The notes under the pieces are model-generated. The model did no database searches, had not been told where the DNA came from, and saw only the letters and a list, made by a program, of their open reading frames with translations. From NCBI RefSeq assembly GCF_034424315.1, contig NZ_CP139972.1, positions 3,472,001 to 3,536,000 of the forward strand: DNA of 64,000 nt, read 5' to 3'. Both the position numbers and the translations under genes were made by a program. The DNA comes from Chitinophaga sancti (GTDB lineage Bacteria > Bacteroidota > Bacteroidia > Chitinophagales > Chitinophagaceae). Within the stretch, counting starts at the first letter, position 1. Every line of letters starts with the position of its first letter. Below are positions 1 to 64,000 of the stretch, piece by piece.

Positions 1-291
1 ACCGGTTTCCATAAATGCTGGTAATTCATCGCCGCATATCGATTGGAAAATCTGTTTAACCAACATGAATCTAGCCGGACTTAATTCTTCAATCAGAACA
101 CTGAGGTTTTGGGCTAGAACAACAGGGTCGAGAATACCGGCACGCTGCATGATCTCAATCGTCTGCATCACCCCCTCTATCTGCTGTTGAATCACCAGCA
201 AGGCAGGATAATCCGTCTGCAGGTCGTTGAATAATTCTGGATTCTCCTGCTCAAAGTGCATCCAGAATCCCTCAATCAGCAGCCTTTCCAT
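1..291 (-). CDS. Conjugation-associated hypothetical protein (C-terminus beyond window)
   Basis: An open frame enters from the left edge and starts with ATG at 291, two bases after the TAG of the upstream pilin-like gene, so the two are almost certainly translationally coupled. The visible 97 residues begin MERLLIEGFWMHFEQE and are acidic and helical, without signal peptide or membrane segment. It lies where conjugation genes follow the DUF4134 gene in Bacteroidetes elements, which suggests a transfer-related job, but I do not recognise the family. Only the N-terminal part is visible. Confidence 0.6.
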   Translation of the reverse strand, partial: MERLLIEGFWMHFEQENPELFNDLQTDYPALLVIQQQIEGVMQTIEIMQRAGILDPVVLAQNLSVLIEELSPARFMLVKQIFQSICGDELPAFMETG

Positions 292-293
292 GA

Positions 294-623
294 CTAAGCG
301 ATGCCGAAGAAACTTTTAATTACTGTAGCTACGATGACCAGGAAGATGCAGCTCCCAAACCAGCTGGCGGCAACCTTTGACGTATCCGGCTCGCCCGCAT
401 TCCACTTCTGGTAAACCTTTACAGCACCAATCAATCCCAGGACCGCGCCTACCGCATACATCAAGTCGGTTCCTGTATCAAAATAGCCCCGCACCTGATC
501 GTTAGCTTTCTGGATACCTGCCTTACCATCCTGTGAAAATGCAGATAACGCACTTAATGTTGTGAATGCCAGCAGGGCAACGGCCTGCTTGATTCTCTTT
601 ACGGAAATCATGTTTTTTTTCAT
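294..623 (-). CDS. traE: TraE-like conjugative transfer protein, DUF4134 family
   Basis: Small pilin-like inner-membrane protein of Bacteroidetes conjugation machines (DUF4134, TraE of CTnDOT-type elements). From the ATG at 623 it has a lysine-rich start, a hydrophobic signal segment (roughly residues 10-29, ending LSAFSQ), a short polar stretch (KANDQVRGYFDTGTDLMY), then two hydrophobic segments, one around AVGAVLGLIGAVKVY and one near the C-terminus (IFLVIVATVIKSFF). About 109 residues is normal for the family. A longer frame extends upstream to 692; ATGs at 623 or 632 fit the signal peptide better. It is followed two bases later by the gene entering from the left edge. Family call is firm; the TraE name is by homology of type. 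Confidence 0.85.
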   Translation of the reverse strand: MKKNMISVKRIKQAVALLAFTTLSALSAFSQDGKAGIQKANDQVRGYFDTGTDLMYAVGAVLGLIGAVKVYQKWNAGEPDTSKVAASWFGSCIFLVIVATVIKSFFGIA

Positions 624-813
624 ATACCTCATTTTCAAACTCACTAAAACATTATCTCTGATTCTGGCAGGCTCGCCCTCCCGGAGCCGCACCGCTCCGA
701 GAGTTTGGCCTGTCGATTAACCCCGCGAACGCCAGACACTCATTTTCTCACTATTTCGCTCTACAGCCATGTGCCGCGTCGGGAGGTTATATATTTTAAA
801 GGGAAAAGAATGT

Positions 814-880
814 TAAACAGGTGCACACCAACTGCCTCACTCACTGATTCACTAACCCTTAGCGGTGTGCATCCTGTTTA
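814..880. repeat. Imperfect inverted repeat between two transfer genes
   Basis: The left arm at 814-829 (TAAACAGGTGCACACC) is complementary to 864-880 with one extra base, leaving a 34-nt loop. It sits in the 342-nt gap between the membrane-protein gene (ends 966) and the TraE-like start at 623. No T-run follows on either strand, so it is not a typical intrinsic terminator. It may be an operator or an RNA leader structure for the leftward transfer operon; function is unknown. Confidence 0.55.
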
Positions 881-923
881 TTATTTAACCTGGAAATACC
901 TTGTCTGTTGACACCCGCCCGGC

Positions 924-944
924 CCTTCCCCTGTCAGGGGAAGG
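924..944. repeat. GC-rich hairpin after the 966-1403 gene
   Basis: CCTTCCCC and GGGGAAGG face each other across a few bases, giving a stem of about 9 bp some 20 nt downstream (on the minus strand) of the stop at 966. A weak terminator or processing site is possible, but no U-tract is visible. Confidence 0.4.
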
Positions 945-965
945 CGGCGGATGGATGCTGCAGCC

Positions 966-1403
966 TCAACTCAACCACAACTGCTCAACCTCCTCTGTGT
1001 CGAGGCGTGCAACATCCTGCTTTTCGCACTCAGACTGAATGTATTCCTGTATGGGAAGTCTGAACGCTGATGCTTTTAGATCCGGATAGGCTGCGAGTAA
1101 ATCTTTCAGAAGGTAGAAACGGTCTGTTTTGTTATACTGTCCTTCTGCAATAACTTTTATACGGTCTCTGATTTGGGGAAGTAATTCCTGGACACTTGCA
1201 GCGATCGGGTCACTCTGCATTTCGTATTTATATTCCTCGTCTGCCGTGGTGCCATTCCCGCTATCATGTATGTGATTTCGTTTGCCGGACAACAAACGTT
1301 TCATCTCAAAGGAATAATACTTCAGAAGAACATATCCGTAGTAGAGCAATACGAGGCATAACATAATCCCTATGTAGGTTCTCCAGCTAACATGTGCCAA
1401 CAT
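966..1403 (-). CDS. Single-pass membrane protein of the transfer region, hypothetical
   Basis: About 145 residues from the ATG at 1403 (MLAHVSWRTY); a longer frame to 1454 exists, but this start puts the membrane helix right at the N-terminus. One strong transmembrane segment (roughly residues 8-26, IGIMLCLVLLYYGYVLL) is followed by a charged cytoplasmic or periplasmic domain containing QELLPQIRDRIKVIAEGQY. It lies upstream of the TraE-like gene on the same strand, the usual place for small conjugation genes. No family recognised. AT-rich sequence with possible promoter elements lies upstream, between it and the 1591-2808 gene. Confidence 0.55.
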   Translation of the reverse strand: MLAHVSWRTYIGIMLCLVLLYYGYVLLKYYSFEMKRLLSGKRNHIHDSGNGTTADEEYKYEMQSDPIAASVQELLPQIRDRIKVIAEGQYNKTDRFYLLKDLLAAYPDLKASAFRLPIQEYIQSECEKQDVARLDTEEVEQLWLS

Positions 1404-1590
1404 CTCTTTTCTGTTTTGATTTAACAATACTTTGTTTTGATTTCGTTGACACAAAGTAAGGGCGATTGGAAACCGCTAAAAAGTATACGCCGGGGTATCT
1501 ACCCCGGCGTATACCCATATAAGTATTTGATTTACAGGTTAATTGGAAATAAAAAAATTAAAAACTTTTTTTAAGCACTCAAAAGAATCG

Positions 1591-2808
1591 CTAATTATCG
1601 TAGATCTCCCGAATGCTCTTTATCAAATTTGTGAGAAATGTGATGACGACTTCAATATCTCTGTGCTCTGCCGCATAGGCTTTCGATTTTACACTGTCAA
1701 TAGAGATGTCACTTCGTTCCTGGGTAGAAATGGCCGGAATGATGAAGCGATAAACCGCGTTCATTGAAATACCAATAAAGAACCCCACTTTCTTCAGCCC
1801 CCGCAGTAAGATACCGATTTGATCAACGGACAGGGCGACAACAGCTTTTTGACTTGGAGCCGGCCGGTCGCCCGGGTCTGGTTCTTCCTGTATGATCTCC
1901 TCCTGCCTGGCCGGAATGAATCCAGCCCTCTTGTGATCCATATATTTTATTTCATTTTCCAAATAGTCCAGAAAGTAATTTTTGATCGATGGAAACCGGG
2001 GATCATAGATGAAACTGGGTAACTCCACCATGGATGCGATATGTTTACGCTCGACATGCAGGAAGTCCAATTTTTCATCATACGTAGGGTATCCGGCAAT
2101 TGCAGCTTCAAGCCCTTTTGTGAAATACGTAATGCACTTTTTAGTGTTCAGATTCCAGTAAACCAAAAGTTCATGCAATGGCGGACACTCAGAATTTACA
2201 TTGTCCCGTCCCTGCGATCGCAAAATATCCTTTACCAGTTCTTTATGATAATCTGCCTCATGAAGGGTGATAACCTCCAGATTGCCTATCTTATAAACGA
2301 AGGCATCCAACGCATCGGTGACCACATCAATCGCCATATCACTGTTACCCGTTGCTCGTAGCATTTCCACAATAGGGAGACGTTGTTGCATAATCTCCTC
2401 CCGGATCATTAATAACCCGGCCATAGGTACACGCTGATCCGGTGTTAAATACTGTTTATACCGGAACTCAAACCACTCAGTAAGTTCACGCAGCATATTC
2501 AATACATGGTGCTGAAGTTCGCTCACACCTGCTCTTTCGGACAGATCATGCATTTTGATTAGATAGACCCGATCAAAAAGGATCACCAGCTCGTCATGAT
2601 ACGTTCGGATCAGGGACTTGGTTTTTTGCTGTTCGGGATGTTCAAAAAACTGGTCCAATAGATACTGCTGGATACGGATTTTCTCCAAACGGGTTTTTTC
2701 AATAAGTTGAGTCGCGTCTTCTTCTGGCAAAGGAAATTTTTGTAACGTAACTGGGTTTAACTCATTATTGATCAAATTCTCCACCCATTCAAACACATAG
2801 TTCGTCAT
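1591..2808 (-). CDS. Conjugative-element protein, weakly RteC-like, hypothetical
   Basis: A soluble, highly helical protein of about 405 residues. ATG at 2808 (MTNYVFEWVENL) was chosen over a GTG at 2844. There is no signal peptide or membrane segment. The middle part, with a repeated pattern of long helices followed by DPRFPSIKNYFLDYLENEI, is loosely reminiscent of RteC-type regulators of Bacteroides conjugative transposons, and the C-terminal part (LSVDQIGILLRGLKKVG) looks like a compact helical domain of the sort found in such element proteins. The resemblance is by eye only. It lies at the head of the leftward transfer cluster, so a regulatory or transfer role is plausible. Confidence 0.6.
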   Translation of the reverse strand: MTNYVFEWVENLINNELNPVTLQKFPLPEEDATQLIEKTRLEKIRIQQYLLDQFFEHPEQQKTKSLIRTYHDELVILFDRVYLIKMHDLSERAGVSELQHHVLNMLRELTEWFEFRYKQYLTPDQRVPMAGLLMIREEIMQQRLPIVEMLRATGNSDMAIDVVTDALDAFVYKIGNLEVITLHEADYHKELVKDILRSQGRDNVNSECPPLHELLVYWNLNTKKCITYFTKGLEAAIAGYPTYDEKLDFLHVERKHIASMVELPSFIYDPRFPSIKNYFLDYLENEIKYMDHKRAGFIPARQEEIIQEEPDPGDRPAPSQKAVVALSVDQIGILLRGLKKVGFFIGISMNAVYRFIIPAISTQERSDISIDSVKSKAYAAEHRDIEVVITFLTNLIKSIREIYDN

Positions 2809-3298
2809 AGCATATGGTTTTAATTCGAGCGGGTAAACAGGCACCCCCGCATACTCTTAAGTTTTTTATAGAAATACTAACGCTTAGTATTTTTCAGACA
2901 CTTTAAAACAATTAACAATGTTTATGATTTTAATTGTTGTTCTCTTTAGTCGAATACTGTAAAAGAAAATCACAGCATTTTCATTGCTACCAATCATTTT
3001 CTTGGCCTCAATGTTACGGCCACGCAAATGAAATTTATTTATTCTGCTAGCAAACTCATCCTTATTGTATGGCATATTAAAAACTTCTTTTACTGCATCA
3101 ACCGGCTTTTTTTTAAACCGGATCGAATTTTATTTGATATACCGTCATTTAATCTAAAAGACGATTTCAAGCTGTGTCTCTCAAAGACCCTGTTGCAAAA
3201 GCATTCAGCAAGTAACATACGCATTTTATTCTGCACCACTTTGACTGCTTGTAATCCAGGACAGTGTTGACGCATTCATTAACGCAGGTGAATGGCAT
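2809..3298. other. Intergenic, no supported gene
   Basis: Short frames exist on both strands here (for example 2884-3075 on the minus strand, 63 residues, basic), but none has a recognisable domain, start context or neighbour coupling. AT-rich sequence around 2860-2960 could hold divergent promoters for the leftward 1591-2808 gene and the rightward 3401 gene. Confidence 0.4.
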
Positions 3299-3365
3299 CC
3301 TTTCTTCCCTAAGTCGCCTTTCCTCTGTTATGGGGGAAAGCCGCTTTGGCTTAGGGAAAGGAAGG
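3299..3365. repeat. 67-nt hairpin leader upstream of the 3401 gene
   Basis: CCTTTCTTCCCTAAG (3299-3313) is complementary to CTTAGGGAAAGGAAGG (3350-3365), and an inner pair CGCCTTTCCTC / GGGGAAAGCCG continues the stem, leaving a small loop near GTTATG. The 3' edge is 35 nt from the ATG at 3401. It is shorter than the two long leaders at about 10.9 and 38.1 kb but is similarly placed before a rightward element gene. Confidence 0.65.
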
Positions 3366-3400
3366 TTTCAAATCAATTTTCAAAATTTAAATCTAAAAAA

Positions 3401-3919
3401 ATGGCAAAGAATCAAGCGACAAAAACTGTTACAGGTACTAACAATGAAATGACGCAGCCAAACCGTCAGGGCAACCCGGCGCCAGCCGCAGAAATTAATA
3501 GTGATCAGGCTAACGATCAGAAGGAAAACGCACCGGTAGGAAGCCTGTCCAAAGAACCGGTTGTTGATCCTGTGGCTGCCCCTCCTTTTAGCAAAGGAAC
3601 CAAGGAATCACCTGAGGAAACACTGGAGGACCTTGAAAAGAAAATCAAATATTTCCAATGCAAATCAAAACTGTTGAAACAGCGCGAAGCCGTGCAGGCG
3701 ATGCAAGGCAAACTCAATGATTTTACATTCAAACAAAAAGAAGAAGAAAACTTCGAAACCTCAGACCGGTATTGCCGTGGGTGTGCAATTACCGTCAGAG
3801 ATGATAAAGGTGAAACGTTCGAAATATATAATCCCTACCTGATAACAAAGGTTATTGAGACGCTCAACATTGAATGTGAAATAAAGATTGTAAAGATTAA
3901 TGAGGATATCCGAGCGTGA
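3401..3919 (+). CDS. Mobile-element hypothetical protein with disordered N-terminus
   Basis: 172 residues from ATG at 3401. Residues 1-75 are rich in N, Q, P, A and charged residues and look disordered. Residues about 78-115 form a probable coiled coil (LEKKIKYFQCKSKLLKQRE). The C-terminal domain (about 122-172) contains CRGCAITVRDDKGETFEIYN and looks like a small beta-rich fold. No family recognised. The gene follows a strong hairpin leader and an A-rich upstream stretch; two small rightward genes come after it. Confidence 0.6.
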   Translation: MAKNQATKTVTGTNNEMTQPNRQGNPAPAAEINSDQANDQKENAPVGSLSKEPVVDPVAAPPFSKGTKESPEETLEDLEKKIKYFQCKSKLLKQREAVQAMQGKLNDFTFKQKEEENFETSDRYCRGCAITVRDDKGETFEIYNPYLITKVIETLNIECEIKIVKINEDIRA

Positions 3920-3976
3920 TTCCTTATGCGCCCTGCTGCCTGCTGGGCGCAATTTTCAACCTTCAAATTTTATATT

Positions 3977-4174
3977 ATGTCTATAACACAAAGTCCTTCC
4001 GTAATCGCGGCACAGATCAGAAATGAATGGACAAAAATTCAGGGATTACCCGCGCACTATTTAACATACATGGAGCACATGTATTCGATCCATGATCTCT
4101 ATATGAGGATGTCAGCGCCCGACGTAATTCTGAATTTTTTGGTAGCTGCTTCCGCTTCGCGTAGTGATCAGTAA
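3977..4174 (+). CDS. Small hypothetical protein
   Basis: 65 residues from the ATG at 3977 (MSITQSPSVIAAQIRNEW), preceded by an A/T-rich leader of the kind seen before other genes here. A longer frame starts at 3926 but lacks the better context. Helical, with no signal or membrane segment and no recognised family. It may be co-transcribed with the 3401 gene, 57 nt upstream. Confidence 0.4.
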   Translation: MSITQSPSVIAAQIRNEWTKIQGLPAHYLTYMEHMYSIHDLYMRMSAPDVILNFLVAASASRSDQ

Positions 4175-4342
4175 TCCAAGATCAAAACACAACTGTTTGT
4201 GATGATATGCGGAACATTTTTAAACAGCTACCAAAATTTACGAAATTAGAATCAGGATTGAACAATTCAGATTTATATAACGCCTTGAATTGCGGCTGAT
4301 CATAAATGAAAATACATCAACCCCTGAATAAAACGAATCATA

Positions 4343-4585
4343 ATGGAACATTTATCCGAAGAGCAATATAAAACACTGGTAGATGTGCAGCAGAGCTATT
4401 TGCAGACTGCCATTAAAAGGAAGGGCCGGATAAGCAGTCAGGTGGAAGAGGCATTTTTTCACGCTACCAGCTATTTATTAATAGCTCATGCATTGGACTT
4501 GCAAAGAGAAATTCGCCATCTGAATCTTGCCGAACATTTCAGAATAGTATTGCCAAAGATAGGTGCCAGACACGGTTCAAAGTGA
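4343..4585 (+). CDS. Small hypothetical protein
   Basis: 80 residues, start ATG 4343 (MEHLSEEQYKTLVDVQQ), an amphipathic helical sequence without signal peptide. It follows the other small rightward element genes and precedes a decayed FecR region on the opposite strand. Family unknown. The 169-nt gap before it holds nothing I can identify. Confidence 0.45.
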   Translation: MEHLSEEQYKTLVDVQQSYLQTAIKRKGRISSQVEEAFFHATSYLLIAHALDLQREIRHLNLAEHFRIVLPKIGARHGSK

Positions 4586-4856
4586 AGTATCTAATTTTAA
4601 AATACAGGTAACCGGTGAAGTCTCGCAATAAAGTCACAGGTTAGCGTCACTTGGTTTTGTCGGGATCATTTTAGGAGATAGTTTCGCTTATATTTCGGAG
4701 GAAGTGAACGCAGAGCGGCAGCATATGATACAGGTTCAAGAGCTCCGCATTACTTACGGGCTTATCTGAAAGCACTGTAGGATTAATACAAATGGGCTGT
4801 TACTCTTAGGGTAAGCAGCCCGATTTTTTTCGCGCCTGCGGCGCACTTGGGTGACT

Positions 4857-5440
4857 AAACTGATGTACCTGGCCTGGATGACTTTTATAGACGCCCGGTC
4901 TGTAATGGCCTGCTGGCCGGGAGCCAGAATTTGTCTCTGGCCGGATGAGGGCAGGCTAATTTCGATCCTGCCCTCGGCCAGCGTGGTTTTCATAGGAACT
5001 TTAGCATTATTGGCATCCACATTGAGATGTGTACCAAGTACTTTGATTATTGAATTAAACGAGGCCACAATGAACGGCCTCTGACCATCTTTGGTAACCT
5101 CGAAGTAGACTTCCTCGGTCACATTAACTTTTCTATTGCTTTACTCAAAACGAACAGAATAGGTCAGTGTACTTTCTGAGTTCATAACAGCCAGTGAGCC
5201 GTCAGGTAACACTACCTCGATCTGGCCACCGCGCGGCGTACTGATCGTATTCATATTTTGACTTCCGGCCGCCGGATCTCCCGTCCTCTGATACGTGATC
5301 TTTCCATTGGCAGATTTAGTAATCTTAATACCATTATCTTAAGCGATCCGGCCACGTGCCCGACTATCGATAACGATCTTTTGCCCGTTCGATAAAGTCA
5401 GGGTTCCACGATTACCGCCAGGTAATAAATCATTTGCCAG
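4857..5440 (-). pseudogene. FecR-like anti-sigma factor, decayed middle and C-terminal part
   Basis: Read in one frame on the minus strand, the sequence gives NDLLPGGNRGTLTLSNGQ, then stop, then NTISTPRGGQIEVVLPDGS, then a second stop after TLTYSVRFE, then EEVYFEVTKDGQRPFIV and VLGTHLNVDANN. This is the periplasmic FecR domain of Bacteroidetes FecR/DUF4974 proteins. Two in-frame stops, no N-terminal part and loss of similarity after about 4857 mark it as dead. Intact FecR would sense a TonB-receptor signal and control the ECF sigma factor encoded next to it. Confidence 0.85.
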
Positions 5441-5489
5441 TTAATGGGTATGACAATCGTATGCTGGTTCCGGCTAAACAAAAAAGGCA

Positions 5490-6077
5490 TTATGAAAAGA
5501 TCTCCCAGACAATAAACACCATCAGGGTACTTACCGCAGCAAGTCGTTCCCGCAGAATGGTGAGCGCATTCTTTACTTGTTTTTTAACCGTGCCTTCTGC
5601 TATATTCAATGTCTCTGCAATCGCCTTGTTGGAAAGATCTTCATATCTGCTCAATTGAAATACTGCACGCATTTTGGTTGGCAGTGAGGTAACTTCCAGA
5701 TCGATCATGGATTGTAATTCCCTGCCGTCAAGCGTGCGTTCAGTTACTTACTATGGAAATTCTCAAGTTTTTATCGAAGAAACATAGTTGGCTGAACATT
5801 TCCCCTTTCGGATCAGGGAGATCACAGCATTCATGGTCATGCGCATGAGCAAATGCTGCAGCCTGGTATCTTTTTTAATGTCTTTCATATGCTGAAACAA
5901 TCAGCAAAAAATATCCTGAACGATATCTTTTGCCATTTCCCAGTCTCCAAGCATGCGTTTGGCATGCATAAAAAACAAGGGCCAATATCGCTTATAAACT
6001 TCTTTAAAAGCGGTATGATCACCCAGGCGGAGCCTTTCAACAAATTCTTTATCAGACAATAAATTGTAATTCTCCAT
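5490..6077 (-). pseudogene. FecI-like ECF sigma factor, frameshifted
   Basis: The N-terminal half (ATG 6077, MENYNLLSDKEFVERLR, then AFKEVYKRYWPLFFMHAKRM and DIVQDIFC) is a sigma-70 region 2 and stops at about 5901. The C-terminal half in another frame (5490-5708) has TKMRAVFQLSRYEDLSNKAI and a helix-turn-helix (IAETLNIAEGTVKKQVKNAL), i.e. region 4. The linker between them (5709-5900) no longer holds a single frame. It sits directly upstream of the dead FecR on the same strand, the standard FecI-FecR order. Confidence 0.85.
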
Positions 6078-6502
6078 GCTCGAACGAAACCAGATTACCA
6101 AATATAATGATTAGAATTAAGATTCAGGCAATTACAAATGCAATGTTTGGTTAATTTACGTTATCCTCAAAACTGTACAGAGATCATTTTGTGCTTAAAA
6201 CTGATCACAATGATAATACCGTTTTCTGACATTTTTGTTAGCCCGATGTTAATATTAATAAAGTCATAGGGGATCTATAGAATAGATGTTTTCACGCTCA
6301 ATTTATAACAGGGTATCGTTCATAATGTCTGCGGAACTCTACCAGAGAAGGTTTTCCATCAGATTTTCCTTTTATTTTGGAGGAATCTTCGTTAAACCGA
6401 TACGCCTTTCAGAAATTAGTTCGGTGCCTGAAAAAAATATTTTCGAACGATCTACCCCTTTCTCCTGCGCTTTATATATAGAAACCAACCATCAGATTGT
6501 CA
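6078..6502. other. Intergenic within decayed FecI/FecR locus
   Basis: AT-rich and without a credible gene. A short plus-strand frame (6286-6543) has no recognisable domain and runs into the FecR N-terminal remnant in another frame. Confidence 0.4.
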
Positions 6503-6778
6503 ATGATCGAACCGAAAGTGCAAGAACTGCTGAAGGGGTTTGAAGAAGGTACATGTACACCTTAACAGGTGCCGGAAGTCGAAGAATGGTATAGGAAACT
6601 GGCTGCAAAGCAGTCTGATCCTGAGCCAGAAGATCTCCGGCAAATAGAAAAGGAGCTGCGGCACCGAATCCCGTCAATGTCTCCCAGATTTGGCGGTGTC
6701 GCCAGACGATGGGCGACTGCGGCAGCTGTTATGGTGGGCATAGGGGTCTGTTTATGGGCTTATGTTCATAAAACCTAG
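6503..6778 (+). pseudogene. FecR N-terminal fragment, opposite strand
   Basis: From ATG 6503 the frame reads MIEPKVQELLKGFEEGTCTP, then a stop (TAA at 6563-6565), then QVPEVEEWYRKLAAKQSDPE, a basic stretch (RIPSMSPRFGGVARRW) and one membrane helix (ATAAAVMVGIGVCLWAYV). This is the cytoplasmic anti-sigma part plus transmembrane segment of a Bacteroidetes FecR. It lacks the periplasmic domain, exactly the part left on the minus strand at 4857-5440, so one FecR gene may have been split by an inversion. Confidence 0.75.
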
Positions 6779-7034
6779 GCTCATAACATCGATATGCTGA
6801 TTTCAACGGAATCCTATCTGCCTGTGATTTACAATACACTTGCCCCCTCAGTAATTTAGGAATGCGCAATATGCTTAAACCTATCAGCCTGGCTGAACCA
6901 ACCCCTTTTACCAGCAGGCAAAAAGAGTGATTTTTTCGTATATCCCGATGTCACATTTTGCCGTCTTTTTCGTTACTTTTAAGTAGTGTACTTCCGCGCA
7001 CCGTAGTATGCCGTTAATCAAAAAATTAAAGGAC

Positions 7035-7538
7035 ATGAAAAAAACGTTCTTTCTCGGAGTTGTAATCGCGATTTCTCTGCTGGCTTGCAATGACCGTTCC
7101 TTGCAGAAAGAAGATGCTCAAAAGATTCTCAGTGCGAATTATGACAAGGATCTTACGGAAGATATTCAGCTAACAGACGAAGCCTTGTATGCTAAATTAA
7201 AAGATTCCAAACTGGTTGCCGATGGCTATGTGGCCCTGCCCCCTTATTCCCCGAATGACGTCAATAAACCCATTATAAAGCTCACGCAAAAAAGTGAACA
7301 GTTTTGGACAGATCATCCTGCTGCAGGGTCAAAAACTTGCCGCGTCAAAATTGCGCGGCAAGTAGTCAGCGGAATCAAAAGCATAGAGATAAAGGATAAG
7401 ACCCATGCGAAAGTATACTATCAGATTTCCTATACCGACCTCACGCCCTTTGCAGAACTCTATCCCGGTGTAGGTAAAGATTCAAGCGAACACGCTGATA
7501 ACTTTACATTTAACGGTAATTGGGCTTTGTGCCAGTGA
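7035..7538 (+). CDS. Putative lipoprotein, hypothetical
   Basis: 167 residues from ATG 7035 (MKKTFFLGVVIAISLLAC): a classic lipoprotein signal with the lipobox cysteine at residue 18. An in-frame ATG at 7008 would add nine residues ahead of the signal. The mature protein is charged, with an immunity-like or scaffold-like pattern (QISYTDLTPFAELYPGV), and ends NWALCQ. No family recognised. Codon use is smooth and there are no stops. It is isolated, with a divergent or convergent lipoprotein next to it on the other strand. Confidence 0.6.
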   Translation: MKKTFFLGVVIAISLLACNDRSLQKEDAQKILSANYDKDLTEDIQLTDEALYAKLKDSKLVADGYVALPPYSPNDVNKPIIKLTQKSEQFWTDHPAAGSKTCRVKIARQVVSGIKSIEIKDKTHAKVYYQISYTDLTPFAELYPGVGKDSSEHADNFTFNGNWALCQ

Positions 7539-7607
7539 TAATTATAAACACAGAAACGACTCTATCCAAATGGGTCTTTCTGGTTTCCGATCATCCACGA
7601 TCACCTT

Positions 7608-7970
7608 TCATCTGAAACTACCAGGAATATAGATCAGGGTTTTAATTGGAGCGCCATAATTGGTTTTCCGAATGTTAATCAGAATACGATGAAAGTGCCC
7701 CATTCTGGCAAAATTGTAAAAATTCCCGACTGCTGTTATTAAACTATCACGCACGATCGGGTTATCATAACTCACCGAAGACACAATGTCTATGATCAGA
7801 TCACTGAAAGCGGTGTCTATACGTCCTCCGTATCGCGATGGATGATTCACTTCGGCCATTGAGTCATTTATATAATGAACATCATTGTTTACGATTCCTG
7901 GTGGTCGCGGAAACAATAGTTTACAGGATACTAAGAAAAGAATGGACAAGGTTACGAAAGTTAGTTTCAT
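7608..7970 (-). CDS. Small putative lipoprotein, hypothetical
   Basis: 120 residues with an N-terminal lipoprotein signal (MKLTFVTLSILFLVSC, cysteine at 16). The mature part is hydrophilic with a beta-rich tail (HFHRILINIRKTNYGAPIKT). It lies 25 nt downstream of the beta-barrel gene on the same strand, so the two probably form an operon. Function unknown. Confidence 0.55.
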   Translation of the reverse strand: MKLTFVTLSILFLVSCKLLFPRPPGIVNNDVHYINDSMAEVNHPSRYGGRIDTAFSDLIIDIVSSVSYDNPIVRDSLITAVGNFYNFARMGHFHRILINIRKTNYGAPIKTLIYIPGSFR

Positions 7971-7995
7971 TGTTTAACATTGAATTGAAGCGCAA

Positions 7996-8685
7996 CTATC
8001 TACCAAATCGCACTTTCGTGCCTATCTGCAAATCTAACAGTCGCATTTGTGTACTATTAGGGAATGCGCCTTTGCCGTCATCTGCGGACAAAATATCTTT
8101 GTCAAAAAATATGGGAATACCCGAATGCAAATAGGCCGTTATAGCGCCATTAAAAAAAGCACACTCAGCACCAACCATAAATCTGACATTGATCTTCTGA
8201 TACAAATCATTATGATGGCCGGACCAGATAAGATTGCGTTCTGTGCCTGATGAATATAACAAGCCGGAAACTTTTACCCCGCCCTGCAGAGCGCCCCGAC
8301 CGTATTTGCATCGGAACCAAAAATTATTGATGAGATATTGGATTCTTTCCCTGTTCAGATCATAGTCCATACCATTGGGCAACTCGTACATATCCGGCCT
8401 GTAGCGGTAATTCATCCCATAACAGGCATACATCAATTCTATGCCCAATACGATGTTATCTACTAATGGGATGTTCAGATAACCTCCAAAATGGATGTAA
8501 GGAACAGGTGTCCCATTTCGCTTCTGACTTACAGAATAATAAGATGTCAGATTCAATCTAGAAAAATCATACCCCACGATCAAACCGGCATCTGGTTGCG
8601 TACGATAATAAAAATATTGAGCCTGGCTTTTTAGAATGATTAGGGTCAACCATACTATCAGAACAGAATACTTTAACATTCGCAT
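7996..8685 (-). CDS. Outer-membrane beta-barrel-like protein
   Basis: 229 residues with a signal peptide (about residues 1-22, ending KSQAQ). Alternating aromatic and polar strands follow (YFYYRTQPDAGLIVGYDF, YIHFGGYLNIPLVDNIVLGI, NNFWFRCKYGRGALQGGVKV), ending in a strand-like segment DLQIGTKVRFGR typical of small Bacteroidetes outer-membrane barrels (PorT/OmpA-barrel type). It heads a two-gene unit with the downstream lipoprotein. The precise family is not certain. Confidence 0.55.
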   Translation of the reverse strand: MRMLKYSVLIVWLTLIILKSQAQYFYYRTQPDAGLIVGYDFSRLNLTSYYSVSQKRNGTPVPYIHFGGYLNIPLVDNIVLGIELMYACYGMNYRYRPDMYELPNGMDYDLNRERIQYLINNFWFRCKYGRGALQGGVKVSGLLYSSGTERNLIWSGHHNDLYQKINVRFMVGAECAFFNGAITAYLHSGIPIFFDKDILSADDGKGAFPNSTQMRLLDLQIGTKVRFGR

Positions 8686-8744
8686 GTATTGATCAGCATT
8701 TGGGAACCACTAAAATTTTTGGCAATACTTTATTATAACTTGCT

Positions 8745-9671
8745 TTAACAGAACTCCGGCTCCTTTGCCAGCAAGTCGAACTCTATCAATGTCCTAATCA
8801 TTTCTAAAAAACCTGTAAATGCAGTCCTCCATTCGGTTTTAAAACCGGTACTCAAATCAAGTTCATTTAGATCGGTCGAGTATTGAGGAAACAGCAGACT
8901 TAGTTCGTGAATGTTCATTGCCAGCAAGTCAGATTTTTCCATCCCCATCAGCTTAATGATGATTTTAAGAATGGACTCGCTGACATCTGCAACTGAATAA
9001 AAGGTGGCCACCTTTTCGGAACGACCCTTCCGGGGATAATGGGTTCCGGATTGCAGTAAACAATCATTCATATAGATTTCAATAGATTTTTTCAGACTAT
9101 AATTTAAAAGTGTGTATGATGGTTTTTCAAACCCGAACGTTTCTGTTGAAACCTTATATTTGGTGATTAAATGAAGTTCAAATGCTATTGTCAACATGGT
9201 TTCAAACCCCTTATCAAATAATTCTATGTCGTCGTACGGATAATCAATGAACTGCAGACGTATTCCACTTTTGGGTCGCCAATGAAACTGACAAACAAAA
9301 TCCATTTGCTGCGAATCGGCCATTAAATGAGGATATGCTGCTGTAAGTTCATTAAGCGCCTGATAGATCTTCATCAACACCAATTCAAGTATCTCCTTCC
9401 GGCTGACATTGCTTCTGTCAACATCGTTGCACCAATCTGTCAGTTGATCTAGGACGGGTGTATCAGGGCAACCTAACCTGAATTTTTTAATAAGTTGGAG
9501 GAGTTCATCTTCGTTCAATAAGGCACCTAGAAAATTCATTTTCTTTACGTCCCCATTAGGTGTTCCTTTCAGTCTGATAATGTCATCAAATCTCTCGGCA
9601 AATGATTCGGCTGAAGGTAAAGGCTGATTCGGGTGTGATGTTAGGCCTTTTGTCGTACTTTCTTTGAACAT
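8745..9671 (-). CDS. Large soluble element protein, hypothetical (308 aa)
   Basis: Starts at ATG 9671, only 6 nt after the stop of the 9678-10571 gene, so they form one operon. No signal peptide or membrane segment. Mostly helical; a motif-like stretch MDFVCQFHWRPKSGIRLQF and YPYDDIELFDKGFETM lies in the middle. It is unlike any family I can name. Its setting among conjugation and leading-region genes suggests an element maintenance, regulation or anti-host role, which is inference. Confidence 0.6.
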   Translation of the reverse strand: MFKESTTKGLTSHPNQPLPSAESFAERFDDIIRLKGTPNGDVKKMNFLGALLNEDELLQLIKKFRLGCPDTPVLDQLTDWCNDVDRSNVSRKEILELVLMKIYQALNELTAAYPHLMADSQQMDFVCQFHWRPKSGIRLQFIDYPYDDIELFDKGFETMLTIAFELHLITKYKVSTETFGFEKPSYTLLNYSLKKSIEIYMNDCLLQSGTHYPRKGRSEKVATFYSVADVSESILKIIIKLMGMEKSDLLAMNIHELSLLFPQYSTDLNELDLSTGFKTEWRTAFTGFLEMIRTLIEFDLLAKEPEFC

Positions 9672-9677
9672 GGAAAT

Positions 9678-10571
9678 TTATTTAATCCTGAATAATTCGA
9701 TTTCGTAAGCATGCGTGATCACCTTTCGCGCAAAAGGTAGGAAACTCTCACAGAAGCTATTAGGCTCATTTGCAGTAAAACCAATGGCTCTGAAGGTTAC
9801 AGATAAGGGAATAAACCATTGCGCCAACTGCAACTTCAGTAATGACGTCTCTGCAGCATCGGCGGGGTAACAACCTGGCACTGAACCAATCATTGTTTTT
9901 AGCTTATTTAGAATGAAGTGTTTTCCCTGAACATGAATACGATAGCCTCCTTTCTGCTGCTTCATTTCAATATGCAAATCACCGTAAACCTTATCAACGC
10001 CTTCAGCACAAAGCCAGGTGTAAGTGTTTTTGTATATCCGGTATCGATCCAGGGATACCCCGTGAGCCGCCATCATATGGACATTCATCAACTCTTTATA
10101 AAACCTCCCGCTGTCTGCAATGATGCCATTCAGGTCATTGATATCTATCTCCCCGGAGATGCTGATCAGCAGATAGCCATTCCTCATCCCGGTGTACTTC
10201 TTAATGATTTTATTCTGCTGATCATCATCTTTTTCATCTTTCAGTTGGAATTGGAATCTCGACCGGCTTTCGGAGATTGAAGCGCCAAGTATTTCTTTTA
10301 TACGATCAACAGAAGTTGTTTTCTGCCATTTTTGGTGCAGCCGCCATAAACTCAGAAGTTCATTGTCACCATAAGGGATATACTGATTAATAATAGTGGT
10401 AATGGCATCCAGCGTGCGATCGCTGCGATACAGCGCCTCCCAGAAGTTCAGCCATTCCAAAAAAGAGGCATCTTTTAATACAGCCTTCCATACAAAAGAC
10501 GAAAATTCATTGCTAATCGTTGTTTGGTCAAATTCAATACCCTGCTGGCTAAAGTTTTTTCCTTCAGTCAT
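9678..10571 (-). CDS. Element protein, hypothetical (297 aa)
   Basis: 297 residues from ATG 10571 (MTEGKNFSQQGIEFDQT). Soluble, mixed alpha/beta with several tryptophans near the N-terminus (FLEWLNFWEALYRSDR, LLSLWRLHQKWQK). It is the first gene of a leftward pair with the 8745 gene (6-nt gap). Its promoter must lie in the region shared with the divergent ssb leader. Family unknown. Confidence 0.6.
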   Translation of the reverse strand: MTEGKNFSQQGIEFDQTTISNEFSSFVWKAVLKDASFLEWLNFWEALYRSDRTLDAITTIINQYIPYGDNELLSLWRLHQKWQKTTSVDRIKEILGASISESRSRFQFQLKDEKDDDQQNKIIKKYTGMRNGYLLISISGEIDINDLNGIIADSGRFYKELMNVHMMAAHGVSLDRYRIYKNTYTWLCAEGVDKVYGDLHIEMKQQKGGYRIHVQGKHFILNKLKTMIGSVPGCYPADAAETSLLKLQLAQWFIPLSVTFRAIGFTANEPNSFCESFLPFARKVITHAYEIELFRIK

Positions 10572-10897
10572 TCATTCTTTTTTTGGTCAATAAACGCCCC
10601 GTCCGCGGTAGGGGAACCGGGAAGATGTTTGTTTAAATAATTGTTTTGATGGCACTACGTACTCTTGATTCGCCGCGCAAACCAGCTGCAATTTTTCAAC
10701 ATGCAGAATAATGGGTCAGGTCTGCAGGGGAATTTGTCTAATTCAATAATCGGTCTAAAGCTCCTCAATACAGGAAGCTTGGCTAGGTGTACAATTTGCG
10801 CTACCTCATATAAGGTAACCTCTTGTGTTCAAATATTTATTTTTTTCATCTGTCCTTCTTGCTTGCTAACAACTCCCGCAAACCCGGTTTATGCCTG
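10572..10897. other. Intergenic, divergent promoter region
   Basis: This stretch separates the leftward 9678-10571 gene from the rightward ssb leader. Frames such as 10665-10922 are short and lack coding character. A small GC-rich repeat (CCCC/GGGG around 10597-10615) is the only structure seen. Confidence 0.4.
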
Positions 10898-11075
10898 CTG
10901 TTTCTTTCCAGTGGAAGGGTAAAAGCACAGCGAAACTATTCCGTTCTGCTAAAAGTTTGCCTCCTTAATAGCTGGACGCAACGCTCCAGTCCAGCTACCC
11001 TCCGGGACTTACCGGCAAACAGTTAGCAGAACTCCATGATGCATTTGCTGTCTTTTTACCCCATCCACCGGAAAG
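10898..11075 (+). promoter_or_regulatory. Long imperfect hairpin leader upstream of ssb
   Basis: About 175 nt fold back on themselves. Outer arms CTTTCC (10904-10909) / GGAAAG (11070-11075), GGTAAAAG (10918-10925) / CTTTTTACC (11052-11060), GTTCTGCT (10943-10950) / AGCAGAAC (11025-11032), GTTTGCC (10955-10961) / GGCAAAC (11014-11020) and a perfect inner stem TAGCTGGAC (10969-10977) / GTCCAGCTA (10989-10997). The ssb ATG is 53 nt downstream. A similar structure with shared sequence blocks precedes the DUF932 gene (38113-38286). A single-strand-active promoter, as in the Frpo/ssi promoters of plasmid leading regions, is a fitting but unproven role. Confidence 0.65.
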
Positions 11076-11128
11076 GTTTGATAGGAGGAAGAAAGAAAGA
11101 AAAAAATATTCATTAAAAACTTACGAAA

Positions 11129-11524
11129 ATGACGATCACAGGAACATTAGTAGCAGATGCAAAAGTCATCACGCCAAGCGGAAAGAAACCATTTGTAGCC
11201 TTTCGGATTGCGGTTAACAACGCTTTTAAAAATGAGGAAGGTGTAGCAACTCAACCGGCTACTTTTTTATCGTGCAGATACTACAAAGATGCTAAGGTAG
11301 CTTCCTATATGAAGAAAGCGGATAACGTAGAAATCCACGGGGATATAACCTTCAAAGTATGGGTGGACGCACAAGGTACGCCAAGAGGTGAGATCGACAT
11401 ATTTGTGAAGGATTGCAAATTCTTCGGAACTGCCAGAAGGAACCCCGGCACGATGGCACAGGAATCGGTACCGGCTGAATCTGTACCAGCTGAAACACTC
11501 GAAACCGAAGACCTGCCATTTTAA
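11129..11524 (+). CDS. ssb: Single-stranded DNA-binding protein
   Basis: 131 residues with the SSB OB-fold (MTITGTLVADAKVI, PFVAFRIAVNNAF, TFLSCRYYKDAKVASYMKKA, VEIHGDITFKVWVDAQG) and an acidic tail ending DLPF, the tip that recruits replication and repair partners. Its job is to coat single-stranded DNA, for an element probably the strand entering during conjugation. It is the first gene of a rightward block and is followed after 59 nt by a ParB-like gene. The hydrophobic linker is short and carries a small repeat (ESVPAESVPAET). Confidence 0.92.
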   Translation: MTITGTLVADAKVITPSGKKPFVAFRIAVNNAFKNEEGVATQPATFLSCRYYKDAKVASYMKKADNVEIHGDITFKVWVDAQGTPRGEIDIFVKDCKFFGTARRNPGTMAQESVPAESVPAETLETEDLPF

Positions 11525-11583
11525 ACGGCAGGTTCTTACAACCTCCGCAACTTCTCTTTTTCTCACCATTAAGTATTAAAAAC

Positions 11584-13476
11584 ATGAAAACTACCCGTAA
11601 TAATAAGAAAATCGTTGCAGCTGTTAAAACAACAACAGCAAACGACTTGATTTCTCAAACATTCAAATCTGCTTCCACCATTGAATTCATTAGCGAAGAA
11701 CTGATTGATTTTTCTCCAATGAACAAACGGAGGAAATACAGTAAAGAGTCTTTAGAGCAATTAGCGGAATCGCTCGTTAGCAAAGATTTTATCCATGAGC
11801 CAACAGTCAGAAAAAAAGGCAAACGTTTTGAGCTGGTTGTGGGGCAACGCAGGCTGATGGCTGCACGGCTTGGCGGCATCAAAATAATTCGTTGTAAAGT
11901 GGTCGATCTAGATGATGCACAGGTGAGGGAAATTCAGTTAACTGAAAATCTACAGCGGGAAAATCAACACCCGCTGGATGAATCAGCGGTAATCTGTGAA
12001 ATGATGGAAACAGGGATGAGCGTAGCAGAGATTGCGCACCGTATCGGCAAAAGTGAAAGGTTCGTCTATGCCCGTAAATCTTTGTCAGCCTTGATCGATG
12101 AAATCAAAGACATATTATGGAATGATAAGTTTACCATGCAGCAGGCATTTGAAATTGCTACACTGAGTAGCGATGCGCAGCAGGCGTTTTTTGAAAATTG
12201 CTGTGAGGAATGGCAGAATGAGAATTTCAAAATTCGGGATTTTAACTGGGAGATCAGCCGGCTCCGTTGCGATCTGACCAAAGCACCATTTGACATAGAA
12301 GCCGACCATCTGATACCAGATGCTGGAAACTGTAATAGTTGCCCGCACAATTCAGCTTGTGCCAGCAGTCTTTTTCCAGAGTTCGCAGACACGGCTATAT
12401 GTTCCAAAAAATCGTGTTTTCAAAAGAAATGTGAAGCGCATTTTTACCTGATGTTTTCCGCTACATTTGCGGAACATATGCCTGCCGCATTCGTTTTCCG
12501 GGGCAGCATGCCCGACCTTGTAAAACACATCCTTTCGCAATTGGGGGCCGAAGAATTGCCCGTCTATACAAGCTGGGAGGTGAACGAATGCCGTGAACCA
12601 CAGATGCCGGATATCAATGACTATTATACAGAGGATGAAGATTGCACTGACGGTGAAACATTTACCGATATAGGACAAGCCAGATATGAAGAAGATCTGA
12701 CCGAATATAAAGTAGAACTGGCAGAATATCATCAGAAACTGGATACGGAATCCGTGCAGGGAATCTTCTTTGATGGACAGGATATAAGACCTTACCGATT
12801 CTTTCCGAGGGTTAAAGCGAGTGAGGAAAAGACACCCGTGTTTACCGCCAAAGAGGTAGAACTGGCTATCAAAAATGGCACAGCTGATGAAGAACTACTC
12901 AGCGGAGAAGTTAAGCGTCTGAACGATCGTGAAACCAGAAGCAAAGAACTGGACAGCGAGAAGGTGCAGAAAGAAGTATACATGCAGTCCGTAACCTTTT
13001 TCGAGGATATCAGTAACAAACGGGAATTGTTAGAAGCCGATATCGTAGCCTCCCGTTATCTGGTAATTAATGCCATGAACTGGGCGACAAAAAACGCGAT
13101 CGTTCAATTCCTTTTCCCTGATAATGACCGGCTGAGCAGTGTACCTATTGAGGACATGTACAATCGGTTAAGAGACCTAACCGAAGCAGAATTTTGTTAT
13201 CTGATACGCATTACTGTAGCGGGTAATGATCAGTCCAAAAATGTGAAAGATTTCTTTGGTCATCTGCTGTACAAAATGGCCGAAAGTGCCGGCGTAGATG
13301 TGGCCGTCATCGAAAAAAATCAGAAAGCGGTCACTCAAAAGCGGGAAAGCAGAGTAAAGGAGCGTATAGCGTTTATGAACAGAAAATTGACCTCGCTGGC
13401 AGCGAAAAAGAAACGACTGGCCGGACAGAAAGAAGAAAACAACGAAGATGCCGAAATCTTCCAAGATGAAGAATAG
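11584..13476 (+). CDS. ParB/Spo0J-family protein with cysteine-rich middle
   Basis: 630 residues, much longer than chromosomal ParB. Residues about 33-125 form the ParB N-terminal (ParB/sulfiredoxin-fold) domain with GQRRLMAARLGGIKIIRC and TENLQRENQHPLDESA. Residues about 135-165 form the KorB-type helix-turn-helix (GMSVAEIAHRIGKSERFVY). Then comes a cysteine cluster (CNSCPHNSACASS, CSKKSCFQKKCEAHF, about 247-290) that could bind zinc, and a long acidic, coiled-coil-prone C-terminal region. No parA is next to it. In many conjugative elements such ParB-like proteins lie beside ssb in the leading region; partition, nuclease or anti-defence roles are possible. Confidence 0.85.
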   Translation: MKTTRNNKKIVAAVKTTTANDLISQTFKSASTIEFISEELIDFSPMNKRRKYSKESLEQLAESLVSKDFIHEPTVRKKGKRFELVVGQRRLMAARLGGIKIIRCKVVDLDDAQVREIQLTENLQRENQHPLDESAVICEMMETGMSVAEIAHRIGKSERFVYARKSLSALIDEIKDILWNDKFTMQQAFEIATLSSDAQQAFFENCCEEWQNENFKIRDFNWEISRLRCDLTKAPFDIEADHLIPDAGNCNSCPHNSACASSLFPEFADTAICSKKSCFQKKCEAHFYLMFSATFAEHMPAAFVFRGSMPDLVKHILSQLGAEELPVYTSWEVNECREPQMPDINDYYTEDEDCTDGETFTDIGQARYEEDLTEYKVELAEYHQKLDTESVQGIFFDGQDIRPYRFFPRVKASEEKTPVFTAKEVELAIKNGTADEELLSGEVKRLNDRETRSKELDSEKVQKEVYMQSVTFFEDISNKRELLEADIVASRYLVINAMNWATKNAIVQFLFPDNDRLSSVPIEDMYNRLRDLTEAEFCYLIRITVAGNDQSKNVKDFFGHLLYKMAESAGVDVAVIEKNQKAVTQKRESRVKERIAFMNRKLTSLAAKKKRLAGQKEENNEDAEIFQDEE

Positions 13477-13492
13477 CAGACGCATAACAGAA

Positions 13493-13543
13493 GCCGGAGC
13501 CGCGCTCCGGCCTTCTTTCTTTGATACGCCTCAAAGAAAGAAG
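13493..13543 (+). terminator. Double hairpin terminator after the ParB-like gene
   Basis: GCCGGAGC-CGC-GCTCCGGC (13493-13511) is followed by a pyrimidine run. A second hairpin, CTTCTTTCTTTGA (13512-13524) / TCAAAGAAAGAAG (13531-13543), follows at once. Together they probably end the ssb-parB transcript. Confidence 0.6.
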
Positions 13544-13769
13544 CAAAGAAAGCGCCCGGCTCTGAAAAAACAGGCTGATTCGTATAGCCCCTTCAAATTT
13601 TTTAACCTGCAATAGAGAATATTATGAATACACATATTCAGATTTATGGAATCATTTCCATCATTATTGGAACCGTTATACTATTATGGATCAGGAAAAG
13701 AATCTTTGAGCGTAGCACCTGGGGTGGAACGCAGGTATTCAAAAATTTCTATTCTTTTATCTTCATTAA

Positions 13770-14631
13770 GAGTATGTTTAAAATTCTGATGGGCTAAAAT
13801 TAGGAAAGTACGAATCGATCAATTAGTTTGGATTTACCACAAAACAAACTATGAGAACGAAGTTCACATTATTGACCGATTCGCACTGGAAAAGTATAGA
13901 AAAAATATTAACGGACAAAAGAAAGCGTAAATATAGCCTTCGAACTATCTTCAATGCTATATTATGGATTTGCAGAACAGGTAGTCAATGGCGTAATCTA
14001 AGCAGTGATTTCCCTTACTGGCAGATAGTTTACTATTATTTCAATAAATGGAAAAAAGCAGGTGTGCTGGAACAGGTGATGTTAAAAATGGTTAGAAAAG
14101 AGCGGATAGATCAGGGGCGAAATTATGCACCATCTGTCAGTGCTATCGATAGCCAAAGTATAAAGAAAACTGGATTCGTAAGTATAGAAACCGGGATCGA
14201 TGGCGGTAAGCATATCAATGGTCGAAAAAGGCATCTTGCTGTTGATAGCTTAGGATTACCAATTGCGATAAGTGTCAGCGGCGCAAATATTCATGACTCA
14301 ATTGGCGGTTTTGATTTGCTGTGGAAAATTGAAAAGGTTAGTCATAGAATGAAACTGATTCGTACAGATAAAGCATACCAGGGAGAGTTTAGCGATATGG
14401 TTGAGAATTATTACAAATGGAAGATGGAAATAACTCAGAAACCGCCGACAGTAAGGGGTTTTGTGCCACAGAAAGGTAGATGGCAGGTTGAACGATCATT
14501 CGCTTGGCTCAATAACTTCAGAAGATTGTCGAAGGATTATGAAAGGCTACCTGAATCATCTGTGGCTTTCATCCAGGTAGCATTCATTAGTATACTTCTA
14601 AAATAAGTAGAATTAGTTTTTAAACATACTC
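13770..14631 (+). mobile_element. Complete IS5-family insertion sequence, 862 bp
   Basis: Perfect 14-bp terminal inverted repeats GAGTATGTTTAAAA (13770-13783) and TTTTAAACATACTC (14618-14631), flanked by a direct TAA on both sides (13767-13769, 14632-14634). It contains one intact transposase. A 3-bp TNA target duplication fits IS5-family subgroups such as IS1031. The intact ends and the cleanly interrupted host gene indicate recent insertion. Confidence 0.92.
13851..14606 (+). CDS. IS5-family DDE transposase
   Basis: 251 residues. An N-terminal DUF4096-type domain (HWKSIEKILTDKRKRKYSLR, RTGSQWRNLSSDFPYWQIVY) precedes the DDE core with D100 (SAIDSQSIKKTG), D173 (RTDKAYQGEF) and E214 (GRWQVERSFAWL). 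The length matches single-frame IS5 transposases and nothing is missing, so the element is probably active. Confidence 0.93.
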   Translation: MRTKFTLLTDSHWKSIEKILTDKRKRKYSLRTIFNAILWICRTGSQWRNLSSDFPYWQIVYYYFNKWKKAGVLEQVMLKMVRKERIDQGRNYAPSVSAIDSQSIKKTGFVSIETGIDGGKHINGRKRHLAVDSLGLPIAISVSGANIHDSIGGFDLLWKIEKVSHRMKLIRTDKAYQGEFSDMVENYYKWKMEITQKPPTVRGFVPQKGRWQVERSFAWLNNFRRLSKDYERLPESSVAFIQVAFISILLK

Positions 14632-14788
14632 TAAAATCGTCGAATTTACATTTCGCATCGCAGGATGGCTGATTTTAGCGTTCGGTATTTTCATGCTGCT
14701 GATTGCTTATTTCAATGCGCATTTCTGAAAGCCATATTACCGGTGGCCCGCCATGCTCTGGTAGTGGTGATCATAAGGCCTTCTGAAT

Positions 14789-14818
14789 AAAAAAAGGAAC
14801 CCGTCGGGTTCCCTTTTT
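14789..14818. terminator. Intrinsic terminator, usable on both strands
   Basis: A-run, GGAACCC-GTC-GGGTTCC, T-run. It abuts the stop of the leftward 14818-15102 gene and also ends the rightward split membrane gene 61 nt upstream. Confidence 0.85.
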
Positions 14819-15102
14819 CATTTGGCGCTCAGACCCTGTAACTTACTGCTAAGTTCTGCCAGCCCGGCCTTAGACAGACAATCATTGGCCAGCGCTTCCA
14901 TTTCCTTGCCGACATCATCCGGCAAATGATCAATCAGCCCCAGGACGCTGCCCTGATCGTCACCAAGTCCTTTTTTAATAAGCTGGCTAAGTACTAATAC
15001 GTTCCTGCGGGAGATTTTAATGTCGATTTTTACCGCATCGTTCATTCCCGGACTACTCAAAATGGTATCCAGTACTTTTGCTACTTCACTTGCTGTCATC
15101 AT
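14818..15102 (-). CDS. Small helical element protein, hypothetical
   Basis: 94 residues from ATG 15102 (MMTASEVAKVLDTILSSPGM; 15099 is an alternative start). Entirely helical, soluble, repeated small hydrophobic pattern (VLVLSQLIKKGLGDDQGSVL, DVGKEMEALANDCLSKAGLA). It is the only leftward gene in a rightward block and ends directly at a strong terminator. It could be a regulator or antitoxin-like protein; no family recognised. Confidence 0.55.
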   Translation of the reverse strand: MMTASEVAKVLDTILSSPGMNDAVKIDIKISRRNVLVLSQLIKKGLGDDQGSVLGLIDHLPDDVGKEMEALANDCLSKAGLAELSSKLQGLSAK

Positions 15103-15249
15103 ACTACATCATTTTCGTTTTCACTGTAGCAAAACTACTTTTCTATCCGCTGCCTTTCCTAATCAAAATTTAGCTAGGATAGGTTGATGCCCCCCAACTA
15201 TTTAATTTTGAATCAATATGAATTGACTCGTGCAAAAGATTAGTGAGAT

Positions 15250-15873
15250 ATGGAAACAGAAAGTCAAAATTTACAACAGACACACCCGCTTGGTCTGGTC
15301 GAATTGATTCGTACTCATCCGGCCATTGATGATGTAAAGCTCCGGGATTTTTTAAAGTCGATGCGGATTCCATTGGCCGTAGCCGGACGCTTCGCCTCCC
15401 AGGTGGAATGCCGGAAAAATGGTAAAATTTTTATGGCTCTGGGATGCCGGAATCCTTCCGGAAACTGGGAAACGATTGGCCCCGAGGGTATAGGCTATAC
15501 CGGCACCATTACTTTTGTGCATCACAATGCCAATCAACCGCGCATCGACCTGTTTAACAACCAGCGGGATTTTCTCAATGTCCAGAAGCTCCGGCCATCA
15601 AAACTGGGCGCTAATGATAGTCTGATTGTCGCCGGCATGGATCAATTGATGGATGCCTTGCCCCACCTTAAAAAGTACGCACAACTGAATTTATATTTTG
15701 ATCATACGATACCGGGCAATGCATTAAGAAACTGCACCTCGCTGCTTTTCTCAGACAGGGCCAATGACTTCAGCAAGATGTATGAAAAGAATCTTTCTTT
15801 CACCGGCTACTGCATCGAACTTGGCAACCGAGAACGGCGTAATCTGGATCGTAACCGAAGCAGAGGAATCTGA
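15250..15873 (+). CDS. Toprim-like protein lacking catalytic acids, copy 1
   Basis: 207 residues. It matches the C-terminal Toprim half of the primase encoded at 16638: LRDFLKSMRIPLAVAGRF against LLNYLKQRKIPYYLAAEY, and SLIVAGMDQLM...LYFDH against YLILNGIALFE...LFLDRD. The conserved glutamate of the primase (VFEGFFDFLS) is replaced (LFNNQRDFLN) and the DxD motif is FDHT, so metal-dependent catalysis is unlikely. It has no zinc-finger part. It is clearly a paralogue of the next gene. A structural partner, competitor or regulator of the primase is a reasonable guess. Confidence 0.7.
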   Translation: METESQNLQQTHPLGLVELIRTHPAIDDVKLRDFLKSMRIPLAVAGRFASQVECRKNGKIFMALGCRNPSGNWETIGPEGIGYTGTITFVHHNANQPRIDLFNNQRDFLNVQKLRPSKLGANDSLIVAGMDQLMDALPHLKKYAQLNLYFDHTIPGNALRNCTSLLFSDRANDFSKMYEKNLSFTGYCIELGNRERRNLDRNRSRGI

Positions 15874-15927
15874 TCAGCTGTTATCCGACGATCCCTTTAT
15901 AAGCACTATTAATTTAAACGTTTTACA

Positions 15928-16569
15928 ATGAAACATGCAAATGAACATTTCAAGGACACACCTGCACTGGGGGTGGTTCGACTAATCGGCGCAAGCCTTA
16001 TGATTAATGCGCCTCACCTGGTCGCCTATCTGAACGAAAACCTCATCCCGCTGTCTGTGGCTAATCGTTATCTGCTTGAAGTCGATTGCCAAAAGGATGA
16101 CAGAATATTTAAGGCATTGGGATGCCCTAATCCTTCCGGAAATTATGAAGTGATCGGACCCGAAGGCATTGGTCGGACCGGCCTCCTGACTTATGCCTTA
16201 TGGGGCACTTATTCAAAGAAAATCGGTCTTTTTAATAATCAGTTAGATTTCCTGAGAGAGCAAAAGTTCAATCTGACAACATCTGGCGACCACCCTAATG
16301 ACAGCCTGATCGCTACCGATATGCATCAACTGGGAAAAGCACTGCCGGAACTTGAGAAATATGAAAAAGTGCATTGCTATTTTGATCATACTCTTCAGGG
16401 CCGGGCATTAGCCAAACGTCTCTCGGCAGCCATCGGTGACAAAATGGTGGACTTTAGCAAGCTGTTTGAAAAGGATCTTTCCTATCACCGCTACAAAGTC
16501 AAAGCCGCCAGAAACATCGAAAAGTTTTTGGAAAGCAAAAAAGCCGGAAACCAAGTTAAAAAATTATAA
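15928..16569 (+). CDS. Toprim-like protein lacking catalytic acids, copy 2
   Basis: 213 residues from ATG 15928, 54 nt after the first copy. Shared blocks include IFKALGCPNPSGNYEVIGPE with IFMALGCRNPSGNWETIGPE, LFNNQLDFL with LFNNQRDFL, and YFDHTLQGRAL with YFDHTIPGNAL. Again the Toprim glutamate and second aspartate are gone. The basic C-terminal tail (RNIEKFLESKKAGNQVKK) is specific to this copy. A tandem duplication upstream of the active primase (16638) implies selection for two non-catalytic forms. Confidence 0.7.
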   Translation: MKHANEHFKDTPALGVVRLIGASLMINAPHLVAYLNENLIPLSVANRYLLEVDCQKDDRIFKALGCPNPSGNYEVIGPEGIGRTGLLTYALWGTYSKKIGLFNNQLDFLREQKFNLTTSGDHPNDSLIATDMHQLGKALPELEKYEKVHCYFDHTLQGRALAKRLSAAIGDKMVDFSKLFEKDLSYHRYKVKAARNIEKFLESKKAGNQVKKL

Positions 16570-16637
16570 CTGCCGGCCTCCTGTAACCGCACCCGCAGGA
16601 TGGCGCAGCAATCTGTGTGAATTAAGAAATGTGTATT

Positions 16638-17519
16638 ATGAATAACAGATTTAATCATCCTGACATAGATCGGGTGTTGCAGATCGATCTGGTCGATTAT
16701 CTGTCATCACAGGGGCATGAGCCGGTGCGTATCTCAGGGAACGACTATTGGTATCTCTCGCCTTTGGCCGAGGAAAGAACCGCATCCTTTAAAGTAAATA
16801 GAAAGAAGAATATCTGGTATGATCATGGGCGGGCAGCAGGCGGCGGTATCATTCACTTTTTAACCCGGTTTCACGGGTGTACGATCAGGGATTTTATCGA
16901 AGCTCACAACCTGCTTCCGGCCGCTCCGCAAAGCACTGCCTCCATCCCCAAAAAAGCAGAAGAACCTGACCGAAAAATTGAAATTTCAACCATCAGGCGG
17001 CTAACCCATGACAGTCTACTAAATTATTTGAAACAGCGTAAAATACCGTACTACCTGGCCGCTGAATATTGCCGGGAAATATGGTATACCGTGGATGACC
17101 GCAAATACTTTGGAATCGGATTCATAAACGATGCCAATGGGTACGAAGTCCGCTCGGCTTATAGTAAAATCTGCCTTCATCCAAAGGCAGTTTCCACTTT
17201 CAAAAACGGGTCCAATATCCTGTGTGTCTTTGAAGGCTTTTTTGACTTCTTATCGTTCGTTTATGTCCATCCGACCAGGCTGGATTTCCCGCTGGATTAT
17301 CTCATCCTCAATGGCATCGCACTGTTCGAAAAATCACGTCCGGTCATGGAGAGTTATCAAGAAATAAAACTGTTTCTTGACCGCGATACAACCGGCCTGA
17401 ATTACACCGAATACGCCTGTTCATTAAGCCCAAAATACAGGGATGAAAGTGCCCTTTACAGCAAGTATAAAGACATGAATGACTGGCTGGTAAATTTCGG
17501 AAAATCCCCTGCAGGATAA
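16638..17519 (+). CDS. Toprim-domain (DnaG-like) primase of the element
   Basis: About 293 residues; ATG 16638 chosen, with an in-frame ATG at 16629. The N-terminal part (about 8-75: VDYLSSQGHEPVRISGNDYW, SFKVNRKKNIWYDHGRAAGG, GGIIHFLTRFHGC) has the shape of the primase zinc-binding domain but lacks the CHC2 ligands. The C-terminal part is Toprim, with the glutamate motif VFEGFFDFLS and the acidic motif LFLDRDTTG. The job would be priming synthesis of the complementary strand after transfer, or element replication. It follows its two degenerate paralogues and precedes the mobilisation genes. Confidence 0.8.
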   Translation: MNNRFNHPDIDRVLQIDLVDYLSSQGHEPVRISGNDYWYLSPLAEERTASFKVNRKKNIWYDHGRAAGGGIIHFLTRFHGCTIRDFIEAHNLLPAAPQSTASIPKKAEEPDRKIEISTIRRLTHDSLLNYLKQRKIPYYLAAEYCREIWYTVDDRKYFGIGFINDANGYEVRSAYSKICLHPKAVSTFKNGSNILCVFEGFFDFLSFVYVHPTRLDFPLDYLILNGIALFEKSRPVMESYQEIKLFLDRDTTGLNYTEYACSLSPKYRDESALYSKYKDMNDWLVNFGKSPAG

Positions 17520-17901
17520 TGCGCGGAAACAGCCGGATACCAGGGTAGCTGGAAATTGATTTACTCCTGCTACTTTTCATCGGCTCTGAAAATTACCGCC
17601 CGGGTCAGCGGAAGCGGGCCGCTGATGACTGTTATCACTTTCCGGCTAAGCCTGCAAGCTGATAACGGGTGCCTGGGAATACCCGGCATAATGCACGGCT
17701 TCGAAAAGCCGTTGAGGTTGCTGGTCTTTTGCAACCGGCAAGATGTCCGGTTATTTAATAATAACCGTTTTTAGATGGGCTTTTACCCTCCGTAGTCGGG
17801 AAAGCCTGCTATTAGAAACTCCTGCTTTTTACTGATTTATTAACCGGTTTTTGAAGCATTCGCACCTGCTTTCGAAAGCCATCATTACAATAACTACGAT
17901 T
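17520..17901. other. Stem-loop-rich region, candidate origin of transfer
   Basis: 382 nt without a gene directly upstream of the mobC-like and relaxase genes, the usual oriT position in Bacteroidetes mobilisable elements. Visible stems are CGGCTT/AAGCCG (17696-17711), GGTTGC/GCAACC (17716-17736) and CGGTTATT/AATAACCG (17748-17767). The last is followed by five T residues and may also end the primase transcript. The nic site cannot be fixed by eye. Confidence 0.5.
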
Positions 17902-18291
17902 ATGAATGCCAAAAATAAAAACCGGGTGCGGTTACTTGGTGTGCTATTAAGCCCCGAAGAGTTTCAAACTTTTGAGCAAAACTGGAAGTCATCAGGCTGT
18001 AAGAAGATGAGCGAATTTGCCCGCCGGAAACTGTTTGGTAAAGCCATTGTCAGCACCTACCGAAACAGGTCGCTGGATGATTTTATGCATGAAATGATTC
18101 ACCTCCGAAAGGAGCTGAACGCACTTGCCGTGAACTACAATCAGGCCCTGAAGAAACTGAATTCGCAGGACCGGATTCCATCCGAAAAAAGCTGGTTCCT
18201 TACTCTGGAAATGGAACACAAAATCCTGCTGAATAAGGTGAATGAAATCAAGGCGAAAATCAATTTAATGGCGGACGAATGGTTGCTGTAA
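17902..18291 (+). CDS. MobC-like relaxosome accessory protein
   Basis: About 129 residues from ATG 17902 (MNAKNKNRVRLLGVLLSPEE); a longer frame to 17851 adds an unlikely hydrophobic lead. The features are those of MobC/BmgB relaxosome proteins: a beta-strand then a ribbon-helix-helix-like start (FQTFEQNWKSSGCKKMSEFA), ARRKLFG, and a helical tail (HLRKELNALAVNYNQALKKL). It should bind oriT and help the relaxase nick. Its 3' end overlaps the relaxase start by 13 nt. Confidence 0.85.
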   Translation: MNAKNKNRVRLLGVLLSPEEFQTFEQNWKSSGCKKMSEFARRKLFGKAIVSTYRNRSLDDFMHEMIHLRKELNALAVNYNQALKKLNSQDRIPSEKSWFLTLEMEHKILLNKVNEIKAKINLMADEWLL

Positions 18292-19649
18292 TTAAGTTCG
18301 GGAAGTCTGTTCAAAAGACACTCAACTATAACGAAAATAAGGTCAGAGAAGGGGTAGCGAAATGCCTGGCTGCGGTCAACTATCCCAAGGAACTTGAAGA
18401 CCTGACATTAATGCAGAAACTGAGCCGGCTGAACAAACTGGCAGCACTCCATGAAGATGTTACATCTCCCAGTGTTCACGTCAGCTTAAACTTCCCACCG
18501 GGCGAACATCCCGATGAAGTGACCATGCAGAAAATCGCCAAAACCTATATGGATAAAATAGGCATGGGCGACCAGCCTTACCTTGTGTATGAACATATGG
18601 ATGCAGGACATCCACATCTGCATATTGTATCCGTAAAAGTCAGAGCTGACGGTACGCGGGTTAACACGCAGAATATTGGCAAGAACCAGTCGAGGGAAGC
18701 CCGATTGTTCATTGAAAAGGAATACGGCCTGACACCTGCGCAGCAACATGGTGCATTACATCGGGATGAAAGTGACGCATTGAATTCGGAGGTGCTGCAA
18801 ATGGGTAAAACAGCTGTAAAACGCAAGATCGAAAATATCCTGCACCGGGTTTTGGACCGTTATCATTATACCTCCCTGGATGAATTTAACGCCCTGCTGA
18901 GCCGCTATAATGTGCGTTCCGAAAGGGGCACAGAAAACTCCAATATCTACAAGCATGGTGGACTGATCTTCAAAGGGCTGAAGGACGGTCAGCCCGCAGG
19001 CCCGCCATTGAAAGCAAGCCTCTTTAATATCGATGATCAAAGTCCGACGCTGACCAATCTGCAATCCAGATTCGAAGCAAATAAACGATACCACAAGTCA
19101 AACGTGAAGGAACGCGATGATCTGGCAAACCGCATCCGCATTACCATTGCGCAAGCTAAAAAACTGGATCTCCCTGACCTCATCGCAAGGTTACGAGAGA
19201 AACGAATAGCTGTTGCCCTGCATGTTGGTAAAGATGACCGGGTATTTGGTATCACCTTTATTGATCATGCCAATAAAAATGTCTTCAAAGGTAGTGACCT
19301 GGGTAAGGATTTGACTGCCGCCGCGATCATTAAAAAATGCGGTATGGCTATAGAAAACCCCGGCAATGTCAATTCGATCAGCGAGCCTTCGGCCCTCTCA
19401 AATGCGACTCTTCAACCATCAGTCTCTAAACCTTCTGAAAGCCAAACAAACGCACCCGCTACGCACCCTCGAGATCCTTCAAATGATACTGGGTATTTCC
19501 CTCCTTTAGGTCCGGCTACCGGCAGTGATGTAATCTTCGTGGTCAAAGGCATATTCGATGCACTCACACAAAACGAGTATACACCATTGCTGCCATATCC
19601 TTTCCGCATCGGGAAATCCAGGAAGAAAAAGAAACGCAAATCAATATGA
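18279..19649 (+). CDS. Relaxase/mobilisation nuclease
   Basis: 456 residues with the PF03432-type relaxase domain in the first 200: FGKSVQKTLNYNENKV carries the likely nucleophile tyrosine, VHVSLNFPPGE is a core strand, and DAGHPHLHIVSVKV is the three-histidine metal motif. The C-terminal part is variable, proline/serine-rich (about 365-410), and ends in a basic patch KSRKKKKRKS. It nicks oriT and pilots the DNA strand to the coupling protein encoded next. Start ATG lies inside the mobC-like 3' end, a sign of translational coupling. Confidence 0.92.
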   Translation: MVAVIKFGKSVQKTLNYNENKVREGVAKCLAAVNYPKELEDLTLMQKLSRLNKLAALHEDVTSPSVHVSLNFPPGEHPDEVTMQKIAKTYMDKIGMGDQPYLVYEHMDAGHPHLHIVSVKVRADGTRVNTQNIGKNQSREARLFIEKEYGLTPAQQHGALHRDESDALNSEVLQMGKTAVKRKIENILHRVLDRYHYTSLDEFNALLSRYNVRSERGTENSNIYKHGGLIFKGLKDGQPAGPPLKASLFNIDDQSPTLTNLQSRFEANKRYHKSNVKERDDLANRIRITIAQAKKLDLPDLIARLREKRIAVALHVGKDDRVFGITFIDHANKNVFKGSDLGKDLTAAAIIKKCGMAIENPGNVNSISEPSALSNATLQPSVSKPSESQTNAPATHPRDPSNDTGYFPPLGPATGSDVIFVVKGIFDALTQNEYTPLLPYPFRIGKSRKKKKRKSI

Positions 19650-19676
19650 TACATTAACCACTTAATTATTACAGTT

Positions 19677-21659
19677 ATGCAAACAGGTGAAAACGAACAG
19701 GCGCTGAGGAAAATTTTGGACATGACCCGTTTAATTTCCATCGTCATTTTAGTCATCCATTTTTATTTTTTTTGTTATACCACATTTCACAGGTTAGGGA
19801 TGGTATCCTCATTTACCGACCGCCTGCTTACCAATGTTTCTAAAACCGGCTTGGTGCGAAACTTCCACCTTTCCAAATGCTGGTCGCTATTATTTCTTAT
19901 CATTTCATTAGTCGGGGTTAGAGGTCGCAAGGATCAGAAGATGACAACCAAAACCGCCTGGGCCTATATCATACCGGGTCTGTTAGCTTTCTTCCTCGGC
20001 TTCGCCATTTTATATACACAGGTTGATCCTGATATACGCACTTATTTATACATCGGCATCACGACTATCGGCTTTCTGTTATTACTTACAGGAGGCACTT
20101 ATTTTTCTCGAATCATCCGTCAGGGGCTTAATAATGATGACATATTTAACAGCGAAAATGAAACCTTTCCGCAAGAGGAAAGATTGTTGGAAAATGAATT
20201 CTCCGTCAACCTGCCCGCCGTCTACAAATTAAAAGGCAAGGTCCGTAAATCATACATCAACTTCATCAACATCTTTCGTGGTGTTTTGGTGGCCGGGTCA
20301 CCCGGATCTGGAAAATCCTTTTTTGTACTTCGCCATTTCATCACACAAACTATTGAAAAGGGCTACACAGCTTTGGTATATGACCTGAAGTATCCGGACC
20401 TCAGCCAGATCGCTTACAATTCCTTTCTGAAGAATAAGCACAAGTACAAGAAGGAGCCTCAGTTTTATGTCATCAATTTTGATGACCTGAATTGCAGTCA
20501 CCGGTGTAACCCGCTTTATCCTGCAACCATGCTGGATATCACCGACGCAGCGGAAAGCGCCAGAACAATTATGCTTGGGCTTAACAAATCGTGGATTCCA
20601 AAAAATGGGGATTTCTTTGTCGAGTCACCAATTAACCTAGTCACTGCTATCATCTGGTACCTCCGGAAATATAATAACGGAGAGTATTGTACGCTACCTC
20701 ATGTAATTGAATTTCTGCAACTGGGATACGACCAGCTGTTTACATTACTACGGCAGGAAAAAGAAATAGAAGTATTGGTCAACCCTTTTATAAATGCGTA
20801 CATCGCCGATGTGATGGAGCAATTAGAGGGACAGATCGCCAGCGCTAAAATAGGCATGGGCAGACTTGCTTCTCCCCAGTTATATTACATCATGTCGGGC
20901 AACGATTTCACCCTGGATATCAATAACCCTGATGACCCTAAAATCCTTTGCCTCGGTAATAATCCGCAGAAATTACAAATCTATGGTGCTGTTATTTCCC
21001 TTTATGTTAACCGTCTTCTAAAGTTGGTTAACCAGAAAGGAAAGTTAAAGAATGCCTTGATCTTTGATGAATTCTCTTCGATAACGGTCACCGGTATTTC
21101 CGGTCATATCGCCATTGCGCGAGGCTACAAATCTGCCACAGTTTTAGGCTTGCAGGATCTTACACAATTACGCCGTGATTATGGAAAAGATGAAGCGGAT
21201 GTGATCTTCGGTATCGTAGGAAACATCATCAGTGGTCAGGTTACAGGAGAAACCTCAAAACTACTATCGGAGCGTATCGGTAAGATCATGCAGGACAGGC
21301 AGAGCCTTTCAATCAATGCTTCGGATACCTCTATCAGCCAATCCAAGCAATTGGATTCGGCTGTTCCCCCGTCAAAAATTGCCACCTTATCTTCTGGCGA
21401 ATTTGTCGGAGTTGTGGCGGACAACCCCGAAGAGAAAATCGACCTGAAAGCTTTTCATTGCCAGATTCAAAATGACATTTCGGCTTTGCAAGCAGAGGAA
21501 GCTGCTTACAAGGTTATACCCAAGATTCGAGATGTTACGCCTGAAATGGTAGAACGAAATTTCCTGCGTATTCGGGCCGATATTCAGGAGCTAGTTAATG
21601 CCGAATATATGCACATTATGAATGATCCGGAATTGGCACACTTGATTATTAAAAAATGA
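19677..21659 (+). CDS. VirD4/TraG-type coupling protein
   Basis: 660 residues. N-terminal membrane segments (about 18-35, 63-79, 92-110, 116-134) anchor it in the inner membrane. The ATPase domain has Walker A AGSPGSGKSF (about 206-215) and Walker B NALIFDEFSS (about 463-472), plus DLTQLRRDYG in the hexameric-motor core. It links the relaxosome to the type IV secretion channel. It starts 27 nt after the relaxase, so the mobC-relaxase-coupling genes are one operon, ending at a strong terminator. Confidence 0.92.
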   Translation: MQTGENEQALRKILDMTRLISIVILVIHFYFFCYTTFHRLGMVSSFTDRLLTNVSKTGLVRNFHLSKCWSLLFLIISLVGVRGRKDQKMTTKTAWAYIIPGLLAFFLGFAILYTQVDPDIRTYLYIGITTIGFLLLLTGGTYFSRIIRQGLNNDDIFNSENETFPQEERLLENEFSVNLPAVYKLKGKVRKSYINFINIFRGVLVAGSPGSGKSFFVLRHFITQTIEKGYTALVYDLKYPDLSQIAYNSFLKNKHKYKKEPQFYVINFDDLNCSHRCNPLYPATMLDITDAAESARTIMLGLNKSWIPKNGDFFVESPINLVTAIIWYLRKYNNGEYCTLPHVIEFLQLGYDQLFTLLRQEKEIEVLVNPFINAYIADVMEQLEGQIASAKIGMGRLASPQLYYIMSGNDFTLDINNPDDPKILCLGNNPQKLQIYGAVISLYVNRLLKLVNQKGKLKNALIFDEFSSITVTGISGHIAIARGYKSATVLGLQDLTQLRRDYGKDEADVIFGIVGNIISGQVTGETSKLLSERIGKIMQDRQSLSINASDTSISQSKQLDSAVPPSKIATLSSGEFVGVVADNPEEKIDLKAFHCQIQNDISALQAEEAAYKVIPKIRDVTPEMVERNFLRIRADIQELVNAEYMHIMNDPELAHLIIKK

Positions 21660-21676
21660 TTTATCGGCTGGTAAAG

Positions 21677-21715
21677 AAAAAGGAACCAGAAGCCACTTGG
21701 TTTCCGGTTCCTTTT
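21677..21715 (+). terminator. Intrinsic terminator after the coupling-protein gene
   Basis: AAAAGGAACC (21677-21686) pairs with GGTTCCTTTT (21706-21715) across an interrupted stem. It closes the mobilisation operon and marks the right edge of the recognised conjugation core. Confidence 0.85.
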
Positions 21716-22490
21716 GACATCCTATCATCCGGGTTTAGCGTTTGTAGGGCGTTATCTGACTATTGATTTTAGTAATGATATGTTCGTGCTAATTTATCCA
21801 CTCATCTATTTTATGTAAAATATTTACTATTTGTAGCAGCCAAAGACAAGCAAAGAGCGGACTCGAACAAAAAAAATACGTAGGGTTCAATCTGCTGGAA
21901 TTTTAAAGCCACCTTGACTATTTTAGATTTTCCTTTTATATAAACCGGAATGGCTAGGCTAATTGAATAGATAGTTAAGGCTATTTTTCAACTCAAATTT
22001 TTGATTTTTATTAGAACTCTCACGGATGCTACTTGAAGGGCTGAAATTTTGGGTTGTTACGAAAGTAACGACATACAGTTTCTTTGCATAGTTTCGACTA
22101 AAATGAGTAAAGGCCTATAATTTGATCAATTGGGTTATTCTCTATATAACTTCTGGTTTTGTCTATACGATTGAAATAATTTGCTGACTTAAAAATTTTA
22201 TCCAATGAGTCAATTGAGAAAATTAGTTGCGAATTACTGTGGCGAAGCTTAATTTTATTCAAACAATTTTTGTTTCCTCCTGTTAATTGATATTGTGAAT
22301 TTCTGGCACTGTAATCATTAAAAATTTATTTCAACATATGAGCAATTAAGTTTAACCTTACAATAATTTCAATAATATTTCTTAGCCCCAAGAAAAATAC
22401 ACAAACGGACTTTAATCGCGCTTTGACCCAGTCATCTTTAAGCACTAAACAAGTGCCTATACTACCTTATTATCTTTAGCATTCTTTGAT
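21716..22490. other. AT-rich intergenic, possible element or module junction
   Basis: About 775 nt with no credible gene. The base composition is visibly more AT-rich than the conjugation genes on its left and matches the Rhs locus on its right. The promoter of the Rhs operon must lie near 22400-22480, but I cannot fix its boxes. Confidence 0.4.
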
Positions 22491-23864
22491 ATGAAAAAAA
22501 TATTATTTATTACCGTGATCTTGGCTGTATTTAGCAGTAATGAATGTTTCTCGCAAGACACCTTGTTTGTTAATAGCTTAACTCCAAATTATATTAATCA
22601 TTTAAATACTGCATCTATTAAATACAAGAACAGGATTGATGATTATACAAAAAAGGTGCTTAGGAGATTAGGGCGGCATGAAAGAATATTAAAATCAAAA
22701 TTAGAAAAGATTGACTCGGACGCAGCAACTAGATTGTTTAATAGAGGAATAAAAGAATTACAAGACCAATGCAAGCAAAAATTGTTATCTCATATTTCTT
22801 CAAGTGGTTTCATGGATACAGCCCAAGTTACTTTACATTTTTTGAACGAGAATGGTAATATAAGTAAAAAGGATATTCAAAAAGTATTAGGAACTGTACA
22901 GAGGCTACAGGGGAAAATAGAAATGACAGAAAAGGTAAAAGCCTATTTCAGTGATCGCCTAATACAGCTAAGTGAATTGTCAAAATACAAACAATTATCC
23001 AGTGAATTAAATATCATAAAGAAGCAGTCATTTTATTATAGAGAACAGCTATCCGAATACAAATCTATATTTGAAGATAAGCAGAAGATTCTCGACAAAA
23101 CTATAGATCGCCTCAAAAAAATCCCTGCTTATACCGATTTTCTGACAAAAAATTCTCAGATAGCAACCCTGTTTAATATCAGTACAGACTACAATAATAC
23201 CCGTAACCTGGAAGGTTTACAACTACGGTCTTCAGTAGATCAGATCCTCGCCCAAAGAATTGGTGATGCCCCTGGCGGTCGAGCATCAGTAGCATCGTTA
23301 GTAAACCAAGGCAGTGAAAAATTGAAAGAAGTCAGGTCTAAATTTCCCAATCTTGATAATGCAGCACAAATGCCCGCATTCAAACCCAATGAAATGAAAA
23401 CCAAACTCCTGATTGACAGGCTTGAACCCGGCGGCAACATTCAGTTCCAGAAAAGTAACTATTATTTCCCAACGATGGTAGATCTGGCTGGTCAAATCGC
23501 TTACAAGTTCCACAAAAATGGTTCGATTGGAATAGGGGCATCTTATCGCCTGGGAATGGGAGAAGGATGGCAAAAGATCCATTTCTCCCATCAAGGATTA
23601 GGCATTCGATCATTCGCAGACTGGAAACTGAAAGGCACCTTCTATTTAAATGGAGGATTTGAGCTGACGAAAAATTCAAACATTCCAAATTCGGGGGTAC
23701 TTAAAAGCTGGAATGGGTGGGCATCTAGCGCATTAATAGGCATCAATAGAAAACAAAAGGTAGGACCAAAATTAAAATTGAATACAATGTTGTTGTATGA
23801 TCTTTTGGCATCACAAAAACCTAAAACAGATAAAATTAAGATCAGAATAGGTTACACTCTGTAA
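22491..23864 (+). CDS. Secreted coiled-coil/beta-barrel protein of the Rhs locus
   Basis: 457 residues: signal peptide (about 1-21, ending NECFSQ); a long helical coiled-coil region (about 40-230, for example RLGRHERILKSKLEKIDSD); a short linker; then a C-terminal barrel (about 320-457) with strands such as SIGIGASYRLGMGEGWQKI and a final strand KIKIRIGYTL. The same architecture recurs at 59206 beside the second Rhs locus, so it is probably an outer-membrane platform or exporter partner for the YD proteins. Lower GC than the preceding genes. Confidence 0.65.
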   Translation: MKKILFITVILAVFSSNECFSQDTLFVNSLTPNYINHLNTASIKYKNRIDDYTKKVLRRLGRHERILKSKLEKIDSDAATRLFNRGIKELQDQCKQKLLSHISSSGFMDTAQVTLHFLNENGNISKKDIQKVLGTVQRLQGKIEMTEKVKAYFSDRLIQLSELSKYKQLSSELNIIKKQSFYYREQLSEYKSIFEDKQKILDKTIDRLKKIPAYTDFLTKNSQIATLFNISTDYNNTRNLEGLQLRSSVDQILAQRIGDAPGGRASVASLVNQGSEKLKEVRSKFPNLDNAAQMPAFKPNEMKTKLLIDRLEPGGNIQFQKSNYYFPTMVDLAGQIAYKFHKNGSIGIGASYRLGMGEGWQKIHFSHQGLGIRSFADWKLKGTFYLNGGFELTKNSNIPNSGVLKSWNGWASSALIGINRKQKVGPKLKLNTMLLYDLLASQKPKTDKIKIRIGYTL

Positions 23865-23895
23865 CAGTAAATAAGACATATTAAATTAAGTAACA

Positions 23896-26800
23896 ATGGC
23901 GTTTAACTCCCGTATTGCCACTATCGTGGTGATGTTTCTATTCTTGTGCCTTTCCGTGACTAAAGGCCAGACATCTATTCCCTACGATCTTACATCACCC
24001 ACAAAGATGTATAACCCCAGTCAGCAGGCATCTGCCATGACCAAAGTGGCCGATATACCTGTTAGTTATTATACAGGTAAACCAAACGTTAATTTCCCCT
24101 TTTTTACATTGAAAGATGGTAGTCTCTCAGTATCAATGTCTCTTGGTTACGGCAGTTTTGGCGGAATTCAAGTACAACAAGAGGCCACATGGGTTGGATT
24201 AGGATGGGATCTAAATATAGGAGGTGCAATTACAAGATCAATAGCAGGTAAAGTGGATGAAGCATCTGCCTTTGGCTATAAATTTACAGCCAGTACTTTA
24301 AACATGCCTCTATGGTCGACCTCAAACCCCACGGCATGGTTAAATACCCTGGATAACTGTAAAAAGAAGCAAATCGCAGATGGCTACTTTGATTGTAGCC
24401 CTGATATCTATTTTGTCAATTTTGATGGTCAGTCAGCAAAGATGTTCTTTGACAAAAACGGTACTGCCTACTTTTCCCCCTATAAAAAATGGAAAGTAGA
24501 GGGCAATGTGACGACCGGATTTACAATTACAAACGAAACAGGAACCCGATATATTTTTACTACAATGGAGTATTCTGATAATGATGTCTCAACTTCTCCA
24601 GGTTCTGATGTTCCCTCCGTAACTGGTAATACGGCCTGGTTTCTAACCCAAATGATATCCGCTAACCGGAAAGACACCATTCAGTTTAATTATGCTGCAA
24701 CAACTTTTAGCAATGAAGGAGAAACCCCATCCGTTCAACAATTTGATTTGTTGCCAGGACAAAGTACAGGTTGCTCGGCACCAGTAACCCCTCCGGACCA
24801 GAGCTACACCATAACAACCACGAATTTACAATCCATCAATAGTTATATCCTTACCTCCGTTGTCTCTGCAGGAGGAAAAATGGAACTTGTTTCCACAGCA
24901 GACAGAGCCGATATTAATCTTGGTAATAAATACAGATTACGAGAAGTTAATATCTACAATGCGAAAGGCACAAATTACACATTCCTGAAGAAGTTCAGAT
25001 TTTACCAGAGCTATTCGAACAACAGTGCCGGTCAACCACTTCAAAGGCGAATGCTGCTTGATTCGATGGTAGAAGTGAGTGGTAGTGATTCATTGCTTCA
25101 CCGCTTCAGTTATATCAATAAGGATGACCTTCCTAAAAAGGATTCATATGATCAGGATCATTGGGGCTTCTATAACAGAAAAGGGAACAGCACATTAATT
25201 CCGGCCTATAATAGTGGCGATGGGCTTATACTAAGTGGTGCTGACAGAAAACCTGATTCAGCCGCGACACAGATTGGATTGCTAAATACAATCACTTACC
25301 CAACTGGTGGCACAACCTCATTTGATTACGAACAAAATGATTATACTTTCTATAGAACTCAGTCAGTTTATTCCTATACTCATCTGGACTCAACAGTAAT
25401 AGATAATACCCAAAGCGTTAATACGAATACTTTATCGACAGCAAATGGAGAAGTAACAAATGATGTTTACGTCAAATCCGGCGTATCCTACCAGTCAATT
25501 GTCTTCTCTTATCTGGTAACCGGTAAAATATATGGAGATGCACAAGCGGACGTGTGGGTAACCAATGAGGCCGGAACCATTGTTTTTGCAGCTGGTGATA
25601 CTTATGGACATTCCATGACTACAGTCACATCTCTTCCCTTTGGACATACTTATACTTTACATGCGAAAAGAACAGGAACAACAGAAAGAGCAGTGATTAC
25701 CATGTACTATAAAGACTATAGCTATATAACTTCACCCACTGTCTACAGCCTGAAGGCAGGTGGTTGCAGGATAAAGAGAATTACCCAATATGATGGAATA
25801 AATCATACCAATGATATTATTATCAGATTTAAATATATGCTAAACGATAGCTTATCATCTGGTGTTCTGCTTGATTATCCGAAATATATTGATTTGTCCT
25901 ATACCCCATATTATTGCCCAGATCCAGGAGGATTATCAGGCCCAATAAAAGGAGGTGATTGGAGTTACCAAAAGCGACAGTCCATCTCCAATATTTCACT
26001 GGGCAGAACTCAGGGTAGCCCCATAGGCTACTCAAAAATAACAGTACTAAAAGGCGAGAATGGGGAAAATGGATTTGAAGAAAACTATTATTCTCTGACA
26101 GGAATAAATGATACAGGAGGAGATGGATTCCCCTACATACCAAGAAATTCAAAAGATGACCTTCGGGGATTACTATTACAGAATAGGCAGTATAATAGTG
26201 TCGGAAAAGTAGTCAAAGCCACCCTAAATGAATATAAATTCAATAACAATCCGGGTGATCCTAATTACAGATGGATCTGGGCTGCTAAATATGGAATACG
26301 GAAATCTTCCAATACATCATGTTCCGATAATACTCCGGATTGGAGTTTTATCGGTGGAATGTATCAGATATTCCAATACTGGCCAGTCGTTAAATCAACT
26401 ACTGATACAATGTTTGACGTAGTCAATAATACCTGGTTAACTACAATAAAAAACTTCACATACGATACCGTTAATACACAGCTTAGCAGGGAAGATCTAA
26501 TTGGTAGTGATTCTTCAATTGTTTCTACCCTATATACCTATCCTAACAATTATACAGGAACGGCTGTATACGATTCAATGTTGGCGAGGAATATGCTTGC
26601 TAACGTTATTGAAAAAACGACGTTAAGAAATAGTACTCAAACTTCACGGGAAAGAACTAATTACGGTTTCCAAAGTAGCATAATTGTTCCGTTGACAAAA
26701 GATTTTATCCTGGCTAATGCACCCCTTGAAACCAGGCTGAATCTTTATACATATGATTCAAAGGGAAATCTGGTAGAACAGGGAAAGACAAGTGATATTC

Positions 26801-27153
26801 ATGAGGTCTATTTATGGGGATATAATAAGCAATACCCGGTTGCCAGAATTGTAGGTAGTACCTATTCTGTCGTTAGTGCCATAGTCACTGATGCTATCCT
26901 ACAAAATCCATCCAGTGACCTGGCTCTCCGTAATGAATTGAATAAGATTAGAAACGCCCTGGCTGGAAGTATGGCACAGGTCACCACTTATACCTACACC
27001 CCTGGTATCGGTGTAACCAGTGAAACTTCACCTGCTGGTAGAACAACCTATTATGAATACAATGGTTTGGGTGAATTGAAAGTAATTAGGGACCAAAATA
27101 ATCAGATCATTAAAATCTTTGACTATCAACGCCAGGCTCCTATCACCCAATAA
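23896..27153 (+). CDS. Secreted YD/Rhs shell protein, N-terminal component
   Basis: 1085 residues with a signal peptide (about 1-25, ending SVTKGQ). The start has the Bacteroidetes Rhs-associated N-terminal pattern (PVSYYTGKPNVNFPFFTL, SLGYGSFGGIQVQQEATWVG, LGWDLNIGGAITRSI). The rest consists of YD-type beta strands (RYIFTTMEYSD, HLDSTVIDN), ending in YTYTPGIGVTSETSPAGRTT, YEYNGLGELKVIRD. It has no toxin tip and no core motif, so it probably builds part of the cage for the next protein, 53 nt downstream in the same operon. Confidence 0.75.
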   Translation: MAFNSRIATIVVMFLFLCLSVTKGQTSIPYDLTSPTKMYNPSQQASAMTKVADIPVSYYTGKPNVNFPFFTLKDGSLSVSMSLGYGSFGGIQVQQEATWVGLGWDLNIGGAITRSIAGKVDEASAFGYKFTASTLNMPLWSTSNPTAWLNTLDNCKKKQIADGYFDCSPDIYFVNFDGQSAKMFFDKNGTAYFSPYKKWKVEGNVTTGFTITNETGTRYIFTTMEYSDNDVSTSPGSDVPSVTGNTAWFLTQMISANRKDTIQFNYAATTFSNEGETPSVQQFDLLPGQSTGCSAPVTPPDQSYTITTTNLQSINSYILTSVVSAGGKMELVSTADRADINLGNKYRLREVNIYNAKGTNYTFLKKFRFYQSYSNNSAGQPLQRRMLLDSMVEVSGSDSLLHRFSYINKDDLPKKDSYDQDHWGFYNRKGNSTLIPAYNSGDGLILSGADRKPDSAATQIGLLNTITYPTGGTTSFDYEQNDYTFYRTQSVYSYTHLDSTVIDNTQSVNTNTLSTANGEVTNDVYVKSGVSYQSIVFSYLVTGKIYGDAQADVWVTNEAGTIVFAAGDTYGHSMTTVTSLPFGHTYTLHAKRTGTTERAVITMYYKDYSYITSPTVYSLKAGGCRIKRITQYDGINHTNDIIIRFKYMLNDSLSSGVLLDYPKYIDLSYTPYYCPDPGGLSGPIKGGDWSYQKRQSISNISLGRTQGSPIGYSKITVLKGENGENGFEENYYSLTGINDTGGDGFPYIPRNSKDDLRGLLLQNRQYNSVGKVVKATLNEYKFNNNPGDPNYRWIWAAKYGIRKSSNTSCSDNTPDWSFIGGMYQIFQYWPVVKSTTDTMFDVVNNTWLTTIKNFTYDTVNTQLSREDLIGSDSSIVSTLYTYPNNYTGTAVYDSMLARNMLANVIEKTTLRNSTQTSRERTNYGFQSSIIVPLTKDFILANAPLETRLNLYTYDSKGNLVEQGKTSDIHEVYLWGYNKQYPVARIVGSTYSVVSAIVTDAILQNPSSDLALRNELNKIRNALAGSMAQVTTYTYTPGIGVTSETSPAGRTTYYEYNGLGELKVIRDQNNQIIKIFDYQRQAPITQ

Positions 27154-27206
27154 TTAGTCAAATTAGTCACCGCATCCCCTTACTATAATTATCAAAATCT
27201 CATAGC

Positions 27207-30200
27207 ATGAGAAATATTAATAGCAAGATCTTTGTTTCAATTTTCGCACTAATTTTGTTTGCAATTACCCCGGCCTTTTGTCAAAATATTCCAAAGGAAA
27301 TTGTACCGGTTAACGCCAGTGCTCCAGCCATTCCAGGTGCTTATTCAAATTCTAAGATAAATTATATAAGGACCTGGGAACCGGATATGCCTACATCAGA
27401 CACTGCAGTCGTAAAATCTACGCTAAGAACGCCATCAGAGGTAAAACAATCCACAGAATACTATGATGGTTTAGGCAGAATTATTCAATCCGTTACAAAA
27501 GGTATTTCACCTGCAGGTAATGATGCTGTTAGCATGAACATCTATGATCCATTTGGGCGTGAGGTAGTAAAGTACCTTCCGTATGTACCTAAAACCGGGA
27601 ATGTCAATGACGGGAGGTTTAAAACAGATCCGTTTAATGGGCAAAATGCTTTTTATAAGGATACATTGCTCAATCCGGCAGCTGCTGGAGAGTCTATTTA
27701 TTTTGCAAGAACCATATTTGAATCCTCGCCTTTAAACAGAATTCAAAAGGAGTATTCACAGGGCAATAACTGGGCAGAGGAGGGCGGAAACCGGTCTGTA
27801 CAAACTTCCTATCAGTTTAATACAATAAGCGATTCTGTCCGACTATTTGCATTAGCTGACGACGCGACTGTGCCCACCTCTACGACCATATATAAAGCAG
27901 GTACGTTATTCAAAAACATCGTTACGGATGAGAATAACCGGCAGACCATTTCTTTCGTGGATAAGGAAGGAAGAAAAATACTGGAAAGAGTTCAATCATC
28001 CTTCGCTCCAGGAATCGGGCATAGAGGTTGGTTGTCCACGTACTATATTTATAATCTAAGAGGCCAGCTGGCGTTTATCCTCCCTCCCAAAGCCGTTGAT
28101 ATCATTAAGGCAAGTTTCTCGATCTCCACAGCACTGGCAGCTGAACTATGTTTTTCTTATCGATACGACCTCAGAGGTCGAATTATCGAAAAGAAAATTC
28201 CGGGTGCGGAACCAGTTGAAATGGCATACGACAAAAGAGACCGCTTAGTTTTTTCAAGAAATGGCTTGTTAAAATCAAGATTTCAGTGCCAGGGATACTA
28301 TTATGACTCTATCAACAGGCAAATTCAATACAATGTCTGCAACGATACAGCGTCTGTAAAAACAATACAGGCAGTTTTTGATACGATGACTGTTATTAGC
28401 CAATCTCCACCATTGCCATTTATACCCAACAATTGGATTATTCCGATGTCATATACTTATTATGACAAGTACAATTTTCCTGGTGCCAGTTCTTATACAA
28501 CAACAGATATCAGTGCTAGCAGAGTAGGCAGTAATTCTTATCCGGAAACAATGCCCTCCAGCGCTTCCGCTATGACGAAAGGACTGGTCGTTGGTAAGCG
28601 ATCATTTGTAATATCCGATACGGTATGGCTCACTACCACTTCATTTTATGATGATAAAGGAAAGGTAATTCAGGTTAATTCCGACAACTGGGCAAGAGGA
28701 AAAGATATAACAAATACCAGGTATGATTTCTCCGGGAAGATACTATCCACTTACCAGCGACACACTAATCCCAAAAGCAGATCAACGCCCTCATCAACTT
28801 TACTAACAATATTTCATTACGATGCAGCAGGAAGACCTGATTCACTTATTAAAACACTAAATGATAACCCTTTACTTCAAAAAGTAATCTGTCTTACATC
28901 ATACGATGAGTTAGGCCAGAAAAAAAATGAACGTTTTGATGTAAATGCCTCCGGACAAATTGAAACCCTTAACTATTCCTATAATTTAAAAGGCTGGCTT
29001 AAATCCATCAATAAAAATTACCTAAACACAGCCAATAGTTCCAGCAATTGGTTTGGACTTGAGCTTTCCTACGATAATGGATTTGACAGTGTAAAATATG
29101 ATGGAAATATTTCCGGAACAAAATGGAAAAGCGGTGATGATAATATCTCCCGGGCATACGGATATGGCTATGATCCAGTCAACAGATTAATATCAGCCTA
29201 TTTTACCCAACAAAATGTTGGCAGCACTACCTGGACAAATACCCCTGTAAATTTTTCTGTTAGTGGAATAAGCTATGATGCAAGCGGCAATATATTTAGT
29301 ATGAAACAAATGGGCATGAATGGCCCTATCTCCCAGACTATAGATAGCCTTAAATATTTCTATAGCTATGGTACTAATAGTTACACGAATAAGCTCTATT
29401 ATGTGACAGATAAAGCCAATAATCCGGCTTCATTATTAGGAGATTTCCACGAAGCCAATAACACCGAAACGCAAGATTACTATTATGACCCCAACGGAAA
29501 TATTTGTAAGGATAAGAATAAAAATATAGACACAATTTATTATAATGATTATAATTTACCCGCTATAATCAATATCCATAACCGGGGAGTTCTATATTAC
29601 GTTTATGACGGCGAAGGCAACAAAGTTGGAAAAGTTATAATTGATACAGTCAGTTCACAACCCAGAGTCGTGCGAACAACCTATGCTAATGGGTTTGTCT
29701 ACGTTAATAACAACAACACGCTTGATACCCTTCAATATATCAACCATGAGGCTGGCAGAATCAGGCCTGTATTTAAAACAGGACTTCCCACTCAATGGTC
29801 ATTTGATTATTTCCTAAAAGACCATCTTGGTAATACAAGGGTTATTTTAGCAACCAGAAGAGATACTGCCACATATGCCGCAACAATGGAAAGTTCGGTA
29901 AGTGGGTTAGAAAATGCTTTGTTTAATAATATTGATAATACCCGGGCGCCTAAACCGAGTTATTACCCTAATGATCCTACAACCAATCCAAATGCTAATG
30001 TTGCCTTGCTAAATGGTGGAAGTGGTGGGCAAAAGATTGGCCCATCTAAAGTATTACGGGTTATGGCAGGGGATACTATATCCGTTTCGGTAAAAGCGGT
30101 ATATCATAATGTCGGTGCCGCTACTTCAGCAAATACATCGTCTATTATGGTGGCCTCCATTCTGTCTGCATTTTCTGGGAACTTTGTTACAGATGGAGCA

Positions 30201-31430
30201 CATAGTAGTGGAGGTGTAAGCTCTCCAATAAACAATTTAACCTCCAGTTTGTATGATAATTTGAGAACAAAGGATCCTGATCAGAACATTAGTACAAAAC
30301 CTAAAGCATTCCTTAATGTAGCCGCCTTTGATGATAATTTCAATTTTGTTGATGAGAATAGTGTAGTAAAACAAGTCCAAGGCTTAGTTGATTCATTGTC
30401 TTCGCTAATAGTTAATAAGGTAGTTGTTAAGCGAACTGGTTTTGTATATCTATATCTTTCGAATGAGAGTGCACAGGATGTGTTTTTCGATAATCTAATC
30501 GTCGTACATAATAGAGGGCCATTAAAGGAAGTAACGCACTATTATCCTTTTGGTTTAACAATGGCTGGTATAAGTAGTCATTCTTTAGAGGGAAGTTTAT
30601 ATACGGAGAATAAGTTAAAGTACAATGGTATTGAATTTAATGAGGATTTTGACTTGGATGAGTATGATGCAAATTTTCGTACATTAGATCCTCAGACTGG
30701 CAGATGGGGGCAGGTTGATCCCAAAATCGACGAAGATATGGAGAGGTGGAGCCCTTATGCGTCGAATTTTGATAATCCCATTAGATATAATGATCCGTTG
30801 GGAGATGTTCCAGGTGGTGGCCCAACACCGGGTTTTGTCCAATTTGCACCATTGCTTTATGAAGCCCTTGTAGGTCTTTATGAGGCGGCTGTTGTGACAG
30901 GATCAGTTGCTTATGTCGCTAATAAATCAGATCAAATTAAAGAAGCTGTTTTAGCTGGGCCTGGTCCCATTGCGAATTCAAGTGTATCCATGGTGCCTGA
31001 GTCGATGAGGGCAGATGTTATGAATGGTGCACCAACGGCTACAGCCAAACCGGAAAAAGCTGCACCTGCGGGAGAATTTGCGTTTAAGGTTCCTGGTTTA
31101 CTAATAGATGATAAGGCGGCCACGGTAAAACCCGAAAATTATGTTTTTGCAAGAAGAGGTCGAGGAGGGGCCCAGGCAAAACTTAAAGAAGTCGGAGATG
31201 ATCCTAAGCAAGGCTCAGCAACTAGGGGTTGGATTAAACAGGAGCGAAACGCAATGCAAAGGGATCGAAAGGCTCGCCCTGGTATTAGAAATCCTCCTGG
31301 AACGGAATTGGCCCATGATCGCGGCAAAGAAGCTGCTAAAGGATACAATTATGATGATTCCAAATTAAAGACCAAGGAGCTTCACGATCTTCAACATCGA
31401 ACTGAAAAGAAATTAAGAGACTCAAATTAA
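27207..31430 (+). CDS. Rhs polymorphic toxin with C-terminal toxin tip
   Basis: 1407 residues. A signal peptide (about 1-25, ending TPAFCQ) and a DUF6443-type N-terminal region (STEYYDGLGRIIQSVTKG) lead into YD repeats. The Rhs core lies around 1130-1200 (LKYNGIEFNEDFDLDEYDAN, FRTLDPQTGRWGQVDP, DNPIRYNDPLGD). After a hydrophobic linker the variable tip (about 1300-1407) contains RGWIKQERNAMQRDRKARPG, NPPGTELAHDRGKEAAKGY and ELHDLQHRTEKK. The tip is reminiscent of polymorphic toxin type 8 (Ntox8), a tentative call. Its immunity gene should be the DUF2750 gene 6 nt downstream. Confidence 0.85.
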   Translation: MRNINSKIFVSIFALILFAITPAFCQNIPKEIVPVNASAPAIPGAYSNSKINYIRTWEPDMPTSDTAVVKSTLRTPSEVKQSTEYYDGLGRIIQSVTKGISPAGNDAVSMNIYDPFGREVVKYLPYVPKTGNVNDGRFKTDPFNGQNAFYKDTLLNPAAAGESIYFARTIFESSPLNRIQKEYSQGNNWAEEGGNRSVQTSYQFNTISDSVRLFALADDATVPTSTTIYKAGTLFKNIVTDENNRQTISFVDKEGRKILERVQSSFAPGIGHRGWLSTYYIYNLRGQLAFILPPKAVDIIKASFSISTALAAELCFSYRYDLRGRIIEKKIPGAEPVEMAYDKRDRLVFSRNGLLKSRFQCQGYYYDSINRQIQYNVCNDTASVKTIQAVFDTMTVISQSPPLPFIPNNWIIPMSYTYYDKYNFPGASSYTTTDISASRVGSNSYPETMPSSASAMTKGLVVGKRSFVISDTVWLTTTSFYDDKGKVIQVNSDNWARGKDITNTRYDFSGKILSTYQRHTNPKSRSTPSSTLLTIFHYDAAGRPDSLIKTLNDNPLLQKVICLTSYDELGQKKNERFDVNASGQIETLNYSYNLKGWLKSINKNYLNTANSSSNWFGLELSYDNGFDSVKYDGNISGTKWKSGDDNISRAYGYGYDPVNRLISAYFTQQNVGSTTWTNTPVNFSVSGISYDASGNIFSMKQMGMNGPISQTIDSLKYFYSYGTNSYTNKLYYVTDKANNPASLLGDFHEANNTETQDYYYDPNGNICKDKNKNIDTIYYNDYNLPAIINIHNRGVLYYVYDGEGNKVGKVIIDTVSSQPRVVRTTYANGFVYVNNNNTLDTLQYINHEAGRIRPVFKTGLPTQWSFDYFLKDHLGNTRVILATRRDTATYAATMESSVSGLENALFNNIDNTRAPKPSYYPNDPTTNPNANVALLNGGSGGQKIGPSKVLRVMAGDTISVSVKAVYHNVGAATSANTSSIMVASILSAFSGNFVTDGAHSSGGVSSPINNLTSSLYDNLRTKDPDQNISTKPKAFLNVAAFDDNFNFVDENSVVKQVQGLVDSLSSLIVNKVVVKRTGFVYLYLSNESAQDVFFDNLIVVHNRGPLKEVTHYYPFGLTMAGISSHSLEGSLYTENKLKYNGIEFNEDFDLDEYDANFRTLDPQTGRWGQVDPKIDEDMERWSPYASNFDNPIRYNDPLGDVPGGGPTPGFVQFAPLLYEALVGLYEAAVVTGSVAYVANKSDQIKEAVLAGPGPIANSSVSMVPESMRADVMNGAPTATAKPEKAAPAGEFAFKVPGLLIDDKAATVKPENYVFARRGRGGAQAKLKEVGDDPKQGSATRGWIKQERNAMQRDRKARPGIRNPPGTELAHDRGKEAAKGYNYDDSKLKTKELHDLQHRTEKKLRDSN

Positions 31431-31436
31431 TATTAT

Positions 31437-31823
31437 ATGCCGTCAAAAAAAGAAATTGAATCGGTTCTTCAACAGGATACGAAAACCCGCTTTGAATATG
31501 CTATTAAACGAATAGCAGGCAATGAGGAAGTATGGGTTGCTGAATATAATAATGAATTTTTATTAATGGGAGATGATGAAGATAATGAGGTTTTCCCATT
31601 ATGGCCCCATGAAGAATATGTCCAGGTATTTTGCGATAATGGGAGACCTGATTATAAGCCCACCTCTATAACATTAGATGATTTTATTGAGTTGTATATT
31701 CCTGATTGTGAAAAGAAGAATCAAAAGATTGGTGTAATGCCAATGCCTAATGGTGCATCCGTGGTAGTTGATGTTGATATTTTTATGCAAGCGATTAACG
31801 CCGAACTAGATAAATACTTATAG
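31437..31823 (+). CDS. DUF2750-family protein, probable immunity protein
   Basis: 128 residues, starting 6 nt after the Rhs toxin stop, the classic place for a cognate immunity gene. Family pattern: TRFEYAIKRIAGNEEVWVAE, LLMGDDEDNEVFPLWPHEEY, LDDFIELYIPDCEKK. Small, acidic, cytoplasmic. It would bind and neutralise the tip of the preceding toxin. The family call is good; the pairing is inferred from position. Confidence 0.75.
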   Translation: MPSKKEIESVLQQDTKTRFEYAIKRIAGNEEVWVAEYNNEFLLMGDDEDNEVFPLWPHEEYVQVFCDNGRPDYKPTSITLDDFIELYIPDCEKKNQKIGVMPMPNGASVVVDVDIFMQAINAELDKYL

Positions 31824-31868
31824 GGAAATATTAATGATAGAAAAAAGGTGATATTTAAGGAATAAATA

Positions 31869-31897
31869 ACAAAGGCGGCTCAATTGAGCTGCCTTTT
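31869..31897 (+). terminator. Intrinsic terminator after the first immunity gene
   Basis: AAAGGCGGCTCAA and TTGAGCTGCCTTT form a near-perfect stem followed by T residues. It ends the toxin-immunity transcript and separates it from the orphan modules downstream. Confidence 0.75.
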
Positions 31898-31945
31898 AAC
31901 ATGACAGGGTTTTATCATGATAAATCAAAAGGAAATTAATAAAAG

Positions 31946-32392
31946 ATGAGCCTAAATCAAAGCAATAATACTGATGTCAAAATTAAGTTAGTATATAAAG
32001 ATTTTGATGGTAATATAAAAATTGAGAGTGTATGGGCAGAAAAAGTAGGAGACTATTATAAAATCCTCAATGTTCCCTTCTTTGCAGGTAATATTGCATA
32101 TGGAGATATAGTAAGTATCGATGAAGAAGAAGGAGAAATGTATTTTGATGAATTGATTGAGCCTTCAGGTCATAGTACAATACAGATGATTATTTATGAT
32201 AAGAATGGTGTAAGTAGAATCGGTGAGGAATTGGTGGCTTTAGGGTGTGATTGGGAGGGTAGTCATCTTGAAGGTTATATATCAGTAGATGTTCCTGCTA
32301 CTATATCCTACATTCCCATTAAAGAGTATTTGGAACAGGGGAAATTGAAAAATTTGTGGGATTATAAAGAGGCATGCCTGGCTCATTCATAG
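31946..32392 (+). CDS. DUF4265-family protein, probable orphan immunity protein
   Basis: 148 residues. It carries the DUF4265 pattern (IKIESVWAEKVGDYYKILNV, VPFFAGNIAYGDIVSID, DELIEPSGHSTIQMIIYD). This family is common in polymorphic-toxin loci as immunity. No toxin tip precedes it, so its toxin seems to have been lost or displaced, leaving an orphan immunity gene that would still protect against siblings carrying that tip. Confidence 0.7.
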   Translation: MSLNQSNNTDVKIKLVYKDFDGNIKIESVWAEKVGDYYKILNVPFFAGNIAYGDIVSIDEEEGEMYFDELIEPSGHSTIQMIIYDKNGVSRIGEELVALGCDWEGSHLEGYISVDVPATISYIPIKEYLEQGKLKNLWDYKEACLAHS

Positions 32393-32443
32393 TTGTTCGG
32401 GAATCACTATTCGATTATTAAAGTTAAGAAGGATATAATTTAA

Positions 32444-32818
32444 TCTAAAGAAAGTACTGATTACAATAGAAGTAATCCTGTTACTATACAGGGAACTTTA
32501 ACCTCTGCGACTTCGTTAGTTAATCTAGTCAAACCAATAAAAAATGTTGAAGAAGAGTGGCAAGGAAATTTACTTAAGCCTCCAAAAGGAAAGGGGAGCG
32601 TTCCTAAAGATCAAAGAGATCCCAAAAGAAATGTGACTGAAAAAGAGAAAGCCCAAATTTATGAAGAACAGAAAGGAGGGTGTGCAAATTGTGACGCAAA
32701 AACAGAGAAGAAAGATATGGAATTTCATCATGTTAAACGACACGCAGATGGAGCTAGATCAACTCCTGAGGAAGTAAAAGCAGTTTGTAAACCATGTCAT
32801 GTTAAATTGCATAGCTAA
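32444..32818 (+). pseudogene. Orphan Rhs C-terminal toxin tip, HNH endonuclease
   Basis: An open frame follows a TAA at 32441 with no good start. It begins inside a linker typical of a toxin tip (LLKPPKGKGSVPKDQRDPKR) and ends with an HNH fold: GCANCDAKTEKKDMEFHHVK and CKPCHVKLHS, with the HH pair and two CxxC-type zinc knuckles. A GTG at 32633 could start a 61-residue HNH peptide. It has no Rhs core of its own and looks like a stored tip that could be swapped onto the main gene by recombination. Its stop overlaps the next gene's start (TAATG). Confidence 0.8.
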
Positions 32819-33546
32819 TGAATAAAGAAATATTTATCCAGAGCATAAGATCTGGCATTGAAAAATTTGGATATCACATAACTTATGTTATGCCCGATAT
32901 TAGTCCTGGATTCGCTTATACAATTGGTCTAAGTGAGAAGTATAATTTTGAATTACTATTTGCCGGAGGGGTATTTTACATGCGAGAAGAAGTCGATAAT
33001 CTCCTAAAGGGAATTTCTGTTAAATTAATTGAGAGAGAGGGTAAAAATTTCGATCCTATTACTCTTGATGGTTTGGGTGAATTTTCTCTTTCCCTGATTG
33101 ACAAATCTTGGAGTAAATTATTGATGTTAGGTGTATATGATTATTATAAGACAGAAAAGGTTTATGCTTTTCAGATTATTCCGGATAAGAAACATTATAC
33201 ACTGGATATCCCTGATATGACTCAGGAATTTAGCACTAAAAATGAACCTGTATGGCAATGGATCGTCAAGGAATGGGAATATAATGTGCCTAAAGAGTCA
33301 AAGGTTGGTACCGACATATATTTTTTACAAGGGGAACCTCTCACAGAAATTGCGAGGTGGGAAGACAATTATTGGGAAATGTACCACCTCGATGGAGAAG
33401 AGGTTGAAAAAAAAGATATACGGATTGTTTCATTAGGAACCGTATTTGCAATAGATCCTTCAATTCTTCCGGCTTTTGAGCTCCCCTTAACAAAGGGATT
33501 GTTACGAGATAATTTTGAAGATCCCTGGAGAAAATGGAAATGGTAA
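32818..33546 (+). CDS. DUF4262-family protein, probable immunity to the HNH tip
   Basis: 242 residues. The N-terminal DUF4262 pattern is visible (GIEKFGYHITYVMPDISPGF, AYTIGLSEKYNFELLFAGGV). The ATG shares its A with the stop of the HNH tip, so the two are translationally coupled, as expected for a toxin/immunity pair. The C-terminal half (WQWIVKEWEYNVPKESKVGT) is longer than the minimal domain. Cytoplasmic protein; role inferred from position and family. Confidence 0.75.
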   Translation: MNKEIFIQSIRSGIEKFGYHITYVMPDISPGFAYTIGLSEKYNFELLFAGGVFYMREEVDNLLKGISVKLIEREGKNFDPITLDGLGEFSLSLIDKSWSKLLMLGVYDYYKTEKVYAFQIIPDKKHYTLDIPDMTQEFSTKNEPVWQWIVKEWEYNVPKESKVGTDIYFLQGEPLTEIARWEDNYWEMYHLDGEEVEKKDIRIVSLGTVFAIDPSILPAFELPLTKGLLRDNFEDPWRKWKW

Positions 33547-33659
33547 TTCTAAATTCTGAATAACAGAAATTTAAACCCTTTAGAGATTTATGTTTAAATA
33601 AAAACTATAATGGTATCTGAAATTTAGACCGGTAATTAAGATTGCAAAAAACATCTTAA

Positions 33660-33941
33660 ATTGCCAAAAGAATAACAGAGCAGAGAAGAAGAAAATTCAC
33701 TGGAGACTTCAAAGCGAAAGTGGTTATGGAAGCCTTAAAAGAGCGTAGTACAGTTGAAGAACTAGCTAAGAAGTATGATTTGCATCCCACGCAAATCAAT
33801 ACGTGGAACCGAGAGGCAGCAGCGAAGCTAGCAACATACAGCAACCTCATTATTGGTCGGGGTCTGTTTGAAGATCGTATTGTGGAAATGCAGCAACTAA
33901 TGAAGCTAATACCGGAGATCCTAAAAAGACGAGGAAAATAG
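33660..33941 (+). pseudogene. IS3-family OrfA remnant
   Basis: The frame reads RRRKFTGDFKAKVVMEALKE, RSTVEELAKKYDLHPTQIN, TWNREAAAKLAT, the helix-turn-helix OrfA of IS3-type elements. The expected ATG is ATT at 33660, the similarity breaks after LAT, and no OrfB follows, so this is a truncated scar at the edge of the Rhs locus. Confidence 0.75.
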
Positions 33942-34398
33942 TTGAAGATGATTTCATTGTAGGAGACGGTGTCCCAATGTTGTAATTATCTACCACATTG
34001 TTGCAGTATGTAATTCCTCTTATCTAGTCTTTCCTATTTCCTCAATTAACGAAATGTTAACCGTCTGGGTTAAATGAACGACTTATATTTGGTTTACCGG
34101 TGTCTTTAAAGTTAACAAATTACGAAAGCAAATTGAGCCGACCAGAAGATCGGTTTCTAGAAACTAAAAAAGAGAAGGCAGCATTGTCTTCTCTTTTTAG
34201 TTGAATCTTTGGCATTGCCTTCGACCAGGTCCTTTCCCCTCAATCTCTCTTTCGCCAAGGATTTCCGGTTCAATTCCTAATGCGCTACTTGAAATGCCGA
34301 TTGATAGATCGGAGTTTCAACTGGATTCATGATCAGCAAATCTCATGTAATTACCCAATAGCACGGACCACCAAATCTGCGTACAGGATTTGTCAGGT
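33942..34398. other. Intergenic scar region
   Basis: No gene supported. It holds a terminator-like hairpin (34165-34199), and the rest looks like decayed DNA between the IS3 remnant and the terpene-synthase region. Confidence 0.4.
34165..34199. terminator. Intrinsic terminator
   Basis: AAAAAGAGAAG (34167-34177) and CTTCTCTTTTT (34188-34198) form a stem flanked by A- and T-runs, so it can work in either direction. Confidence 0.7.
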
Positions 34399-34656
34399 AT
34401 GCGTCAATGTCAACCAGAAAAATTGGAGGAGCTAAAGCGCATTGCTGTTAATGAAGAATGGGCTAATTTTCTCATAGAGGGAGTTGCTAGTAATTTAAGA
34501 TTACTGTTAAAGACTATTGAAATCGGGAAAGAAATCGTCAAGACGAACCATCCAGCCCAAAAACTAATTTCACCTAATAAACCAACATTTAAAATAGCGA
34601 ACGGGATGTTCAGGTCTGTGGCATTGAAGGAACCCAATCATGCCAAAGTATACTGA
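34399..34656 (+). CDS. Small hypothetical protein
   Basis: 85 residues from ATG 34399 (MRQCQPEKLEELKRIAVNEE); a TTG at 34390 is possible. Helical in the middle (NLRLLLKTIEIGKEIVKTNH). No family recognised, no coupled neighbour. It may be a remnant of a larger gene. Confidence 0.3.
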   Translation: MRQCQPEKLEELKRIAVNEEWANFLIEGVASNLRLLLKTIEIGKEIVKTNHPAQKLISPNKPTFKIANGMFRSVALKEPNHAKVY

Positions 34657-34998
34657 TGGGCTTTTTCGCTAATAGAACACTTACGGGTAGCTAGGTTATT
34701 ATCCTGCCGAAGGAAATACAATGCGCATTACACCGCCATTCCAAAATGCACAGGTCGCCTTACCCTACTCAGTTTAATTTGTTTGCTGCAACCAGCTAAT
34801 TAGAAGTGCTTCTTGTGTATAATATTCGCATGTTTTTAACCCTCTTGCACTTATATATTAATGGCTTTTTTTCTATTTTTTTTCTATCTGTTTATCAATG
34901 ATATAGCTACTCATTGTTTCATTTTTGCAATCATTAAGGGGCCACAATTTCTGTACATTTCTTAATCATAATTTATCCTAACATCTAAACTTTTCACT
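34657..34998. other. Upstream region of the terpene synthase
   Basis: 342 nt, AT-rich towards the 3' end. No gene and no clear repeat. Promoter-like AT-rich stretches lie at 34850-34990, but I could not place a convincing -33/-7 pair with the right spacing. Confidence 0.35.
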
Positions 34999-36126
34999 AT
35001 GAAGAAAGCAATTAAATTGCTGCGCGACTCTTTCCTTGTAGAATTTAAAGGTCACTACGACGCTTATCTCAACACACAGACCCAAAAACTATCGTTGCTT
35101 CGGGCTTTTTCATTTGGTGATTTCAATCTGAAGGATTATTGTACCAATTTCTATCCACACCCGAAAAAGAACGAATTACTTTATGGGGCTAAGCTCTTTT
35201 GCGACAAGTACGGAATATGGTTGGATACTGCCGCACAATATGTTACCTGTGCAATTTACCTTTTCCCGTCTGGTCACGAATTTAGAATGAAACCGCTTTT
35301 GCAAAATTGCGCCATAGATTTTTGGCTTAACGATACCTGGGGCAGGGAGCTATTCGCAGGATTGAATCCGGACGAAAAGGCTATAGCTCAACGGGTGATC
35401 AAAAAAATCTCAAAAGATACCGGCATTATGAATTCACATGTTAATGCTCATCCTATTGAATTGGCTACACGGGAAATGATGCTGGAATTCAAAAGGACCA
35501 GTCCCGCAGCCTGGTATCAGAAATTCTCCAGGTTGTACAACTACCATGTTAAAATCACTCATAAAGATCTCAACGCAGACCAGCTAGGCAAAATTTTAAC
35601 GGTGGACGAATATATCAAACGGCGCTGCCATATCAGCGGTATGCCACATACCCTAACTTTTCTGGAATATGCGGAAGGCCAGTTTTTAAACACCATTTGG
35701 ATGGAAAAAGTCGGCTTGAAAGAACAATTTGATCGGCTGAATTTTGTCGTGTCTGCAATTGGAGCCTTGATGAATGACCTTTTTTCTTTTGAAAAAGAGG
35801 TGATCGATCACCAATCGGACTGTAATCTGGTTGCAATCATCGCGTTAAATAATCCTTCATTTACCATAGAACAGACTTTACAGTTGGGCGCCAAAATTGT
35901 ATGTGACTTACTGTCGGAATATCTGGAGCTTTCTCAGGAAATTCAGATGCGGGGTTATCTGTGCCTGCCGGATGCCAGAACAAAAGTTGACGCGCTGGAA
36001 AACTACCTCATTGGACTCAACCGGGTAGTCATGGCCAGCTGGATATGGCAGATTTCAACCACCCGTTATAAAAGAGAGTTATCCATCTGGGAGGAAACAA
36101 CTATTCATCAAACCGCTATCGTCTGA
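34999..36126 (+). CDS. Class I terpene synthase family protein
   Basis: 375 residues without signal peptide. The NSE metal-binding motif is clear, NDLFSFEKE (259-267), as are the upstream arginine region YIKRRCHISGM (about 205-215) and a C-terminal arginine-tyrosine pair (WQISTTRYKREL). The first, usually aspartate-rich motif appears only as NDTWGRE (111-117), a divergent form. The enzyme would cyclise a linear prenyl diphosphate, but product and chain length cannot be read. No prenyltransferase or P450 lies nearby. It overlaps the convergent histidine-kinase gene by 19 nt. Confidence 0.85.
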   Translation: MKKAIKLLRDSFLVEFKGHYDAYLNTQTQKLSLLRAFSFGDFNLKDYCTNFYPHPKKNELLYGAKLFCDKYGIWLDTAAQYVTCAIYLFPSGHEFRMKPLLQNCAIDFWLNDTWGRELFAGLNPDEKAIAQRVIKKISKDTGIMNSHVNAHPIELATREMMLEFKRTSPAAWYQKFSRLYNYHVKITHKDLNADQLGKILTVDEYIKRRCHISGMPHTLTFLEYAEGQFLNTIWMEKVGLKEQFDRLNFVVSAIGALMNDLFSFEKEVIDHQSDCNLVAIIALNNPSFTIEQTLQLGAKIVCDLLSEYLELSQEIQMRGYLCLPDARTKVDALENYLIGLNRVVMASWIWQISTTRYKRELSIWEETTIHQTAIV

Positions 36127-37847
36127 TCAATGATCATTTTCTGGATTGACAATATTGCTGAATAAAATTCATTGAAGTCAATCGGTTTATTGATGTAAGC
36201 GTCAGCATTATATTGGAATGAACTCCCATGATTTGAACTTACACGCTCACCGCTTGCCATGATCACTGGAATATCTCTCCACCGCTGGTCTTTCTTCAGG
36301 ATCTCCAAAGTTGCCGGACCATTCAAATTTGGCATATTATAATCTAAAAAGATTAGATCAGCGGGCTTTTTTTCCATAGCATTTATTAGTTCGCTTCCAT
36401 CGGAAAAGCAGTGAACGGTTGCATTTAAACGGGTCAGCAGGATTTTCAACGCATAGGCACTCATGGCCTCATCTTCGGCAACATATACCCTGTAATTATC
36501 CAATTGAATCATTTTGACATCATCGACTTTGGGAATGTCTTCAGTATTTCCTTTGATAAAAGGCAATTTGGCAAAAATTGTGGTAATATTGTTTTCACTG
36601 CTGATACCCCATGTTCCTCCTAATTGTTGTACAAACATATGAATTACTGCCCCACCCAATCCTGAACTTTCCTTCTTACCTGTGCGGTCTGCTTTGAAAG
36701 GTTTCATTAGATTACTAAGAGTAGCTTTAGGTATATTGGGCCCTTTGCTACTGACAGAAAGGGTGAAATATCCGTCACCATTATTCCTTATCGTTAATAT
36801 TATCTCACTGTTATTGTTTCCATATTTATTAGCGTTACCGACCATATTGATCATTATAGAATGTATGATATTAGGAAAACCTTGTACGGCCTGTGGCATA
36901 TCACAAATGTTGGCAACCAACTTCTGATCTTTTTCTTTCAACAAGGATCGGATTAAATTATTAAGGTCTGCAACCCTTTCAGCCATTGAAAACGTAATGA
37001 CTTTTAAGCCATTGTTCAATTGCGATTCTGAAAGCGTCAGGATATCATTGATCAAACCTTTGATATCCCTTAGTGCCGTGAGTTGATCATTCACCGCCTC
37101 TTCCATTTTATCGCTGCTTCTGCTCTCCGTAAGTTCTTCCTGTATCCTGATGGCGTTTGCAAATATGGCATTCAAGGGAGTTCTTAATTCATGATTAAGT
37201 GCGGCGATAAAAAGTCTGTTGTGATAAATTGTTTTGTTCAAACCAGGATTGCGATCATATTGAGACACTAAAGGACGGCTGATCAAAAATGTCAGGAATA
37301 TAATACCAAACAGTGAGGATTCGCGCAGAACAATACCCGCTCCAAAGGAAATATTGAAAGGATCTACATTCAATGGAATAAAGTGGAAAATTTCCAGTAA
37401 AATAAGCGTACCCACCGCGGCAACCGATGCATAACGTCGCTCCCTTTTTTGATAAAAGACCAGAAAATTAATGGCGTTTAACCACACTATCAGTGCTTCC
37501 AGGTTAATATACTTGCGCATTAATAATCCGAAATAAGATACAGCCAGACATTGAACCATATAGGTCATTAAACCTGCACCGTCATACTTCTTAACAGCGT
37601 TTAAATGAAAGGTCAGGCAGACCAGCGTGAATTCTATAATTGCAGGTACTATAATGTAAGGACTTTTGGTCAAAATTGAAAAAAGCGGGCCGATAGTTAA
37701 GATCAGTAAGCCAAGCGTTATATTCAGGGTATTGACGAAGACAACTTGCCTTACTCTTTCTTCTGGTAATTCTTCGCTAATACCAAGTCTCTTTACCTGT
37801 TGAAAAATAACAGCCAGGCGAGAAACCAGAATTGAGGGTTTAAACAT
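36108..37847 (-). CDS. Hybrid histidine kinase with receiver domain
   Basis: 579 residues. Several membrane helices occupy about residues 30-190 without a large periplasmic loop. The HisKA box is FIAALNHELRTPLNAIFANA with the phosphorylated histidine, the HATPase domain has MINMVGNANKYGNN (N box) and SSGLGGAVIHMFVQ (G box), and a C-terminal receiver has DLIFLDYNMPNLNG with the acceptor aspartate and a late lysine (INKPIDFNEF). Signal and partner are unknown; no DNA-binding output is encoded next to it. The 3' end overlaps the terpene synthase tail-to-tail, so the two mRNAs would be complementary at the ends. Confidence 0.88.
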   Translation of the reverse strand: MFKPSILVSRLAVIFQQVKRLGISEELPEERVRQVVFVNTLNITLGLLILTIGPLFSILTKSPYIIVPAIIEFTLVCLTFHLNAVKKYDGAGLMTYMVQCLAVSYFGLLMRKYINLEALIVWLNAINFLVFYQKRERRYASVAAVGTLILLEIFHFIPLNVDPFNISFGAGIVLRESSLFGIIFLTFLISRPLVSQYDRNPGLNKTIYHNRLFIAALNHELRTPLNAIFANAIRIQEELTESRSSDKMEEAVNDQLTALRDIKGLINDILTLSESQLNNGLKVITFSMAERVADLNNLIRSLLKEKDQKLVANICDMPQAVQGFPNIIHSIMINMVGNANKYGNNNSEIILTIRNNGDGYFTLSVSSKGPNIPKATLSNLMKPFKADRTGKKESSGLGGAVIHMFVQQLGGTWGISSENNITTIFAKLPFIKGNTEDIPKVDDVKMIQLDNYRVYVAEDEAMSAYALKILLTRLNATVHCFSDGSELINAMEKKPADLIFLDYNMPNLNGPATLEILKKDQRWRDIPVIMASGERVSSNHGSSFQYNADAYINKPIDFNEFYSAILSIQKMIIDQTIAV

Positions 37848-38112
37848 AACGAGTTGATGTTTTGGTCGAAATTCAAAGGATTGCTAAAGTTCCAATTTTT
37901 CTGATTTGACAAAGTTACCAATTGCTTCGTTAATGCCAGTTAACATCGTGTTAACGCAGTTTGATTTCTCAGCATCAAAAACTGCTATTCAATTTACGCC
38001 ATCTGCGCGGCTTGAAATTTATCCGTTTTAGCTTTCTGCAAATCACACCTAAATCCTGGTTGCCTTCATCACCGTGAATGCCCTGCTAATAAGCTTGATT
38101 AGTCCTGAAATC

Positions 38113-38286
38113 CTGTTTGGAAGGAAGGCGGCTAAAGGACTTGCGAAATTAGGTCAGGCCGCTTATTCCGAGCGCATAAATGCCGTCTCGTACCTCGCCG
38201 TCATCCTGACGGAACTTTATAGCTCTCCATAATCTTACCTAACCAGTTCTGATTGCCGTCTTTTAACCGCTTTCCTTCCAAAACAG
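38113..38286 (+). promoter_or_regulatory. Long imperfect hairpin leader upstream of the DUF932 gene
   Basis: The 28-nt left arm (38113-38140, CTGTTTGGAAGGAAGGCGGC...) pairs with 38258-38286 with few mismatches. Inner stems are TTAGGT/ACCTAA (38149-38154, 38237-38242), GAGCGCATAAA/TTTATAGCTC (38170-38225) and CCGTCA/TGACGG (38198-38212). The DUF932 ATG is 56 nt downstream. Size, spacing and blocks such as CTGTTT, GCGAAA and GTCTTTT match the ssb leader at 10898-11075. The other part of this gap (37848-38112) shows only the kinase upstream sequence and no gene. Confidence 0.7.
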
Positions 38287-38342
38287 GGTTCAATCGGGGA
38301 AAAAGAAGAGAAAGAATTTTTCATTACTAAAAAATTATTAAC

Positions 38343-39416
38343 ATGGCACACGAACTGAATTTCAACGAGACCACAGGACAGCACAGCTTTTTTTCAGTAA
38401 AAGAGATAGCATGGCACGGATTGGGCCAGATAGTTCAGGATTATCCGACAAGTGCAGAAGCACTGAAATTTGCACACCTTGACTTCACCGTAGAAAAGAG
38501 GCCAATTTTCACGGGTAATGTATCCAGTTCCCAAGATGAAGGAGCAGGGGAGATGACGATTCCTAACATAACCGTACCTGACTATTTTGCAACCGTTAGA
38601 CAAGATAACAACGCGGTGCTAGGGGTAGTTGGTAAAGACTACCATATCGTCCAAAATACGGACGCATTTGCCTTCTTTGACGCGATCGTTGGCGGCGACG
38701 GCATACAGTACGAAACTGCCGGAGGACTAGGAAAAGGAGAGCGTATATTTATTACTGCAAAACTTCCCGGTTACATCAAAGTCGGCAACGATGATCTGAT
38801 TGAAAAATATCTATTTTTAACAACCAGCCATGATGGAAGCGGCAGCATCACAGCGGCGTTCACACCCGTTCGCATAGTTTGTGCAAATACATTACGGGCA
38901 GCACTGGCAAACATGACCAATACCATTAAAATTCGTCATACAGCCAACGTACAAGAGCGCCTTAAGCAAGCCCATCGCCTGATGGGTATTTCAAATAACC
39001 TTTCTAAAGAAATGGAGGGAGTTTTCAACCAGTGGTCAAAGTCACGTATATCAGACGCCGGTGTGAAAAAATTGATTCAATTGGCATTAGCCCCAAGTAG
39101 GGAGGTACTGGCGAATGTTAAAGCGGATCGGATGGACACCCTCACCTCCACTTTTAACAACATGGTAGACGCTGCGTACGAATACGGGATGAGCAACCAT
39201 ACACAGCAGATGGAAACCACTGAAGGAACCGTATTCGGAGCTTACAACGCAGTAACCGGTTTTTTCCAGAATGTAAGGAAATATAAAACTACTGAGGATA
39301 AGGTAAAATCTATATTACTGGGTGGTAATGCACAAATCAAAACTCAAAACGCTTTTAACATTTGCATGGAAGTAAGTAAAAAAGGAGAAGAATTCCTGCA
39401 GTTTAACTGCAACTGA
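38343..39416 (+). CDS. DUF932 phage/plasmid-like protein (TIGR03299 type)
   Basis: 357 residues. Family pattern: FSVKEIAWHGLGQIVQDYPT, DYFATVRQDNNAVLGVVGKD, YHIVQNTDAFAFFDAIVGGD, ITAAFTPVRIVCANTLRAAL and NIRHTAN-like IKIRHTANVQERL. DUF932 proteins are typical of plasmids, ICEs and phages and often travel in leading regions; their biochemical role is not settled. It is single-gene, framed by a long hairpin leader and a terminator. The leader homology to ssb suggests the same early-expression regulon. Confidence 0.9.
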   Translation: MAHELNFNETTGQHSFFSVKEIAWHGLGQIVQDYPTSAEALKFAHLDFTVEKRPIFTGNVSSSQDEGAGEMTIPNITVPDYFATVRQDNNAVLGVVGKDYHIVQNTDAFAFFDAIVGGDGIQYETAGGLGKGERIFITAKLPGYIKVGNDDLIEKYLFLTTSHDGSGSITAAFTPVRIVCANTLRAALANMTNTIKIRHTANVQERLKQAHRLMGISNNLSKEMEGVFNQWSKSRISDAGVKKLIQLALAPSREVLANVKADRMDTLTSTFNNMVDAAYEYGMSNHTQQMETTEGTVFGAYNAVTGFFQNVRKYKTTEDKVKSILLGGNAQIKTQNAFNICMEVSKKGEEFLQFNCN

Positions 39417-39432
39417 TCAGGATTTTCAAGAA

Positions 39433-39464
39433 ATCGCGGCGCCCTGAGGGGCGCTGTGGTTTTT
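39433..39464 (+). terminator. Intrinsic terminator after DUF932
   Basis: CGCGGCGCCC-TGA-GGGGCGCTGTGG, then five T residues. Confidence 0.85.
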
Positions 39465-39493
39465 CTATACCTAGGATCTTCAGCAGCCATAAA

Positions 39494-39820
39494 CTACTTC
39501 TTTTGCCTTTTCTTTGGAGCCTTCTGTGCTTTTCTGGCATATCTTAAAAACAAAACTAACTTTACGTAATCCTCATCACTGGCACTACTCATAGCCGCGG
39601 CGATTTCTTCAATTTCATCCAAATTCATCTTACCGACATCTGCAATTCTATTGCGTAATTTGTGTTCCTTGATAGTAGTGTCCTCTATAATATCCTTTCT
39701 TTCAACAACTGAAAAGAATTGTTGAATAGTCTGAATCGTTTTATCCGCGATTCCATTTTTAGACAGTTTGTATCTTGTTATTTTATTGGTATCGTCCAAC
39801 CCTGTTGATTTACTGCTCAA
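39494..39820 (-). CDS. Small basic/acidic helical protein, hypothetical
   Basis: 108 residues (MSSKSTGLDDTNKITRYKLS). The N-terminal part looks like a small DNA-binding helix set (NGIADKTIQTIQQFFSVVER), and the C-terminus is strongly basic (RKAQKAPKKRQKK). A regulator is possible. No family recognised. Its stop lies about 30 nt past the DUF932 terminator, on the opposite strand. Confidence 0.5.
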   Translation of the reverse strand: MSSKSTGLDDTNKITRYKLSKNGIADKTIQTIQQFFSVVERKDIIEDTTIKEHKLRNRIADVGKMNLDEIEEIAAAMSSASDEDYVKLVLFLRYARKAQKAPKKRQKK

Positions 39821-41275
39821 ACTATAAAGATTTTTTCAATACGGTACAATTTAAGCCGTCAATGGCAATAAACAGTCACAACCGGTTAATATTCGCCTAC
39901 AATGGCGTATTTACGTCAATTATGACAAAATTTCGCCGTTTTGGACGTTTGTTTGCCGTTTTGGACTTTTTTTACTATCTTCATTTAAGATTGGAGCTAA
40001 ACCCGCACGCCGTAGGCGGCCAAACTATCTATTTTTATTCGTTATGTCTCACTCTAAGCGATCCAGGTGCCGTAAAGGCACGTTTTTCGGGATACCCGTT
40101 GCTGCCTCACAGGAGGTAGGAACCGGCATACTGGTTATTGACTTAGGGGGGACAATTCTTCGGCTAGCAAGACCTTTAGCATTATGTGATTTAATTGACC
40201 AATGCCCAGATATAGCGCCACCAACTCTGCAGTATATCGTTGATTGGGCAAATACTTATTTTGACAGTAAAAACAATTCTGACGGCAATCTGATACAGCC
40301 ACTTTCGCAGCGGCTGTAAGTAATTATATTTGTTAGGTTTTTCTCTGCAATCTGTATGTAACTCTAAAGTTGGCATAGGAAATGAATGGGATCGGTGTCG
40401 ACCGATCCCTATAAATTATTATTCAGCTCTATTACCATTAAGGAGGCCTCTCCTGTCGGAATATGTAGATCAAGTCATCTCTTTTGTAGGAAGCATACAT
40501 TGTAAAAAATTTCATAAATTGTTCCATCCGTGTTACACTAACTAAAGAGAAGTCATATCACGTTATGGCTTCTGTCACATGTTTATTTTGAGGAAGAAAT
40601 AGTTAACAACATCTTTTTTACTTGCTCCCGAGCTGTCTATGCAGCTGGTATAGTAGGAACAAAATGAAAAAAGTACTCTTCCTCTAAAAAATAAAGTAAA
40701 ACGCTTGTGAAACTTACGACATCCAACTCAATGATAGACGGTTAATAATTTAGTTTAAGGATCTATTAATCTTTTAGCTCGAGTAGAACTTTAGCATTAA
40801 CAGGTAATACCTGCATTGACCAAAAAATTATAAAGAAAGAAAATCATAAACATTGAAACAGATCGCCCCTTTGCATCCAGATAGTACAAATCCTTTGCAT
40901 ACTCTTGTGGAGGAAGAATCCCTTGAATCAAGAAAGTTATTCGAATTTTTTCCATCGCTATGCTCCAATTGACTTTCAAATTAGCGAATCTGAATATGTC
41001 CTTATTCAACAAGGCCTCATTGCTCTCATCCCGGAATAATAAAGCCACATGGTGTTTCACTTAAAATTGATTAGCAAGCTCCTCTCGACTTGGAACATTC
41101 TATAAATTAAAAATATCAGAATGAAGGCTGAAACGATTATGAGACCGGTCTGATGCCGGATCATTTATATTTAAAGACTGCAACATATTTTTGCCTTTAT
41201 CAGTGATCTGGTTTAGGTGCTGTGCCTTCGTCCATCGCAGGCATGGCTTTTTCAAAAATCTGACATGGTAACGAA
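39821..41275. other. Gene-poor stretch between DUF932 block and mutasome
   Basis: Short frames exist, notably 40044-40319 on the plus strand (91 residues, with ILVIDLGGTILRLARPLALC) and 40797-41060 on the minus strand (87 residues, with a hydrophobic C-terminus). Neither has a recognisable family or supporting context. A small hairpin (CAGCC/GGCTG, about 40297-40318) lies at the end of the first. I would treat the stretch as mostly decayed. Confidence 0.4.
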
Positions 41276-44200
41276 TTACCTGAAATCCCTGGCTTTAGGT
41301 ATCGATTGCCCTGATGAATTTTCTCCATCCCGCACTGAATGGTTAACGGCAATGAAAGAACCGCCTTTTTCATCTGCGCGTGAAGGCGTTGATACAGCCG
41401 GATCACGCTCGTCTGCTGTCAGTTTACGTAATAAGCCCGTAAGATCGCTGCATTTTTCAACAATCAGATGCACGACATTATCCTGCTTTTGAATTCTTCC
41501 TTCCGCCATCAGCAGTTTTGAACGGAGGATCTCTTTGCGGAAACGATCGAACAAATTGGCAAATACCACCAGATTACAAAATCCGGTTTCGTCCTCAATC
41601 GTGATAAAACATACCCCCTTGGCTGTGCCGGGGCGCTGACGAACTAAAACGAGTCCGGCGACCTTTACATATTTGCCTTCATTTTCCTCCTTTACAGCTT
41701 GCGTCGAAAGAATATGCAGCAGGCTAAGTTGTTCACGGATGAATGTCACAGGATGGGCCTTTACAGAAAGTCCCGTAGTGGCATAATCATGTACGACATG
41801 TTCAGACTCTTTCATAAAAGGTAGACTAATCTGCTCCTCCCGGCAACTTTCTGATGGCTGCCCCTCAAAGAGGGCCATAGGACGGTCGTGCAGGGATGAT
41901 ACTTCCCAAAGGGCCTTTCTGCGATCCATCCCGATTGACCGAAAGGCATCTGCATCGGCGAGTTTTTCAAGCGCGGCCAGGCCCAGGCCTGCCGACATCA
42001 TGCTGTTGATGTTTTTATATCCTGGTCCACGCCCCCTTATCAGGGTGTCCGCATCTTCCTCCCTCATCCCCTTAATCTGACGAAATCCAAGCCGCAGGAT
42101 GTGAAACCGTTCTTTTTTTTCTTCCAGCGTATTGTCCCATGCCGAGTAATTAATATCCGGCTGAAGAACTTTTACACCGTGTTTTTCTGCATCGATCACG
42201 ATTTGGGCTGGCTGATAAAAGCCCATCGGCAGGCTGTTTAACAGGGCAGCAGCAAAAACATCAGGGTAATAGCATTTCAGCCAGGACGAAACATAAACCA
42301 GAAGCGCGAAGCTGGCTGCATGACTCTCGGGAAATCCGTAACTCCCAAATCCTTCAAGCTGTTTGAACACACGTCTGGCAAAATCCTCGGTGTAATTATT
42401 ATTAATCATTCCGGTTACTAACTTCTTTTCAAATTCACTAACAAGGCCTTTAAACTTAAATGTTGCCATACTTCTCCGCAGCAAATCCGCTTCAGCAGGT
42501 GTAAACCCAGCCGCCACAATAGCAATTTCCATCGCCTGTTCCTGGAATAGGGGAACGCCCAAAGTTCGCCCAAGGATTTCTTCAAGCTCTTTCGAAGGGT
42601 ACTCTATCGTTTCTTCTCCCGTACGGCGTTTCAGGTAAGGATGAACCATGTTGCCTTGTATCGGCCCTGGCCGGACAATAGCCACTTCAATAACCAGATC
42701 GTAAAAACAGGTGGGTTTCATTCGCGGAAGCATGTTCATTTGCGCCCGGCTCTCAATCTGAAAAACTCCGATTGTGTCAGCGGCGCTGATCATGTCATAT
42801 ACTTTTACATCATCCTGCGGAATATTGGCAAGGGTAAGATGAAGTTCGTAGTGTTTCTCTACCAGATCAAATGCCTTCCGGATACAGGTCAGCATCCCCA
42901 GTGCAAGCACATCTACTTTCAGAAAACCCAGTGCTTCAATATCATCTTTGTTCCATTCTATATTTGTCCTGTCCTCCATACGTGCATTCAGGATTGGACA
43001 CAGGTCGCTGAGTTTTCCGGAGGTTATGATAAATCCTCCCGTATGCTGACCAAGCTGACGCGGAAACCCCATCATTTGGCTGGTAAGCTGCAATACTTTT
43101 AACAGCGCAGGCTCGCTGGGATTGAGGCCCTGCTCAGCGATCCGCTGCTCCTCGAATCCGTCCGGAGAATCCCAGATCGCCCCCGAGAGCCGGTCAATAG
43201 TGTCTTTTGAAAGGCCCATTGCTTTTCCTACGTCACGGATGGCCCCCTTCCGACGCTGCTGGGTGACAGTAGCAACGATTGCGGCTCTGTTCCTTCCATA
43301 TTTGTTATAGATGTACTGAATAATTTCTTCGCGCCTCTCGTGCTCAAAATCCACATCAATGTCTGGTGGCTCGTTCCGTGCCTCCGACATAAACCTGGCG
43401 AACAGAAGTTTGAATTTCATGGGATCGACCGAAGTAATCCCCAGACAATAGCATACCGCCGAATTGGCGGCAGATCCGCGACCCTGACATAAAATCCCCC
43501 TGTCACGCGCCTCCCGTACATAATCGTAAACTGTTAAAAAGTAATTCTCGTATTGTTGCTTTTCAATGAACTGAAGTTCCTTTTCCAGCAAGTCCCTTAC
43601 CTTTTCAGGAACTTGCTTTCCGTAGCGCTCCCGCGCACCCTTCCAGGTCAACTCCTTCAGCTCCTGATAAGGCGTTTTTCCCGGACTACAAATTTCTTCG
43701 GGATATACATATTTAAGGTCGCTAAGTGAAAAAGTACAGGCCCCGGCAATTTCCAGTGTACGCTCCAGGGCATGGGAATATTGCAGAAAAAGGCGTTCCA
43801 TTTCGTCCACCGGCTTAAGGAACCGCTCGGCATTTTGATGCAGACGGTAACCTGCTGTAAAAATAGTGCACTTCTCCCGCACGCAGGTCAGCACATCCTG
43901 CAGCTCACGCCGCTCATGCTCATGATAATAAACGTCATTGCTAGCAACCATCGGAATACCTGTTTCATTGATCCTGAACAGGCGTTTCACATCCTGGCCT
44001 GTATACAGCCGGTTTGCAGCGATATACAGTCTCCTGCCAAGTTTCTCTTGATATTCTCTCATTCCGGAAGTGAATGCGGGATCAAACTCAAAATCTTCAT
44101 TCAGCTTTTCAGGAGGGATCAGTACATATAATATCCGTCCTCCGCAGGCGTAAACATCTGCCTTAAAAAGAAGGCATTTTCCCTTCTCCGTTCGCAGGTT

Positions 44201-44485
44201 CCCCAGGCTCAAAAGGCCGGACAGACGCTCGTAATCCTCCTTATCTGTAGGATAAGCAAGCAAACTGGGGCCGTCCTGGAGGTCGAGGCGACAGGCAGGA
44301 ATGAACTTAATCCCTTTTGCTTTGGCCGCTACATGGGCACGGACGATACCCGCAAGAGTATTTCTATCGGTCAGCGCAATGGCCGCATAACCTAGTTCAG
44401 CAGCACGGAATACGAGTTCCTCGGGGTGTGATGCTCCCCTTAGAAAACTAAAATTGCTTGTAGTCTGAAGTTCTGCGTAACTCAT
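41276..44485 (-). CDS. dnaE2: Error-prone DNA polymerase III alpha subunit (ImuC/DnaE2)
   Basis: About 1069 residues from ATG 44485 (MSYAELQTTSNFSFLRGASH); the frame is open 24 nt further but this start overlaps the imuB stop as ATGA. Domains in order: PHP (SFLRGASHPEELVFRAAELG, LTDRNTLAG), polymerase core with GRGSAANSAVCYCLG and the catalytic acids in ARNEPPDIDVDFEHERREEI, finger and helix-hairpin-helix region (QLEGFGSYGFPESHAASFAL), OB-fold (GLVLVRQRPGTAKGVCFITI) and the C-terminal ARDFR. It carries out translesion synthesis with ImuA and ImuB after DNA damage. Full length, no defects seen. Confidence 0.95.
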   Translation of the reverse strand: MSYAELQTTSNFSFLRGASHPEELVFRAAELGYAAIALTDRNTLAGIVRAHVAAKAKGIKFIPACRLDLQDGPSLLAYPTDKEDYERLSGLLSLGNLRTEKGKCLLFKADVYACGGRILYVLIPPEKLNEDFEFDPAFTSGMREYQEKLGRRLYIAANRLYTGQDVKRLFRINETGIPMVASNDVYYHEHERRELQDVLTCVREKCTIFTAGYRLHQNAERFLKPVDEMERLFLQYSHALERTLEIAGACTFSLSDLKYVYPEEICSPGKTPYQELKELTWKGARERYGKQVPEKVRDLLEKELQFIEKQQYENYFLTVYDYVREARDRGILCQGRGSAANSAVCYCLGITSVDPMKFKLLFARFMSEARNEPPDIDVDFEHERREEIIQYIYNKYGRNRAAIVATVTQQRRKGAIRDVGKAMGLSKDTIDRLSGAIWDSPDGFEEQRIAEQGLNPSEPALLKVLQLTSQMMGFPRQLGQHTGGFIITSGKLSDLCPILNARMEDRTNIEWNKDDIEALGFLKVDVLALGMLTCIRKAFDLVEKHYELHLTLANIPQDDVKVYDMISAADTIGVFQIESRAQMNMLPRMKPTCFYDLVIEVAIVRPGPIQGNMVHPYLKRRTGEETIEYPSKELEEILGRTLGVPLFQEQAMEIAIVAAGFTPAEADLLRRSMATFKFKGLVSEFEKKLVTGMINNNYTEDFARRVFKQLEGFGSYGFPESHAASFALLVYVSSWLKCYYPDVFAAALLNSLPMGFYQPAQIVIDAEKHGVKVLQPDINYSAWDNTLEEKKERFHILRLGFRQIKGMREEDADTLIRGRGPGYKNINSMMSAGLGLAALEKLADADAFRSIGMDRRKALWEVSSLHDRPMALFEGQPSESCREEQISLPFMKESEHVVHDYATTGLSVKAHPVTFIREQLSLLHILSTQAVKEENEGKYVKVAGLVLVRQRPGTAKGVCFITIEDETGFCNLVVFANLFDRFRKEILRSKLLMAEGRIQKQDNVVHLIVEKCSDLTGLLRKLTADERDPAVSTPSRADEKGGSFIAVNHSVRDGENSSGQSIPKARDFR

Positions 44486-45981
44486 GCGAAAAACCCGTGA
44501 ATGAACCATTGATTCTTTTTGTTCCCGTCATAATAACCCGAGCGGAACAGCCAGTAACGCTTTCCATCCTCGTCCTCAACCACAAAATAATCCCGGTGTT
44601 CTCCCTCATCCATCCACCATTCCCGTTCTATCCGTTCGGGGCCGTCTGCCTTTTTAACCTGGTGCCGCCTTCCCTTGTAAATAAACAGAATGGGCGGGTA
44701 GTCGGGAATCGGTGCCATCACCTCGATCGGTTCCGGCCTGCCTAGCAGCCATACCGGACGGGTGATATCCTCCCGCCAGCCCGAGGTCGGCTGTGCCCTC
44801 AGGTCATCCACCCTCTCAAATGACCGCTCCGGCCAGTAATGCTCCTGCGGCAAAAAACGGTGAATATGATCTGCTCCGAATTTGCCTGCAAGGCGGTCAA
44901 GGAGTTCACTAATGGCAGAAGTGTTCAGTCCTGAATCAGACCAGAAAGCATGTTGACCGGGCTTGATCTTTTCAACCTTTCTTGCTTCCAACAGAAATAG
45001 TTCTATGCCAAGTCCGGGCGCGATCTGGCCGATCTTGAGTTCGAGTAACTTAAAGAGGTGCCCGGGCTGGTCAGAGGGTAATCCCGTACCCACCTCTACC
45101 TGCTGCTGTTCACCATCTACCCGGTAACACCGGAGCACAGCCTGTCTGATTCCCAGTCCCTGTGCAGCTAACCGGCTGCAAAGCTTTTCCAGCAGAGTGC
45201 TGGCAGCGATCTCAATCCCTACCCTGGTACTTATCGGTTCAAGACATGGAAGCCGCTCTTCCCAGGCTTTCTGAAGCTTCAGCGGCAGCAAATATTCTTC
45301 CGCCTGGCCCAGTGCCTGGGCGATCCTCAGAAGCAGATGTTCTCCAAACCTCCGGCGCAGCATCGGCCTGGGGAAATGGATAAATGAACTGATGTGGTAG
45401 AAACCCAGCTTGTAAAACTTTTCAGCAACAGCCTTCTCCGGACGCAGGGAGGCCGGAGGTAAAGGCAGCAAGGCCTTTAGCTGTTCTCCCGGAACAACGA
45501 TCCGCTGACCCTCAGAAAAACGGGCTATTGCCCAGGCGCAACCGGCTGTGTCAGCGATGGCAACGCGGTTAGTGTACCCAAAAGCATTGAGTTTATATGT
45601 TATTTCTGAAAGGTATTTGTCTTCTCCCGCCCACAAATGTGCACATCCGCTGGCATCGATCAGAAGCCCGTCCGGCAAATCAATGGCCACCACAGGGCTG
45701 AAACGAATGCACCATTCACCTATCCCCCTGAGTAACTTTTCATTCTGGCCCGCAGGCTCGTCCACCACCAGAAGCCCCGGAACAAGTGCTTTTGCATCCG
45801 TTGCGGCCATCCCCATATCAACGCCTGCCTTACGGGCAGCCTCGTTCGCGGCACTGACCATCAGCCTGCCATGATCCGAAATGACAAAAACCAGTGGCAT
45901 ACGTTTGCTGGCAGGCTGCTTTCGCTCGTACCAGTCTGTCAGCAGGAACGGAAACCAAATAGACACATACCTTCTATGCAT
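44482..45981 (-). CDS. imuB: Y-family polymerase-like mutasome protein ImuB
   Basis: 499 residues. The Y-family N-terminal fold is present (RRYVSIWFPFLLTDWYERKQ, FVISDHGRLMVSAANEAARK, AGVDMGMAATDAKALVPGL), but catalytic acidic residues are lacking, as is usual for ImuB. The later part has FSPVVAIDLPDGLLIDASGC, HLW and an extended C-terminal domain. It is the hub that brings ImuA and the polymerase to the sliding clamp. It overlaps imuA by 8 nt and dnaE2 by 4 nt, so all three are co-translated. Confidence 0.93.
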   Translation of the reverse strand: MHRRYVSIWFPFLLTDWYERKQPASKRMPLVFVISDHGRLMVSAANEAARKAGVDMGMAATDAKALVPGLLVVDEPAGQNEKLLRGIGEWCIRFSPVVAIDLPDGLLIDASGCAHLWAGEDKYLSEITYKLNAFGYTNRVAIADTAGCAWAIARFSEGQRIVVPGEQLKALLPLPPASLRPEKAVAEKFYKLGFYHISSFIHFPRPMLRRRFGEHLLLRIAQALGQAEEYLLPLKLQKAWEERLPCLEPISTRVGIEIAASTLLEKLCSRLAAQGLGIRQAVLRCYRVDGEQQQVEVGTGLPSDQPGHLFKLLELKIGQIAPGLGIELFLLEARKVEKIKPGQHAFWSDSGLNTSAISELLDRLAGKFGADHIHRFLPQEHYWPERSFERVDDLRAQPTSGWREDITRPVWLLGRPEPIEVMAPIPDYPPILFIYKGRRHQVKKADGPERIEREWWMDEGEHRDYFVVEDEDGKRYWLFRSGYYDGNKKNQWFIHGFFA

Positions 45982-46708
45982 ACTTCCGTTTTACAGAGGC
46001 TTCTACAGCATCCTGCTGCTGGAACACCTTGAATTTCCCTTTCGACCATTCTACCTCACAGCTTGCCGGATTTCCGTTGCGTACTTTCAATAATTCTGCC
46101 CGCCAGCGGGGAAAACCGACGCCCGGAAGATCTCCTTTTGTTTGACTGGCGATAGAGGTGACCAACCACCGGGCAACGCAAGCGGTCTGAGTTATTTTCT
46201 GAGGATCGCTCCTTATGATAAAAGAAGTCACTTTGCTTCGCTCACAAACCAGCTGAAGCCTCCGCGACTGGTTGAATGAAACCTCCCCCAGTTCGCAAAT
46301 CACCGCAGCCATTCCCTGACATTTCAGGGCCTCTTCCGTCGCCCACAATATGTCTTTCTCCGAATTCACGTCAACAAAAAGGATTCTGTCCGGACTAATG
46401 CCATAAAGGCTCAATCCTGGAGGAAACAGCTTCCTTGATTTGCTCACCCACAAACAACCGCTTCCATTTTTCATCAGTGTTTTCAGAAGCCCGCTGATGA
46501 AACCTCCCGTAGCAGCCGCATCTTCCTGCGTTGCGCAGATAAACTCGTGAACAGCTCCTACAGGAAATATCTGGTTTGGAAACGCCGCTTCCACAGGCCC
46601 CAGTCCGATCAGGCCAGCACCTATTGCCTTAGCCGGTTTGAAACCCTCCCAGCACAAAATATCCCGTTGAAGTTTTGCGATAACTTCACTTTTCGAAACC
46701 CTATTCAT
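45974..46708 (-). CDS. imuA: RecA-like mutasome protein ImuA
   Basis: About 244 residues from ATG 46708 (MNRVSKSEVIAKLQRDILCW); a longer frame to 46759 is unlikely because it would read through the candidate operator. It has RecA/SulA-like features (FPVGAVHEFICATQEDAAAT, GGFISGLLKTLMKNGSGCLW, LFVDVNSEKDILWATEEALK) without a full Walker A. The C-terminal helix region should bind ImuB. First gene of the imuA-imuB-dnaE2 operon, with a palindrome 32 nt upstream. Confidence 0.9.
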   Translation of the reverse strand: MNRVSKSEVIAKLQRDILCWEGFKPAKAIGAGLIGLGPVEAAFPNQIFPVGAVHEFICATQEDAAATGGFISGLLKTLMKNGSGCLWVSKSRKLFPPGLSLYGISPDRILFVDVNSEKDILWATEEALKCQGMAAVICELGEVSFNQSRRLQLVCERSKVTSFIIRSDPQKITQTACVARWLVTSIASQTKGDLPGVGFPRWRAELLKVRNGNPASCEVEWSKGKFKVFQQQDAVEASVKRKYA

Positions 46709-46739
46709 CGAAACAAAAGTAATGCTAAAATTATTAGTT

Positions 46740-46760
46740 TTTGCTAAATTTTTTGGCAAA
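46740..46760. promoter_or_regulatory. Candidate operator upstream of imuA
   Basis: TTTGCTAAATTTTTTGGCAAA, an imperfect 21-bp palindrome with TTTGC/GCAAA ends, lies 32 nt before the imuA ATG. Mutasome operons are usually damage-inducible, so a repressor site here is plausible. The binding protein is unknown. Confidence 0.45.
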
Positions 46761-46839
46761 AAAATACTTTTATTAACTTAGTTTAAGGCCATCTGAGCAA
46801 AAATTTTCTTTTCTTATCTCCTATGTAATTATTTTAAAT

Positions 46840-46887
46840 AATTTAGTAATGATGGCTTAGAATTTCCTAAGCCATCATTACTAAATT
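46840..46887. repeat. Perfect 21-bp inverted repeat
   Basis: AATTTAGTAATGATGGCTTAG (46840-46860) and its exact complement (46867-46887) are separated by only six bases. No T-run follows. It lies between the mutasome promoter and the start of the defence genes and may be a structured boundary or a small mobile-element scar. Part of it (AAGCCATCATTA) recurs at 54247-54258. Confidence 0.8.
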
Positions 46888-46973
46888 GTTCTAGGCCCAT
46901 TACTGAACCGCTCAGTCAGGAGACCATTTATAGTCTATTACAGCTTGGGAAATTTAACACCATAGGAACCCTT

Positions 46974-47314
46974 TTGAACGAGAATCGTCAGACGATTAGT
47001 TCCGATCCAAGCTTAGAACATGCTATCAATACTTTCATGATAGAATTGTTTAGACATGTTCAAGCGAACGGTCTAGATTCTGAACTTCGTACAGATCTTG
47101 ACTTTCTAATATTATGCATGCAGAAGGCTATTACACATTCAAAGATGAACATGTTCTTAAGGTTTTGGGCACGCTATGGAACAGAACAACAGAAAACACC
47201 TGGTATAAAGTCGCTGTTAATTACCCTAACGACCCGGTTCGCAAGGAAATTATTGCCCGAGTTCAGCAATATTTATTAGAAAGAGCTCAAGCCGAGTTAC
47301 AACTTTTCAAATAG
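46974..47314 (+). pseudogene. Frameshifted gene upstream of the 47400 gene
   Basis: Two frames both look coding. The first (from TTG 46974, and open back to about 46896) gives SLEHAINTFMIELFRHVQAN and LRTDLDFLIL. The second, in the next frame, gives EGYYTFKDEHVLKVLGTLWN, RTTENTWYKVAVNYPND and ends QYLLERAQAELQLFK. A single shift near 47110 would join them into a protein of about 115-135 residues. No ATG is seen for the first part. Either a real frameshift mutation or a sequencing error. No family recognised. Confidence 0.5.
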
Positions 47315-47399
47315 GAATGTGAACTGCATATAACTTATCTGAGAAAAAGTGAGTTGGAGTTTGAAATAATTATGCTTAGTCAACTTTAAGACGCTTTAT

Positions 47400-48179
47400 A
47401 TGAGTAAAGACGATAATTATGATTACGACGAAGAGACTTATATTCCAGTTTACAGACCGTTAAAGGAAATTGAGCAATATGAACTTGTCAATGCTCTTGG
47501 CCGTTTGACTTTTTTTAAGGACGATTCGTTTCTTCGTATGCAAGCTCATAATTTGGCACTTGTAGACCTGTTTTTGATGGATTTGGAATACAAGATATTA
47601 GCTGAGCTGATCGAAACAGAAAGAACACCTTTAGAGGCAATGTTTCTGTCTGCTCAATCTCAAATGTGGATTTTTTCAATATATGAGTTAATGAGAACAT
47701 GGAAGCAACGAGTTTCTGAAATCGTCAAATGGTCTAAAGCTGGAGGGTTAGAGTTAAAGATAAAATATTACGAAGAAATGGGATACAATCAACAAGGACG
47801 ACTACGACGTGCAAAGCAGCTCAAGCAAGTATTGGCAGACAAGTCTATTGTTGGAGCGATAGAAAATGATCTAAGACTCATTCATGTTGTTTATAGCAGA
47901 CTAGAGGCAATCCGTGTATTGATGGCAAAGCATGAGTTAGTAGGCAATCCTAAATCTGTGGCTTTTATGCCTGGTTATGGGCGTATAAATCGCTGGTGTG
48001 GATCGTTAGATTACGAACTAGAAAATGAAACTGCTATTATTGGGTATATCAGCCGTCGCGACATAGCCGATGAAGTACGCGGTCTTATCAAGGCGACCCC
48101 TATGTCAGAAGAAGATGTTAAAGCATTTGATTTATATATGCGCGGCCCCAAGCCTAATAAACTAAAAGACCTTTTTTGA
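47400..48179 (+). CDS. Hypothetical protein of the defence island (259 aa)
   Basis: 259 residues from ATG 47400 (MSKDDNYDYDEETYIPVYRP). After an acidic N-terminus it is almost all helix (MQAHNLALVDLFLMDLEYKI, FLSAQSQMWIFSIYELMRTW, AIENDLRLIHVVYSRLEAIR), a layout that could be a HEPN-type or similar helical fold, but no RxxxxH-type motif is obvious. It is 85 nt downstream of the frameshifted gene and 212 nt before the Abi gene. Setting suggests anti-phage function. The gap after it holds a short, unusually GC-rich patch. Confidence 0.55.
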   Translation: MSKDDNYDYDEETYIPVYRPLKEIEQYELVNALGRLTFFKDDSFLRMQAHNLALVDLFLMDLEYKILAELIETERTPLEAMFLSAQSQMWIFSIYELMRTWKQRVSEIVKWSKAGGLELKIKYYEEMGYNQQGRLRRAKQLKQVLADKSIVGAIENDLRLIHVVYSRLEAIRVLMAKHELVGNPKSVAFMPGYGRINRWCGSLDYELENETAIIGYISRRDIADEVRGLIKATPMSEEDVKAFDLYMRGPKPNKLKDLF

Positions 48180-48391
48180 ATAACTTTCGACGCAAATCGG
48201 CTCTTGGTTGGCATTTGCCGATAAGCCGAGGGGGCGCTGCCGCCGCGGGCCCCTCCTTCTCCCCCGGCGGGGTTTCAAACAATGGTGTATTAACATATAA
48301 GTGCTGTGTTTCTATTTCTTCTTCAAGGTTTTGTGGATTTCAATAGAAATACGGGATATTCACTATCTATAAGCTCACTATAATACTCAAC

Positions 48392-49204
48392 ATGGCAGAA
48401 ATTTCATTCATCGAAAAAAGGGCTATCGAAGCATTCCTGGATATGGGGTCAGGATATGTGCTTAATTTTTCGGATAGGACTTTCCAAGATTTTGTTTTTA
48501 GTACAACAGGTATTGATGTCTCAGTCAAAAAATATAAAGAAGGTGGTACATCGAAAGCAAATCGCCTTCGAACCTTCATGAAATTGGAACCAGATGTTGT
48601 CGTCGGGAAGCTATTTAAAGAGTTATATCAATATAAGGTCACCGAAGATAGGCTACAGGAACGTGAAACAAATGTTGCTGAAGCTGAAGAGTTTGATAAG
48701 GTAGCTAATCGCTTACTTGAAGGCAGAGTTGTCGATAATATTGATGCAATTCAGGCTAATAATGATGATAAAGATTTCCATCAGCTGGCGAAATTGATTA
48801 AAGAAAGCATCGAAAAAAATCAACCCGAGGCTGCTTTAGATAGGCTTCATACCTTTATGATTAAGTTCTTAAAGGAGCTATGTAGAAGTCACGGAGTTTC
48901 GTTTGATAAAGATGATACGGTAAATGCATTATTTGGAAAATACATGAAAGCTGTTAAAGCGAAGGGATGGATTTCATCTCCAATGGCCGAGAAAATTGTT
49001 CAATTTTCCTTTCAGGTAATTGATGCATTTAATGACATACGTAATAATAAAAGCTTTGCTCACGACAACCCAGTTTTGAACTATGATGAAAGCGTACTGA
49101 TCTTTTCTAATGTGTCTGCAACAGTGAAATTTCTACAATCGCTGGAGTCGAAAAATAAAAACGTTGCAGTTGCAGAAGCTAAACCAGATTGGGGGCAATT
49201 TTAG
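48392..49204 (+). CDS. Abortive-infection family protein (AbiJ-like)
   Basis: 270 residues. The N-terminal region (MGSGYVLNFSDRTFQDFVFS, YKEGGTSKANRLRTFMKLEP) is of the kind found at the start of AbiJ-like proteins. The C-terminal region (about 140-245) has the Abi_C-type helical pattern ending NDIRNNKSFAHDNPVLNYDE, which contains the conserved RNxxxxAH-like motif of HEPN-related Abi domains and may be RNase-active. It would act by growth arrest on infection. Single gene, with its own AT-rich upstream region. Confidence 0.75.
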   Translation: MAEISFIEKRAIEAFLDMGSGYVLNFSDRTFQDFVFSTTGIDVSVKKYKEGGTSKANRLRTFMKLEPDVVVGKLFKELYQYKVTEDRLQERETNVAEAEEFDKVANRLLEGRVVDNIDAIQANNDDKDFHQLAKLIKESIEKNQPEAALDRLHTFMIKFLKELCRSHGVSFDKDDTVNALFGKYMKAVKAKGWISSPMAEKIVQFSFQVIDAFNDIRNNKSFAHDNPVLNYDESVLIFSNVSATVKFLQSLESKNKNVAVAEAKPDWGQF

Positions 49205-50026
49205 CTTTGAGCTGTCAAAATGTCGGACTGGACAATTTGTCGAAAGCAACTAAATCCTGTGCAAAATTGTTAGCCCAATTTCCTACCTTCACTACAGAAA
49301 GAGAATCATCATCTGTCCGATGTTTGTTCTCTCTTTTTGTTAGGTTAAACCCGCGCCAATTCAGCACTTATACGTAAAATTATCGTTTGAAACGCAAGGG
49401 CCGTAATGGTCGTAACCGGGAGGGGTGGCCAAATCTTTCACATATTGAATTGATATGGGACTAAATGAGTATCCGCCCCCAAGCGCTCAAATCTGACATA
49501 AGTACATGGATATGGTGATGTTAGGACAATTATTCCTTAACACTCAAAAGCTCCTTTACTACGATGAAAAGGTGTGAGTGACAACACAAGATATCATCTT
49601 ATTGTTAAGATCTGCTCCCAATGGACATTGAGAGCAATCCGAAATATCATGGACGATATTCTTGCAAAACAGCCACCAGATTATAAAAAACTGAAGAAAT
49701 TACTATTTATTCGTATCTGACCAGATAGAGCTAAACTGGCAGCAGGTTCTTTGTTGTTAGTACTGCAGATCTATTACTGGCTGGTAACAAAGAGCTATTT
49801 GACCATAATGGGGAATAGATCCGATACACAATTTATATTCCGATATCTGAGACATTAAGAAGGGTAAATCGATTCGGTGTAAAAATGAAAAATAACAGAT
49901 CGGCAACTTATTCAGCAGACCCTAATTAGATTTATCATTGTTCGAGTTTTTAAGTCTTAAAGGGGCGTTTTAGTTTACAGGATTATTATTATATTTATTA
50001 TTGTTATATAGCCACTAAGCCACATT
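49205..50026. other. Decayed intergenic DNA between Abi and OLD genes
   Basis: About 820 nt without an intact gene. The section GGGAGGGGTGGCCAAATC around 49419-49436 resembles an insertion-sequence end of Bacteroidetes IS21-like elements, but I cannot pair it. Scattered short coding-like stretches (for example near 49650-49800) carry stops. It could be remains of a transposon that brought in the nuclease/helicase pair. Confidence 0.4.
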
Positions 50027-52240
50027 ATGAAGATTGACTTCGTACACATCCTCAATTTCCGTAAGCTTAAGTCATGTAGAATTGATTTGACAAATAAGGA
50101 AACAATTTTTGTTGGGGCAAATAATAGCGGTAAGACTTCCGCAATGGATGCTTTAATTACCTTTTTTCGATCAAGATCCCTTACAACCAGAGATTTTACC
50201 CTCTCAAACTGGAGAGATATTAAAAAGATTGGGGAAAATTGGGAAACGGAAACAGACCCTAATATCCTAGATTTAAATATTGTTCAATGGGCTCCGTATC
50301 TCCCGTCTCTGGATATTTGGCTAAATGTCGAACCGGCTGAAATCCATTATGTAAGTCATTTGATTCCAACATTGGATTGGAGTGGAGGTCCATTGGGAGT
50401 AAGGTTAAGATATGAGCCTAAGGATGTGAAAATTTTGTATAAGAATTATATTGAAGAATGGAGTAACAGTCGTGCACTAACGGCAAAAGGAAACGGGAAA
50501 CTGAAAATCTGGCCTAAGGATATTTGGGATTATTTAGATAGGGACACAGTTATGAGCTCGCAATTTACAATTAAGGCATACTTACTTGATCCTTCAAATA
50601 TAAATGGAGAACAACAATTAGGCCCAGATGCACAGGCAATTGAGGCCTCTGCATTTAATGGCCTTATTCGGATTGACATTATAAATGCTCAAAGGGGATT
50701 TTCAGATGTAAATACGGAATCAGGTGAAATATCGTCCAATCGAAATTTATCCACACAGTTTCGGGCATATTATGACAAACATCTTAATCCAGTATTAAAA
50801 CCTACGGAAACAGATCTGAACGCTATAGAATCGATTGAGGCTACTAAACAACTTTTTGATAAAAACCTAAGGAAAAGTTTTGAGGCTTCATTGAGCGAGT
50901 TAGAAGAATTAAACATTCCTGGCTTTGACAATCCCGCAATTGTCCTTTCCAGCCAGCTCCGGACAGCTGAGATGCTTAATCATAATTCAGCGTTGTTATT
51001 TAAGCTTGACGACAATCATGAATTAAGTCTTCCTGAAAACTATAATGGCTTAGGATACCAAAACCTTATCTCTATCATTTTTAAACTTATTCGTTTTAGA
51101 GATGATTGGATGCAAGTAGGGAAAGTGGCCAAGCAAATGGATTTAAACGGAAATGGTCCTGGATTCGAGCCACTACATCTTGTTTTGATTGAAGAACCAG
51201 AAGCCCATCTACATGCTCAGGTCCAACAGATATTCATTAGGAAAGCTTATGACAAACTAAGAAACCACGCAAACCTTAAAGAAAAGAAAGATTTTAGTAC
51301 TCAACTGGTAATTAGTACGCATTCGAATCATATTGCGCATGAAATCGATTTTGCAGCATTAAGGTATTTTAAACGTCAAAAGGGGAAGAATGGTGAAATC
51401 AATACCTCTACTGTGGTCAACCTTTCTGAAACATTTGGAACAGTAGATGACACAACACGATTTGCTATCAGATATCTTAAAACTACCCATTGTGATTTAT
51501 TTTTCGCAGATGCAGTTATTCTGGTAGAAGGGCCGGCCGAGAAAATGCTAGTTCCGTTTTTTTTAAAGAAGCATCCATGTCTCGGTGCCTGCTACATCTC
51601 TATTCTTGAAATAGGAGGCAGTCATGCACATAGACTGAAACCGCTGATTGAAAAACTAGGCATCATCACACTCATTATTACAGATATTGACACGGTAGAT
51701 CCCGGTTCAAATGGGCAAAAGCAACGAACAGAAAAAGGAAAAGGGTTTAAGTCAGGAAATTTTACCTTGGGAAGATGGATACCTGGAAAACAGGAGATTG
51801 ATGTATTATTGGAACTTTCACCTTTGGCAAAAGAGCATCCAGAATACCCAATTAGGGTAGCATATCAGAATGCCTTGACTTTCAAGGAGGCAGATAAAGA
51901 CGTATTTATTTATCCATATACATTTGAGGATTCTTTGGTATTGGAAAATGTATGCTTGTTTAAAAAAATAACTAAAGCTTCCGGACTTTTAGCTAAAATG
52001 ATTAATGCCGCAAATGAACGCACCATTAACGCTGCTGCGGAAAAAATGTTCAAAGAAATAACTAAAGAAAATGCGATGAAAGCAGAGTTTGCATTAGAGT
52101 TGTTGTTTTTGCAAGAACCTGAACGACTAAAAATCCCAATATACATAAATGAGGGCCTAATGTGGTTGGAAAATAAATTACTTGCCAACAAGCAAGGCTT
52201 TAATTTAATAACCGTTGAAGATGAGCATAATGGAAAATAA
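50027..52240 (+). CDS. OLD-family ATP-dependent nuclease (GajA-like)
   Basis: 737 residues. ABC-type ATPase halves: Walker A FVGANNSGKTSAMDAL (about 30-45), then Walker B and H-loop VLIEEPEAHLHAQVQQ and LVISTHSNHIAHEID. The Toprim nuclease domain follows, with the glutamate in VILVEGPAEKMLVPFF and the acidic pair in ITDIDTVDP. Together with the UvrD-type helicase next door this is the make-up of class 2 OLD/Gabija defence: nicking of invading DNA set off by nucleotide depletion or DNA structures. It is longer than typical GajA, mostly through the middle and C-terminal parts. Confidence 0.85.
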   Translation: MKIDFVHILNFRKLKSCRIDLTNKETIFVGANNSGKTSAMDALITFFRSRSLTTRDFTLSNWRDIKKIGENWETETDPNILDLNIVQWAPYLPSLDIWLNVEPAEIHYVSHLIPTLDWSGGPLGVRLRYEPKDVKILYKNYIEEWSNSRALTAKGNGKLKIWPKDIWDYLDRDTVMSSQFTIKAYLLDPSNINGEQQLGPDAQAIEASAFNGLIRIDIINAQRGFSDVNTESGEISSNRNLSTQFRAYYDKHLNPVLKPTETDLNAIESIEATKQLFDKNLRKSFEASLSELEELNIPGFDNPAIVLSSQLRTAEMLNHNSALLFKLDDNHELSLPENYNGLGYQNLISIIFKLIRFRDDWMQVGKVAKQMDLNGNGPGFEPLHLVLIEEPEAHLHAQVQQIFIRKAYDKLRNHANLKEKKDFSTQLVISTHSNHIAHEIDFAALRYFKRQKGKNGEINTSTVVNLSETFGTVDDTTRFAIRYLKTTHCDLFFADAVILVEGPAEKMLVPFFLKKHPCLGACYISILEIGGSHAHRLKPLIEKLGIITLIITDIDTVDPGSNGQKQRTEKGKGFKSGNFTLGRWIPGKQEIDVLLELSPLAKEHPEYPIRVAYQNALTFKEADKDVFIYPYTFEDSLVLENVCLFKKITKASGLLAKMINAANERTINAAAEKMFKEITKENAMKAEFALELLFLQEPERLKIPIYINEGLMWLENKLLANKQGFNLITVEDEHNGK

Positions 52241-54134
52241 ATCTAATGAGATGGATGCCTGGGTCGATAATGCCATTTCCGACTATATTACTCCAGGGCA
52301 GTATAAAAGTTTCTTTCTATTTGCCGGAGCTGGTTCTGGTAAAACAACAACCCTAATTAATGTTCTTGAATATTTTAAAATTACTCATAAAGACAAGTTT
52401 TTACTTAGACGAAAAAAGATTGCTGTAATCACATATACTAATGCTGCTGTTGATGAAATAACTCGCCGATTAAAGTTTGACTCAATATTTCAAATTAGTA
52501 CGATTCATAGTTTTTCATGGGATCTAATTAAGCCCTTCACTGAGGATATTAGGAAGTGGGTTAGAGAAAATTTAAATGAAGAGATCGCCGATTTGGAACA
52601 AGAGCAAAGTAAAAGTAAAAATCCACAGAACAAGACATCCATAGATAGGGCAAGACGTATTGAAGCAAAAACCAAGCGATTGGTTGAGTTAAATGATATT
52701 GTGAAATTTACGTATAATCCCAACGGTGATAATGTTCATAAAGATTCCCTGGATCACACAGAGGTATTAGCAATGACCGCTTACTTTATTAGTAATAAAA
52801 TTTTGATGCGACAATTGGTAGCAACTAAATATCCGATTTTGCTAATAGATGAAAGCCAGGATACGAAAAAAGAGCTTATTGATGCAATTTTTGAAATGCA
52901 ACAAGCGATGCCTGAGCATATATGTGTTGGGCTATTTGGAGATACTATGCAACGGATATATCTTGATGGGAAAGAAAACTTGCAAAATGCCATCCCAATG
53001 AACTGGCAAACTCCACATAAAACATTGAATCATCGTTCTCACAAACGAATTGTAGATCTTATTAATAATATACGAAAGAATGTTGACAATAAAAGTCAGT
53101 TATCCAGAGAGGAAAAAGATGGCGGAACTGTTCGACTATTTATCTGTAATCGTAACTCTGAAAAATTCGAACTTGAGAAGATAATAGTTGGAAGAATGGC
53201 AGAGATTACAAAAGATCAACTTTGGAATGACGACAAGGATGTACCTGGTAACTCAAATGTAAAGACACTGATCCTTGAACACCATATGGCGGCCAGGCGA
53301 ATGGGCTTCTTTGATTTTTTTGAAGCACTACACGAAATACCACGTTATCATACCGGATTACTTAATGGCTCGTTGCCTGGTGTTTCTATTTTTACTAAAG
53401 TTATTTTGCCATTACTACATGCATACAGATGTAATGATAAGTATGAATTAACTAAAATACTAAAAAAGAATAGCCCATTATTAGATTCCAAATTATTAAA
53501 GCAAAGTGAAGACCAAATTAAGAATTTGAAGATATGTAAGGAAGCAGTTGATGCCTTGCTTCAATTATGGTCAGAACGGAGAGATCCCACAATACTGGAT
53601 GTATTGGAAAATATTCTAGGATCCGGATTATTTATTATTCCTGAAAGCTATTATCCCATTATCGCAAGGCCGAAAAATGATGATAAGAATATAGAAAAAA
53701 ATGAGTCAGATAAAGAATTCGTATCCTCCAATGAGGAATTGTTGGCCTGGGAAAATGCATTGAGTCAGCCTTTTTCCCAAATAGAGAGATACAATGATTA
53801 CCTTTCGGAAAATTCAAAATTTGGCACTCATCAGGGCGTGAAAGGACTTGAGTTTCCTCGAGTCATGGTCATTATTGATGATGAAGAGGCCCGAGGATTT
53901 CTTTTTAGCTATGATAAACTATTTGGTGCAAAGGAGATGTCTGCTACTGATCTGAAGAATAAAGAAGCAGGAAAGGATACGGGTATTGATAGGACTAATA
54001 GATTATTTTATGTGGCATGTAGCCGCGCCTGCGACGGTTTAGCGATCGTTTGTTACACAGATAATCCGGGAGCAGTGAAAAAAAGTGCTTTGACATATAA
54101 CTGGTTCCTGGAAAGTGAAATAGAAATAATGTAG
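52230..54134 (+). CDS. UvrD-like helicase partner (GajB-like)
   Basis: About 634 residues from ATG 52230 (MENKSNEMDAWVDNAISDYI), starting inside the nuclease gene's last codons (11-nt overlap); TTG 52215 is an alternative. Superfamily 1A motifs: FLFAGAGSGKTTTLINV (Walker A), VITYTNAAVDEITRR (Ia), LLIDESQDTKKE (II), VGLFGDTMQRIYLD (III), THQGVKGLEFPRVMVI (V) and RLFYVACSRACDGLAI (VI). The overlap supports a two-gene operon whose products form one complex. Confidence 0.85.
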   Translation: MENKSNEMDAWVDNAISDYITPGQYKSFFLFAGAGSGKTTTLINVLEYFKITHKDKFLLRRKKIAVITYTNAAVDEITRRLKFDSIFQISTIHSFSWDLIKPFTEDIRKWVRENLNEEIADLEQEQSKSKNPQNKTSIDRARRIEAKTKRLVELNDIVKFTYNPNGDNVHKDSLDHTEVLAMTAYFISNKILMRQLVATKYPILLIDESQDTKKELIDAIFEMQQAMPEHICVGLFGDTMQRIYLDGKENLQNAIPMNWQTPHKTLNHRSHKRIVDLINNIRKNVDNKSQLSREEKDGGTVRLFICNRNSEKFELEKIIVGRMAEITKDQLWNDDKDVPGNSNVKTLILEHHMAARRMGFFDFFEALHEIPRYHTGLLNGSLPGVSIFTKVILPLLHAYRCNDKYELTKILKKNSPLLDSKLLKQSEDQIKNLKICKEAVDALLQLWSERRDPTILDVLENILGSGLFIIPESYYPIIARPKNDDKNIEKNESDKEFVSSNEELLAWENALSQPFSQIERYNDYLSENSKFGTHQGVKGLEFPRVMVIIDDEEARGFLFSYDKLFGAKEMSATDLKNKEAGKDTGIDRTNRLFYVACSRACDGLAIVCYTDNPGAVKKSALTYNWFLESEIEIM

Positions 54135-54261
54135 AAGGGAGCATTATACATAGGAACTCTTTCATTATTCCTTTTCTTAAATTTATTCAATGATTGACGT
54201 AGAATTAGTTATCATTATACCAATCCTAGTCACCAATAAATAGCAAAGCCATCATTATTCA

Positions 54262-54314
54262 ATAGTTCGGTAAGTTTTTCCTCAGCTTCGCTGTGGAAAA
54301 ACTTACCGAACTAT
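54262..54314. repeat. Perfect 20-bp hairpin after the helicase gene
   Basis: ATAGTTCGGTAAGTTTTTCC (54262-54281) and its exact complement (54295-54314) with a 13-nt loop. It works as a terminator-like structure for the nuclease/helicase operon. The group II intron fragment begins at the very next base, the target preference known for some bacterial group II introns (notably class C), which insert after terminator stems. Confidence 0.8.
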
Positions 54315-54945
54315 GTGCATCCAGCGAAGGTGGACATGTTCAATGGGAGTTAGTTCCATCAGGGTAATAGCCAGAACCCTGTAACTAAGTAGCAGGAGGG
54401 AAGGAAACTGAACTCCCGAAGCCTACAGATAAAGCCATGTAAAGCATGGTTAGTGGGTTACCAGGCCGTAATATTCATGAACGCAGAAGTAGCCTCGTAA
54501 GTAAGTTAATGTCCAATGGCCGAGCCTTTATAGTTCAGGCGAAGGCAATATGTCTCTCCGAAATTGGCTGACACAGGAAACGACACATTGGCGGGGTGAT
54601 AGCGACAGTATGGTAACAAGGACATGTACCGCAACTGGAGACCCCCTCCTCATCCCGGAAGAAATCTCCGGAGGCATTCGGCTCTATAACCAAATAGGGA
54701 AATGAGTCGAAAGGTGAGAGGGAGTCGGATAGGGTAAAAGTAGCAATGATGTTACTGAAAGGTAGCAGAGCGAAGTACCCTTACTAATAACAAATCTTTT
54801 AACAACGAGAGGCAAAGGCGCAATGATAAAAACGTCTATAAAATTGCAGGATCTTAGAAGAAATATATATATTAAGTCGAAGGCCGAACCAGACCATCGC
54901 GTCTGGGGATTGTAAGTACATGTATGTAAAATTGAGACGCTTAGA
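54315..54945 (+). mobile_element. Group II intron 5' fragment with truncated reverse transcriptase
   Basis: The 5' end GTGCATCCAGCG and the following structured sequence (with GGGAAATGAGTCGAAAGGTG, GAGAGGGAGTCGGATAGGGT) have the look of group II intron domain I-III RNA. The RT frame starts at ATG 54823 (MIKTSIKLQDLRRNIYIKSK, AEPDHRVWGL), hits TAA where a tyrosine codon is expected, and similarity resumes briefly (VHVCKIETLRE) before ending. The maturase domains, domains V/VI and 3' end are missing, so it cannot splice or move by itself. Class not determined. Confidence 0.85.
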
Positions 54946-55087
54946 GAAGTAAAAGGAAACTTAATGAGTTACTGACTGTACCTTATTACCTGTTTAAATT
55001 TACCCGTCTATTTCAATTTCGACACAACGTATCGTCAGGCCGGTTATTAACCCGTTGACAATCCCGAACCTTTAGTATTTTCGCTGA

Positions 55088-55339
55088 ATGAAAACGATAT
55101 TCACTTGTGCAATCGCCGACTTATTTTGCCTGGCGCTTATATCCTAGGGCTTTGAAGGACACGGGGCGGTAGCTACTATTGCCCAAAATCACCTGACCAG
55201 CAAAGCTGCTTATGTAGTATCCGCTTATCTGCAGAGGCAACCAATGGATGCCGTAAGTACCTGGGCGGACGAAAACAGTGATCCTAAAACCGCCCCGTGG
55301 CATTTGATTAATTTGCTCCTTGGTCTTAACCATAAATAA
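55088..55339 (+). pseudogene. S1/P1 nuclease, N-terminal remnant
   Basis: In one frame from ATG 55088: MKTIFTCAIADLFCLALIS, stop (TAG, where the mature N-terminal tryptophan TGG is expected), then GFEGHGAVATIAQNHLTSKA, DAVSTWADENSDPKTAPWH and LINLLLGLNHK, stop. This is the signal peptide and first 60 or so residues of an S1/P1-type zinc nuclease (WG-x-GH and STWAD...WH motifs). It has one nonsense mutation and lacks most of the enzyme. Confidence 0.85.
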
Positions 55340-55352
55340 AAAATAGAATGTT

Positions 55353-55943
55353 ATGGATAATAATATTTTGAAGTATTTTAATGCTGCCTTATTGGATGTT
55401 GAGGCAATTTGTAGACGTGAAATCTCTAATTACTTGGAATCTTTAAATTATGCAAGTAAACGGGATTACGACATAGTCCATTTTGAGCCAACAATTCCCG
55501 ATACGGAAGATGATATCGAAGATGCAATCAATGCACATATAGATATTTATGCTGGTGAAAGCCTTGAAAATTTTGAGAATTTAAAACATGAATTAATTGA
55601 TTACTGTAAGAAAATAGACCTAACGATTGATCCTGACTTACCTCTTTATAAATTCAAGGAAGAAATGCGAATTGCTTTACATAAGCTTTCAAGATATGAA
55701 ATGTTAAAAATCGGATTATTTGGCCATCCGGTTTCGATTGAAGAAGCGGCGAAGCAAAAAGAGCAATTGATATCATTATTTCTAATGTCAATTGAACGAG
55801 GCGCACTCGAATCGTTGCTGCATACTATTGGTAAACCCGACCTGATACCTTTAGACACAAACCATCAACAAATATCAAATAAGTTTCCAAAACTGGTTGC
55901 GTTGATTAAGGAGAAATACTTACAGTATCACACATTAAATTAA
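55353..55943 (+). CDS. Hypothetical protein (196 aa)
   Basis: ATG 55353 (MDNNILKYFNAALLDVEAIC). A soluble acidic helical protein with a long amphipathic N-terminal helix and the segment EEAAKQKEQLISLFLMSIER. Codon use is regular and no stops occur. It lies 169 nt upstream of the Mrr-like endonuclease gene on the same strand. Possible partner or immunity-like factor of that nuclease; no family recognised. Confidence 0.55.
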   Translation: MDNNILKYFNAALLDVEAICRREISNYLESLNYASKRDYDIVHFEPTIPDTEDDIEDAINAHIDIYAGESLENFENLKHELIDYCKKIDLTIDPDLPLYKFKEEMRIALHKLSRYEMLKIGLFGHPVSIEEAAKQKEQLISLFLMSIERGALESLLHTIGKPDLIPLDTNHQQISNKFPKLVALIKEKYLQYHTLN

Positions 55944-56112
55944 GATTAAAAGTTTTTTTGCCTAAAGAAAATCCGTTAATTATTCGACCGTAAAGGAAAC
56001 ATCGTCAAAAAAATTCAGGTAGAAAAGAAGCTTCGAAGCCTACGCAGTTGATTATTTTATGAATTGAAACTGTTAGCTTGCCGAAATTTAATAATTTTAC
56101 ATATTTAGTAAT

Positions 56113-57186
56113 ATGATTTACAACGCTGAAGACGTTATTTTTGATCAGCTCAGTTCTACCGAGTTTGAGCGATTGTGCTATGAATTACTATTTAGGCTAG
56201 GGTATCGTCAACTGACATGGCGACAAGGTGGCGCAGATAACGGCCGCGACATTGAAGGTATTTGGACAGTAGAAACCCCATTGAGTGTTGAGGACTGCCG
56301 GTGGTTCTTTGAGTGTAAACATTATACAGCGGGCGTTCCCCCGGAACAACTTACCTCCAAGATAGCCTGGGCAGATGCCGAACAACCTGCATGCCTTGTA
56401 ATCCTTATTTCTTCTTATCTGACGAATAATGCACGTAACTGGCTCGATCAGATCAGAGTACAAAAACGCTACCGTATCCTAGTCATCGAAGGGCCTGAGC
56501 TAAAAAGGTTAATCATTCGTTTCCCGGCGCTTATCGAACAGCATTTTGCGACTAACCGCTACGAGAAATTATTGTTAGATGCCCGTAGGCACCATAATGA
56601 ATACAGGATCGCACTCAGTTATGATCTGTTATATGCTTTGTCCAAGCACCTGAGTCCATCTAAATTAACTATAAACGATCTGGGCTTTTTATTCATTGGA
56701 CTTTACGGTCAGTATAAACATTTTGAAGACAGGAATGACTATTATGGGAACTTCCATCCAAAAGTAATGACGCCTTTTTATGATAGACTTCGCGAATTGG
56801 CTACCAAAACAGCGATTGAAGTATTTGTTCAGTATCGGGGCAATTATGATTACCTCGACGGAAGTGGTTTTTGGGACGACATGGAAAGTTGGACACCTGG
56901 TATGGAGGGAGAAAGCGAAGCAGCTTATGAATATAGTAGGTTACATTTAAATTATCGAGGACCCTCCACCACATGGGCGATAGGTCATTATTTATTTTTT
57001 CGTATTCCAACGGGGGAGGCTTTTGAAATATTCTGTATTGAAGATTCGGAATTCTCCACCAGTGCCCGATATTATCCGAAAGTTAACACTTCAACGGTTG
57101 ATGAATTGTGTATAGAAGCGACAGATGAATTCCGCGCTCTATTAAAGAAATATGCACTAGTTTTTCGTCGTCCACCGAACGAATAA
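56113..57186 (+). CDS. Mrr-like restriction endonuclease domain protein
   Basis: 357 residues. The N-terminal Mrr-type PD-(D/E)xK fold is visible: STEFERLCYELLFRLGY (about 15-31), RQGGADNGRDIEGIW (about 37-51) with the catalytic aspartate, and CRWFFECKHY (about 62-71) with the ExK pair. The C-terminal half (about 150-357) is a separate domain with FHPKVMTPFYDRLRELATKT and many aromatic residues; I do not recognise it. It would cleave foreign, perhaps modified, DNA. No methyltransferase is nearby. Confidence 0.75.
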   Translation: MIYNAEDVIFDQLSSTEFERLCYELLFRLGYRQLTWRQGGADNGRDIEGIWTVETPLSVEDCRWFFECKHYTAGVPPEQLTSKIAWADAEQPACLVILISSYLTNNARNWLDQIRVQKRYRILVIEGPELKRLIIRFPALIEQHFATNRYEKLLLDARRHHNEYRIALSYDLLYALSKHLSPSKLTINDLGFLFIGLYGQYKHFEDRNDYYGNFHPKVMTPFYDRLRELATKTAIEVFVQYRGNYDYLDGSGFWDDMESWTPGMEGESEAAYEYSRLHLNYRGPSTTWAIGHYLFFRIPTGEAFEIFCIEDSEFSTSARYYPKVNTSTVDELCIEATDEFRALLKKYALVFRRPPNE

Positions 57187-57192
57187 AACAAT

Positions 57193-58110
57193 GAAGTTGT
57201 TTAGTCTTTATTGAATTGTCTTTATACAAACACGAAACCCAGGAATAGTTGATCTTTGTTTTGCGAACAAAAAGATACTACCCTGGAAATCATAAGCGAA
57301 GGTATAATAAGAAAATGGATATTGCCGCATTTAAGTATAAGGAAGCGAGGATATAAGTCAAAAGTGGATTTGGTGAAAGTAGTAAGCTTGATATTAGAAC
57401 GGTTAAAAACGGGCTGTCAGTGGCGAGAATTAAGTATTAAGGAATATTTCCCCAATGGTGAAATTACGTGGCAAGGCGTGTATTACTACTTTAATAAATG
57501 GAGCAGCGATGGATCGTGGAAACTTATCTGGATAAATCTTTTAAACGAAAATCGCCAAACCCTTGATTTGTCTTCGATTCAATTAGATGGTAGTCATACA
57601 ACATCCAAGCGAGGAGGCGATGCAGTAGGCTATCAGGGTCGAAAATTATGCAAAACGAGTAATAGTTTGTTTTTGAATGACAATCAAGGCCAGATACTTA
57701 GTGTAAGCGAGCCACAATCCGGCAATCATAATGATCTTTATAATATTGTTTCAACTTTTGAAGAAATGCTAACCACCCTCGAAGAGGCTACAATAAATAC
57801 GAAAGGATTGTTCTTAAATGCAGATGCAGGCTTTGATGGAGGAGAATTCAGGGAATACTGTATGGAAAAGGAATTGGAAGCTAATATCGCTACCAATTCC
57901 CGTAATAGCAAGCAAACCAAGTGAGTCATATCAATACTTTGATGATCAATTATATAAAAGACGCTACAAGATCGAACAAGCAAATGCCTGGACGGATAGC
58001 TTCAAAGCATTAATAATTAGATTTGAAACAAAAGCGGCTAACTGGATAGCATTACAATGGATCGCAATCTTAGTCCTCTTTTTAAAAAAATTAAAAGACT
58101 AAACAACTTC
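57193..58110 (+). mobile_element. IS5-family insertion sequence with dead transposase frame
   Basis: Perfect 17-bp terminal inverted repeats GAAGTTGTTTAGTCTTT (57193-57209) and AAAGACTAAACAACTTC (58094-58110), flanked by AAT on both sides (57190-57192, 58111-58113), an ANT target duplication as in some IS5 subgroups. It differs in sequence from the 13770 element. It ends right after the Mrr-like gene. Confidence 0.9.
57256..58102 (+). pseudogene. IS5-family transposase, frameshifted
   Basis: The first frame (57256-57924) carries LKTGCQWRELSIKEYFPNGE, the first aspartate in IQLDGSHTTSKRGGD and the second in NADAGFDGGEF, then runs out at KQTK. The remainder is in the next frame: SYQYFDDQLYKRRYKIEQAN with the catalytic glutamate, up to FLKKLKD. 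A single +1 shift near 57910 would rebuild a normal protein of about 280 residues. Either a mutation or, less likely, programmed frameshifting; no slippery A-run is obvious at the junction. Confidence 0.8.
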
Positions 58111-58383
58111 AATATTTTGTGACATTATTATCACTTTCGGCAAATAAATAGTACCATTATTATTCCGTGGTAGATATTTATTTCTCGTCTTCCCTGGCGC
58201 TCAACCTAAGAAAGATTTGCAAAGGGTTACAGAGCCATATCAATCCTTTTACAATTGATGAAGTTTTAGACATGAGAATCCGATACTACAAGATTTCAAT
58301 TCCCTGGAAGAGCTGTGCGCGTGGCATGTGCAACCTTATTGATACAGAAAAAGAAATGCTTCTCATATTAGCTTTTTGTAGGC

Positions 58384-58587
58384 CAATCTGACGGGATTAA
58401 CTTCTCTTGTCCGTTCTTTGGCCAACGGTATTTTGTAGCATTTACAAATCTTGCGTCATTCTTTAAGTTAACTTATGATGGTGAGACAGTTTCATTGCAC
58501 CCATCTATAGGTAATTGGCAATTTAATTGCAAGTCTCATTATTGGATCAATAAGGACGTAATAAGATTTGCACCTTCAGATGATTAA
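58384..58587 (+). pseudogene. DUF6527-like C-terminal remnant
   Basis: The frame reads [40 protein letters not shown] and [19 protein letters not shown] then stop. The PSIGNW and CxSHYWI pattern is that of DUF6527 proteins, which are found with ThiF/E1-like genes in defence settings. The N-terminal part is missing, and an upstream frame (58167-58391) does not match. It is a scar of a former module at the right edge of the defence island. Confidence 0.65.
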
Positions 58588-59205
58588 AAGATGTCTCCAT
58601 TAAGAAAATGGTTTAACCAATTTAAGCCAAAAGGTAAAAAATGAAATTGAAATGCTTTATAGTTAAAAGTGATTGATGGAAACGACATAGGTTTATTGAT
58701 TTCATGCTACAGTGTGGACTGGAAATAATATCGAAAAAATACTAGGTGGCAACTGGTTGAAATTGGTGATTAGTATCACAGCAGTAATACTTTGCATTGG
58801 TCAACCTCCACCCGGTATTGCACATAAGTGCAATTGGTGGCTTGGGTTTTTACTCTATGGAATTGAATATAGCCTTTACTACAGGGATTAAGTTTGCCGC
58901 CCTTATACATATTGGTTATCCTACAGTGGCAGAAGTGAGCAATTTTATAACTCAAAACTGACCGCAGGCCAAATATCCCCATGAAACAATTAGTCTGCCG
59001 AAGCAAAAGCAATTTTTTCACAATATTATTTTGGAATATATTTTATTTAACTACATTTGTCTCAAACCAATTAAGAGGCGTATATAAATAACATTGTTGA
59101 CCAATATTCACACACGACATTAATTAAAATCCATAACTATGTAAATATACATTCAATCCCGCAATTCAATATACCACATACTTTAAACCTCCTGCTAAGG
59201 CAAGT
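58588..59205. other. AT-rich intergenic before the second Rhs locus
   Basis: 618 nt without a supported gene. The 58776-59021 minus-strand frame has no coding features. The promoter for the second Rhs operon should lie near its right end. Confidence 0.4.
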
Positions 59206-61431
59206 TTGAAAACTTTTATCGTAATATCATTGTTCCTCCTCACCGGGAGCAGGTTTTCCTATGCCCAAATGCAACGTAGTACCAACTTACCCGGCGCACC
59301 CGGCAAGGGAACTATTGTCGCATTCCCACGCGGTATTCGGCAATCCTCCGGAAATGTCTCTTACCTGTTGGCAAGTGACACGAATCATAATTTGGCGCTG
59401 ATTCCTGTATTCGGTGACAAACGTTATGACACCACCGTATGGCATAAACCTCCGTCTGCACCATTCTTAAAGGTGCATGGCAATGTCATTTACGATTATT
59501 ATTATCAATCTGGGGTAGATACGCCTTACGAGCAAAAAGATATTTACAAGCATACATTACAAACTTACCTGGATGTAACGGTCACGGACCAATATCCGAT
59601 TCGGGTGGGCTTTTCCACTGCCCGTGGCAATTCTACTTTATTCAGAAATATCACGGGTATTAATATGCAATATACCAGTCGTGATTTCAGGAATTTGCTA
59701 TTGCAAAAACTGGATAAATGGGATGCTTCCCGCATGGATCAGATGCAACAACTCAGACTGGAAAAAACACAACTGGATACGAAAGTATTTGAACTGGATC
59801 AGCTTAAAAGCTGGTTGTCTTCTCCTGCTCAGTTACAACGATTAGTAGAAGCCAGGGAGCGCCAGTTATACAGCCCACAGCAGCTTTCCATTCCTAAAGA
59901 TTCAATACCTCTTGATCTGCTCTTAAAATATAAAGGTCGTCTAAAAGAGACACCGAAGGATAGTAGTTTCGAAGCGCAATACGCAGCCCGTAAACAAAAA
60001 CTGGATTCACTCCAGCAACAATATGATACGCTTTATGAGTTGTACAAAACACATCAGAGAAGTGTGGGCAACATGAAGAGCGATATCATGAACAGTCGTA
60101 ATAACAAAGAACTGGCGGCTAACCTGAAAGATATGAATCTGCCGGGTTCCATACTACCAAAGGGTTACAAGACATTGCTGGCCATCAGGAATGTAGGCAT
60201 TGGTCGTACTTTGGTAGACTATTCCGAGTTGACAGCAAAGAACATCAGTATAACAGGTGTACAGGTGGAATACAATCCTTCTTGGTATGCTGCTGTTGCT
60301 ACAGGTGTGGTGGATTACCGGTTTAGGAATTATATCGTAAACAGTGATGGGCCTAAACAATATCTTTCATTAGTACGTGGTGGGTATGGCATACGGGAAG
60401 GCAATCACGTGTATCTCACTTATTATTATGGCAAGAAACAATTGTATGATGTGAACAGTCACATCATGGGACTGGCTATAGAAGGGCGGTATCAGCTCAC
60501 AAAGAATATTTACTTCACTGGTGAAGTGGCGAAGTCTTCATTGCCTCATTATCAAACGCCTGATTCATCACATCAGTTAAGCGCCATGCTGCGGTTTTCA
60601 GATCGTCGCAATGAGGCATATTCTGTAACGGGCAATGCATTTATACCAGCCAGCAGTACAAAGTGGCAGGCTATGTATAAGGTGATGGGGGCAGGATTTC
60701 AATCCTTTAGTTTGTTTACCACAGGCAGCAAACAAGTGGCTTGGAGTGTGCGGGTAGATCAGCCTTTCTGGAGAAAGCAGTTGTGGGTGATCGCATCCTT
60801 AACAAGGAATAATTATAACAGCAGTTACCAGCAGTCAGAATACCATAGTAATACTGTATTTAAAAGTATTCAGGCTACCCTGCGTATCAAACGTTACCCT
60901 GTATTGACGGTCGGCTATTATCCAAGTTCACAGCTTACAAAGTTAAGCGATGGCTCCTACATAGAAAATACATTCTATACGCTGGTAGGCACCCTGTCTC
61001 ATTATTATAAGGTAAAAACGGCGACGATGAGCACCATGCTATCCTATACCCGTTTTTATAATAAACAGGCAGATAGTAGTTATCTCTATTTCAATACAAG
61101 AAACATACTGTTGAACCACGCACTTTTTGTGGGTCGTTTCGCCATACAGGGAACAGCATCTGCTGCCCTGAATGATGATTACAACCTATATGGGGGAGAT
61201 GGCAACATTCATTATAAAGTACGCTCATGGATGGATGTAGGAGCAGGACTCAAATACAGTTATCAAACGGTATATGAGCTCAGAGAAGTAGGCTATTCCG
61301 GCAATGTGCGGGTAGATATCCCATACCTTGGCCAGGTTGCGGTCTTGGTAGATAAAGGATTTATTCCAGGTGCAGAAAAACGATTAGTATCCAATAATAC
61401 AGGCAGAATCACTTATACGAAAATTTTTTAA
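59206..61431 (+). CDS. Outer-membrane barrel/coiled-coil protein of the second Rhs locus
   Basis: 741 residues, start TTG 59206 (reads KTFIVISLFLLTGSRFSYAQ), as no ATG gives the signal peptide. The N-terminal beta-rich part is followed by a coiled coil (about 165-305, for example LRLEKTQLDTKVFELDQLKS) and a long C-terminal barrel with strands such as VQVEYNPSWYAAVATGVVDY, MSTMLSYTRFYNKQADSSYL and the end GRITYTKIF. It has the same plan as the 22491 protein but is larger. The next gene starts directly after its stop. Confidence 0.65.
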   Translation: MKTFIVISLFLLTGSRFSYAQMQRSTNLPGAPGKGTIVAFPRGIRQSSGNVSYLLASDTNHNLALIPVFGDKRYDTTVWHKPPSAPFLKVHGNVIYDYYYQSGVDTPYEQKDIYKHTLQTYLDVTVTDQYPIRVGFSTARGNSTLFRNITGINMQYTSRDFRNLLLQKLDKWDASRMDQMQQLRLEKTQLDTKVFELDQLKSWLSSPAQLQRLVEARERQLYSPQQLSIPKDSIPLDLLLKYKGRLKETPKDSSFEAQYAARKQKLDSLQQQYDTLYELYKTHQRSVGNMKSDIMNSRNNKELAANLKDMNLPGSILPKGYKTLLAIRNVGIGRTLVDYSELTAKNISITGVQVEYNPSWYAAVATGVVDYRFRNYIVNSDGPKQYLSLVRGGYGIREGNHVYLTYYYGKKQLYDVNSHIMGLAIEGRYQLTKNIYFTGEVAKSSLPHYQTPDSSHQLSAMLRFSDRRNEAYSVTGNAFIPASSTKWQAMYKVMGAGFQSFSLFTTGSKQVAWSVRVDQPFWRKQLWVIASLTRNNYNSSYQQSEYHSNTVFKSIQATLRIKRYPVLTVGYYPSSQLTKLSDGSYIENTFYTLVGTLSHYYKVKTATMSTMLSYTRFYNKQADSSYLYFNTRNILLNHALFVGRFAIQGTASAALNDDYNLYGGDGNIHYKVRSWMDVGAGLKYSYQTVYELREVGYSGNVRVDIPYLGQVAVLVDKGFIPGAEKRLVSNNTGRITYTKIF

Positions 61432-62520
61432 ATGAGACACATCCCGCTGATAGCGCTCATGATGCTATCGCTAAAAACCATGGCCCAGGTAAGTATGACC
61501 GTGCAGTTACCCCCCACAGGTGTGATGCAGAAGGCCCAGTTATGGAACATCCTGCTGGTATCGGCTTCCAGCTCACAAACCGTGGTTCACCTGGAATTGC
61601 GTATTACAGATGCGCAAAATAATCAGCCTATTCTTACAGGTGTTTCACGCGCCATTACGCTCAACAAAGGCGCAAAGCAGATTCAGGCAGGAGATGTTAC
61701 CCCTGTAACTTACGAATATCTTTCATCTGCGGCTGACAGAAGTGCGAATGGATTACTGACTGCTGGTAGTTACATCGCCTGTTATTCTTTGATACAAAGT
61801 ACAGGTGACGCCAGCAATGTGGTGGCGGAAAACTGTCTGCCATTCAACGTGGAGCCGGTAGCACCACCATTGCTGAATACACCTGCTGATCTAAGTATAG
61901 TGGAAGGCAATCTGCCGCAATTCAGCTGGCTGCCGCCTGCGCCATTGTCTATTTTCAGTGACCTGAACTATGATGTCACGATCGTAGAGCTACGGCGTGG
62001 ACAATCTCCTGCGGAAGCTATTCAGCAGAACATACCTGTATATCGTTCTGCACATAATAAAACGCAGTTTCTAAACTACCCTGTATCTGCTGAAGCACTG
62101 GATACTTCGAAGAAATATGCATGGACGGTGATTGCAAACAATGGTAACCAGTTCGCGGCGCAGACGGACATCTGGACGTTTAAAATAAAAGGCGTGGTAC
62201 CTGAGGCAACTATTTCAACGCAGGGAGCCTATATACAATTAAAGAAAGGGCTGGATGTTGCACAGTTTAGCAGCAATGGCACCTTACAGATTGGGTATAA
62301 CAATGATGCAGGAGATACTACTGTGAAATATGAGATCGTGGCGTTGGATAATAAGAATGCGATCGTTAAATCCGGCACGCTTTCCCTTATCAGGGGACAG
62401 AACCTGTTGCAGGTAACATTAGACGCAGGTAGTATGACTTCTGGTCAGCGTTATTTATTCCACCTACTGAATGGAAGAAATGAATATTGGAATGCAAAGT
62501 TTGTCTACAATAAAAAATAG
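61432..62520 (+). CDS. Secreted protein with fibronectin-like domains, Rhs locus
   Basis: 362 residues; signal peptide about 1-18 (MRHIPLIALMMLSLKTMAQ). Beta-sandwich-like repeats follow (AQLWNILLVSASSSQTVVHL; the segment LPQFSWLPPAPLSIFSDLNY is a typical fibronectin type III-like turn; YAWTVIANNGNQFAAQTDIW). It starts immediately after the barrel gene stop (TAA-ATG) and ends 7 nt before the giant Rhs gene, so all three are one operon. It probably helps to anchor or export the Rhs protein. Confidence 0.65.
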   Translation: MRHIPLIALMMLSLKTMAQVSMTVQLPPTGVMQKAQLWNILLVSASSSQTVVHLELRITDAQNNQPILTGVSRAITLNKGAKQIQAGDVTPVTYEYLSSAADRSANGLLTAGSYIACYSLIQSTGDASNVVAENCLPFNVEPVAPPLLNTPADLSIVEGNLPQFSWLPPAPLSIFSDLNYDVTIVELRRGQSPAEAIQQNIPVYRSAHNKTQFLNYPVSAEALDTSKKYAWTVIANNGNQFAAQTDIWTFKIKGVVPEATISTQGAYIQLKKGLDVAQFSSNGTLQIGYNNDAGDTTVKYEIVALDNKNAIVKSGTLSLIRGQNLLQVTLDAGSMTSGQRYLFHLLNGRNEYWNAKFVYNKK

Positions 62521-62527
62521 ATCTTAA

Positions 62528-64000
62528 ATGATATTAAATCGTGTTGCAGGAAGCAAGCGCCTGATTGCTTCAATGATGCTTGCTATACTCTACATGGAGA
62601 TGGTGCTTCCTGCGTATGCTATTGGAGCGCCGGTAAAGAATGGTAAGTATTTACCTTTGCCTGCGCATCCCCCTATACCATTAACTGCAAGCAAACGAGC
62701 AGCTGTGATTAATCCGGTACCTGTAATTAACCCGGGAGGTGTACTCAACCCAGCATCGGCAATTGGTGCGAGAATTGCTCTTAATCCTGCTGCTGCGATT
62801 AATGCGGGAACTGCCATTAACCCTTCAGGTGCATTCAACCCTGCATCTGCGGCTGCAAGAGCGCCATTTATAGGAGGTCCTACCCAACCGGAAAGTCAGG
62901 CATTTCACTCTGTGAACAGTGATGATATGGTTGACCTTTTCAGTGGAGACTTTTCCTATACCATTCCTCTCATGGATGTGGGTGGATATCCTGTAGCCAT
63001 TGGTTATAACAGTGGTTCAGGTATGGATGAAGATGCCAGCTGGGTAGGTCTTGGATGGAACCTGAACCCGGGAGCTATCAACCGCAACCTGCGTGGTTTA
63101 CCAGATGATTTTAATGGAACAGACACTGTGCAGAAAGTAGTGGCGATCAAAGAAAACAAATCTATAGGTACAAGTATCGGTCTTTCAGAAGAGCTGATTG
63201 GTCTGCCTACAGAAAAACTTTTTGGATCAGGTGTGTCTGTTGGGGTAAGTGCTGGGATCACCTATAATAACTATAAGGGATATGGTTTTGAAGCAGGTAT
63301 TAGCCCCAGCATCAACGTTGGTTCTTCTGCCATGGGTTCCCTGACCGGGGGGCTTTCACTCACGAATAGCTCTATGGATGGCTTATCTGTAGGTGCATCA
63401 CTGGATTACCAGATGACGTTGAAGAAAGATGCTGATAATGGTCCGCTGATAGGCAGTGTCGGATTGGGAACGGGTTTCAACTCCCGCTCTGGGTTAAGTC
63501 AGCTGTCACTTTCTGTAGGTGCCAGACAATATCATACGGCCACTACGAACAATGGTAAATCAAACTCCTATTGGAGTAATAGTACCCATGGTGGTGGTAC
63601 ATTGATGTCTTTTGCATATCCTTCTTATCTGCCATCCATTACACTGCCTTATACCAATACAAACTTAACCTATAGTCTGAAGGTAGGTGGTGAGAAAAAG
63701 GTAGATGCCACCACGGTGTCTGTAAGTGGTTATTCCTCCACACAGGAGATCAAGCCAGAAGATCAGCATCTGGCTTTACCAGCATATGGTTACCTGAACT
63801 ACCAGGGTGCAGGTACTAATAACAGGGTGCTATTGGACTTCAACCGCGAAAAGGATATTGCTTATCGTGAAACACCGGCAGTTCCCAATATTGGTATCCC
63901 ATCCTATACCTATGATGTATGGTCTGTTTCAGGAGAAGGTATCGGTGGTAGCTTCCGTGCATATCGTGGTGAAGTAGGGCATGTGTTTGATCATTATAAC
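62528..64000 (+). CDS. Giant secreted Rhs protein, N-terminal part (cut by window end)
   Basis: Open from ATG 62528 to the window end, 491 codons seen. Signal-anchor (about 8-32, LIASMMLAILYMEMVLPAYA), then a low-complexity NP-repeat region (about 55-110: VINPVPVINPGGVLNPASAI and similar), then the Bacteroidetes Rhs N-terminal domain: DDMVDLFSGDFSYTIPLMDV, GYPVAIGYNSGSGMDEDASW, VGLGWNLNPGAINRNLRGLP. Such proteins usually exceed 2000 residues and end in a toxin tip, which lies outside the window. Confidence 0.85.
   Translation, partial: MILNRVAGSKRLIASMMLAILYMEMVLPAYAIGAPVKNGKYLPLPAHPPIPLTASKRAAVINPVPVINPGGVLNPASAIGARIALNPAAAINAGTAINPSGAFNPASAAARAPFIGGPTQPESQAFHSVNSDDMVDLFSGDFSYTIPLMDVGGYPVAIGYNSGSGMDEDASWVGLGWNLNPGAINRNLRGLPDDFNGTDTVQKVVAIKENKSIGTSIGLSEELIGLPTEKLFGSGVSVGVSAGITYNNYKGYGFEAGISPSINVGSSAMGSLTGGLSLTNSSMDGLSVGASLDYQMTLKKDADNGPLIGSVGLGTGFNSRSGLSQLSLSVGARQYHTATTNNGKSNSYWSNSTHGGGTLMSFAYPSYLPSITLPYTNTNLTYSLKVGGEKKVDATTVSVSGYSSTQEIKPEDQHLALPAYGYLNYQGAGTNNRVLLDFNREKDIAYRETPAVPNIGIPSYTYDVWSVSGEGIGGSFRAYRGEVGHVFDHYN

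Follow-up and report, generated by a model that had tools for sequence, protein, structure and literature searches.

A long imperfect hairpin stands in front of ssb in a conjugative element of Chitinophaga sancti, on the strand that is predicted to be transferred. We consider it probable that this hairpin works as a single-strand promoter like Frpo and ssi, in a form adapted to the primary sigma factor of Bacteroidota, its promoter function being a prediction. The window (the whole stretch of DNA analysed, 64,000 nucleotides) was compared with related elements by computation. The comparisons showed the structure itself, covariation in related hairpin families, a promoter box and its strand, a depletion of boxes in the forward direction, and the context and orientation of the genes.

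The hairpin in front of ssb

The initial annotation had described a fold-back of about 175 nt lying some 53 nt before ssb, and this was borne out. The hairpin spans 10903..11076 on the minus strand, the proposed folded transferred strand, and ends about 52-53 nt before the ssb ATG at 11129. Both strands of 10898-11128 were folded, as the annotation had advised. As plus-strand RNA, the region had a folding energy of -81.8 kcal/mol and a z of -7.2, which none of 200 dinucleotide shuffles equalled. As single-stranded DNA, z was -5.5 for the plus strand and -6.6 for the minus strand, and again none of 200 shuffles was as good. The predicted transferred strand thus forms a stable long stem-loop, and the fold-back at 10903-11076 is confirmed as real. 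In both the RNA and the DNA models, the main stem pairs 10904-10915 with 11064-11075 (with one bulged position in the RNA model), 10917-10924 with 11054-11061, 10927-10931 with 11047-11051, 10943-10952 with 11023-11032, 10955-10961 with 11014-11020, and 10969-10977 with 10989-10997. The stems number six or more and not the five that had been described. The hairpin is present in a single copy in the host genome (8.4 Mb, one contig), and a search of the 10898-11128 region at gathering scores gave no Rfam match.

A collinear ICE without the insertion sequence was found in another genome of the genus (G431), with 71-80% identity to the window over four aligned blocks. The hairpin region is identical at 172 of 181 positions (95%), and the flanking ssb-parB block 10531-13769 is 79.7% identical. 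One stem pair, 10958/11017, shows a compensatory change from T-A to C-G between the two elements, and 1 to 3 others are disrupted, the number varying with the strand and the energy model. G431 was the one close relative in an ssb search of 79 genomes of the genus, and the protein database held two clusters of this ssb, the window's own and one at 81%. Since the window's own hairpin family has two known members, covariation within it is measurable for one pair only. With the window ParB as query, no relative was found in genome_contigs, and the best plasmid ParBs were all below 60% identity. A plasmid DNA search with window 10630-13480 in distant mode gave no match, plasmid F included. A non-coding block at 10637-10736, between the hairpin and the divergent gene upstream of it (10571-9678, minus strand), is also conserved in G431.

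Gene order and the predicted transferred strand

According to Pfam, the plus strand carries in order ssb, a ParB-like gene, an IS transposase, primase, MobC, relaxase and coupling protein genes. The ssb gene lies at 11129..11524 (Pfam SSB, E 5.6e-12) and is followed at 11584..13476 by a parB-like gene of 630 aa (Pfam ParB_N), whose product matched the leading-region ParB of the F plasmid in BLASTP (29% over 219 aa, E 3e-15). A transposase of IS4/5 type (13851-14606, plus strand, Pfam), missing from G431, separates parB from the next gene. Three related tandem primase-like ORFs at 15250..17519 (plus strand) matched one another in tblastn; the last is a CHC2/Toprim primase and alone carries Pfam primase domains. 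The genes for MobC, a MobA/VirD2-like relaxase (mobA) and a traG-type coupling protein occupy 17851..21659 on the plus strand (Pfam), and a DUF932 gene lies farther along at 38343..39416, also on the plus strand (Pfam, E 8.6e-69).

Other genes of the window were noted on the way. The interval 27207-31823 encodes an RHS-type protein with a C-terminal Ntox8 domain, and the adjoining DUF2750 gene may be its immunity partner. At 41276-45981, a DNA polymerase III alpha-like gene lies beside an ImuB-like (IMS) gene, as in damage-tolerance cassettes. A pair of genes for an OLD-like nuclease and a UvrD-like helicase at 50027-54134, which we take to recall the Gabija defence system, has a group II intron fragment beside it at 54341-54476.

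The transferred strand was predicted from the origin of transfer. The alignment took in some 340 bases in front of mobC from each of 22 elements, one of them the window's, and revealed one core common to all 22 regions, with letters that vary in some rows. The predicted oriT core lies at 17738..17767 on the minus strand and consists of an inverted repeat (17767-17748) followed by GA, CATCTTG and C, with nic between 17739 and 17738. According to parts of a previous report, MOBP relaxases need (C/T)ATCCTG(C/T), and RP4 and tfs4 carry the repeat 5' to this motif (PMC3772185). The window core departs from the MOBP consensus by one mismatch, and the window relaxase appears from its Pfam match to be of the MOBP class. 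Nicking of the minus strand at 17739|17738 is therefore probable. It would make the minus strand the transferred strand and place primase, parB and ssb on the leading side, with the transferred strand as their template. The initial annotation had proposed that gene content and position match the model of a plasmid leading region, and this agrees with an ssb and a ParB-like gene that lie on the leading side and are templated by the predicted transferred strand.

The same arrangement was examined for 92 ssb genes, taking relaxases from among the matches listed, minus four rows on contigs without a listed ssb. Fifty-four of them had a listed relaxase within 25 kb, and ssb was on the same strand as the relaxase in all 54. 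In these related elements, judged by the listed relaxases, ssb was on the leading side in 45 of 54 and on the other, late-entering side in 9. The remaining 38 of the 92 had none among the listed relaxases within 25 kb on the contig.

Hairpin families and promoter boxes

Leaders of 96 ICE-type ssb genes were collected from about 90 stronger matches of a longer list and from loci of further ssb and relaxase searches. Two places near contig ends were left out, and 92 of the 96 sequences are distinct (L089 and L092 are one locus). A fold with z below -3 was found in 41 of 94 ssb leaders (two of the 96 were too short to score) compared to 22 of the 100 controls scored (out of 139), these being other leaders from elements of this kind. 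Two hairpin families were recognised: 26 of the 96 leaders have A, 28 have B, and one is counted in both. Neither motif was present in 43 of 96, among them the leaders of the window and G431.

The hairpins of both families covary. Among 23 sequences of family A, 17 pairs covaried, with 50 cells changed on both sides compared to 14.3 cells in shuffled alignments, and among nine sequences of the B2 subset of family B, 12 pairs covaried with 23 cells compared to 7.9; none of 500 shuffles reached either value, the consensus structures having been predicted from the same alignments, which favours them, and the shuffles leaving relatedness in. The initial annotation had suggested aligning the ssb upstream regions of related ICEs and had named a lack of covariation in homologous leaders as evidence against its proposal. 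Covariation was found for families A and B, and for a single pair in the window's own two-member family.

We also asked whether the window hairpin belongs to family A. The family A core AAAGACTACGGCATAA..TTATTCCGTTTCC was absent from the window leader at one mismatch. An nhmmer profile of the family A 5' arm gave its two top matches in the window inside the hairpin, one per arm, at E 2.5 and 2.8, and the 3'-arm profile gave none in the hairpin among the matches listed. With the core motifs missing and arm profiles at E 2.5-2.8, the window hairpin could not be placed in family A.

The family A core was present in at least 119 stretches of genome_contigs. Among the matches listed were Chryseobacterium, Flavobacterium, Sphingobacterium, Mucilaginibacter, Pedobacter and Maribacter, as well as single metagenome bins named Chlorobiota and Parvularcula. 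It was also present in 3 viral contigs, and the exact family B core was found in 6 of 345 genomes of the phylum. As family A hairpins with short flanks were dropped, the 139 hairpins became 130 for the analysis of downstream genes, 104 for that of neighbour strand, and 138, then 121 non-redundant, for that of TTTG spacing. The first recognised gene 3' of the hairpin (n = 130, domains taken from representatives) encoded SSB in 33 cases, ParB in 25, DUF932 in 15, RadC in 9, two small unknown proteins in 14 and 8, and another product in 10, with none recognised in 16. No Rfam match at E 0.1 was found for five loci with related hairpins. Two further arrangements were observed: at L182, L206, L218, L223 and L233, a family A hairpin lies about 2 kb from another, and the two stand before different genes in those cases in which the next gene was recognised; and a second ICE-type ssb of the host genome (L036, G000:C1:1925738-1927245) has a family B hairpin and a DUF932 gene directly after it.

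According to part of a previous report, the primary Bacteroidota sigma factor (sigma-ABfr) reads TAnnTTTG around -7 and TTTG around -33; the -33 element was not observed in F. johnsoniae (PMC7366714). We searched for such boxes within the folded stem, as had been proposed with the first description of the hairpin. A -7 box, TAGTTTCG, was found at 10931..10938 on the minus strand. It agrees with TAnnTTTG at 7 of 8 positions and lies on the arm that is non-template when the minus strand folds, with one half inside an internal loop; its first four bases, TAGT, are unpaired in the minus-strand fold with probabilities of 0.88, 0.96, 0.82 and 0.51. In the window hairpin, no TTTG was found at a spacing usable for a -33 box. 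In the intergenic region 10572-11128, TAnnTT[TC]G occurred once on the minus strand (10938-10931, inside the hairpin) and was absent from the plus strand.

Because TAnnTT[TC]G is common by chance, present on the minus strand of 55 of 90 non-redundant leaders and of about 31 of 90 in shuffles, the window's own box means little without comparison across leaders. The window and many members of both families share the pattern GC[AG]AAnnTA on the plus 5' arm, which is TAnnTT[T/C]GC on the minus strand. It occurred on the plus strand of 48 of the 90 non-redundant leaders compared to a shuffle mean of 9.0 (maximum 18), and of 50 of 96 ssb leaders compared to 13 of 139 controls, counts that overstate independence because family members share boxes by descent. 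In contrast, TAnnTT[TC]G in the forward direction, aimed at ssb in the duplex, was depleted (5 of 96 ssb leaders compared to 48 of 139 controls).

In 28 of 121 hairpins, compared to 1.1 in shuffles (maximum 4), a TTTG at the edge of the family A core preceded a TAnnTTTG of the same arm by 17-23 nt. The spacing was 20 nt in 21 of these 28, many of which look like close relatives and so do not count as 21 independent events. Exact GC[AG]AAnnTA within 100 nt of the core was limited to 45 of 134 family A hairpins; TAnnTTTG was found within 70 nt in 44 of 121, and TAnnTTnG, with the seventh base free, in 84 of 121. In family B, CCTTG precedes the box by about 20-23 nt in many members.

A second hairpin of the same design was found at 38104..38298 (minus strand), 44 nt before the DUF932 gene, with a z of -4.2 as RNA and -3.4 as minus-strand DNA. 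Its -7 box, TAATTTCG (38144..38151, minus strand), is unchanged in G431. In the DNA fold of the minus strand the TAAT of this box is unpaired, but in the RNA fold of the plus strand these positions are mostly paired. When the two window hairpins were compared with each other, 14 of 16 positions agreed in one stretch of their 3' arms, and 2 of 500 shuffles scored as high. A likeness beyond the 3' arms was unconvincing, with 26 of 500 shuffles for whole hairpins and 115 of 500 for 5' arms. Among 25 DUF932 leaders of the genus, the box was present in 9, the window and G431 included, and the forward box TAnnTT[TC]G in none. By gene order relative to the predicted nick, the window DUF932 gene would be on the late-entering side.

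Alternative explanations and known systems

The hairpin may instead be a structured mRNA leader, in which an ordinary upstream promoter is used and a hairpin in the 5' UTR controls translation or stability of ssb, for example by SSB feedback; we give this a small chance. The strong plus-strand RNA fold (z -7.2) and the end of the hairpin about 52-53 nt before the ATG would fit it. The strand tests were mixed between RNA and DNA. In 101 family A hairpins, RNA energies favoured the plus strand (lower z in 74 of 101, p 1e-5) and DNA energies favoured the minus strand (p 4e-8), and in 44 leaders of all kinds the strand difference in z was non-significant with either (alike sequences had been dropped from both sets and from the 134 hairpins of the box count). 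The mismatched cells of the B2 subset speak against RNA, being mainly wobble on the minus strand: when the pairs predicted on either strand are pooled, the plus strand shows 64 A-C and 7 G-T, and when those predicted on both are counted, 9 and 0. Family A was neutral, with 76 A-C and 71 G-T. A scan of 10572-11128 for TAnnTT[TC]G alone found none on the plus strand, no Rfam match was obtained, and one class of leader before SSB, ParB, DUF932 and RadC genes ill suits SSB feedback. The scarcity of forward boxes in ssb and DUF932 leaders and the variety of genes served thus argue against a plain mRNA leader. There is a small chance that the hairpin serves to initiate complementary-strand synthesis on single-stranded DNA (as an sso, or a primase or primosome site) and that its place before ssb is incidental. 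The minus-strand DNA fold (z -6.6) and the element's own primase gene are consistent with priming, and ICEBs1 has a functional sso, as part of a previous report describes (PMC4595007). However, particular genes follow the related hairpins closely and on the same strand, and pure priming would not need the promoter box that many of these hairpins have. Frpo is reported, in the title of Masai and Arai 1997, to do both jobs, promoter and priming.

The box in the duplex reads toward the minus-strand gene 10571-9678 and might thus belong to an ordinary promoter of this divergent gene that lies by chance within an inverted repeat. This is improbable, as the neighbours of other hairpins are arranged differently. 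Among 27 box-bearing leaders that were checked (with L089/L092, one locus, entering twice), the closest ORF upstream runs in the same direction in 18 and is divergent in 7, and 2 have no such ORF. Upstream of 104 family A hairpins, the neighbour was on the plus strand 54 times, on the minus strand 49 times and missing once; downstream, the corresponding counts were 84, 14 and 6. A divergent promoter would also leave the stem covariation unexplained, and in G431 the divergent product is 39% identical, whereas the hairpin is 95% identical. A protein-binding, replication or partition site, or the remnant of a small transposon, without promoter function, would suit a long inverted repeat adjoining parB; it is very improbable, given that the repeat has a single copy in the genome and that related hairpins stand before early genes in many genera.

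A single-strand promoter remains our preferred reading. It draws on the covarying related hairpins, the place on the leading side, genes templated by the inferred transferred strand and the -7 box; the missing -33, the box at 7 of 8 positions and the one covarying pair of the window's own family weigh on the other side. We infer that RNA polymerase binds and uses the hairpin, and its transcription, timing and off switch would be as follows. In conjugation, the minus strand would be nicked near 17739|17738, and its 5' end would enter the recipient first with the region of primase, parB and ssb. The hairpin would fold on the entering strand, with the ssb-distal arm as the non-template bearing TAGTTTCG and the ssb-proximal arm as the template; at the box, a loop of mismatched bases would pre-melt the promoter. 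Because the box arm is the non-template in the folded strand, transcription would run toward ssb, and RNA polymerase would transcribe ssb-parB ahead of complementary-strand synthesis. In the duplex the box points away from ssb, and synthesis of the second strand should therefore switch the promoter off. The second hairpin before the DUF932 gene would act alike, though this gene is on the late-entering side.

Like Frpo1 and Frpo2 of plasmid F and ssi of ColIb-P9, the hairpin is a non-coding leading-region structure on the predicted transferred strand before ssb and a ParB gene. Part of a previous report on plasmid F describes that Frpo2 acts on ssb and that Frpo1 lies upstream of ygeA-ygeB (PMC9849209). 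In the plasmid F record, the leading region holds ssb, a ParB of 652 aa and a DUF932 gene. We take ygeB to be this DUF932 gene. The window DUF932 protein matched that of F weakly (BLASTP, E 1e-5), and both elements have a second hairpin before the DUF932 gene, in the window on the late-entering side. As control folds, the F leaders gave z values of -6.7 and -5.4 on the minus strand and -6.5 and -3.7 on the plus strand. A scan of these leaders found no sigma-70 site at up to 3 mismatches on either strand, so that F served as a control of folding and gene order and not as a check of box geometry. Unlike Frpo and ssi, the window hairpin had no sequence match in plasmids, F included, and is not in the known Frpo sequence family; it has a Bacteroidota -7 type box and not sigma-70 -35/-10 boxes, the elements are chromosomal, and the window copy is without -33. 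If our reading is right, it works like a single-strand promoter from outside that family. The sso of ICEBs1 is likewise a single-strand origin of an ICE, but in the relevant passages it is described as a replication origin (PMC4595007). The STAXI motif (RF01728) is, in part of its description, also a structured element near ssb and antirestriction genes, and its authors weighed a role in single-stranded DNA and preferred RNA (PMC2864571). It consists, however, of repeated pseudoknots in Enterobacteriales, and the window hairpin has no Rfam match.

The initial annotation had considered such promoters little described in Bacteroidota. Searches by title and start of abstract found no description of them in this phylum, one search being swamped by taxon words. 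A review of soil plasmids mentions, in its accessible portions, Frpo and Bacteroid terms apart (PMC9024699). The word 'bacteroid' is absent from the main text, as available, of a 2024 survey, which sought sites by BLAST with five known sequences and, for a few islands, by means of sigma-70 boxes (PMC11541004). A method that depends on known sequences and sigma-70 boxes would miss Bacteroidota hairpins.

A broader proposal, to which we assign an even chance, is that single-strand promoters are used across the phylum in conjugative elements of Bacteroidota. They would comprise several hairpin families with a sigma-ABfr -7 box only on the folded non-template arm, and the flip in orientation between the folded strand and the duplex would act as a switch, so that SSB, ParB, DUF932 and RadC would be made in a burst at entry and then fall silent. 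Early gene expression from entering single-stranded DNA has been described for enterobacterial plasmids. If the proposal is true, Bacteroidota elements share this strategy with a promoter code of their own, and families A and B would be markers of early genes, including uncharacterised ones that may counter the defences of the recipient.
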